From contig JAFVAQ010000020.1 of NCBI GenBank assembly GCA_017480495.1, positions 1 through 38,020 on the forward strand: DNA of 38,020 bases, written 5' to 3'. This DNA is from Eubacterium sp. (GTDB lineage: Bacteria; Bacillota; Clostridia; Lachnospirales; Lachnospiraceae). The notes below the pieces were generated by a model that made no database searches, was not told where the DNA came from, and saw only the letters and a program-made list of their open reading frames with translations. Of this stretch, positions 1 to 38,020 are shown piece after piece; the first letter of the stretch is position 1; every line of letters starts with the position of its first letter. The position numbers and the translations under genes are program-made.

Positions 1-132
1 TCCTTGTCATGTTAAAACGTTAGCTTTACCATTCCAAAATTTACTGTTCTTATTTGGATTCGTTCAATTCCGAATATTCATTATTTAAAAGAATTTTCGG
101 GGTTGTCATCATTATTCTGTTGTTAAAGTTCG

Positions 133-163
133 TTTTGTTTGCTCACTAGTTGAGCAAACAAAA
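133..163. promoter_or_regulatory. 13-bp perfect inverted repeat, operator-like
   Basis: Arms ttttgtttgctca (133-145) and tgagcaaacaaaa (151-163) are exact reverse complements around the 5-nt centre ctagt. It lies about 50-75 nt downstream of the start point expected from the leftward promoter at 215-243. The T-run is on the 5' side and the A-run on the 3' side when read on either strand, so it is not an ordinary intrinsic terminator. A dimeric-repressor operator or an RNA leader hairpin are the two plausible readings. Confidence 0.5.
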
Positions 164-214
164 ACTATCGCATTGCTAGTCTCGTAATTATGTCTCTCAT
201 GCGACAGCTTGTTT

Positions 215-243
215 ATAATACTACTTTGAAATATCAAAGTCAA
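215..243 (-). promoter_or_regulatory. Leftward sigma-A-type promoter
   Basis: On the minus strand, TTGACT (238-243) and TATTAT (215-220) are separated by exactly 17 bp. It would drive a gene starting left of the window. The spacer contains ctttga-aata-tcaaag (224-239), a 6-bp inverted repeat positioned where a repressor would block polymerase. Confidence 0.6.
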
Positions 244-309
244 TATCAAATTTGTCATTTTTTTTATAATTTTCTTCGATATTTTTGTGAAGTTTTTTTA
301 GGGGCCATT

Positions 310-2979
310 TTACTGTGTTACAAATGATATTCCGAAGGCCCCCGGTCCACAGCTTATAGCTACTACAGGACAGCTTTGCTGGAAGAATACTTTTTCGAAT
401 TTGAACCTCTTATCTATCTCAGCTTTTATCCAATCAAGCTCTTTTTTGCTAAGTCCTACATAATTGATAAATATAACAGTGCTTTCTATTTTATTTCCCT
501 TTAAGCATTTATCTATATAACGCCTCCACGCTCTCTCTTTGGCACCAAAGGTAAAACCAACTGTAGAGATTTTTCCCTCCTTCATAAAAGTAACTGGTCT
601 AAGCATAAGAGCTTTCATAAAACCAGCTCTTCCCTCACTGGCCTGCTTAGCACGCACCATATAATCCATGTTGTCTATCATAAAACTTGCTCTTATTCTT
701 CCATTTAGAGTATTTAGTCTTGTAATGATTTCATCGACCGGCATACCCGCCTCAGCCATACGACTTGCAAATATAGCCATCAGTCCCTGACCGCAGGATA
801 GGAATTTACTATCAAAAACAGTAACATTTTCAAAAGAGTTGGCAGCTTCTGTGGATATCATATAGGATGTACCTTCTATTTGCGCGGATACTGATATATG
901 AATAATGTTATTTGCATTTACGAGCTGCTCTGCAAAGAAGGTCTCGTAGTCTTCTACACTTGGAGGAACTGGAGAAGCTACATTTTCCTCATCCTCCATA
1001 TATTTGAGAAGACCGGCAGTATCAATCTCAGTTCCTTCTCGGAAGGTTCCTTCAATCGTTTTAACCTTATGATTAAGAACTGTGATATTGTACTTATCCA
1101 GTAATACCTGTGGAAGATCCGCAGTACTTTCTGTTGTGATAGCTATTCTTCTCTTCCTATGCCTATCACTTATCCATGTACTATCTGCTTCAACCTCGAT
1201 ACCCTCGCTGTCCATTATCTTAACGAGCGCTCTAGGAAGCTGTCTGAATACTTCGTTCTCGAGGTCATTTCCTGATACAGGCTTAACCAGATATCCATTA
1301 AAGCCAGTTAATGCATATAGAGCTCTATTTTCTTCTCCGGCATTTGCTGTAAGGATAACAATACTTGTTTCCTTATTCATACCACCAGACTGTTCTCTTA
1401 TGGCATGGAAACATTCTATACCATCCATCTCTGGCATCAAATGATCCATAAAGATAAGATTGTATTTTACATCAAGAGTCTTCTTCAGAGCTTCCGCTCC
1501 ACTCTTTACAGTATCTATCTGAATCTTTGTATCTCTCAGGAGCTTAGAAACAACCATAAGATTAGACTCATTATCATCTACAACCAAAATCTTTGCTTCC
1601 GGCGCTTCAAACTTCTGTTTATAATTTGTCCTATGAGCAAGCTTATGCTTCTTCTCATAGTTATACTCACCCAGCTCTTTGTCAGAAACCATCTTCTGCG
1701 GAATCTCAACTATAAAGGTAGAACCCTTTGTATATACGCTATTAACGGAAACCTTTCCGCCCATTAGGTCAACAAACTGTTTAACTATAGATAGTCCTAG
1801 TCCCGTACCTTCTATATGTTTATTACTGCTTTCATCAACACGCTTAAATGCGGTAAAGAGATATGGGATATCTTCCTTCTTGACACCCATGCCTGTATCT
1901 TCTACTGAATAGATCATTTTGCACATTCCATCCTCTGACTTCTCGCACTCTACGGATAGAACTACTGATCCTTCCTTAGTATATTTAATTGCATTATTAA
2001 GGAGATTGATTAGAACCTGCTTGATTCGAACCTCGTCACCCTTAAGCTCTTCAGGAATATCAGGCGCGACATTTATCCTAAAATCCAGATTCTTCTCCTG
2101 CGCACGTATCCATATCATTCCTACGATATCAGAAAGCATATTACTAGTATGATAATTCTCCAAAAGAATCTTCATATCGCCAGACTGGAACTTAGACATA
2201 TCAAGAATATCATTAATTGTATTCAGGAGCATTTTACCTGCTGCACGAATATTAACAGCATCCTCTGCTATCTCATCGCTGATATCCTCACGGAGAATCA
2301 TCTCGTTAAGTCCAATGATTGTGTTGATAGGTGTACGAATCTCGTGGCTCATACTCGAGAAGAATTTATTCTGAGATGCAACTAGTCCTTCTATCTCCTG
2401 CTTCTGCTTTTCTGTTATAGCATTCTGCGCCTCAAAGAAATCTATCTGAGTTCTCATAATAATAGCTATAGCACCACTAACAAGGATCAAGGTTACAAAA
2501 GCTATAAGGTATGGTTGAAGACCTTTGAAGGACAGAATTACATTTGGATAATAATAGGAAACAAGATAGCAAATAATGGCTACCATTTCTTGAAAAAGAA
2601 CAAATATCCACTTAAGATTTTTGTTATTCATCATGTTATATATAAAAAGTATGTTAAACAAAAACCAAAGCGGAGCATCTCCTAGGATTCCACCTGCTGT
2701 GAAAAACATTATAGGGAAAAATGAAAACAGTAGAAAGAACGACAATATGTTAGCTCCGACATCGACTTTATCTAGCTTGAAGGATATAAAACCTACTAAG
2801 GCAATAAAAACAAAACTAGCTAGGAAGAGCCAGGTATTAAGTACCATTCCGCATATTATAAATCGTGAAATAAGCGAGCCAAGAAGGATTCCATCCGTAA
2901 CAAGCATGTTGAATGCGAATCCTCTTTTTCTCATAGTTATTTCTTCATTTAAAAGATAGCCTTTCAGCTTTTCAAACAT
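310..2979 (-). CDS. Hybrid sensor histidine kinase fused to a DegV domain
   Basis: An 889-residue protein. Residues about 20-178 hold five or six membrane segments, followed by a short coiled linker. The HisKA phosphoacceptor is in FFSSMSHEIRTPIN (His212). The ATPase part shows the N box LLNNAIKY (about 326-333), DTGMG and GTGLGLSIVK (391-400). A receiver domain (about 462-585) has the acidic pair VVDDN, the phosphoacceptor Asp512 in IFMDHLMPEMDG, and Lys566 in YLVKPV. From about 610 to the end lies a complete DegV-like domain: ITTESTADLP, ISVSAQIEGTSY, VFDSKFLSCGQG and CGPGAFGISF near the C-terminus. DegV/FakB proteins bind fatty acids for FakA kinase and are normally free-standing at about 280 residues. 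What the domain does on a kinase is unknown; lipid sensing or lipid-gated output is inferred. It is the last gene of a three-gene signalling operon, 5 bp after the preceding kinase. The start is at 2979 behind gaggag. Confidence 0.92.
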   Translation of the reverse strand: MFEKLKGYLLNEEITMRKRGFAFNMLVTDGILLGSLISRFIICGMVLNTWLFLASFVFIALVGFISFKLDKVDVGANILSFFLLFSFFPIMFFTAGGILGDAPLWFLFNILFIYNMMNNKNLKWIFVLFQEMVAIICYLVSYYYPNVILSFKGLQPYLIAFVTLILVSGAIAIIMRTQIDFFEAQNAITEKQKQEIEGLVASQNKFFSSMSHEIRTPINTIIGLNEMILREDISDEIAEDAVNIRAAGKMLLNTINDILDMSKFQSGDMKILLENYHTSNMLSDIVGMIWIRAQEKNLDFRINVAPDIPEELKGDEVRIKQVLINLLNNAIKYTKEGSVVLSVECEKSEDGMCKMIYSVEDTGMGVKKEDIPYLFTAFKRVDESSNKHIEGTGLGLSIVKQFVDLMGGKVSVNSVYTKGSTFIVEIPQKMVSDKELGEYNYEKKHKLAHRTNYKQKFEAPEAKILVVDDNESNLMVVSKLLRDTKIQIDTVKSGAEALKKTLDVKYNLIFMDHLMPEMDGIECFHAIREQSGGMNKETSIVILTANAGEENRALYALTGFNGYLVKPVSGNDLENEVFRQLPRALVKIMDSEGIEVEADSTWISDRHRKRRIAITTESTADLPQVLLDKYNITVLNHKVKTIEGTFREGTEIDTAGLLKYMEDEENVASPVPPSVEDYETFFAEQLVNANNIIHISVSAQIEGTSYMISTEAANSFENVTVFDSKFLSCGQGLMAIFASRMAEAGMPVDEIITRLNTLNGRIRASFMIDNMDYMVRAKQASEGRAGFMKALMLRPVTFMKEGKISTVGFTFGAKERAWRRYIDKCLKGNKIESTVIFINYVGLSKKELDWIKAEIDKRFKFEKVFFQQSCPVVAISCGPGAFGISFVTQ

Positions 2980-2984
2980 ATATC

Positions 2985-5669
2985 CTACTCCTCTGTCTTT
3001 GGCTCAAATTCTAAAACCTCATCATCATCTGCCGGACCAAATTCCATCACTTCATCTTCACTAGATGCAGCAAACTCAAACACCTCATCATTATCAGAGG
3101 CTTCAAATTCCATTACTTCATCACTTTCCGGATCTGAATCAGGAAGCTCGACTTCGTCAGCTTTATTCTTACCATATGCCTCAAGTATTCCGTCTGTTAT
3201 CTTCTTATAATCATCAATAACTCTTGAATGGTTTTCATCTATATAATTCATATCAAAATCATGAGCCGCATGTTCGAGTTTCATAGCATCATCAGAAAGC
3301 TCTCCCGCTCCAATCATCTTGGAAGTGCTCTTTGCAGCATGAATAATTATCTCGTAATTCTTCATATCCTTATCATTGTAGAAGGCTCTTAGCTTCTTAC
3401 GTTTATCACTGGCCTCCTCAGCAAATTGAAGAATTAGTTCATCATAGAGATCTGTATCTCCACCGCAATACATAAGACCTGTTTCTATATCTATTCCAAG
3501 TCTAGCAAGTTTATCCTTGATACTATCTGAGGATTCTTCTATCTCAGCAGAAGCATCTGCACTATCAGTTTCACTCTTTTCAGTAGATTCATTTATAGTA
3601 TCCAGCTTCTCTTCAGATTCAAAAGAAATAAGATCAGCTGGAAGAACTCTCTTCATTGTTCTCTCAAGTTCTTCTATTTCAATTGGTTTACTTACAAAGC
3701 CATCAAAGCCTTCAGAAATAAACATCTGCTTAGCCGAACTCATAGCATTTGCAGTAAGCGCAACAATCGGAATTTCACGATTAAGTCCTTTTACGTCAGT
3801 TCGAATCTTCTTCATGGCTTCAACGCCATCCATGCCTGCCATCATGTGATCCATAAATATAATGTCATATTCATGATCTCGACACATTTCTAGAGACTCC
3901 GCTCCAGAGGTAGCTGTGCTAACCTCCATTCCATATTGTTTTAAGATTCCCTTTGCAACCACCAGATTCATAGGTTCATCATCCACAACAAGCGCATGAA
4001 CACCTTTTAGTCGAATAGTTGAATGGTCGGAAACATTTTCCACTAGACTGCTATTTAGAGCCGCCACAAATGGAAATACACAGAACGGCTTCTTTATCAC
4101 TCTAATCTTAGTTCCACCAGGAATTTCAATATCAGAATCTGATAGTATCATCACGACAACATTTTTCGCGAACTCATTTATTGTACCCTGATCTTTTTTG
4201 TATTCTTCCTCTCCCACAAGGAGGTGTGTTAACTCAATAGTTTTAGTTATCTTCTTCAGATTCTCGATATTTTCAACTCTATGAACCTCTAAACCAAGGC
4301 CACCACTCATAGTAACAGACTGATGTATGAAGAATTCTCTAACCATAGGGTTCTTGAAACCATATGTGCTGAGATAAGATCCAACTCTAACATTTTTTGC
4401 TTCATTTATAGAAGCGCAAGGTTCATATTCAACCACCTTCTGTGGAAGGCTGACTCTAACTGTTGTACCCTCATCCTTCTTACTAGTGATAGTCATAAAA
4501 CCACCTAGAAGAGATACAAAACCTGATACAATAGGTAACCCGAGTCCAAGACCACTTCCAGTACGTGTCCTACTAGAATCTGTCTGATAGAATCTCTCAT
4601 ATACCTTCTCCAGTTCTTCTTCCGTCATACCGATACCAGTATCAGAAACCTCGATACAGAGATTGACTCCGTAATCTTGCCTCTCTGAATGAAGCTTTAG
4701 ATACACGCCGCCCTCGGTTGTGTACTTGATTCCATTTGATACAAGAGCCTTGATTATCTTCTTGAGCTTCGTAACATCAGTATTCATTACTGCAGGTATA
4801 GTAGGATCTATATCTATTACAAGCTCTACTCCCTCCTTCTTCATATCGCGTATATCATTCATCAAATCATTCATCGCGGAGGATAGCATATAGTCCTCTA
4901 GATTGCTAACTATATTACCTCTATCTATTTCAGAGAAATCCAGAATATCTCCTATCTGTTCTGAGACTCTTCTTCCCGCCTGTCGAACAGCTTCTAGATT
5001 CTTTTTATTATCTTCATCTTTTTCTTTATCTATGCAAATGCCAGTAAGACCGATAATGGCATTTACAGGAGTTCTAATTTCATGAGATACATTTGCCAGG
5101 AAATCATTTAGGCGATTTGTGGACTCTGTCAGCTGATCAATCTCAACCTGAGAAGCAGCTTCGACCTCGTCCCATTTATTGATGATAGTTTTCAGGAAAT
5201 ATGCAAGCATAGTGATTACAGAATAATGCATAATTATTCTGCACATTAAAAGGATGTCGAACTTACCTCCATCCATAGCATATTTTGCAAGATCGTATGT
5301 CATAGATATGTAGTAGGTTATCTGACACAGAGTAATCAGAGGCTTAATCTCTGTCATGATGAAGAGCATCATGATTGCGGCCATAACAATAGCAAGATCA
5401 TAGGTACTTGTCATATGCACACCATAGATGAAATAATTTATCATCATGATGAATGCAATCACCCATAATCTCTGATTACTGGTAAATATTGATTTAATAT
5501 GTATACCCCAGCATATACCAACAAATGCACCTATCACAAAAAGTACCCATTTATCCCATCCAAGGAGAAATGTGATAACCACATGCATTATTGCGAAAAT
5601 GGTATAGCCCAAAAGCAGAACTAGATTACCAGTTCTGAACATATCATTTTTTTCTCTATTTGCCCCCAT
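2985..5669 (-). CDS. Hybrid sensor histidine kinase with receiver and HPt domains
   Basis: An 894-residue membrane kinase. About six membrane segments fill residues 13-165, with little extracytoplasmic sequence. The HisKA motif FLANVSHEIRTPVN carries His196; the ATPase motifs are SNGIKY, DTGIGM and GSGLGLGLPI (371-380). Residues about 425-545 resemble a degenerate receiver without a clear phosphoacceptor. The true receiver (about 556-675) has VVDDEP, Asp607 in IFMDHMMAGMDG and Lys661. An HPt domain follows with His777 in IIHAAKSTSKMIGA. The last 45 residues are very acidic and contain four near-copies of DEV(M/F/L)EF. This makes a complete His-Asp-His relay in one chain that could pass phosphate to a receiver of the neighbouring REC-GGDEF-REC protein. 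The gene is 15 bp downstream of that gene and is preceded by a GGGGGAC ribosome binding site. Confidence 0.92.
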   Translation of the reverse strand: MGANREKNDMFRTGNLVLLLGYTIFAIMHVVITFLLGWDKWVLFVIGAFVGICWGIHIKSIFTSNQRLWVIAFIMMINYFIYGVHMTSTYDLAIVMAAIMMLFIMTEIKPLITLCQITYYISMTYDLAKYAMDGGKFDILLMCRIIMHYSVITMLAYFLKTIINKWDEVEAASQVEIDQLTESTNRLNDFLANVSHEIRTPVNAIIGLTGICIDKEKDEDNKKNLEAVRQAGRRVSEQIGDILDFSEIDRGNIVSNLEDYMLSSAMNDLMNDIRDMKKEGVELVIDIDPTIPAVMNTDVTKLKKIIKALVSNGIKYTTEGGVYLKLHSERQDYGVNLCIEVSDTGIGMTEEELEKVYERFYQTDSSRTRTGSGLGLGLPIVSGFVSLLGGFMTITSKKDEGTTVRVSLPQKVVEYEPCASINEAKNVRVGSYLSTYGFKNPMVREFFIHQSVTMSGGLGLEVHRVENIENLKKITKTIELTHLLVGEEEYKKDQGTINEFAKNVVVMILSDSDIEIPGGTKIRVIKKPFCVFPFVAALNSSLVENVSDHSTIRLKGVHALVVDDEPMNLVVAKGILKQYGMEVSTATSGAESLEMCRDHEYDIIFMDHMMAGMDGVEAMKKIRTDVKGLNREIPIVALTANAMSSAKQMFISEGFDGFVSKPIEIEELERTMKRVLPADLISFESEEKLDTINESTEKSETDSADASAEIEESSDSIKDKLARLGIDIETGLMYCGGDTDLYDELILQFAEEASDKRKKLRAFYNDKDMKNYEIIIHAAKSTSKMIGAGELSDDAMKLEHAAHDFDMNYIDENHSRVIDDYKKITDGILEAYGKNKADEVELPDSDPESDEVMEFEASDNDEVFEFAASSEDEVMEFGPADDDEVLEFEPKTEE

Positions 5670-5684
5670 TAAGTCCCCCGTTAT

Positions 5685-7463
5685 TTATGTTCTGTCATTT
5701 TTGACTGGCTTATGATATTTCTTCCTAAGTGTCACGAGCTCAAGTATACGATTCACTCTGGCCTTCAGAAGCTCTGGTGCAAAAGGCTTCCATATGAAGT
5801 CCAACGCCCCCTTTTCCATACCTTCTGTTTCAAGACCATCATTTTCTACTCCTGTAAGTAGGATGACAGGAATGGAAGCAAGATCACTACCCATTTCTTT
5901 CATCTTATCCATTACTTCCAGCCCACTCATACCTTCCATCTTAATATCCAGAAGTAGGAGATCCGGAAGCTTTTCAGCCACGCTTATTTCCTTTAGGAAT
6001 TCCTCACCTGAGCTATATGTATGAACAGTAAGTCCTTTATGAATGAGAACTCCACTAGCTACATCGAGATTTACATCATCATCATCGACAATAACTATTT
6101 CCGCCTCATTATCTTCGATTCCATTTCCCGGATTATTTCTGACATATTCTGAATCATAATCAATATCAAGTCTTGGATTATCACTTTCATCCCAAGTCTT
6201 TATTATCCCCTCTGCAACGACCGGTACAAACTTCTCTCTAATATCAGTAAGAAGAACAAAATACTGATTATATCTGCTTCGTGTCAGCATATCGGATTTT
6301 CTTAGCGACTCTCTTATATGATTTCCGAACTCATCACAGGCATCCTGATAATCCTCATACGACATATCATCTGGCTTGCCGAGAGTGAACAGGACCTTAC
6401 TACAATTTATGTTGTTACGAATAAAATATCTCGTAGCAAATCTAAACACATGGGAAAATGCCTCCATGTCGAGCTGAAGAGCTACATTTGTGATATTTCT
6501 TTCTCCAAGTATATCGGATATACTTTTAATATCCATTATTGTATCTGTTTCTTCATCTTTAAGAAGATCTGAGGAATATAAAGAATATCCGTGCTTACCA
6601 TTCTTCTTAACTATGTATAGACATTTATCCGCAAGCTTCAGAAGTGATGTATAATCATTTCCGTGTTTCGGAACTTCAATCGCTCCGATTGACGTTCCAA
6701 GAGGAATATTCATATCCTCTCCCATCAGTTCCTTCGCAGTACTTACAAGCTTCTCATTCAGTTGCTTTGTGATATCAGCAACTTCTGACTCTTCCTGAAC
6801 CCCTAAGCAAAATGCAGCAAATTCATCTCCGCCTAGTCTTCCCACCTTGCTTCCTTGAGGAACTGCTTCTTTTATAAGATTCGCAAAAGCTATAAGCACC
6901 TTGTCTCCCATCTCATGGCCGTATAGGTCATTTACCAGCTTGAAGGAATCCAGGTCGATCATCATTAGGCAACCTGTACTCTTGGTACACATTTTTGAAA
7001 ATTCAACACTTGTCGCACCCTTGTTCAGAAGTCCTGTCAGTTTATCTGTAGTAGCTTCACTTTTCAGACTCTGCATCTCCGTCTGCATTGAGATAACATT
7101 GTCAATACGACGAAGCAATACTTCCGGATTAAATGGCTTACGGATATAGTCAGAAACTCCCATCTCGAAGCCCTTAGTCTCACTTCCTGTATTCTCGTCT
7201 GCTGTCAGGAATATAACAGGAGTCTCTGGATGGTCATGCTCCTTCTCATAATCTCTCAGTCGTCTTAATGTTTCAAATCCATCCATTTCTGGCATCTTGA
7301 TATCCAGAAGAATAAGATCCGGTGCACCTTTTTCTGATATATAATCAAGAAGAGCCCTGCCCGATTTAAGCGCAGTGACTCTCATATTATTCTTACTCAG
7401 TATATTCCCCGCCATCTTAAGATTAGATGTATCATCATCTACAACCATTATCCATTTTGCCAT
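5685..7463 (-). CDS. REC-GGDEF-degenerate GGDEF-REC response regulator (putative diguanylate cyclase)
   Basis: A 592-residue soluble protein. Receiver 1 (residues 1-125) has MVVDDD, phosphoacceptor Asp54 in LILLDIKMPEMDG and Lys109. The GGDEF domain (about 135-298) keeps DKLTGLLN, the metal-binding region MMIDLDSFKLVND and an intact GGDEF at 211-215, so c-di-GMP synthesis is expected; no RxxD inhibitory site is seen just upstream. Residues about 320-425 look like a second GGDEF fold in which the signature is replaced by SRYNQYF, after LRKSDML. Receiver 2 (about 455-580) has VIVDDDD, Asp506 in LLLLDIKMEGMSG and Lys559. First gene of the signalling operon. The start is supported by GGAGGGG nine bases upstream. 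The two downstream hybrid kinases are the obvious phosphodonors, but that pairing is inferred from position only. Confidence 0.92.
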   Translation of the reverse strand: MAKWIMVVDDDTSNLKMAGNILSKNNMRVTALKSGRALLDYISEKGAPDLILLDIKMPEMDGFETLRRLRDYEKEHDHPETPVIFLTADENTGSETKGFEMGVSDYIRKPFNPEVLLRRIDNVISMQTEMQSLKSEATTDKLTGLLNKGATSVEFSKMCTKSTGCLMMIDLDSFKLVNDLYGHEMGDKVLIAFANLIKEAVPQGSKVGRLGGDEFAAFCLGVQEESEVADITKQLNEKLVSTAKELMGEDMNIPLGTSIGAIEVPKHGNDYTSLLKLADKCLYIVKKNGKHGYSLYSSDLLKDEETDTIMDIKSISDILGERNITNVALQLDMEAFSHVFRFATRYFIRNNINCSKVLFTLGKPDDMSYEDYQDACDEFGNHIRESLRKSDMLTRSRYNQYFVLLTDIREKFVPVVAEGIIKTWDESDNPRLDIDYDSEYVRNNPGNGIEDNEAEIVIVDDDDVNLDVASGVLIHKGLTVHTYSSGEEFLKEISVAEKLPDLLLLDIKMEGMSGLEVMDKMKEMGSDLASIPVILLTGVENDGLETEGMEKGALDFIWKPFAPELLKARVNRILELVTLRKKYHKPVKNDRT

Positions 7464-7513
7464 ATAAAACCCCTCCGTGGCTTATTATCCCCGCATAAAT
7501 AACATGTATCAAA

Positions 7514-7519
7514 ATTATA
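7514..7519 (-). promoter_or_regulatory. Promoter -10 of the three-gene signalling operon
   Basis: On the minus strand there is a consensus TATAAT preceded by TGG, giving the extended -10 form TGnTATAAT, 50 bases upstream of the start codon at 7463. No good -35 hexamer is found at 17 bp (TTGTTT occurs at 15 bp), which is typical of extended -10 promoters. Confidence 0.6.
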
Positions 7520-7571
7520 CCATATATTTGACAAAAACAACAGAGTATCAAAATAAAACGCAAACTAAAAA

Positions 7572-7602
7572 TGAGCCATAGTGTCACACACACTACGGCT
7601 CA
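7572..7602 (-). terminator. Intrinsic terminator of the zinc-ribbon gene
   Basis: Arms tgagccatagtgt (7572-7584) and acactacggctca (7590-7602) form a 13-bp stem with one G-U pair and a 5-nt loop. Read on the minus strand the stem is followed by a run of five T residues. It lies 20 bases after the stop codon of the gene ending at 7623 and separates that gene from the signalling operon. Confidence 0.85.
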
Positions 7603-7622
7603 CTTAAAAGTCTATTTTAGTA

Positions 7623-8429
7623 TTAATCCAAACCTTGTAATATAGCAGCACCTGTTGCTACAGAAATAAGGAGTATAATTAACCATATAACAAATACTAT
7701 AAGCATCATTAACAGCTGTGCTCTACAGTAATTTTTAAGATTTCTAGTAGAACTTCCTCCGAAGCCCCATACAAACAGTAGAATGAGTCCTACAATAGGA
7801 ATACCGAACAGAAAACTATATCCAATATATCCCCAAGGAGTTATAAGCTTTTCCTGATTGTCGGGAGCCACCTGATTAATAACTGTAACTCCACCCTGTG
7901 GCTGAGCATAATTATTCATCTGATCATATGCTGGCTGTTGCTGTGTATATACCTGTTGAGGCGCTGGTGCCACCTGCTGTACTGGCGCTGGTGCTGGTGC
8001 AACTGGAGCAACTGGTGTCTCTGGGACTGCTGGCTGTACTGGTTCTGGCGCTGGTGCTTCCTGCTGTGCTGTATCGCCAACTGGAGCAACACTTGAATCT
8101 GATAAAATTGATGAACCTGTAACAGGAGCTGGTGTAACAACCATTCCTTCTGGTACCTGTGGCTGATGCTGTCTAACCTCTGGCTCTGCTGGTGCAGCCT
8201 CTGGCTGAACATCAGAGAAGCCTTCTGACTTTGGTGTATCCTCCATAGTAAGTGGACCTGACATATCAGCAGTAAGTACTGTTGTATCACTCTCAGCATC
8301 ATCTGGTGCTTCAGCAATAGGAATATCCATCATTGGTGTACTACTCTTGAATGCTCTGAGATCTGCTCCACAGTTAGGACAAAAATCAGCTCCGTCAGGC
8401 ACATTAGTGCCACATTTATTACAAAACAT
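7623..8429 (-). CDS. Zinc-ribbon membrane protein with a Pro/Gln/Ala-rich linker
   Basis: A 268-residue protein of unknown function. The N-terminus MFCNKCGTNVPDGADFCPNC is a zinc-ribbon with Cys3, Cys6, Cys17 and Cys20. Residues about 30-190 are low-complexity and rich in Pro, Ala, Gln and Val, and probably disordered. Two hydrophobic segments follow (about 203-224 and 239-262), with a basic stretch STRNLKNYCR between them. Lachnospiraceae genomes often encode zinc-ribbon plus membrane proteins of this type, but no biochemical role is known to me. It sits downstream of prfA, yet has its own consensus promoter (8465-8493) and a strong terminator (7572-7602), so it is probably a single-gene unit. 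Start at ATG 8429 behind GGGAGG. Confidence 0.85.
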   Translation of the reverse strand: MFCNKCGTNVPDGADFCPNCGADLRAFKSSTPMMDIPIAEAPDDAESDTTVLTADMSGPLTMEDTPKSEGFSDVQPEAAPAEPEVRQHQPQVPEGMVVTPAPVTGSSILSDSSVAPVGDTAQQEAPAPEPVQPAVPETPVAPVAPAPAPVQQVAPAPQQVYTQQQPAYDQMNNYAQPQGGVTVINQVAPDNQEKLITPWGYIGYSFLFGIPIVGLILLFVWGFGGSSTRNLKNYCRAQLLMMLIVFVIWLIILLISVATGAAILQGLD

Positions 8430-8464
8430 AATAAACCTCCCACGACATAAAAATAATATATTTC

Positions 8465-8493
8465 ATTATAAGTCTTATCTAAAAATATTACAA
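8465..8493 (-). promoter_or_regulatory. Promoter of the zinc-ribbon gene
   Basis: On the minus strand, TTGTAA (8488-8493) and a consensus TATAAT (8465-8470) are spaced by 17 bp. It lies between the prfA stop and the zinc-ribbon gene start, about 35 bases upstream of the latter. Confidence 0.7.
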
Positions 8494-8503
8494 GGCTTTA
8501 GTA

Positions 8504-9580
8504 TTACTCATCGCCTTCCATCTTAGCAAGCTTTGCAGCCTGGTCAGCTGCTGTAAGAGCATCTATAAACTCATCAAGATCCCCATTCAAGGTTTCATTT
8601 AATCTATATGATGTAAGCTTAATTCTGTGGTCTGTTACACGGCTCTGAGGGAAGTTATAGGTACGAACCTTCTCTGAACGGTCACCTGAACCTATCTGAC
8701 TTCTTCTTGCTTCTGACTCAGCATCATGAGCCTTCTGCATTTCGAGGTCATAGAGCTTTGTACGAAGCAGGGCAAATGCCTTTGCCTTGTTCTGAATCTG
8801 TGACTTCTCTGTCTGGCTATAAATAACTATACCTGTAGGATAATGTGTAAGACGAACGGCTGAATCAGTAGTATTTACGCACTGTCCACCATTTCCAGAA
8901 GCACGCATAACGTCTATACGGATATCCTTATCATTTATCTCTACATCAACCTCTTCTGCTTCTGGCATGATAGCAACAGATGCAGCGGATGTGTGAATAC
9001 GTCCACCTGACTCAGTCTCGGGAACTCTCTGAACTCTATGTACTCCACTTTCATACTTAAGCTTAGAATATGCACCTTTTCCTTTTATCAAGAAGTTAAC
9101 ATCCTTGATTCCACCGATTCCTGTGTCATCGATTGAGATGAGCTCTGTCTGCCATCTATTCTTTTCAGCATAGTGTGTATACATACGATATAGTTCTCCA
9201 GCAAAGAGTGCAGCCTCGTCACCACCAACACCAGCTCTGATCTCAACAACAACGTTCTTGTCATCATTTGCATCCTTAGGAAGAAGAAGTATCTTGAGCT
9301 CCTGCTCACATCTCTCAATAGCCTTCTTAGCTTCTGAAAGCTCTTCCTTTGCCATCTCTTTCATTTCCTCATCTGACTCTTCATCAAGGATCATCAGACT
9401 GTCTTCTTCGTCCTGTTTAGCCTTCTTATATTCCTTATATTTCTCAACGATAGGAGTCAGATCACTCTGCTCCTTCATCAGCTTTCTAAATCTTTCCTGA
9501 TCATTTACGACATCAGGATTTGAGAGTTCCTGCATTATCTCTTCCAGCTTGGTAACCAATTCTTCTAACTTGTCAAACAT
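8504..9580 (-). CDS. prfA: Peptide chain release factor 1
   Basis: A 358-residue class I release factor that reads UAA and UAG stop codons and triggers peptidyl-tRNA hydrolysis on the ribosome. The catalytic GGQ is at 231-233 in [20 protein letters not shown]. The codon-recognition tripeptide of RF1 type is PET at 187-189 within [18 protein letters not shown], which separates it from RF2. The N-terminal coiled region and full length match the family. It follows prmC, whose product methylates the GGQ glutamine, so enzyme and substrate are encoded together. Start at 9580 behind ggaggaa. Confidence 0.98.
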
Positions 9581-9602
9581 TTTATTCCTCCATTTATATA
9601 TA

Positions 9603-9629
9603 AGATTCTTCGCTGCGCTCAGAATGACA
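9603..9629. repeat. Short REP-like palindromic element between prmC and prfA
   Basis: This 27-bp stretch is imperfectly palindromic, with attct (9605-9609) and agaat (9621-9625) around a GC-rich core cgctgcgctc. It abuts the stop codon of prmC. From memory, sequences reading like this (reverse complement beginning tcattctgagcg) recur as short interspersed palindromes in unrelated bacterial genomes. That assignment was not tested here. Confidence 0.5.
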
Positions 9630-10505
9630 TTATATCTGCGCAGATATCACTCGATCCAGCCCACTCATGTCCTGTTCCTTATGAATATTGATAAAACCGT
9701 TTTCCTTCAGGATATCTGCCACATCCATATATTGATCGTAGCCTATCTCAAGAGCTATGCTTCCATTCTGATTCAGGAACTCTGGCGCACGACTAATAAT
9801 TCTTCTATAGAAAGCCAGCCCATCCATTGAGCCATCCAGAGCAAGCCTTGGCTCATAGTCTCTAACATCCTTGATCAGATTATTGATATCCTTTGTCCTT
9901 ATGTAAGGAGGATTACTGATTATCATATCAAAGGTCTCTATCGGGTTGCCCATTTCATCTTCAAAGGCTTCGTATAGATCACTCTTAACTATCCTAACAT
10001 CTGCCTCTAGCTTCTCGGCATTATCCGCTGCAAGGGCTAGAGCATCATCAGAAATGTCAGACAGCGTTATATCATCTTGGAAGCCCATTTCCTCTCGTTC
10101 CTTACCGTATGCAATTCCTATACACCCAGAACCTGTACACATATCCAGCACCTTCATTGGTCTATCCGTAGATATCCCTGCCGCATGGATTACAAGTATC
10201 TCTGAATCATATCTAGGGATTAGCACATTTTCGCGACACAGATATTCATCTTCCATGAAGTATGTATATCCCGTTATATATTGAAGAGGATAATGTGTTG
10301 CGCGCTTTCTTATCATCTTCATATAACGCATCTTGGTAAACTCATCTAGTTCATCAGTAAGTCGAGTATATATATTTGTCAGACTATCCTTCAGAATATG
10401 CATCATCAGATGTCTAGCTTCCGCCTGGTTATTCTCTATTCCAGCATCCCCCAGAATCTTAGTGCCCTTTCCGATAAGACGTCCTATCTGATTCTCTTCA
10501 TTCAT
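9630..10505 (-). CDS. prmC: Peptide chain release factor N5-glutamine methyltransferase
   Basis: A 291-residue S-adenosylmethionine-dependent methyltransferase that modifies the glutamine of the GGQ motif in RF1 and RF2. The N-terminal helical domain covers about residues 1-90 and ends near [11 protein letters not shown]. The SAM-binding motif is [16 protein letters not shown] (about 119-134), and the signature NPPY is at 198-201, followed by IRTKDI. Length and motif order match PrmC/HemK. It lies between a DUF1385 gene and prfA, the usual clostridial arrangement. A ribosome binding site gaggag is 12 bases before the ATG. Confidence 0.96.
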
Positions 10506-10552
10506 ATACTACTAGTTCTCCTCGATCTATCTGAACATCCGCTTCATAACTG

Positions 10553-11491
10553 TCATTCAAAAGAATCATTTCTTACACATTCAACATATTCGTGCCAGTC
10601 AATTACGCCTTCAACTGACTTAATCGCAACCTCTATCATATCGTCATCAGGCTCTTTGGTGGTCAGTCTCTGAACCCATAGGCCAGGAGCACTAAGTATG
10701 TTGGAACAAACATTCGCATGTCTTCCCGCATATCTGATAACCTCATAGGATATTCCAGCAATCACCGGAATCAGAAGAATTCTTGAAACCAGTCTTAACC
10801 ACATCACATCCGTCTGCACAAACATGAAAACGAATATACTTATTATCATTACTATAAAGACAAAGCTTGTTCCACATCTCTTGTGAAATCTTGTTGCCGC
10901 TCTTACATTTTCAACCGTAAGATCCTTACCCGCCTCCATGCAGTTAATGGTTTTATGCTCTGCGCCATGATACATAAAGGTTCTTTTTATATCTTCCATA
11001 TGTGCAATTGCTGCAACATATCCTAGAAAGATAAATAATCTGAGCAAGCCTTCTGCAATATTTACGATTATATCCTTATCAGTAAGCTTATAAAGGAAGT
11101 TCGCAAGAAATGCCGGAAGCAGCATGAAAACTCCAATAGCTATGATGAGTGAAACGATGAGGGTACCTATCAAGTATCCGGAGTTACCAGACTCTTTCTT
11201 TTGCTCCGGTTTCTTTTGTTCCGACTCGTTTTTCTCCGCTTCATCTTCTTCAAAATATTCAGAGGAATCCATAAGAGTCTTCATTCCAATATAGAGAGAC
11301 TCGATGAAGTTAACCACACCTCGAACAATCGGAATATTTAGTCCCTTATGCTTCTCTCCCATTGACTTATATGGAGTTACTTTTACATCTATTTCCTTAT
11401 TGGGTTTTCTAACTGCCAGAGCGTAAGAAGAAGGTCCCTTCATCATTACGCCTTCTAGAACAGCCTGTCCACCAATATTAACTCTTTTCAT
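10553..11491 (-). CDS. DUF1385 integral membrane protein (YqhQ-like)
   Basis: A 312-residue protein of the DUF1385 family, recognised by the N-terminus MKRVNIGGQAVLEGVMMKGP and the central HGAEHKTINCMEAG motif. Several hydrophobic segments lie in roughly 108-160 and 210-255. A charged, Glu/Lys-rich insert (about 84-100) precedes the first membrane segment. The molecular function is not established; homologues are regularly found between rpmE and prmC/prfA in Clostridia, as here. The gene is separated from rpmE by a 151-bp spacer holding an inverted-repeat element, and from prmC by 47 bp. Confidence 0.9.
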   Translation of the reverse strand: MKRVNIGGQAVLEGVMMKGPSSYALAVRKPNKEIDVKVTPYKSMGEKHKGLNIPIVRGVVNFIESLYIGMKTLMDSSEYFEEDEAEKNESEQKKPEQKKESGNSGYLIGTLIVSLIIAIGVFMLLPAFLANFLYKLTDKDIIVNIAEGLLRLFIFLGYVAAIAHMEDIKRTFMYHGAEHKTINCMEAGKDLTVENVRAATRFHKRCGTSFVFIVMIISIFVFMFVQTDVMWLRLVSRILLIPVIAGISYEVIRYAGRHANVCSNILSAPGLWVQRLTTKEPDDDMIEVAIKSVEGVIDWHEYVECVRNDSFE

Positions 11492-11538
11492 CTATTACCT
11501 CAACTTCAGCACTAACTCTATCATTGTGATATTTAAAA

Positions 11539-11629
11539 GGACGATTCTTATTCTCACCTTTTCAAAACCCTACTAGTCAATGTAGAAATCTTAAAAAGGT
11601 GACAATAAGAACCGTCCCCATTGTCACCT
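11539..11629. repeat. Compound inverted-repeat element in the rpmE-DUF1385 spacer
   Basis: The left arm (11539-11562) and right arm (11594-11617) are reverse complements at 22 of 24 positions, separated by 31 bp. The right arm overlaps a second, perfect 10-bp inverted repeat, aggtgacaat (11597-11606) with attgtcacct (11620-11629), around a GGGACGGTTCTT core on the minus strand. It is probably a small non-autonomous repeat. Lying inside the operon spacer, it could also attenuate or process the transcript. Confidence 0.65.
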
Positions 11630-11642
11630 AATATTTAAGTAT

Positions 11643-11852
11643 CTAGTTATCAGCCTTTACGCCATACTTCTTGTTGAACTTATCTATACGTCCGCGAGCC
11701 TTGATAGCCTTCTGCTGACCTGTATAGAAAGAATGGCACTTTGAGCAGATTTCAACGTGGATATCTTCCTTAGTTGAGCCTGTTACGAACTCATTTCCAC
11801 AGTTGCATACAACCTTTGCCTGATAATAATCTGGATGTATTCCCTCTCTCAT
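11643..11852 (-). CDS. rpmE: 50S ribosomal protein L31, zinc-binding type
   Basis: A 69-residue ribosomal protein. [20 protein letters not shown] is the typical L31 start. Four cysteines (16, 18, 36, 39; CNC and CSKC) form the zinc site of the C+ type, as opposed to the zinc-free paralogue. The C-terminus [13 protein letters not shown] is conserved. The ribosome binding site AAAGGAG lies seven bases upstream of the ATG. The promoter is about 270 bp further upstream (12126-12154), so the mRNA has a long, highly structured leader. It heads the rpmE-DUF1385-prmC-prfA cluster. Confidence 0.97.
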
Positions 11853-11901
11853 AATAATTCTCCTTTTCTATGTAACGTATATGTGACACTACGTGTTTCT
11901 A

Positions 11902-12081
11902 CTTGCATAATCAAGAAGTATTTATAAATGCTTCGTGAGCGCTCGCGGTCTAAGAAGCAGTTATAAATACTTCTTGAGCCTGCGAAGCAGGTAACCGAAA
12001 ACATCATGAGGAAAGTGTCTGCGAAGCAGACAAGAAGTGCGTAGCACGCCTTTCCGAATATGTTTGAGGTTATTATGCAAG
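11902..12081 (-). ncRNA. Putative structured leader RNA of rpmE
   Basis: A multi-branched fold is enclosed by the perfect 10-bp pair cttgcataat (11902-11911) with attatgcaag (12072-12081). Inside are a perfect 16-bp stem (11912-11927 with 11961-11976), which extends past one mismatch by six more pairs (11929-11934 with 11954-11959); a hairpin cctgc-gaa-gcagg (11979-11991); and a 6-bp stem ggaaag/ctttcc (12010-12015 with 12050-12055) holding two more hairpins (12017-12031 and 12037-12047). It lies between the rpmE promoter and ribosome binding site. Known L31 autoregulatory leaders are much smaller in my recollection. Function, and even the transcribed strand, are inferred; a non-autonomous repeat element is the main alternative. 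Confidence 0.5.
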
Positions 12082-12125
12082 CAATCGAAACAATCTCGCC
12101 TCGATCACATACCAGCAACGTTCCT

Positions 12126-12154
12126 ATATTATCACAGGGTTTTATATAAAGCAA
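12126..12154 (-). promoter_or_regulatory. Promoter of the rpmE cluster
   Basis: On the minus strand, TTGCTT (12149-12154) and TAATAT (12126-12131) are spaced by 17 bp. The -10 is extended by TGA (TGnTAATAT). Transcription would start near 12119, about 267 nt upstream of the rpmE start codon. Confidence 0.7.
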
Positions 12155-12244
12155 GCATTAATTTTTAAACTGTTGCATCTGCTGTGCAGAATTTTTTTGC
12201 AGTATTCTAAGCGGCTATTCGGAAAATTCGCACTTCGTGCTCTT

Positions 12245-12268
12245 ACGTCTGCTTCGCAGACGTTTTTA
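12245..12268 (+). terminator. Hairpin with a T-run on the plus strand, near the 3' end of cls
   Basis: The perfect palindrome acgtctgc-ttc-gcagacgt (12245-12263) is followed on the plus strand by a run of T residues. It has terminator form for plus-strand transcription, although no plus-strand gene is known nearby. On the minus strand it lies just after the cls stop codon, where it could still stabilise the 3' end of that transcript. Other small hairpins follow towards 12181 (gcac-ttc-gtgc at 12230-12240). Confidence 0.45.
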
Positions 12269-12272
12269 TCCG

Positions 12273-13865
12273 CTACATCAGCGGAGCAACCAGTTTAACG
12301 ACACCCCCTGCCAACTTATAGAAGATTTTCTCATGTTTCACGTCCTCGAGCGTAATCTTGTGGCACTCCTTAAGTGTATTCTGGTAATCCTCTTCTATAT
12401 CGCTTACCGCATCCACCTTGTACATATAGGTGGCACATTCAAAATGATGATATAGGCTTCTATAGTCGAGATTAATTGTTCCTACTATCGCCTTAGTGTC
12501 ATCACTAGTAAAGACCTTCGCATGAACGAAGCCAGGAGTATACTCATATATATTAACTCCAGCCTTGAGCAGGTATGCATAATGCGTCTTAGCCAGTGCA
12601 AATGCCATTTTCTTATCCGGAATGCCAGGCAGAATTATGTCAACCTCGACACCTCTCTCCGCTGCATATCTTATCGCATTCTTCAACTCATCATCTAGGA
12701 TAAGATACGGTGTCATTATATGAACGTATTTGTCCGCACGATTAATTACGTCCATATATACATTTTCACCGACTTTCTCGTCGTCAAGAGGGATGTCGCT
12801 GTATGGCATAACGTAGCCCTTAGCATCCTTGAACTGACTATTATCTATCGGCAAATTTAAATATTCATCTATGTGTAGTTCCCTATCATCTGCAGACCAC
12901 ATCTGAAGGAACATAAGAGTATATGCCTTTACAGCATCCCCCTTCACCATGACTGCCGTATCCTTCCAGATACCAAACTTCTCAACCTTGTTGATATATT
13001 CATCCGCAAGATTTACTCCTCCATTAAAAGCAACCTTGCCATCTACAACAAGCACCTTCCTGTGATCACGGTAGTTATAGTATGTAGATACAAAAGGATG
13101 GATAGTCGAAAATGTTCTCGCCTTTATTCCATACTCCGCAAGTCTCTTTGTATAGTTATGAGGAAGGAGCTGCATCTCACACATTCCGTCATACAAAACT
13201 CTTACATCTACTCCCTGCTTTGCCTTCTCTGCTAGAAGCTTCAGCAGACGCCCCCACATATATCCCTCTTCTATAATGAAGTACTCAAGGAAGATAAATT
13301 TCTCTGCCTTCTCCACTTCCTCCATCAATGCATCAAATTTATCCTGTCCCCAAGAGAAAAATGTAACTTCAGAATTTTTATAAATAGGGAAGCATCCCGT
13401 TCGATTGATATATCGGTGCAAATCTTCCTGACCATTCGCATCCTCTATCAGTTCATGAATAACTTCCTTATCCTGTTTCAGACTATGTCTTGTCGCAGAC
13501 ATAATAAAAAGCATCCTTCTTTTCAAAGCTCTATGCCCTATTTCAACCTGAGTAAAAGCAAGAAACAAAGCTCCCGGAATCGGGAAGATAGCAATAATTA
13601 TCATCCAGGTCAGCTTGGCCGAAGAATCCATATCACAGTTATATAAATAGAAAACCATTATAGTGGTGAAAACACCCATTAAAATTGTATAGTACTTAAA
13701 ACCTGCAGCAAGCCATAGCATTAACGTCACAAATATAGCTATTTGAAAAGCCAACAAAACAATAATGAGGCCCAAGCGACTAAAAATAAGCCGCAGAAGC
13801 CCCTTCTTGTGATATTTAATAAGTCGAATCTCATTAGCATCATTACTGTAATTAGTAACCTTCAT
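12273..13865 (-). CDS. cls: Cardiolipin synthase (phospholipase D family)
   Basis: A 530-residue membrane enzyme that joins two phosphatidylglycerol molecules into cardiolipin and glycerol. Three hydrophobic segments occupy about residues 30-108, the third with a PIPGALFLAF stretch typical of Cls. Two phospholipase D HKD motifs are intact: HRKVLVVDG (His268, Lys270, Asp275) and HAKVFTSDD (His448, Lys450, Asp455), each followed by the NGGVNLADEY or VGTINLDYRS consensus. It is last in a tight run of genes, 5 bp after mntP. The coding sequence ends in a small hairpin around its TAG stop. Confidence 0.95.
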   Translation of the reverse strand: MKVTNYSNDANEIRLIKYHKKGLLRLIFSRLGLIIVLLAFQIAIFVTLMLWLAAGFKYYTILMGVFTTIMVFYLYNCDMDSSAKLTWMIIIAIFPIPGALFLAFTQVEIGHRALKRRMLFIMSATRHSLKQDKEVIHELIEDANGQEDLHRYINRTGCFPIYKNSEVTFFSWGQDKFDALMEEVEKAEKFIFLEYFIIEEGYMWGRLLKLLAEKAKQGVDVRVLYDGMCEMQLLPHNYTKRLAEYGIKARTFSTIHPFVSTYYNYRDHRKVLVVDGKVAFNGGVNLADEYINKVEKFGIWKDTAVMVKGDAVKAYTLMFLQMWSADDRELHIDEYLNLPIDNSQFKDAKGYVMPYSDIPLDDEKVGENVYMDVINRADKYVHIMTPYLILDDELKNAIRYAAERGVEVDIILPGIPDKKMAFALAKTHYAYLLKAGVNIYEYTPGFVHAKVFTSDDTKAIVGTINLDYRSLYHHFECATYMYKVDAVSDIEEDYQNTLKECHKITLEDVKHEKIFYKLAGGVVKLVAPLM

Positions 13866-13870
13866 TTCCC

Positions 13871-14446
13871 CTATCCTACAACTAATTTAATTGCAATTCC
13901 TATTAGTATGAGACCTCCGATAACCGAGGCCTTTCCAGCAAGTTTAACGCCAAAATATCTACCTATTCTTAATCCTATGATACATAAACCAAATGTTATA
14001 GCAGCAATAATTAGTGCACATATAAACGCTCTTATTAATGAATAGTCTGCTATAGTAAAACCTATAGATAATGCATCTATTGATGTTGCTATTGCTTGAA
14101 CAAAGAGCACTCTCTTTTTGAGCATCTCGTTTTCAACCTCATCATCATTCCAAGCCCATATACCTTCTATGAGCATTTTCCCGCCCACAAATAAAAGTAG
14201 AATAAAACCGAGCAAAGGAACAAATCTTGAAAATGCACTAAATATCTCAACTATTGTGTGGACCGCTAGCCATCCAAGAAGTGGCATCAGACCCTGAAAG
14301 CCTCCAAAGACACCCGCTATGAGTAGCCTCTTACGCCTTCTCATCTCTGGTTCATTAAGGCCATTTGCCATAGATACAGAAAATGCATCCATTGCAAGAC
14401 CAGCTCCCAGCAACACACTAGAAACTATAAAAAATAAATCTGACAT
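13871..14446 (-). CDS. mntP: Manganese efflux pump MntP
   Basis: A 191-residue protein with six predicted membrane helices, matching the MntP (formerly DUF204) family in size and motifs. The first helix carries GAGLAMDAFSVSMANGL and the fourth the internally repeated counterpart AIATSIDALSIGFT; the paired Asp residues are characteristic of the family. It exports Mn(II) from the cytoplasm. There is no room for a yybP-ykoY manganese riboswitch: only 17 bp separate it from trpS, so regulation by the upstream operon promoter is inferred. Confidence 0.93.
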   Translation of the reverse strand: MSDLFFIVSSVLLGAGLAMDAFSVSMANGLNEPEMRRRKRLLIAGVFGGFQGLMPLLGWLAVHTIVEIFSAFSRFVPLLGFILLLFVGGKMLIEGIWAWNDDEVENEMLKKRVLFVQAIATSIDALSIGFTIADYSLIRAFICALIIAAITFGLCIIGLRIGRYFGVKLAGKASVIGGLILIGIAIKLVVG

Positions 14447-14463
14447 AATTACTTCCTACCAGA

Positions 14464-15495
14464 TTAAACTATAAGTCCAATCTTCTTCTTAACCTTAGTA
14501 AGGGTCTTGCTAGATACATAAGTAGCTGTCTCAGCCCCCTTCTTGTAGCACTCTTCTAGATACTTCTTATCCTTGAGGAGTCTGTTAAATTCGTCTCTTA
14601 CTGGAGCAAGTCCATCAACTACAACTGTTCCGACAGCCTTCTTGAAATCACCATAGCCCTTACCAGCGAATTCCTGTTCGATTTCCTGAATAGTTTTACC
14701 AGTAAATACAGAATAAATTGTCATAAGGTTGTTGATACCATCCTTACCTTCTCTATATGCAACCTCTGTCTCACTATCAGTAACGGCACGCCTAAACTTC
14801 GCCATAATAACATCAGGATTATCAAGGATAGATATAGTCGCATTTGGATTTGGATCTGACTTCGACATCTTCTTTGTAGGCTCCTGAAGGGACATTATCT
14901 TCGCGCCACTCTTTGGAATATATGGTTCTGGAACTCTGAACACTTCGCCGTATAGATTGTTAAATCTATTAACTATAGTTCTAGTTAATTCTATATGCTG
15001 TTTCTGGTCAGCCCCTGTTGGAACATAGTCCGGCTGATAGAGCAGAATATCTGCAGCCATAAGAGCAGGATAATCAAAAAGACCTGCATTTACATTGTCA
15101 GAATGCTGTGCTGACTTATCCTTAAACTGTGTCATTCTTGAAAGCTCACCAAACTGTGTATAGCAAGAAAGAATCCATCCCAGCTCCGCATGGGTATGAA
15201 CATGACTCTGAATAAATGCCAGGCTCTTATCTGGATCAATTCCGCAGGCAAGAAGCAAGGCAAAGGCTTCCTTAGAATGTTTTCTCAGTTCAGTAGGATC
15301 CTGACGAATAGTCAGACTATGAAGATCCGCTATAAAGTAAGCACATTCATAATCCTCCTGAAGCTGCTTCCAGTTTCTAACTGCTCCTATATAATTACCA
15401 AGAGTGAAAACTCCTGTAGGCTGAATGCCGCTCAGGAGAACCTTCTTTCTCTCAGGCTTCTTCTCTTCATTTGTGTTTGTTTCTTGTGTACTCAT
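14464..15495 (-). CDS. trpS: Tryptophanyl-tRNA synthetase
   Basis: A 343-residue class I aminoacyl-tRNA synthetase. The HIGH-type motif is TLGN (31-34) within SGIQPTGVFTLGNYIGAV, and the KMSKS loop is intact at 209-213, followed by DPNPNATI. GADQKQHIELTR is the conserved tryptophan-site helix. Its length is normal for bacterial TrpRS. It follows the epimerase gene with a 7-bp gap, which leaves no space for a T-box leader. The protein begins with a short charged extension, MSTQETNTNEEKKPERKK, before the catalytic core. Confidence 0.97.
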   Translation of the reverse strand: MSTQETNTNEEKKPERKKVLLSGIQPTGVFTLGNYIGAVRNWKQLQEDYECAYFIADLHSLTIRQDPTELRKHSKEAFALLLACGIDPDKSLAFIQSHVHTHAELGWILSCYTQFGELSRMTQFKDKSAQHSDNVNAGLFDYPALMAADILLYQPDYVPTGADQKQHIELTRTIVNRFNNLYGEVFRVPEPYIPKSGAKIMSLQEPTKKMSKSDPNPNATISILDNPDVIMAKFRRAVTDSETEVAYREGKDGINNLMTIYSVFTGKTIQEIEQEFAGKGYGDFKKAVGTVVVDGLAPVRDEFNRLLKDKKYLEECYKKGAETATYVSSKTLTKVKKKIGLIV

Positions 15496-15502
15496 AATAT
15501 AT

Positions 15503-16732
15503 CTACCTTTCCATCATTTCGATAAACATTCTACCATTATGATAAGGACATTTCCACTCATCTGCCATAGGTTTTGTTTCTATAGGCGTGTTATCAGCTC
15601 TCACTTCAGAGAACCACTCAGAGCCCGGTCTTCTATCTACCACATGTTCTTTAACATATTCCCATATAGATAGAACAGCCTCAAGATATTCCTCACGGGA
15701 GGAATCTTTATTATATCCATTCATAAATCCAATCATGGATTCACACTGAACCCACCATATTCTCGTTTCCAAAACCTTGCCATTTTCAGCTTCAGCAGGA
15801 ATACCATGCGGATTAAATGTTATATCATATATATTTCTTGTAAGTGTATCTGTAAGTATAGACACATCTATATCATTAGCTGTATTTGCTTTCAAAAGTA
15901 CATCTTCAGTTCTATCTATAAGCCAAGCAGCTTCGATATCATGTCCATAGCTATATAGATCTATTAAACTGTTATAATCCTTGTCAAAGAAGACTTCAAG
16001 TCTACCCTTTTCAGAATCATATATTTTCTCCTTGATTATATCAACTGCCTCAAGGATGCTTCCTTGCACTTCACTATTCTGATTTTCATCAACACGGAAG
16101 AGCTCTGTGTAAGCTTCCATTATATGAAGAAGTGTATTCATGGTACGAGTAGCCATTACTCCATTTTCAGAAAGCTTCTCATTCGACTCGAGTTCATAAT
16201 TACGTTTAAAGGCCTCTAGATATCCATCCTCATCTCGGAACTTCTCTTCTACTAGGTGATATAAATCCATAGCAAGTATAAATGCATCTCTATTTCCAGT
16301 TGCTTCGTAGTAAGAAGAAAGCGCGTAGATAGCAAAGGCTTGATTATATGTATGCTTAGTTGTATCAGCAGGCTTTCCGTCATAAGTAACTGACCAATAA
16401 ACTCCTCCCATTTCTTTATCTAGAAATGCATCACAGAGAAATCTATATGCATGGTTTGCCATTTCCAGCCAGCGGTCCTTAAGAGATTGATCAACCATAA
16501 CCTCTCCCCACTCGCCTGTCTTTATACGAGTATAAAGATTTGAAAACAGCCAAAGGATTCTACTGTTAAGAATACAGCCCTTATCCGCTTTTTTATCAAG
16601 TGTCAGATCAAAATCAACCAGCCCGTAAAAACCACCCCTTTCTTCATCTTTTAGATTCATCCAAAAGGGAAGCATATGGCCAATAAATTCTTCTCTTAAT
16701 TCTTGTTTAAACCTTATAATTTTTTCTTCCAT
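15503..16732 (-). CDS. Cellobiose 2-epimerase (AGE family)
   Basis: A 409-residue alpha/alpha-barrel protein of the N-acylglucosamine 2-epimerase superfamily. The N-terminus closely follows known cellobiose 2-epimerases: HMLPFWMNLKDEERGGFYG, then LDKKADKGCILNSRILWLFS. Likely catalytic histidines are His264 in SYGHDIEAAW and His398 in CPYHNGRM; further conserved positions lie in KHTYNQAFAIYALSSYY and ETRIWWVQCE. It converts the reducing-end glucose of cellobiose or other beta-1,4-disaccharides to mannose, feeding mannan and cellulose breakdown. No signal peptide, so cytoplasmic. First gene of the epimerase-trpS-mntP-cls run, with its own TTGACA promoter. Confidence 0.92.
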   Translation of the reverse strand: MEEKIIRFKQELREEFIGHMLPFWMNLKDEERGGFYGLVDFDLTLDKKADKGCILNSRILWLFSNLYTRIKTGEWGEVMVDQSLKDRWLEMANHAYRFLCDAFLDKEMGGVYWSVTYDGKPADTTKHTYNQAFAIYALSSYYEATGNRDAFILAMDLYHLVEEKFRDEDGYLEAFKRNYELESNEKLSENGVMATRTMNTLLHIMEAYTELFRVDENQNSEVQGSILEAVDIIKEKIYDSEKGRLEVFFDKDYNSLIDLYSYGHDIEAAWLIDRTEDVLLKANTANDIDVSILTDTLTRNIYDITFNPHGIPAEAENGKVLETRIWWVQCESMIGFMNGYNKDSSREEYLEAVLSIWEYVKEHVVDRRPGSEWFSEVRADNTPIETKPMADEWKCPYHNGRMFIEMMER

Positions 16733-16779
16733 ATCATTACCTCTTCACCAAGAAATAACTATAAAAATAACACTAAACA

Positions 16780-16808
16780 ATTTTGACAGAGAACAGCCGA
16801 TTTGTCAA
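16780..16808 (-). promoter_or_regulatory. Promoter of the epimerase-trpS-mntP-cls operon
   Basis: On the minus strand, consensus TTGACA (16803-16808) is followed after 17 bp by CAAAAT (16780-16785), about 48 bases upstream of the epimerase start. It faces away from the plus-strand promoter at 16853-16881. Confidence 0.55.
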
Positions 16809-16852
16809 TGAACATAGAAGACTTTTCAACTGTGCTAATAAGAAATGAATTA

Positions 16853-16881
16853 TTGCTACGGCTCCCCTGAAATGTTATACT
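16853..16881 (+). promoter_or_regulatory. Promoter of the LacI-sensor/GGDEF gene
   Basis: TTGCTA (16853-16858) and TATACT (16876-16881) are spaced by 17 bp, with an extended -10 (TGTTATACT). The predicted start point lies about 30 nt upstream of the ATG at 16918, which is preceded by AGGAG. Confidence 0.6.
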
Positions 16882-16917
16882 TATCAAGGGGATGGGTTAA
16901 TACTAGGAGCGTTACTT

Positions 16918-18831
16918 ATGGAAATAGACAAGAAAATAGTAGTACTATGCACTTCGAGAATATACGAGCCTCAGATACACGGTTTTATTGTAAGACTAAA
17001 CGAACTGCTTATCTCCAGAGGCTACAATCTATTTGTGTTTTCAATCAATTCTGACATTTACTGGGAAGAGGATCGTCAAGCTACTGAAAAGTACGTCTTT
17101 GACCTTATTCCATATGACTTTGTTAAGTGCATTATCATAATGGACGAGAAAATCAAGAGTCATAAGATTGCCAATAAAATCATCGCAAAATCAAATGAGA
17201 AGAATATTCCTGTCGTAATAGCCGATGGATATTATGACAATACTTCGACTATCAACTTCGACTACGAGCAAGGTTTTGAGCAGGTAGTTCGTCACGTCAT
17301 TGAGTATCATCACGTTAAAAAACCACATATGATGGCCGGTCAGCCTGATAATGATTTCTCTAATAAGAGAATCGAAGTCTTCAAGAAGGTGCTCGCCGAA
17401 AATGGAATACCTTATGACGATAGCATGATAAGCTTCGGTTATTTCTGGGCAGACCCATGTCGTAAAGCTGTCGAGGAGATACTAAGTAGAGAGGAACTCC
17501 CTGATGCAATCATTTGCGCAAATGATGTAATGGCAATAACCGTTTCAGAAATGCTTATAGAGTCAGGATATAAAGTTCCTGAAGATGTAATAGTCACCGG
17601 CTTTGATGGATACGACGGAATATACTTCACTTCTCCTAAGATTACTACTGCTTCCTGCGATATCATTTTGCTTGCAGAAGCAACAGCTGAAGCAGCCTTT
17701 AAGGTAATGGGAAACAATGAGGAGCAGCATCACAAAATAGTTCCCGAGTTCGTATCTAATGAGTCCTGCGGATGTCATGAATATACTGCGCATCCAAAGC
17801 TACTTAGGGACTGGTTCAGAGAGAGCTTCTCTAGACATAATGATGATAACCGTGTTCTTCAACAGATCACTTCTTCTATGCAGACAAGTATGACTCCAGG
17901 AGAAATGGCTTCAAAGATGGAAAGCTATAAAACTGAGCATGTTCTATGCGTAATAGATAGAAGGTGTTTCGATGAGGATAATAATTATTTCACTGATGAG
18001 GTAGATAGTAATCAGGTCAAGGATTTTGTAATCATATATGACGCGGATTATCCTGATAAATATAAGAAGGATACATTTACTATTCCTGAATCACAAATTG
18101 GATACACGGAAGACGTTCTGACACCTGCCATACGTGACCGAATGTTCGAGCTTCTAGAAAGTGGCTACCCACTCATCTTCAATTCTCTTGATTTCATGAA
18201 TAGGCCATTTGGATTTATTTGCTACCACTTTAACGATTATCTGATATCGAACTATTCAAATATAGTTAATGTAACAAATGCTATCAGTATAGGAGTCGGT
18301 GGATACGTTAATATCCAGTATCAGAGAACTCTGCTCGAAAGAATGGATGAAATGTACCGTCACGATTCACTGACAGGACTATTCAATAGAATCGGTTTCC
18401 TGAATATCTTCAAGAGAACTATCAAGAAGCCTGAGCACCGCGGTAAGCCAATAACAGTCATCATGTCCGACCTCGATGGACTAAAATATATAAACGATAG
18501 ATTTGGTCATGCGGATGGAGACAATGCAATTTACAGAGTTGCAAATGCACTCCAAACTTCAGTTCCTGAATCAAGCCTATCCGCCAGATTCGGTGGTGAC
18601 GAAGTCTTCTCAGTTATATTTGGAGAATGCGATCCAGATAAGATTATTAAAAGAATCGATAAGAACCTTGAGGATTATAATATAGACTCAGGTAAAGCAT
18701 ATGACGTTTCGACCAGCTGCGGTTATATAACCATGACACTGGACGACACCTTCGATCTAACTCAAGCCATCAAGGATGCTGATGAAAAGATGTATGCAGT
18801 TAAAAATAGTAAGACTTATCCGAGAGGGTAA
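16918..18831 (+). CDS. LacI-type periplasmic-binding-like sensor fused to a GGDEF domain
   Basis: A 637-residue cytoplasmic protein. Residues about 5-280 form a LacI/PBP1-type sugar-binding fold without the DNA-binding helix-turn-helix; characteristic stretches are IPVVIADGYYDNTSTINFDY, AIICANDVMAITVSEML and VIVTGFDGYDG. Residues about 290-460 are of unknown fold. The C-terminal region (about 475-632) is a GGDEF domain: HDSLTGLFNRIGFLNIF, VIMSDLDGLKYINDRFGH and RFGGDEVFSVIF, so the signature at 559-563 reads GGDEV. The substitution is in the fifth, non-catalytic position, so activity is possible. No signal peptide or membrane segment is seen. It is the only plus-strand gene and is divergent from the epimerase operon, suggesting that a sugar ligand tunes c-di-GMP (inference). 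Confidence 0.9.
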   Translation: MEIDKKIVVLCTSRIYEPQIHGFIVRLNELLISRGYNLFVFSINSDIYWEEDRQATEKYVFDLIPYDFVKCIIIMDEKIKSHKIANKIIAKSNEKNIPVVIADGYYDNTSTINFDYEQGFEQVVRHVIEYHHVKKPHMMAGQPDNDFSNKRIEVFKKVLAENGIPYDDSMISFGYFWADPCRKAVEEILSREELPDAIICANDVMAITVSEMLIESGYKVPEDVIVTGFDGYDGIYFTSPKITTASCDIILLAEATAEAAFKVMGNNEEQHHKIVPEFVSNESCGCHEYTAHPKLLRDWFRESFSRHNDDNRVLQQITSSMQTSMTPGEMASKMESYKTEHVLCVIDRRCFDEDNNYFTDEVDSNQVKDFVIIYDADYPDKYKKDTFTIPESQIGYTEDVLTPAIRDRMFELLESGYPLIFNSLDFMNRPFGFICYHFNDYLISNYSNIVNVTNAISIGVGGYVNIQYQRTLLERMDEMYRHDSLTGLFNRIGFLNIFKRTIKKPEHRGKPITVIMSDLDGLKYINDRFGHADGDNAIYRVANALQTSVPESSLSARFGGDEVFSVIFGECDPDKIIKRIDKNLEDYNIDSGKAYDVSTSCGYITMTLDDTFDLTQAIKDADEKMYAVKNSKTYPRG

Positions 18832-18837
18832 GTCTTA
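18810..18837. terminator. Bidirectional terminator shared by convergent genes
   Basis: Arms taagactta (18810-18818) and taagtctta (18829-18837) are perfect 9-bp complements with a 10-nt loop. The plus strand continues TTGTTT and the minus strand ends in ctattttta. The stem contains the TAA stop of the plus-strand GGDEF gene and overlaps the last codon and stop of the minus-strand glycosyltransferase gene ending at 18835. Confidence 0.8.
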
Positions 18838-20589
18838 TTGTTTAATTACGAAGAAGTTTTCTGTAGATAGAATTATATTTTCAGCAGAGAAAGGCTCTTT
18901 CTCACTTTCTTCCCATATTCCACTATCATATATAATATAATCATAATCCGAAATACTGACATCCCTTGTGGCATTTCCAGCATTTAAGGTAATTATCTCA
19001 TCCGACGGATTATAATCTTCCAGCGCGGAATATACATCTGTATTATTGATATCATAATATGTAATAACTATTTCATTAAGACGTGATATTTCTCGAACTA
19101 TATAAAGCTTTCTCCCCGGAAGACTTTCCATCTCATCATTTATCTTTTGCATTTCTGCAACATATTTTTCTGATAATTCATATCCACTTCTTATATCATG
19201 ATATTTGAGACCTGTACTCACAATATTAATAATTAATGCCACAGAAACAAAAGTTATAACAAATCCTTTTTTATTCCTCTTCAAAAGCTTAAGACCCAAA
19301 AATACAACTATAAGTATCATAAGTTTCATAACATAAGTCAATATAGTTGTTTTTAAAGGACTACCTAAGAAGAAACGAAGCGCAAATTTATTAGGAATCA
19401 AATAAAATGTTGATGTAGTCGAATCAAGAAACCCATCAAGATTAAGTCCCGGAATGATAAATAGCACTATAAGGTATATGATAAATGCCCATTTTAGATA
19501 TTTATTTGAAAATGGTCTCTCTCCCTCAACATCTTCTAGCCTTGAAAAAAAGCAAAGAAAATAAGGAATAAAAAGTGGTTCCATATATCTAAGATGAAGC
19601 CTTGGGGCCAACAATCCATAATCTTCTTTGAGGGATATTTTATAAACCACAATAAAAATAAGCATTAAAATTGCTATTTCCAAATACGTGGTAAGTCTGC
19701 TACTTAGTTCATTCTTATTAGAACGGACAAATAAAGGAAATATATTATTCACTAATATAATATAACTCAGATAGAAAAAAGCAGCATACAAGAAGAATGA
19801 TAATGGATTCTTATTACTTGTCTCTGGTGCTTGAAGAGCTGTAATAGAATAGCTATATGAACTATTCGAACCACTAAAAACAAGATATTTTATCAGTAGA
19901 AAAAGAACACCAAATGTCACTATGGAAATACCACAAGAAATAAACCCCTTAATGCTATCCTTCTTTCTAACCATAAGAATAATCTTTACAAATACCATTG
20001 CAGGAATAGCTACTATTCCAACTTCTTTACACATATATAAGAGATAAGCAACTACTCCTAAAACTATTGGAACCGCTATTTTTATTTGATCCGACTCTAG
20101 CATTATAGTTATCAAATATATAGTCCATAACCATAATGGCAGAAATGCAGTTTCACTCATAAACGTCATTGAAAAAAGAAGCGCAGGAAATGATAAACTG
20201 AACAAGCACATCATAAGACTCTTTATTCTGGTGAGACTTAGTTTTCTGCTTATCAAATAAACAGGGAATATATAAGTCATTTCAGCTAGAGTACCAATAA
20301 GACATACCAGTCTAATTTGTGTATGAAGATCCTTTACTAGAAAAGCAGGACTTATAATAATAGAATAGACTATCTTCTGAAATGTACTAGACATACCGTT
20401 ATAGCTGATACCATCACCATTAGCCAGTGCCTTCGCAGCCTGAAGATATAATCTCTCATCTGGTACGAAGAAGAGATTCTTGCTATAGCTGCCAAGACAG
20501 TAATATAGAATAACGCCAAATAGATATATAATTATAAGAGCTATTACAATCTTATATTTTTTTGCTGATTCTAAGTTTAGTAAATTCAT
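18835..20589 (-). CDS. GT-C-type membrane glycosyltransferase
   Basis: A 584-residue protein with about eleven hydrophobic segments from residue 13 to about 450 and a soluble C-terminal tail. After the first membrane segment the loop SKNLFFVPDERLYLQAAKAL contains the acidic DE pair (44-45) typical of GT-C glycosyltransferases, such as the PMT and ArnT families that use polyprenyl-phosphate sugars on the outer membrane face. Exact donor and acceptor cannot be read from the sequence. It lies 41 bp downstream of an ATPase gene and near a major prepilin gene, so pilin or cell-surface glycosylation is a reasonable guess only. Start at 20589 behind TAGGAG. Confidence 0.78.
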   Translation of the reverse strand: MNLLNLESAKKYKIVIALIIIYLFGVILYYCLGSYSKNLFFVPDERLYLQAAKALANGDGISYNGMSSTFQKIVYSIIISPAFLVKDLHTQIRLVCLIGTLAEMTYIFPVYLISRKLSLTRIKSLMMCLFSLSFPALLFSMTFMSETAFLPLWLWTIYLITIMLESDQIKIAVPIVLGVVAYLLYMCKEVGIVAIPAMVFVKIILMVRKKDSIKGFISCGISIVTFGVLFLLIKYLVFSGSNSSYSYSITALQAPETSNKNPLSFFLYAAFFYLSYIILVNNIFPLFVRSNKNELSSRLTTYLEIAILMLIFIVVYKISLKEDYGLLAPRLHLRYMEPLFIPYFLCFFSRLEDVEGERPFSNKYLKWAFIIYLIVLFIIPGLNLDGFLDSTTSTFYLIPNKFALRFFLGSPLKTTILTYVMKLMILIVVFLGLKLLKRNKKGFVITFVSVALIINIVSTGLKYHDIRSGYELSEKYVAEMQKINDEMESLPGRKLYIVREISRLNEIVITYYDINNTDVYSALEDYNPSDEIITLNAGNATRDVSISDYDYIIYDSGIWEESEKEPFSAENIILSTENFFVIKQ

Positions 20590-20630
20590 ATAATTAACTC
20601 CTACACCATACTATGCTTGCAGTGCTAAGA

Positions 20631-21683
20631 TCAATCAACCCAGAAGGAAGCGATTTCTCTAAATCTAGGTAATATCAATGATAAGTAACCGAATGTTGAC
20701 GTATCGATTATTCCTCTTCTCTTTAATCTATCTCGATATACTGACATTTGCGAATCAGTTAATGAGAGTTCCTTTCTAATATATATATTCTTCATTTCAC
20801 CATTTTTTACAAGAAGTGAAACTATCCTCTTCTCAGTATCAGGCAATTCCGACCATATCTTCTCATATACATATTCACTTAGAGTAGCATCATATTCATC
20901 CAGTATATCATCTAATTCTGACGCCTGCTTCTCTTCAATTATCCTGTTCCAATATATATAACCCAAAACCTGGTAAGCGTAAGCATAACCTCTTGTAAGC
21001 TCTGACATTTTCTTAGCCTTAGTATTATCAATATCAAGAACTCTCTTATAGCTCTGCGCAATTAAAAAAGCATTTAGTGGTTCCAAATAAACCTTCGGTG
21101 CTCTATATAGAAATGTCAGCGTTTTCTCATTTTGCAGATTATTAATATTCTCATATAATCCCGTCATCAGCAGAAATGCAGGCAGCTTCTTCATAAGGAG
21201 AATCTGATAAATACCTGCAAATTTCTTGATATTATCATTGCTGACTATTTCATCTATCGTAATAAGAACCTTGAATCCCTTCTTTTTTAACTCAGTAAAT
21301 AGATTCTGCAAGGCAACAGATATATCATATACAGGAGTTGAATTACTTAGAGAAACTCCGATACCGAATGCAGACAAATCAATTTTCGCGTCCACAAATA
21401 GATTATGAAGCTCTCTCCTGCTATACAAATGAGCAGCAATCGATTGAAGAATATCCATATCCGGCGTAACACTAACTACAATCCAGTCCTTCCTCTTCTC
21501 AAATAAATCTATCAATGTTGATAACATCACAGTTTTACCTGCGCCTCTGACAGCAGATATTAAGTACGAATAATTTGAAGGATTCTCGCTCGTAAATGAA
21601 TCAACTATATAATCTAATTGTTCACGACGAATAATATATTCCTCTGGTTCCAAACCAAATGAAAGTGTAAATGGATTCTTCAT
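20631..21683 (-). CDS. AAA+ ATPase with C-terminal winged-helix region
   Basis: A 350-residue protein. The Walker A motif is SAVRGAGKTVM (GxxGxGKT type, about 43-53) and Walker B is VLITIDEI (139-146). Residues about 285-350 (KRIVSLLVKNGEMKNIYIRKE onward) look like a winged-helix DNA-binding region. This layout resembles the archaeal-type AAA ATPases found in many Lachnospiraceae genomes, whose role is unknown. The promoter region holds a dense array of GTTATAAC palindromes (21708-21790), which could be the target of its own helix-turn-helix. The ribosome binding site AGAAGGGGG precedes the ATG. Confidence 0.8.
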   Translation of the reverse strand: MKNPFTLSFGLEPEEYIIRREQLDYIVDSFTSENPSNYSYLISAVRGAGKTVMLSTLIDLFEKRKDWIVVSVTPDMDILQSIAAHLYSRRELHNLFVDAKIDLSAFGIGVSLSNSTPVYDISVALQNLFTELKKKGFKVLITIDEIVSNDNIKKFAGIYQILLMKKLPAFLLMTGLYENINNLQNEKTLTFLYRAPKVYLEPLNAFLIAQSYKRVLDIDNTKAKKMSELTRGYAYAYQVLGYIYWNRIIEEKQASELDDILDEYDATLSEYVYEKIWSELPDTEKRIVSLLVKNGEMKNIYIRKELSLTDSQMSVYRDRLKRRGIIDTSTFGYLSLILPRFREIASFWVD

Positions 21684-21707
21684 AGAAATCCCCCTTCTAC
21701 AATATGT

Positions 21708-21790
21708 CAGTTATAACTTTTACATCTCAGTTATAATTGGTTATAACTTTTGTGTTTCAGTTATAATTGGTTATAAATAGTTATAACTTT
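21708..21790. repeat. GTTATAA operator-like iterated repeats
   Basis: Six GTTATAA-type units occur in 83 bp. Two identical 19-bp copies of cagttataattggttataa start at 21728 and 21758, exactly 30 bp apart. Single GTTATAAC palindromes flank them at 21710-21717 and 21780-21787. The array lies directly upstream of the AAA+ ATPase gene and downstream of, or overlapping, a possible minus-strand promoter (TTGCAC near 21801-21806, TATAAC near 21780). Confidence 0.65.
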
Positions 21791-21820
21791 ATGATAATAT
21801 TGTGCAAGGTAAATGTCAAC

Positions 21821-21855
21821 AAAAAAACACGGCGCCGAAGCACCGTGTTTTTTAT
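21821..21855. terminator. UUCG-tetraloop terminator of the pilin gene
   Basis: On the minus strand aacacggtgc-ttcg-gcgccgtgtt (plus positions 21826-21849) forms a 10-bp stem with one G-U pair and a C(UUCG)G tetraloop, followed by a run of T residues. It lies 13 bases after the pilin stop codon. The plus strand also ends in Ts, so it may work both ways and insulate the ATPase promoter. Confidence 0.88.
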
Positions 21856-21862
21856 AAACGTC

Positions 21863-22309
21863 TTACTTACCAGTAGATACACCATCTACAGATTTAATTG
21901 TTACAGCACCATCTTTAACATCAGCAACAATAGCCTTTCCATCTTGAGATGTAAAATTCAATGAAGTAATACCGGTTACTGTAAAATTTTTCATCCTTGA
22001 CGTTGCAGTAGGCGAATTATACTCTATGTCGCCTGATGTAACTATAGTTGGTGCAACAATTGGATTAATATAGTCTTTGATGTCAGCGATACTAGCTGGT
22101 CCATTAGTCGTTGTACTCTTTGCATATTCTTCAGTAGCTTTAGCTTGTGTTGCAGTAAGTATTGAGTGAACCTCTTCCTCATACTGTCCCTGTCTAGCCT
22201 TATCGATGTATCCAAGAAGTGCTGGAACAAGGATTGCAGCTAAGATAGCTAAAATAACGAGTACCACGATAAGTTCTACAAGTGTAAAACCTTTATTATT
22301 CTTCTTCAT
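21863..22309 (-). CDS. Type IV major prepilin-like protein
   Basis: A 148-residue protein with a canonical class III signal: MKKNNKG then FTLVELIVVLVILAILAA. Cleavage is expected after Gly7, giving mature Phe1 and Glu5. The conserved hydrophobic alpha-1 helix continues into IDKARQGQYEEEVHSI. The C-terminal half is Thr/Ser-rich and has no cysteines, so no disulfide-bounded D-region. It has its own strong promoter (22393-22421) and terminator (21821-21855), separate from the assembly operon that ends at 22698, which fits a highly expressed major pilin. The ribosome binding site AAGGAGG is ideal. Confidence 0.92.
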   Translation of the reverse strand: MKKNNKGFTLVELIVVLVILAILAAILVPALLGYIDKARQGQYEEEVHSILTATQAKATEEYAKSTTTNGPASIADIKDYINPIVAPTIVTSGDIEYNSPTATSRMKNFTVTGITSLNFTSQDGKAIVADVKDGAVTIKSVDGVSTGK

Positions 22310-22697
22310 AAGTCAAATCCTCCTTAATATAAATTCTTCATTTGTTTGATCTTCGATCTATCAAACAACTCTCTCATGAATAAGTTAACTTGATTTTAAC
22401 AAGCGAATTCTCATTTTGCAAGCACTTATGTAAACCATCCCGTTAAATCCACTAAACGCACAATAATTCACAAACTAATTTGTGCAACCTGTATAATCCG
22501 CACCCCTTCTCCTACAAATTCATTCAATTTCGGTCATAATCTTTTATTTTCATCCATGATATAGAGTTATTTTTTTAATAAAATCGTAACATTTAAGGTG
22601 TAAAAGTCGTCAAAAAATGGCTATTTCACACACTTTTCACAGTTTTCACATCCTTAGTTCACAGAAATCCAAGTCTTACAGAGTTCTAATCCAATGC
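22310..22697. other. 388-bp intergenic region between pilB and the pilin gene
   Basis: No gene is supported. It contains the pilin promoter, a 5'-leader inverted repeat gtttgat (22344-22350) with atcaaac (22360-22366), and the 16-bp inverted repeat cacaaa-ctaa-tttgtg (22469-22484) about 50 bp upstream of the pilin -35. Short GTGAAAA-type repeats lie near 22622-22650. No clear terminator is seen after pilB. Confidence 0.6.
22393..22421 (-). promoter_or_regulatory. Promoter of the major prepilin gene
   Basis: On the minus strand TTGCAA (22416-22421) and TAAAAT (22393-22398) are spaced by 17 bp, with an extended -10 (TGTTAAAAT). Transcription would start near 22386, giving a leader of about 77 nt that includes the inverted repeat at 22344-22366. 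Confidence 0.7.
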
Positions 22698-24383
22698 TTA
22701 ATCATAATACGCAACCTTAACGAGCTCTTCTACGGTTGTAAGTCCCTGTTCGATCAGTTCCATACAGCTCTCTTTCAGAGTAAGCATGCCAAGTTCCTGA
22801 CGTGCATATGTCTTGATATCTTCTGCAGACTCGTTGTCAGATATCATTTTACGAACTGCCTTATCGATTGGAAGTATCTCATGAATAGATATACGGCCTC
22901 TATAACCGGTTCCATTACATTTCTTACATCCAACCTTATGCATAACTCTTGGAAGCGGTTTTCCAACCACCCTCTGTTCTTCTGCTGTCATCTCTCCCCA
23001 AGTACCACAATCTGGGCAAACCTTACGAACAAGTCTCTGAGCTATGATGCCAACAAGTGAGTTGGCCAGCATATACGGCTCAATACCCATATCTATAAGT
23101 CGTGTAACTGATGATGCAGCATCGTTCGTATGTAATGTAGAAAGAACCAGGTGACCAGTTATAGCTGCTCTAACGGATATTGATGCAGTCTCTGCATCAC
23201 GTGTCTCACCAAGCATGATTATATCTGGATCCTGACGAAGCAGCGCCCTTAGTCCAACTTCAAATGTTAGACCAGCAGTATTATTAACCTGCATCTGATT
23301 TAACTTCGGAAGATTTTTCTCTACCGGATCCTCTATAGTTGATATGTTCACCGCTCTCTGAGACAGCTCAGAGAGAATCATATATAGAGTTGTAGACTTA
23401 CCAGAACCAGTAGGGCCTGTAACATAAACTATTCCATTTGGAGACTGAAGCATCTGGCTAACTATCTGATAATTACGATCATTCATACCAAAAGTTCCAC
23501 TATGATCAATTGTAGCCGCAGATGCTAGAAGCCTAAGAACCGCCTTCTCACCAAATACAGTAGGAATAACGGATACTCTGACATTTATAGGTGTACCCTC
23601 TACATTAGTCTTAAAGTGACCATCCTGAGGAATACGACGTTCAGCTATATCAAGGTCACCAATGATCTTGACACGTGCTATCAGAGAATTATGGATATTC
23701 TTTGGTAGAGTCATGAAATCAACTATAACACCATCCATACGCATACGAACAGATGTATGCTTCTCAAATGGTTCTATATGAATATCGGAAACATTTGAAT
23801 TGTAAGCACGTACAACAAGAGAATTCAGCAAATTGATAATAGGTGTATCATCATCAGCATCTTCTACATTTACTTCGATGATATCATCTTCAGCTAGACT
23901 TGACTTAGCAGCTTTATCAGCAGCCTTCTTAGCAGATACTTCTGAATAATAATACTGAATAGCATTATCAAGAGGCTGCTTCTCTGTCAGTTCTATCTTA
24001 AGATCGGCACCTGTTACCTGTCGTATATCTTCCAAACCATAGAAGTTAAGAGGATCATTTGTCAGAAGATAAAGTACTCCATCCTCTATTCTATACGCCA
24101 TCATTCCATACTTTTCAGCAAGTGGCTGTGGTATAGTTTCAACCGCATTTATATCAACAGCCAAGTCGGCTATATTTACCACATCATACTGAAGTCTTCG
24201 ACCAAGTGCTTCCAGCATCTGTTTTTCAGTAATGATATTCATCTCTATCAGAGCGCCACCAAGTCGAACACCTTCATGTGTCTTAGTATACTCAAGAGCT
24301 GCTCCTATATCATCGTCCGTAACATAACCGAATTCCTTCAGGACATCTCCTATACGTATATTTTTGTTTGATCTCATCTCCAT
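22698..24383 (-). CDS. pilB: Type IV pilus assembly ATPase PilB/GspE
   Basis: A 561-residue hexameric secretion ATPase that powers pilus extension from the cytoplasmic face. An N-terminal MshEN-type region covers about 8-145 (IGDVLKEFGYVTDDDIGAAL). The core has Walker A GPTGSGKS (323-330), the Asp box STIEDPVE (348-355), Walker B DPDIIMLGETRD (385-396) and the His box TGHLVLSTLHTND (409-421). A zinc-binding tetracysteine is intact (Cys456, Cys459, Cys486, Cys489; CPDC and CKKC), which marks PilB/GspE extension motors rather than PilT. It is the last gene of the pilC-pilMN-pilO-pilB unit. Confidence 0.95.
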   Translation of the reverse strand: MEMRSNKNIRIGDVLKEFGYVTDDDIGAALEYTKTHEGVRLGGALIEMNIITEKQMLEALGRRLQYDVVNIADLAVDINAVETIPQPLAEKYGMMAYRIEDGVLYLLTNDPLNFYGLEDIRQVTGADLKIELTEKQPLDNAIQYYYSEVSAKKAADKAAKSSLAEDDIIEVNVEDADDDTPIINLLNSLVVRAYNSNVSDIHIEPFEKHTSVRMRMDGVIVDFMTLPKNIHNSLIARVKIIGDLDIAERRIPQDGHFKTNVEGTPINVRVSVIPTVFGEKAVLRLLASAATIDHSGTFGMNDRNYQIVSQMLQSPNGIVYVTGPTGSGKSTTLYMILSELSQRAVNISTIEDPVEKNLPKLNQMQVNNTAGLTFEVGLRALLRQDPDIIMLGETRDAETASISVRAAITGHLVLSTLHTNDAASSVTRLIDMGIEPYMLANSLVGIIAQRLVRKVCPDCGTWGEMTAEEQRVVGKPLPRVMHKVGCKKCNGTGYRGRISIHEILPIDKAVRKMISDNESAEDIKTYARQELGMLTLKESCMELIEQGLTTVEELVKVAYYD

Positions 24384-24403
24384 ATGCTAGTAACCCCTAT
24401 TAT

Positions 24404-25288
24404 TTATTCTTCAATTGCATCGCCAGAAGATGCAACATCTGATGTATCACACATAAATATCTCAAGCTTTACTGTGAGAGATTTTTTAGTAACAACCTCT
24501 ACAACTGCCCCATCAATCTCTTCAGTAGAAACCCCTGTAGTATCAGCCTCAACTGACTCAGCTACATTTTCCTCAGAGCCTCTTCTAACGAGATTCCTAT
24601 ACTCTCCCCAGGAGTAACCAACCATGAGGATACGTTTATCACTATTTATGATGTCATCGATAAAGCTTTCAAGATCATCCAGTTCACCACCGACAGTCAT
24701 TGTAACAGGAACAGCATAAATATCCGTATTCGGTCTGTAGCTGCCTTCCTCTTCTCCGAAGACTTCAGCATTTATCTCTTCCGGAGTTTTGGTAGAAGCT
24801 GATTCACCTTCTCCACCAAGTGACGGATCATTTTCATCAGCCTCTGTCTCCATAGACTCAGCCGAAGATTCATAGTCTGCCATCTGCTGAAGCTGAATAT
24901 TATAAAGCTGAGAATTCTTATAAGCAAGCCTATCCGATGGTGAAGATGGCATATTGAAATTAAGCTCATAGATGTCAAGATTATTATCAGTAGCCATTTC
25001 AGTCATCATTCTATCAACCTCTGAACTGCTGAGTATCTGGAAGAATTCATCCTTTTTCTCAGCAATACGAGATTCATAATCATCAGCCTGTATCTGAATA
25101 GTTCCAACATTCAGAAGTTTAAGCTCATTTATCTTCTTTTTATTCTCTTCCTTCTCTATCTTGTCGCTAATGCTGTTATACGCCCTGATCTGTGGAAGTA
25201 TACCCCAATATCCTATAGCAACTATAATAACTCCTATAAACATTCCAACGAGGAGCTTCTTGTCGCATTCTGTCATAGTTGATTTCAT
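24404..25288 (-). CDS. PilO/GspM-like inner-membrane assembly protein
   Basis: A 294-residue bitopic protein: a short cytoplasmic N-terminus, one membrane helix (about 12-30, LLVGMFIGVIIVAIGYWGIL), a coiled region (about 34-80) and an extracytoplasmic domain. Position right after the PilM-PilN fusion and before pilB, plus this topology, identify it as the PilO-like partner. Two acidic Ser/Glu-rich insertions (about 130-170 and 240-265) and an acidic C-terminal tail are unusual for PilO. It is expected to form a periplasm-side heterodimer with the PilN part of the preceding protein. Confidence 0.75.
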   Translation of the reverse strand: MKSTMTECDKKLLVGMFIGVIIVAIGYWGILPQIRAYNSISDKIEKEENKKKINELKLLNVGTIQIQADDYESRIAEKKDEFFQILSSSEVDRMMTEMATDNNLDIYELNFNMPSSPSDRLAYKNSQLYNIQLQQMADYESSAESMETEADENDPSLGGEGESASTKTPEEINAEVFGEEEGSYRPNTDIYAVPVTMTVGGELDDLESFIDDIINSDKRILMVGYSWGEYRNLVRRGSEENVAESVEADTTGVSTEEIDGAVVEVVTKKSLTVKLEIFMCDTSDVASSGDAIEE

Positions 25289-25303
25289 ATGAGCCCCTCC
25301 CTT

Positions 25304-26773
25304 CTACTCATCTCTGCCTACTGATTCGGCAAGTGTACAAGTAACATGTATGTCATATAGTTTATCAGTATCACTGTAGGTATATCCTGTATGATCAACT
25401 GTCATAAAGATCTTTTCCTCAAGTAGCTTATCGATATACTTGTAAATATCATTTACATCGTCTGCCTTTGCGGAAAATGTAACTCTTCCCTCCTCAGCAT
25501 CAAAGCTTAATATCTCTATCTTCGCATATCCTCTTGCAGTCTCTTCGATAGTTTCTATAACACTATCACTGCATACCGGATAAGAATCAATAGTTTCAAC
25601 TACAGTATTTATTGAGTTGTACTTTGCAAGCATTGAGTCTCTCTTATCAACTGCTGCGTCATACTCAGCACTCTGCATTACAACAGCCGGACTGCTATTA
25701 TAACTCTTCGCTTCATCGTATTTTGATTGCTGGATAAGTCTAAATGTTATTGCAATTCCCAGACCGATAAGCATTGCCGCAAGAGTTGCCACAACAGCTA
25801 TGATATACCGTTTAAGCTGAGGATTCATCTTCTCTTCCTCATCATCCTTCACGCTGAAGAAGGTAAGGAAGTTGCTCGCAGAACCCTGATCAAAAAGACC
25901 ACTGACTGCGAAAAGGGCTGTTTGTGATTCATGTAAAAGCTGTGGATTCGTACTTAGTCCTGTATTAACAAGCTCAGCCGAAGAATCTACACCATGATCA
26001 CGAATAACCTGATTGTATGCATTTAGATTATTATTATCAGTTCCTGCAACAAATATTCTTTCAACTGGCGACTGAATCTTCTCAGTACTCATGAACTGTT
26101 CCAGCTGATTCAGCGATCTACCCAGGTCATCAAGGTACTCCGGAGTTCCCGGTTCATTGAAGCATCTGACTGAATTGTAGTAGCTGAATGTACCATCTAC
26201 GAAAAGAACATTTGATACAAGATTTCCATTTATTATCTGCAGGATAAATGTTTTAGCCAGCTTTGTAAGTGTGTCCTGAGCATAACCAATAATACTTCCC
26301 TCTCCAGAGATAATACCCTTAAGGGATATTCCCATAGATGCGAAAACCTGCATGAATTCACGAAGCTGCTCCTTTGGAGCCATTTCTGCGTATAGCAGCT
26401 TCACCTTGGTTTTTTTGTTCACTCCGATAGAGGTATATGCCAACGTATTCTCTTCATCTTCACGCTGCATATCTGCGAATTCCCTCTTGATGAATTCAAG
26501 AGTTTTCTTTCCACTCAGATTTGGAACCTCGAGTTTTTTACCGGCTATCTTGTTGCTGTTTACAACCAGATACACATCCTTCTTAGGGATGTTATTCGCC
26601 TCCCAAAATCTCTTGATGTGAGCCCCGAGAGCATCTGCATCCATTATGATACCATTGATAATGCTGCCTTCTGGAGCCATGGTAGTGAAGACCTGTTTAA
26701 GGCTTCCTTTCTTACCTCTGGTACCAACGGCAATCTGCACTATTTGGTTTGAAAAATAAACACTTACACTCAT
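25304..26773 (-). CDS. PilM-PilN fusion protein (GspL-like)
   Basis: A 489-residue protein. Residues 1-300 resemble PilM, an actin-like cytoplasmic scaffold: MSVSVYFSNQIVQIAVGTRG, then VYLVVNSNKIAGKKLEVPNL and ILQIINGNLVSNVLFVDGTF. One membrane helix spans about 323-345 (YIIAVVATLAAMLIGLGIAI). Residues 346-489 are a PilN-like extracytoplasmic domain with a heptad-like start and a ferredoxin-like end. In most type IV pilus systems PilM and PilN are separate; here the fused layout imitates GspL of type II secretion. It overlaps neither neighbour and sits between pilC and the PilO-like gene with gaps of about 15 bp. Confidence 0.82.
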   Translation of the reverse strand: MSVSVYFSNQIVQIAVGTRGKKGSLKQVFTTMAPEGSIINGIIMDADALGAHIKRFWEANNIPKKDVYLVVNSNKIAGKKLEVPNLSGKKTLEFIKREFADMQREDEENTLAYTSIGVNKKTKVKLLYAEMAPKEQLREFMQVFASMGISLKGIISGEGSIIGYAQDTLTKLAKTFILQIINGNLVSNVLFVDGTFSYYNSVRCFNEPGTPEYLDDLGRSLNQLEQFMSTEKIQSPVERIFVAGTDNNNLNAYNQVIRDHGVDSSAELVNTGLSTNPQLLHESQTALFAVSGLFDQGSASNFLTFFSVKDDEEEKMNPQLKRYIIAVVATLAAMLIGLGIAITFRLIQQSKYDEAKSYNSSPAVVMQSAEYDAAVDKRDSMLAKYNSINTVVETIDSYPVCSDSVIETIEETARGYAKIEILSFDAEEGRVTFSAKADDVNDIYKYIDKLLEEKIFMTVDHTGYTYSDTDKLYDIHVTCTLAESVGRDE

Positions 26774-26787
26774 TCTTTTATCCTTTT

Positions 26788-27996
26788 CTATTTGCCTTGA
26801 TTTGCAATTGATTGATAAGAACCGTATATTGGTTGAATTACCGCTATCATTATAAATCCAACTACTGCAGCCATGACAACAATCATTATAGGTTCAACCA
26901 TTGCCACAAGCTTTTCAATAGCTATCTCACTATCGTAGTCCATCTGATCTGCTATGGAAACAAGCATATGATCCAGTGCACCCGTCTCTTCACCAACTGA
27001 AACAGATGAGGAAAGCTTCTTAACAAAACCATCTATACCAGCAAGTCCCTCGGATAGAGGTTTACCTGCTCTGATTTCAGCTATCATATCATCAAACTGA
27101 CTCTCTATATATGTATTACCGATTGTGGTTTTCGCGATCTGCAGACATGTGACGATCGGTATACCTGCAGCATACATACTTGCCAGAGTTCTTGAGAATC
27201 TGGCGGTGTAAATAATCTTTCTCAGTCCACCGATTTTCGGCATATGTATCTCCATCTTATCAACCATAAGCTTGATTGGAGGCAGAGACATAAGAACCTT
27301 GAATACCATATATAGGATTACTGCTGCAAATATAAGCAAGTACCACTTATGTGATATAAAATCACTAATCGCCATAAGTATCCTTGTTGCAACAGGAAGT
27401 GAATCCATTTGTGAAAACAGGGAATCGAATTGAGGAAGGACAAATCCCATAAGAACTATTACTACTATAACTATCAAAACTCCCAGAATCTTAGGATATG
27501 TAGTAGAACTCTTGATCTTTTGCTGCAGTCTGTATTCTTTACTATAATACTCAGCCATATTTCCAGCGGTCTGATCCATATTACCACTTGTCTCAGCACT
27601 TCGAATCATATTGACGAAGAGAGCTGGAAAGACTCCACCCTGCTCATCCATAGCATCTGAAAGCGTCATACCGGAACGAACCTGCTTCAAGATATCAGCA
27701 TAGATCTTCCTCTCGCCTTCTGCTATTGATTCATCTTCAGAAATAATTCTGAGCGCACGAACAAGAGTAACACCTGCTCCAAGAAGCTTACTAAGATTTC
27801 TGGCAAAGTCTGATACTCTGTCGAACTTAAGTTTCTTGTGAATAGCTTTACTCTTCTGAACCTCTTTGGAATCTACAAGAAGCATTCCATCATTTTTCAG
27901 TTTGCTGTGAAGCTCAGCCTCATCATTTGCCTTCATTTCTCCGGTGATAATTCTACCATCCGAATTCTGAGCTCTGTACCTATAGCTTACTGCCAT
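26788..27996 (-). CDS. pilC: Type IV pilus inner-membrane platform protein PilC/GspF
   Basis: A 402-residue polytopic protein with the duplicated GspF domain: helical domain 1 (about 55-165, FARNLSKLLGAGVTLVRAL), membrane helices near 169-188 and 218-236, helical domain 2 (about 260-365, FSRTLASMYAAGIPIVTCL) and a last membrane helix near 368-392 (VEPIMIVVMAAVVGFIMIAV). The paired LGAGV/YAAGIP motifs and VSVGEETG are diagnostic. It forms the platform on which PilB acts. First gene behind the internal promoter at 28057-28085. Confidence 0.95.
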   Translation of the reverse strand: MAVSYRYRAQNSDGRIITGEMKANDEAELHSKLKNDGMLLVDSKEVQKSKAIHKKLKFDRVSDFARNLSKLLGAGVTLVRALRIISEDESIAEGERKIYADILKQVRSGMTLSDAMDEQGGVFPALFVNMIRSAETSGNMDQTAGNMAEYYSKEYRLQQKIKSSTTYPKILGVLIVIVVIVLMGFVLPQFDSLFSQMDSLPVATRILMAISDFISHKWYLLIFAAVILYMVFKVLMSLPPIKLMVDKMEIHMPKIGGLRKIIYTARFSRTLASMYAAGIPIVTCLQIAKTTIGNTYIESQFDDMIAEIRAGKPLSEGLAGIDGFVKKLSSSVSVGEETGALDHMLVSIADQMDYDSEIAIEKLVAMVEPIMIVVMAAVVGFIMIAVIQPIYGSYQSIANQGK

Positions 27997-28056
27997 ACTT
28001 TAACTCCATTCCCACATTTTTTGATTTGTTAAAATAGATACTATAAGCCACTCTCT

Positions 28057-28085
28057 ATTCTAACCATATTTGTAATTTATGTCAA
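28057..28085 (-). promoter_or_regulatory. Internal promoter for pilC-pilMN-pilO-pilB
   Basis: On the minus strand consensus TTGACA (28080-28085) and TAGAAT (28057-28062) are spaced by 17 bp. It lies in the 128-bp gap between the peptidase-like gene and pilC. The predicted leader before pilC is about 55 nt. Confidence 0.75.
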
Positions 28086-28124
28086 CCAGTATACTCAAAT
28101 CAAATATCCGGTCATTTAAACATC

Positions 28125-28538
28125 TTAATTTCTAATCCTGTCATAAAGTATATATCCCGCTGTCACAATGACGCCTGATAAAAGGAAAACAACCAGGGCC
28201 CATACATTAAGTCCAATTAGCAATGTACATAGAACAGCTGAAATGCCACCAATCATTTCAACTATAGTGTACCTGACTGAGATCTTCTCTCCGCAATATC
28301 TGCATCTGCCCTTTAGGCTGATCCAGGAAATAATCGGAATCAGATCTTTCGTCATCAGCTCATGGTGACAGCTGGTGCACATCGACTTGCCATTTGTGAA
28401 TTGAATCTTTCGTGGCAGCCTGTATATAACAACATTTAGAAATGAAAAAATGCTTGCACCTATTGCAAAGAAAATAATCTCTATCAATACCCTGGCCACT
28501 ATAATTGTAGCCTCGAGGATTATATATTCCTTACTCAT
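28125..28538 (-). CDS. Prepilin-peptidase-like N-terminal domain protein, protease half absent
   Basis: A 137-residue protein. It matches the N-terminal part of PilD-type prepilin peptidases: a first membrane helix with FFAIGASIFSFLNVVIYRLP, then the zinc-binding pairs CTSC and CRYC around IPIISWISLKGRCRYCGEKI, then SVRYTIVEMIGG. It ends at VTAGYILYDRIRN, before the A24 aspartate-protease region with its GxGD motif. The 128 bp up to pilC do not encode the missing part. The start at 28538 gives MSKEYI and has GGAG seven bases upstream; it overlaps the previous gene by 8 bp, indicating translational coupling. Either a free-standing regulatory or methyltransferase-like domain, or a degenerate peptidase. 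Confidence 0.75.
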   Translation of the reverse strand: MSKEYIILEATIIVARVLIEIIFFAIGASIFSFLNVVIYRLPRKIQFTNGKSMCTSCHHELMTKDLIPIISWISLKGRCRYCGEKISVRYTIVEMIGGISAVLCTLLIGLNVWALVVFLLSGVIVTAGYILYDRIRN

Positions 28539-28974
28539 TATCCGTCTCCGATAACGAATAAACATTTAGTATGTAGTCGACATCCCAATGAACCTGGTCA
28601 TCGTGCTTTGTGTAGTAAACTACGTATTTGCCCTGGCGGAATGTCATTCCAGTCATATCACGACTTGCCGTATTATATGCAGTAATGGTATAGCTTCCTT
28701 CAGTTGTATATATTGCTCCTGCCAGCTCCTTTACACCATCTGCAACACCATTTTTCTTTGTTGGATCATATATGGTTTTACCCTTGCCATAGAGCTCAAT
28801 GTCCGCAGACCGAAGTGCCATCTGGACATTTTTGGCATCACGAAGAGCAGCCTTTGCATCTACCTTTATCTTAAAAAATGCAAAAACTGCCGCTAAAATG
28901 ATAAGTATTCCGACTGCAATCAGAATAATCTTAAGAAATTTTCCGACATTTAACCTTGACTGTCCCTGTCCCAT
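28531..28974 (-). CDS. Pilin-shaped single-pass protein without prepilin cleavage motif
   Basis: A 147-residue protein of unknown function when started at ATG 28974 (GGGG six bases upstream); a GTG at 28986 would add four residues. A single hydrophobic helix (about 15-35, LKIILIAVGILIILAAVFAF) is followed by DAKAALRDAKNVQMALRSAD, which resembles the alpha-1 helix of pilins, and then a small globular domain with several beta-like strands. The expected Gly cleavage site and Glu at +5 are absent. It lies in the minor-pilin section and overlaps the peptidase-like gene by 8 bp. A retained minor pilin or membrane-anchored chaperone is possible. Confidence 0.7.
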   Translation of the reverse strand: MGQGQSRLNVGKFLKIILIAVGILIILAAVFAFFKIKVDAKAALRDAKNVQMALRSADIELYGKGKTIYDPTKKNGVADGVKELAGAIYTTEGSYTITAYNTASRDMTGMTFRQGKYVVYYTKHDDQVHWDVDYILNVYSLSETDNE

Positions 28975-28988
28975 ATACTTCCCCACTT
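28963..28988. repeat. 26-bp direct repeat, copy 1
   Basis: This copy covers the ribosome binding site and first codons of the pilin-shaped gene. It matches 30645-30670 at 25 of 26 positions (difference c/a at the eighth base) in the same orientation. The two copies flank the ATPase/nuclease gene exactly: copy 1 ends 4 bases before its stop codon at 28992. Confidence 0.85.
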
Positions 28989-28991
28989 ACT

Positions 28992-30563
28992 CTATAAACT
29001 ATGAACTCTCCAATCAACTAACTGACGAGCTTCTGAGTCAAAGGATACACCAACCTCAAATAGCTTCCTGGAATCAGCAACAAATGGTGCTGCGTATTGT
29101 CTATCCTTTATTTGTTCCAATGCAGAAGCTGCAGTATCATCTCTCTTAAACTCAAAGATGTAAATAAAATCTCTTGTCTGAACTATGCAGTCAATTCTTC
29201 CCTCTGCAGTATGCCTCTCACACTGTACGAACTTGCCCAAAAGAGTAAATACTATATATATAATCGTCTGAAAATAATGTTCAAACGTCTCATCATTATT
29301 AGAATATGCAATGTCAGCAAATAATCCCTTAAAGACATTCATTACCTTTTCTATATCACCATTTTCCAAATGTTCTTCAAGTGTGAAAACATCTAAACCA
29401 TTTCCTGCCACTACATGAGGTGTATATGCGGGAAGCATAGAATCTAAAAATCCATACCTTACTTCTTCATTTGGAAAACCAAGTGTATATCTGGCTCGCT
29501 TTCTATCATATTCATAGATAGTCAGATAACCTGTTTGATACAATAACGGAACAATGTCATTACTGTCACCGCTATAATCCTTAAGTCTGTTCTCTGTTAT
29601 ATATATGGAGTTAGTCGAGAACTTACTTACATCAATATGATTCCTTCTAATTATATCAACTAGAAATGACGGTGAGCCTGTCGAAAACCAATATAATCCA
29701 AATTCTTTATCATAGAAAGCATTCAGAAGACTAAACGGATTATAAACTCCAACGTCTAAACTGCTGAAGTGATAACCATCATATTGAGATCTAAGTGCAT
29801 CCATACATTCTGACACTTGCATATCATTATTATCTGCCAGAGTATCTATCTGTTCACCAAAATACTTTACAAGCTCAGACTCCGTAATTCCACATATTCC
29901 TGGATATTCCCTGCTCAGTGAAATATCCTTAAGCTGATTAAGATCACTAAATATGCTGACTTTATGGAACTTCGTAACTCCAGTAATAAACACAAATTGT
30001 ATATGCTCATCAGCCTTCTTTAAGACTCCAAAAAGTCCTTTTAACACACTCTTAATATGATCCTGAAGCTTTGAATCATAACTTGTTTCCAGAAGAGCCT
30101 TGTCATACTCATCCACAAGTACTACAGCTCTCTGCTTATATTCATTCTCCGCAGCCAGAATAAGCTCTTCAAAACGATCGCTATAAGAAGCTCCTTCTCG
30201 TGTCTTCCCATAGATAGCTTCCCATCCCTGGAGCATTCCTTCTATTACGCTTTCAACTGTGGTATCAGTATAATTCTGGCCATTAAAGTCCAAATAAAAC
30301 ACTGGATACGACTGCCACGAATCACTATTTCCAGATTCGAGTTCATCAATTGCAAGCCCTTCAAAAAGTTCCCTTTTTCCCTCCCAGTAAGCCTTCAAAG
30401 TAGATAGTAGGAGGCTTTTTCCAAAGCGCCTCGGTCTACTAAGAAAGTATGGAATATTATTATGAACCAGATCATATACATATTCAGTTTTATCGACATA
30501 TAAAAAATTGTCAGTTCTAATCTTCTCGAAGGACTGAATTCCTATTGGTAGCTTCTTACCCAC
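28992..30563 (-). CDS. AAA-ATPase-like protein with C-terminal PD-(D/E)XK nuclease domain
   Basis: A 523-residue protein of the AAA_ATPase-like/PDDEXK_9 family, common in many copies in Lachnospiraceae and Bacteroides. The N-terminus has IGIQSFEKIRTDNFLYVDKT, Walker A SRPRRFGKSLLLSTL (about 42-56) and Walker B VVLVDEYDKAL (about 146-156). The C-terminal nuclease-like core keeps the Asp458...Glu471-Phe-Lys473 (EFK) signature within GRIDCIVQTRDFIYIFEFK. Biological role unknown. The GTG start has GAGAGGAAC upstream. The gene interrupts the pilus operon and is bracketed by a 26-bp direct repeat, so it looks like a recent insertion. Confidence 0.88.
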   Translation of the reverse strand: MGKKLPIGIQSFEKIRTDNFLYVDKTEYVYDLVHNNIPYFLSRPRRFGKSLLLSTLKAYWEGKRELFEGLAIDELESGNSDSWQSYPVFYLDFNGQNYTDTTVESVIEGMLQGWEAIYGKTREGASYSDRFEELILAAENEYKQRAVVLVDEYDKALLETSYDSKLQDHIKSVLKGLFGVLKKADEHIQFVFITGVTKFHKVSIFSDLNQLKDISLSREYPGICGITESELVKYFGEQIDTLADNNDMQVSECMDALRSQYDGYHFSSLDVGVYNPFSLLNAFYDKEFGLYWFSTGSPSFLVDIIRRNHIDVSKFSTNSIYITENRLKDYSGDSNDIVPLLYQTGYLTIYEYDRKRARYTLGFPNEEVRYGFLDSMLPAYTPHVVAGNGLDVFTLEEHLENGDIEKVMNVFKGLFADIAYSNNDETFEHYFQTIIYIVFTLLGKFVQCERHTAEGRIDCIVQTRDFIYIFEFKRDDTAASALEQIKDRQYAAPFVADSRKLFEVGVSFDSEARQLVDWRVHSL

Positions 30564-30644
30564 TTATTGTTCCTCTCTCGAGCATATTATAACTATAACT
30601 CTAATGAAGCATTATACATTCTCATAACTTTGAACGTTTTATAC

Positions 30645-30670
30645 TCCCTGTACCATATACTTCCCCACTT
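30645..30670. repeat. 26-bp direct repeat, copy 2
   Basis: Same orientation and 25 of 26 identity to 28963-28988. It lies 22 bases after the stop codon of the upstream prepilin-like gene, where a ribosome binding site for the next pilus gene would be expected. It looks like the displaced original start region of the pilin-shaped gene. Confidence 0.85.
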
Positions 30671-30692
30671 TTAATCATACTTATGATAATAA

Positions 30693-31394
30693 TCAGCCTG
30701 CCGGCGATGGATTCGCTGCCGGCGCATCATAGTTGTACATTTTAATGAAGCGATAGGTTTTGTATTCGCCATAGTGATCACTATCCAGATTCAACAGGAC
30801 TACCATAACATCGTCATCATAGTCATCTGTATTTGTTATCCCGTAGCTGGAAGCAAGCGTTTTATTAGTTCCAGTTCCAAGTGCGCTTCCCTTGATAAAC
30901 CTAAGCTCTGATACCTTGTATCCATTATACATTTTCTTATCATACTGCCAAGTATTGGTAGATCTGGACTTACTTGAATCAGATGGATCATTAAAACCAT
31001 AATATTTGATTTTTAAAACATTGTCTGAATCTACTGCACTCGCTGATTCAGAAAAGATCATAACCCTTGTATCAGTCTTATCATATAAAGTGATATTAGA
31101 TCCAGTAGGATTGTCTGCTGTACCTTCTGTTGTTCCATCTCCGATCAAGATAACATCTCCGCCAAACTTGGCACCCTCTACCTCTGATTGTATTTTATTC
31201 ATAAGAATATCGGAAACCTGTTTGCCATACGTCTCACCTTTTACTTGATAGTATAGAGACGATACATTAGTTATGATTGAAAAAGCAGCAACAAGAAAAA
31301 TAGCAAGCATCATAAAACATACTAACATCTCAACGAGAGTAGTACCTTTATTATTTAATACAGATATACTTTTTTTACTATTCTTCTTATTCAT
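30693..31394 (-). CDS. Prepilin-like minor pilin
   Basis: A 233-residue protein when started at MNKKNS (31394, GGTGA upstream); an in-frame ATG at 31436 would add 14 unlikely residues. The class III signal is NNKG then TTLVEMLVCFMMLAIFLVAA, with cleavage expected after Gly17 and Glu at mature position 5. The extracytoplasmic part has no cysteines and contains a Gly/Thr/Ser-rich region. It belongs to the minor pilin section and resembles PilW or pseudopilin GspJ in size and position. Confidence 0.85.
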   Translation of the reverse strand: MNKKNSKKSISVLNNKGTTLVEMLVCFMMLAIFLVAAFSIITNVSSLYYQVKGETYGKQVSDILMNKIQSEVEGAKFGGDVILIGDGTTEGTADNPTGSNITLYDKTDTRVMIFSESASAVDSDNVLKIKYYGFNDPSDSSKSRSTNTWQYDKKMYNGYKVSELRFIKGSALGTGTNKTLASSYGITNTDDYDDDVMVVLLNLDSDHYGEYKTYRFIKMYNYDAPAANPSPAG

Positions 31395-31443
31395 AGCTTC
31401 ACCAATGTCTATATAACATAAATAATACATATACAAAATTAAA

Positions 31444-31920
31444 TCATTTCTCGAAAAAGAATTGAACCGCCTTTGGAGTTACAAGTTCCATTTCGTCGAT
31501 TCTCGAATCATTTGAAACAAGACTATATGCATGAAGATTCTTCATTTTAAGTCTATAAGGATTATCAGTCCTGCTTGCAACTATGAAGTCACTGACATTA
31601 TTAGTTTTCATATTAGCATCAGATGTTTCCTCGGAAAGCTCAATATAAAACAAAGGACCATTCATAGCGTCACTGCTTGAACGTTTAGTTGCATCAATGC
31701 TTGATCCGGAAACAGTAACATCCTTTCTGTACATATCCTGATTAAACTCATCATATACCTGACTGGTATCAGCGGCCTTCATTCGAAGCTCTCCACAAAA
31801 TGAAATCATTTGATATATAAGCGCAAGAATAATAGTCAGAATAAAAAATGCTACAATTGTTTCAAACATTGTATTACCCTTATTATCAAGATATTTAATT
31901 TTCTTAGTTAATTTTCTCAT
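31444..31920 (-). CDS. Prepilin-like minor pilin (PilV/GspI-like)
   Basis: A 158-residue protein. Class III signal: LDNKG then NTMFETIVAFFILTIILAL, cleavage after Gly15 with Glu20 at mature +5. The mature first residue is Asn rather than Phe or Met, which is tolerated in minor pilins. A small globular domain follows with QVYDEFNQDMYRKD. It lies 4 bp after the PilX-like gene and ahead of the larger prepilin-like gene, so the three are probably co-translated tip components. Confidence 0.82.
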   Translation of the reverse strand: MRKLTKKIKYLDNKGNTMFETIVAFFILTIILALIYQMISFCGELRMKAADTSQVYDEFNQDMYRKDVTVSGSSIDATKRSSSDAMNGPLFYIELSEETSDANMKTNNVSDFIVASRTDNPYRLKMKNLHAYSLVSNDSRIDEMELVTPKAVQFFFEK

Positions 31921-31924
31921 AGGA

Positions 31925-32698
31925 TCATTCTCTTGAAATAAGTTCTAAAGACCATTTTTCAGTAGTCTTTATATCATAGGTTGTACTGTCTGTATCAGCA
32001 CCACATGTAAGCTGCTGAGGATTAAAAATATACTTTTCCTGACCTGGTTCAGAGCTGCCATAACTGGTTTTTGCCATCTTCCCGACAGCGACGGACTCTG
32101 AATCTTTTATATCCAACTCGCTAATTGTCACCTTATACGTATTCTCAACAGTATAACTCTGACTAGCAGTCTCGGCTATTATTTCTATATGAATCTCAGC
32201 ATCTGATCTCTCTGTAGTGGAAAGATCCAAGAATTCAGTTCCAGTCCGTAACTTGTTTCTAATGTCATCATTATCCTGAACTGTCCAATAAATACAAAGC
32301 TTTAGAGAACCAGGAAAACCTTCAACTTCCGGATAATTACCATTAGTTTTTAAATCGAAATATCTAAAAGCTTCGGTCTGTCCATGTCCCGACTGATCCG
32401 CATCATAATACGGCCATGTTTTTACATCCTGCAAAGTGTTACATCTAAGGTATTTCCATAAATCGCTTGTTATATATGCGTTTGAATCTTCAAGCTCTTT
32501 CTCAAGTGCAACGCTTAGTGTATTAGCAGCTTCAGAGCATCTAAGACTGGCTATATTCTTATTCTGTGAGGCATATAGTGTATATGACACTAGAAGCAAT
32601 GCAAAAGTAAAAACAAGAATAACACCAATGATAAGTATGGCAACTATCATCGCTGCACCGCGATTATATGATTTATTATTTCTTCTAAAGTTTCTCAT
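31925..32698 (-). CDS. PilX/GspK-like pilus component
   Basis: A 257-residue protein started at ATG 32698, seven bases after GAGAG; the ATG at 32704 is only one base after it. The N-terminus is basic (MRNFRRNNKSYNRG) followed by AAMIVAILIIGVILVFTFAL, a pilin-like hydrophobic helix without Glu at +5, as is typical of PilX and GspK tip proteins. The next stretch, YASQNKNIASLRCSEAANTL, continues the helix. The extracytoplasmic domain has two cysteines, in LRCNTL and LTCGAD. Gene order (giant protein, PilX-like, PilV-like, PilW-like) supports a tip complex. Confidence 0.75.
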   Translation of the reverse strand: MRNFRRNNKSYNRGAAMIVAILIIGVILVFTFALLLVSYTLYASQNKNIASLRCSEAANTLSVALEKELEDSNAYITSDLWKYLRCNTLQDVKTWPYYDADQSGHGQTEAFRYFDLKTNGNYPEVEGFPGSLKLCIYWTVQDNDDIRNKLRTGTEFLDLSTTERSDAEIHIEIIAETASQSYTVENTYKVTISELDIKDSESVAVGKMAKTSYGSSEPGQEKYIFNPQQLTCGADTDSTTYDIKTTEKWSLELISRE

Positions 32699-32741
32699 AA
32701 TCATTCTCTCATTTAATAATCAAGAATTATTTAAGCCTAAA

Positions 32742-35700
32742 TTAATCTACAATATATGTATCTGGATAATCAACATCATCTTCTACCATGATCAAGAATT
32801 TCGTATCTAGTGAGTTCTCACCATTTGAACTCTCTAGATAATATCCTTTACGTGACTCTGCGCTGGTCTGATAATTGATCGGATCATTTGTAAGTCCACT
32901 GATACCTGTTGTCCTAAATGTATTTACCTTATAGAATTCAAGAGAATATGTATCACCCGCCTTGACAGACTGCAGCTTCAATGGCCACGTGGTGATAACA
33001 TTATTAAGTGTACTTGGATCTGGATCAGGCTCCTTTGTGTATATCGCAAGTGATCCTTCAGATGTATAATTTGTAGTTAAATCCCTTAATGAATTATTTG
33101 TATATACATAATTAAGGTATTCCATATAATTATCAATATCACCATCATCTGTACTACTATAATATGCTGAATATACAAGTGCGGCATAACTTACGAAATT
33201 TTCAAATGTATCAAATTTTCCACTCATTGAAACTACCCATGGATGATATTCTGCGCACTTTGGATTTACATTTTCAACATCCTCCTCATTATCATAGAAA
33301 TATTGCATATATGGACCAAAATTTGTAATAAATGAAGTTGTATAACCCTCTACAAAATATTTCTTAAAGTTAATATTCTTAAATGAATGATCATCAGTAT
33401 CATCCTGTATCTCAGGCACTTCAACTACAGGTATGTCAGACTCATTTCCGAATATGTAGAAGTTTCGTGTAAGATTATTCTCAGCAGGTGCGATTGGTGT
33501 ATCACTAAGTCCTCCAGCTTCTAAATTCCTGGTAATAGTACCTACCACCCCACCAGCAATTCCATAGCTAGACGATCCACTTATCTGGGCATAATTCCTG
33601 CAAAGCACCACTGTATCTAAACCACTTGGGGAAGCAACGATACCTGCTGCTGTAGAATTAGCTGAATTTACATCGCCAAGATTGATACTCTTTTCAATAG
33701 TGGAAGCACCACCTTGAGCCGCTGCAATACCAGATGCTGTACCATTTGTTGATTCAATGATACCTTGATTCTGAACATACTTGATAATACCTTCGCAGCC
33801 ATTTGCAAGAGTTCCGTTTACCCCTACAAACGCCGCTACATTTGCATTATCATAAGTATAATCTGTATAACTAATCAAATAATTACTAACTGTCTCTATT
33901 CCCATAGTGTCAGTTGAGTAGTCACCTGATACAACACCTGCGTTAACCTCTGCTAGGCCACCTATGTATGTACCTTTTGAAGTATAATTATCATTATTTT
34001 TAGTATTTGCCGAGTTTACTATTCTCATTCCTCTTGGGATTCTTCCAATAACTCCACCGAGATATGAATAAACAGCATTCTTATCAGATGCCTCGTTTAT
34101 CATAGATCCAGGAATTGAATTTGTAACCTTTAGATTTCCAGAATTAACAAATCCCTTAACAGTTATATTTAGACCATTAGGAACATATCCAAAGAGTCCT
34201 CCTGCGCCAAACCCCGATGTGACATTAACCTTATTAGAATACTCGCCCATATTACCATAATTATCAAAATCGATGGTCACGCTTCTACTAGTCGCCTTAT
34301 CAAATAAATCATCAGTTGCATTGTCAGCTTGCACTATATTATTAAATGTACCGCGAATTCTATCTGATTCGCTACCTGAATATACGCATAATTCATTAGC
34401 CAACTTAAACGGCTTACCATTATGATTAAAGAATTCTTCATGATTCTTTGATGTGAGTGAATATAAGCCTACTAAACCACCAGCATAAGATACTGCACTT
34501 ACACTTACATCATCACCAACTCTAATCCTCTTAACAAAAGATATACTTGCATTGTTAGTGCTTTCAGCGATACAACCTGCCAGTCCACCCACAAAATAGT
34601 CGCCTTTTATATCAACATGATCAAAATCAATGACGCTGTCCTTATCAGGAATGTCAATGTTATTTGCAGATGAATAACCTAGTATACCGCCTACAAAGCA
34701 TGCTCCGTATACTCTTACCCTATCCTCAGTATTTAAATCTAAAGAAAAATTAATTCTACCAGCATCATGTCCTGAATAGTATGCATCAATTCCAGCATAT
34801 CCTCCAACCGAATATCTGCCACATACAGTATATCCATCTGTTATAGGAGAATTATTTTTAAATAAGGCATCTATCTGGATTCTTCCTACAATACCACCAA
34901 CACAATCCTCTCCTAATACAAACATTCCACTAGAAGAACTATCTTTTTTATATGGATATACATTATTGATAAATGGACGATCTCCACTGTTTATTATCCC
35001 AATCATCCCACCAACATAAGTCTGTCCAAATACTACAGCATCTACAAACGATGCGGAATCACTATCACGATTAATCTCAATTTCACTTCCACCTAAACCT
35101 CTTTGATAGCCAGCGATACCACCTACAGAAACACCACCAAACTTACTTGTTTTAGAAGAAGCAACAACTGCATCTATATCTATATTCGAATAATCAATAT
35201 CATCTTTAATTATAGTTCGTACAATGAATTTTTTTACTGACTCGGACTGAATATTATCTGTATTCTCAAGCTTTAAGCTTGACATTCCTACTATTCCGCC
35301 GACATTACCACAATAGTTATCTTTTGATACTGGCTGGCTCCACCAATCGCTTGTCAAGAAAGCAAATGAATCAGGAACTTTGTCACCAGCATATGGCATT
35401 TCCTTTAAACATAACACAATTCCAGTATTAAGCACATTTTTTACTAGAGCAGGACTACTCTCTTCACCAGTTTTTCTATTGCTTACTTCAGGATATCTGA
35501 CAGACGGATTTCTGTACCAAAGGGTTTTGTCTTTATAATACCCAAGTCCCGTTGCACCGGCGATTCCTCCGACCATTGCGGATCCAATAACATTATTATA
35601 GTTAGTGGCAGCATATATCCTGCCAGGATATCCATCAGAGCTAATGCCTGCATCGCCCTGGTCAAATCTTGAACTGTCTGAACAACCTACAATTCCTCCA

Positions 35701-38020
35701 ACATATCTGTGTCCGAGAACCAAAGTCTTAGCCACTCCATCCTCAGTCTCTATATCGTCAGGCTTTGCATTACAATTTTCAAATGCTGTAAGTCTTGCAT
35801 AGCCAACAAGTCCGCCTACATAATTATCATATTTAGCTCTATTATAATTTTCATCGACAATCTGTTCTAAGTCAAAGTCATTATCATCGTATTGTACATA
35901 ACTCTGACAATTTTTCACAATAATATTTGCGTCGCCATCTTTTAAGTAGGAATCACAAATAACAGGATATAAATTAGAGCCCGACACTTTAAATTTGCCA
36001 TTATCATAGTCGAACATAATTCCATCCATGGTTACCCCCGCTATACCACCGATGAACGCGCACCCTTGTAATGATTGATCTTCAAAGCCCGTACCACCAT
36101 TATTTGCTATTCTGATTTTAACCTTACCCATTAGATTATATGTGAGATCATCGCCCTTTACTAATCCACGATTCTTGCAACTCTCTATAGTAATAGTATC
36201 ATTTCTCTCAACCTCAGTACCTGTCATTGATAGATACGAATCAGTAATCTCGTATCCATCATGATAGTAATAATATCGATTAATAATGTCACGATAGGCA
36301 CTTACCTCTGCCCCATCATACGTAGCATTTGAATATATATTATTAAAGCTTTCATTCACTCCAGTCTTATCGGTGACGAATCTTACATATGCTCTTCCTA
36401 GAATACCACCTACATTCTCAAGTCCAGATACAGTAGCATAATTAGTCATACCTGATATTACGCTATTTCGATTTCCACCAGCAACAACGTATGACTGACG
36501 ACCTATAATACCACCTACATCAGTTCGTCCATTTATTTTTGATACACCAGCATCATCTGGATCATCTGATCCTTCCGTCATGTCAAGAACAGTAAGTCCC
36601 GAAATCTTACCTAGGTTATTACCAGCAAAACCTCCTACCATACATGTATAAATAATATTGTTTGAACTAGCGCTACCTGCTAGTGTTGCCATAAGTCCCT
36701 GAACAACATGTCTGTTTAAGGATATATTTTCAATACTTCCTTGATTCTCTGCAAAGAGACCAAGAGGCATCTTACCGGCTCTGGCCGCATGCATTCCACT
36801 TGAGTCTAAGGCTGTATATCCAGTTTCATATCCTTGAGTAGCTGTATAATTTTTACTTGTACGACAAGAATCCATGATATCTTTTCCATAGACACCATAG
36901 ATAATATTTCCAGCAATAGTAATGTTAAGATCACTTATGGAATAACTGTCTCCCGCTCCACCATAAGCTACTTCCTGAGTAAATATATCATTTTTATCAA
37001 GCTTTCTAAATCCAGGGAATGGATAATCTGCCGTTGTTGTTCCAGATACCTCGGCAACCGTTCCTTTATAATTGATTCCAGAAACTGTTGCATTACTAAT
37101 AGTCGACGAATCAAGGAAATAATTAACACCCGAAGTTCCGCTTTTTCCAACAAATTCATTCCAGCTGATATTATCTATAAGCTTAAATGTATCCTTTTTT
37201 GACTCCTGAGATTTATAGTCCGACTCATATCTAATATTATAGAAATGACGCATATTTGAAATCTCATATACATCCGTTTCTGTCTTCTCATGAGATGCGA
37301 AAGTTGGACATTCGCCCTTTGGAGTGCTCTCATTAATATGTTTTACAGTTGGATCTTCGCTGTAACTATCTATCTTGCTAGCAAGTGACTCAGCAGGCAT
37401 TCCCATTGCGTCTGATTTAATTACATCAAGATTTGCATATATATAGTTCACGCTATTTGAAAGACCAAATCTATAGAAGCTGTATGTGTTTCTAAATGCC
37501 TCATCATTATCTTCTGTATAGTTATGCCCTTCTTTTCCTTTGAAATAAATAGAATTGCTGTAAGCTAAGGATTGAGCCTGCACATCTGCTGCATCTAAGA
37601 TAATATAAATCTCAAAGCCTGCACCTTTACTTACTTTGAAAGCTGGGATTCTAAAAGTCTCTATTCCTCCACCGCTCTTTGCATATTTGCCAACACTTCC
37701 CTCTGGAAATGAAGCTTGTATATCGATTGTATTTTGAGATGCATTCTGCAGACCGTCTTTAATAGATGTTGCCTGATTAATGTCACTATTTTTGATTGAA
37801 AAACTCATTACATTGTCGGAGGTGTCACCATCAAATAAATTGAATTCAAGGGTATCTTTTTCCTCTAATTCATTCTTAGTATCCTCAACAACAAGCATAA
37901 ATGTATTACCGTTATCGATTCTTAGCTTCAAATCCATATCTATAGTGCCACGACCACGAACCTTTTGTGAAAGAGTATCAACACTAAAGTATCCCAGCAT
38001 CATACTCTCGCGTTCCTGAA
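32742..38020 (-). CDS. Giant GLUG-repeat surface protein of the pilus locus (5' end outside the window)
   Basis: At least 1758 residues; the frame is open to the window edge (QERES before the first visible Met at 38003), so the true start lies outside. The protein has about twenty irregular copies of a motif of the form (Y/F/N/S)VGG(I/L)(V/A/L)G, e.g. YVGGIVGCSD, FVGGLAGCIA, NVGGIVGMSS, SVGGIAGYQR. This resembles GLUG repeats, which build beta-helical adhesins. Spacing is roughly 40-90 residues and many units carry Asp/Asn-rich loops. No LPXTG or C-terminal membrane anchor is seen. Lying first in the minor-pilin gene run, it may be a pilus-tip adhesin; an N-terminal pilin-like helix would be expected outside the window (untested). 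Confidence 0.85.
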   Translation of the reverse strand, partial: QERESMMLGYFSVDTLSQKVRGRGTIDMDLKLRIDNGNTFMLVVEDTKNELEEKDTLEFNLFDGDTSDNVMSFSIKNSDINQATSIKDGLQNASQNTIDIQASFPEGSVGKYAKSGGGIETFRIPAFKVSKGAGFEIYIILDAADVQAQSLAYSNSIYFKGKEGHNYTEDNDEAFRNTYSFYRFGLSNSVNYIYANLDVIKSDAMGMPAESLASKIDSYSEDPTVKHINESTPKGECPTFASHEKTETDVYEISNMRHFYNIRYESDYKSQESKKDTFKLIDNISWNEFVGKSGTSGVNYFLDSSTISNATVSGINYKGTVAEVSGTTTADYPFPGFRKLDKNDIFTQEVAYGGAGDSYSISDLNITIAGNIIYGVYGKDIMDSCRTSKNYTATQGYETGYTALDSSGMHAARAGKMPLGLFAENQGSIENISLNRHVVQGLMATLAGSASSNNIIYTCMVGGFAGNNLGKISGLTVLDMTEGSDDPDDAGVSKINGRTDVGGIIGRQSYVVAGGNRNSVISGMTNYATVSGLENVGGILGRAYVRFVTDKTGVNESFNNIYSNATYDGAEVSAYRDIINRYYYYHDGYEITDSYLSMTGTEVERNDTITIESCKNRGLVKGDDLTYNLMGKVKIRIANNGGTGFEDQSLQGCAFIGGIAGVTMDGIMFDYDNGKFKVSGSNLYPVICDSYLKDGDANIIVKNCQSYVQYDDNDFDLEQIVDENYNRAKYDNYVGGLVGYARLTAFENCNAKPDDIETEDGVAKTLVLGHRYVGGIVGCSDSSRFDQGDAGISSDGYPGRIYAATNYNNVIGSAMVGGIAGATGLGYYKDKTLWYRNPSVRYPEVSNRKTGEESSPALVKNVLNTGIVLCLKEMPYAGDKVPDSFAFLTSDWWSQPVSKDNYCGNVGGIVGMSSLKLENTDNIQSESVKKFIVRTIIKDDIDYSNIDIDAVVASSKTSKFGGVSVGGIAGYQRGLGGSEIEINRDSDSASFVDAVVFGQTYVGGMIGIINSGDRPFINNVYPYKKDSSSSGMFVLGEDCVGGIVGRIQIDALFKNNSPITDGYTVCGRYSVGGYAGIDAYYSGHDAGRINFSLDLNTEDRVRVYGACFVGGILGYSSANNIDIPDKDSVIDFDHVDIKGDYFVGGLAGCIAESTNNASISFVKRIRVGDDVSVSAVSYAGGLVGLYSLTSKNHEEFFNHNGKPFKLANELCVYSGSESDRIRGTFNNIVQADNATDDLFDKATSRSVTIDFDNYGNMGEYSNKVNVTSGFGAGGLFGYVPNGLNITVKGFVNSGNLKVTNSIPGSMINEASDKNAVYSYLGGVIGRIPRGMRIVNSANTKNNDNYTSKGTYIGGLAEVNAGVVSGDYSTDTMGIETVSNYLISYTDYTYDNANVAAFVGVNGTLANGCEGIIKYVQNQGIIESTNGTASGIAAAQGGASTIEKSINLGDVNSANSTAAGIVASPSGLDTVVLCRNYAQISGSSSYGIAGGVVGTITRNLEAGGLSDTPIAPAENNLTRNFYIFGNESDIPVVEVPEIQDDTDDHSFKNINFKKYFVEGYTTSFITNFGPYMQYFYDNEEDVENVNPKCAEYHPWVVSMSGKFDTFENFVSYAALVYSAYYSSTDDGDIDNYMEYLNYVYTNNSLRDLTTNYTSEGSLAIYTKEPDPDPSTLNNVITTWPLKLQSVKAGDTYSLEFYKVNTFRTTGISGLTNDPINYQTSAESRKGYYLESSNGENSLDTKFLIMVEDDVDYPDTYIVD

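Follow-up and report, generated by a model that had tools for sequence, protein, structure and literature searches.

A phosphorelay module of gut Clostridia with a FakB-derived, FakA-uncoupled DegV domain of likely regulatory function

Introduction

DegV proteins are well known as a family of fatty-acid carriers. The FakB/DegV proteins (Pfam PF02645; 4x9x, 5uto and 2dt8) share their fold with the domain described here, which differs from them in being part of a relay rather than free-standing, and in the residues and lid helix detailed below. The same fold class has turned regulator in DhaQ/DhaK-DhaR (PDB titles), where it acts on a transcription factor and not in a phosphorelay. Among hybrid kinases, those of the BarA/TorS type have the order TM-HK-REC-Hpt in common with the first kinase of the present locus (HK1), whose best matches are the BarA (267.6 bits) and TorS (253.9 bits) models; however, both scores lie far under the model cut-offs (890 and 676.5, respectively), and the present operon has two tandem hybrid kinases, one Hpt domain, and a DegV domain on one of the kinases. 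RpfG, the partner of RpfC, is a REC-HD-GYP regulator. Of the RpfC/RpfG arrangement, our locus has the TM-HK-REC-Hpt order in HK1; an HD-GYP regulator occurs in some relatives (L034, L167) and not in the window, and a FakB-type fold lies on a second kinase. RpfC is a membrane hybrid kinase responding to fatty acid, with DSF sensed at a 22-aa N-terminal region, as reported in PMC5391125. A functional parallel is SaeRS, which is reported to be inhibited by intracellular fatty acids.

Here we analyzed a 38,020-nt stretch of Eubacterium sp. DNA (GCA_017480495.1, contig JAFVAQ010000020.1), referred to as the window. A first-pass annotation had noted a hybrid histidine kinase ending in a DegV domain and knew of no described system of this kind; in agreement, neither a receiver-DegV hybrid kinase nor a DegV relay part was found in the open-access literature searched, by titles and abstract openings, a corpus that leaves most subscription journals outside.

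Results and discussion

An intact hybrid kinase continues into a complete DegV domain

The frame, said to run uninterrupted from a membrane region through kinase and receiver into DegV, proved to be so and lies on the minus strand: 310..2979 encodes 889 aa without a stop, and the plus-strand translation of the same interval is riddled with stops. Its features are as follows.

310..2979, minus: HK2-DegV, hybrid histidine kinase with C-terminal DegV domain, 889 aa (ORF and Pfam)
2425..2979, minus: N-terminal membrane region of HK2, residues 1-185 (crude hydropathy scan and identity)
2179..2373, minus: HisKA, residues 203-267, phosphoacceptor His212 (Pfam, 5.5e-15; conservation)
1693..2040, minus: HATPase_c, residues 314-429 (Pfam, 1.6e-26; conservation)
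1249..1590, minus: receiver, residues 464-577, Asp512 (Pfam Response_reg, 1.2e-21; conservation)
1156..1239, minus: linker, residues 581-608 (REC-DegV model, pLDDT <50 at 597-607)
316..1149, minus: DegV domain, residues 611-888 (Pfam, 6.5e-42, profile positions 1-279 of 280; fold comparison)

The membrane region, with about five to seven hydrophobic segments in its first ~180 residues by a crude hydropathy scan, is the most variable domain, the median identity of 79 relatives to the window being 0.23. The catalytic parts are strongly conserved: His212 is kept in 79/80 sequences with one gap, the HATPase N, D, and G box residues in 78-80 of 80, and the receiver residues Asp512, Thr544, and Lys566 in 80/80 each. 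HK2 carries the whole set expected of a hybrid histidine kinase (HisKA His, HATPase N/D/G, receiver Asp/Thr/Lys). Behind this intact kinase, Pfam, NCBIfam, and fold comparison all confirmed the complete DegV fold that had been claimed. The NCBIfam DegV domain model TIGR00762 scored 156.4 bits against a cut-off of 99.7 and was the sole model above its cut-off in the best 25 of 139 matches, and a curated model of the fused architecture was not seen among these. A structure model of REC-DegV (pTM 0.63) shows two good domains and a loose linker of pLDDT <50, which suggests that DegV is tethered to the receiver rather than locked onto it.

The fusion recurs across Lachnospiraceae and related Clostridia

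The window begins where its contig does (position 1), with 309 bases beyond the end of the gene, so that one may suspect a frameshift or assembly error to have joined two genes. This explanation, which had been raised at first pass, is refuted and retains practically no probability. A single ORF spans DegV and kinase sequence in 111/111 fetched fusion loci (L002-L112); the set counts the window, has some genomes twice, and collapses to 95 distinct DegV rows when identical or under-260-aa DegV rows are dropped. Two loci are incomplete on the kinase side or at the contig edge: L042 has its N-terminal kinase part broken off and the kinase ORF split, and L023 is truncated by the end of its contig. 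Five loci come from records not titled MAG (Lachnospiraceae bacterium YSB2008, G41, and V9D3004; Ruminococcaceae bacterium YAD3003 and AB4001) and are therefore probably from isolates. Also against an artefact, 58 frames of at least 700 aa were found in 45/299 genomes of the family (nearly one genome per genus, the window's own included), and the fusion gene is under purifying selection.

To describe the spread of the fusion, species genomes were scanned for loci encoding a relative (best 80 of 524 loci kept), and family, class, and phylum scans were run with a DegV profile built from fusions, frames and genomes being counted by eye. Among the matches listed, a frame of at least 741 aa reaching through DegV was present in 33/60 same-genus genomes and, again among the matches listed, in 0/38 other genomes of the order. 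The class scan (E <= 1e-55) matched 20/391 genomes, nine with frames of at least 700 aa, six of them in the window's family and three in one family of another order; the phylum scan (E <= 1e-60) matched 13/398 genomes, three with such frames, all in the window's family, and both scans may miss more diverged fusions. Judged by their record titles, the fusions come from Lachnospiraceae, Ruminococcaceae, Oscillospiraceae, Saccharofermentans, and other taxa, with rumen or gut as a frequent origin.

Synonymous divergence between one relative, L085, and window 310-2979 is uneven (membrane region 0.008, kinase part 0.917, DegV 0.294), as if the gene were a recombination mosaic or the MAG a mixed one.

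The operon encodes a second hybrid kinase, an Hpt domain, and a regulator

HK2-DegV is the third gene of a closely spaced operon running in one direction, after a response regulator and HK1, and the HK1 stop lies 5 nt from the HK2-DegV start.

2985..5669, minus: HK1, hybrid kinase with receiver and C-terminal Hpt, 894 aa (Pfam)
3264..3440, minus: Hpt domain of HK1, residues 744-802, His777 intact (Pfam 22.1 bits, cut-off of 24.6 not reached)
5685..7463, minus: response regulator REC-GGDEF-x-REC, 592 aa, GGDEF motif intact (Pfam)

This order is well kept. HK1 is the next upstream gene on the same strand in 74/77 loci, 77 being those with room upstream among the 80 examined, and the regulator then follows in 60; L028, L042, and L055 are the three without HK1 directly upstream. 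At L165, a bare receiver gene and not HK1 precedes the fusion. The phosphoacceptors of HK1 are conserved as well (His196 in 70/74 with four gaps, Asp607 in 74/74, and the Hpt residues His777 and Lys780 in 74/74), and the Hpt match exceeds the Pfam cut-off in the relatives L218 and L219. An Hpt domain with a phosphorylatable His, the mark of a phosphorelay, is thereby encoded in the same operon as HK2-DegV. Some loci have a second Hpt-bearing kinase nearby (a dCache kinase beside 7 loci; another case in L224), which makes a single shared Hpt the simplest reading but not the sole one.

Regarding output, the GGDEF motif is kept in 55/60 regulators with 5 gaps, the window regulator scoring 118.3 bits. 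Four relatives' regulators were scanned, of which two were REC-GGDEF-REC-HD-GYP, one REC-GGDEF-REC, and one REC-HD-GYP; by length (n=60), 33 match the HD-GYP form (about 780-800 aa), 19 match the window's regulator (about 580-620 aa), and 8 are of other sizes. These architectures and sizes point to the making, and often also the breaking, of c-di-GMP as the common output. It is not the output everywhere, given that the window regulator has no HD-GYP and that the regulator in L165 and L169 is a bare receiver. The window's own genome has 20 GGDEF matches.

Several further features were observed around these genes. The window regulator stops after its second receiver, where the relatives L054 and L021 continue into HD-GYP, and the sequence separating its GGDEF from the second receiver resembles, on visual inspection, a degenerate second GGDEF. 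The further dCache hybrid kinase, seen at L047:1265-3928 upstream of the operon and belonging to a cluster that spans 7 loci, has a sub-threshold Hpt match. In one genome, a chemoreceptor-like gene with MCP signalling domain and HAMP lies directly upstream of HK1 (L166:1980-3320).

The Hpt and DegV domains vary in placement

The position of both domains shifts among relatives. In L149/L164 and L217, Hpt lies behind DegV on the DegV kinase and the adjoining HK1 ends before Hpt; the same arrangement is apparent by BLAST in L222-L224, and the family scan contained ten frames of 1115-1166 aa. L220 has DegV at the N-terminus of HK2 (residues 14-284, HisKA at 506-571), an HK1 that ends before Hpt, and a separate 123-aa Hpt gene in the operon. 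In L218 and L219, a separate DegV gene begins within the end of HK1, and the region retrieved has no HK2; in L218, the gene after DegV is REC-GGDEF. L216 has DegV as its own gene after HK2, possibly a fusion split by sequencing error. Against this stand L165, the three loci without HK1 directly upstream, and those with a further Hpt kinase nearby, but on balance the shifting placement across genera indicates that DegV is an independent, movable component of the relay.

L168, whose HK1 gave no Pfam Hpt match and adjoins a separate REC-Hpt gene, was not counted as a moved Hpt because in a BLAST alignment its HK1 extends across the Hpt region, as far as P0002 residue 838.

The relay DegV has lost residues of the FakB carrier

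The first-pass annotation had credited the domain with all DegV hallmarks. This holds for the motif strings quoted (TTESTADLP, SAQIEGTS, FDS, CGPGAFG) and further for Ser9, Asp117, Gly126, Pro189, Gly196, and Gly272 (FakB1 numbering), but HK2-DegV lacks the residues on which FakB depends as a carboxylate carrier coupled to FakA. Alignment places the following residues at the positions concerned.

970..972, minus: Pro670 at FakB1 Thr62
874..876, minus: Glu702 at FakB1 Ser95 (alignment-sensitive; Gly in the MAFFT alignment, never Ser)
643..645, minus: Gln779 at FakB1 Arg173
547..549, minus: Phe811 at FakB1 Arg205
352..354, minus: Ser876 at FakB1 His270

The loss of lipid-binding Ser/Thr and His/Arg positions, which the first-pass annotation had named as evidence against its reading, was thus found in the window DegV (T62P, S95E, R173Q, R205F, H270S), position 95 not being relied on since it is E in most alignments and G in one. 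In place of the carboxylate network (Thr62, Ser95, His270) the window has P, E (or G), and S; FakB1 Ser171 was left out of this network because it is Gly in 50/52 controls.

These positions were then tallied in 52 FakB-type controls (30 best-scoring-match loci, L001, three solved proteins, and 11 + 7 further rows; a set skewed to typical DegVs) and in 138 relay rows, from which L213, L215, and L210 had been dropped as duplicates of L216, L220, and L221 and in which a few duplicates are left (L030/L192 identical; L079/L146 at distance zero). The controls keep T/S62, S95, H270, R173, and R205 in 52/52 each. By comparison, the relay rows keep R205 and H270 in 1/138 each, R173 in 23/138 (lost in 115/138), T/S62 in 70/138, and S95 in 57/138 by profile or 36/138 by MAFFT. 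The exceptions are L148, which retains R173 and H270, and L149, which has R at 205. In the 95 fusion rows, position 205 is G in 95/95 by the first alignment and F in 73/95 by the refined one, and never Arg. While 62/95 fusions of an earlier, narrower set biased to the window lineage kept none of the five residues, the wider tally (none kept in 61 of the 138 rows, one in 43, two in 14, three in 20, and more in 0) confines the claim of a family-wide loss to R205 and H270.

These losses bear on the proposal, made at first pass, that the domain is a FakB-like carrier, which would load a fatty acid and deliver it to FakA with its output switched by receiver phosphorylation. The complete DegV fold and a FakA encoded in the window's own genome speak for it. 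Nevertheless, with Arg205 and His270 gone family-wide and Arg173 mostly, with the lid helix no longer hydrophobic, and with R173A reported inactive in a kinase assay and R205 reported as a FakA/membrane contact in PMC8892158 and PMC9136124, the carrier proposal appears very improbable on residue evidence. Loss of R205 and H270 beside an HK1 gene could serve as a rule for splitting "DegV family" annotations into carriers and relay parts.

An altered ligand site describes the relay DegV better than simple decay, given that R205 and H270 are lost family-wide while T/S62 and R173 are partly kept. An idle, decaying domain is likewise disfavoured by an omega of 0.06-0.11 and by new near-invariant residues. 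In trees made by a quick method with SH-aLRT support only and thinned relay rows, the relay DegVs form a single clade. Of the seven lineages at its unresolved base, six have S/T62, five S95, five R/K173, and all seven N270; from this pattern, the function lost first was most likely the hand-over to FakA and not the ligand pocket. On the window branch, the head-group positions have also changed (P, E, Q, S), and since the polar residues that hold a carboxylate are lost in this lineage, ordinary fatty acids may fail to bind at this site.

The altered site could alternatively be the active site of a novel enzyme acting as relay output. New polar residues are indeed common (Q173 in 92/138, N270 in 116/138), but positions 173 and 62 differ between subclades, and DegV placed before Hpt in one chain fits a part within the relay better than an end output, making an enzyme quite improbable. 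An empty rigid adaptor, holding HK2 to HK1, Hpt, or the regulator with no ligand, is a possible if rather unlikely alternative. The near-invariant, fusion-specific residues T32, G36, Y52, F73, F108, and W211 (FakB1 numbering) could equally form a protein-docking face, which counts against a sensor. Against a mere adaptor, the tunnel positions, compared at the five named in one paper, are still hydrophobic, and most basal lineages retain S/T62, S95, and R/K173, which it would not need. Changed head-group positions are the pattern of a receptor with a changing ligand, for which reason a sensor is preferred over an adaptor, and the first-pass suggestion that the domain may report to the relay is still the preferred one.

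A proposed ligand-responsive phosphorelay

The anatomy of a phosphorelay module with a FakB-derived, FakA-uncoupled domain is firm, and its regulation by that domain is likely. We hold with moderate confidence that HK2 belongs to a phosphorelay of two hybrid kinases, in which DegV, derived from FakB and uncoupled from fatty-acid kinase, is probably a ligand-sensing regulatory part. For the partnership of HK1 and HK2, the direction of phosphate flow, ligand binding, and the effect on c-di-GMP, we infer the following course. HK1 and HK2 would be membrane-bound and most likely partners; each would autophosphorylate on its His and pass the phosphate to its own receiver Asp. One shared Hpt, on HK1 in the window, would collect phosphate from both receivers and deliver it to those of the response regulator, the product of the first gene in the operon. 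This regulator would make c-di-GMP, and in many relatives would presumably also degrade it. DegV, flexibly linked behind the HK2 receiver, would use what was once the FakB pocket to bind a small ligand from the cytosol, probably one with an acyl chain, and its bound or unbound state would alter phosphate flow via the HK2 receiver or the shared Hpt.

More tentatively, and with less than even confidence, the module may be a cytosolic lipid-sensing phosphorelay of Lachnospiraceae and related gut Clostridia, in which a swappable, FakA-freed DegV sensor with lineage-specific ligands, placed in trans, at either end of HK2, or before Hpt, would connect an internal acyl-type ligand to c-di-GMP, as a functional parallel of separate origin to the proteobacterial DSF/Rpf system.

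A conserved kinase chain of gut Clostridia likely re-uses a fatty-acid-ferrying fold as a signalling part, probably a sensor, in an apparently undescribed way of tying an internal ligand to behaviour. If so, DegV, a large family known so far as fatty-acid carriers, would gain a signalling role, the class of DegVs without the residues needed to serve FakA would be accounted for, and a genetic handle on internal-lipid sensing and c-di-GMP setting in rumen and gut Clostridia would be at hand.

Other features of the window

A type IV pilus-like cluster occupies 21863-31436 on the minus strand.

21863-22309, minus: pilin-like N_methyl protein (Pfam)
22698-24383, minus: PilB-type T2SSE with MshEN domain (Pfam)
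26788-27996, minus: T2SSF (Pfam)
28125-28565, minus: prepilin peptidase N-domain (Pfam)
30693-31436, minus: pilin-like N_methyl protein, just below cut-off (Pfam)

As MshEN domains can bind c-di-GMP, the cluster is a possible target of the relay; no PilZ match was found in the window's own genome, which is 66% complete. Upstream of the cluster, near the window end, a 1753-aa protein (32742-38003, minus) gave no Pfam match. Within the cluster lies an AAA-ATPase_like + PDDEXK_9 gene (28992-30563, minus), and elsewhere in the window a periplasmic-binding-protein-like domain is fused to GGDEF in a 637-aa protein (16918-18831, plus).
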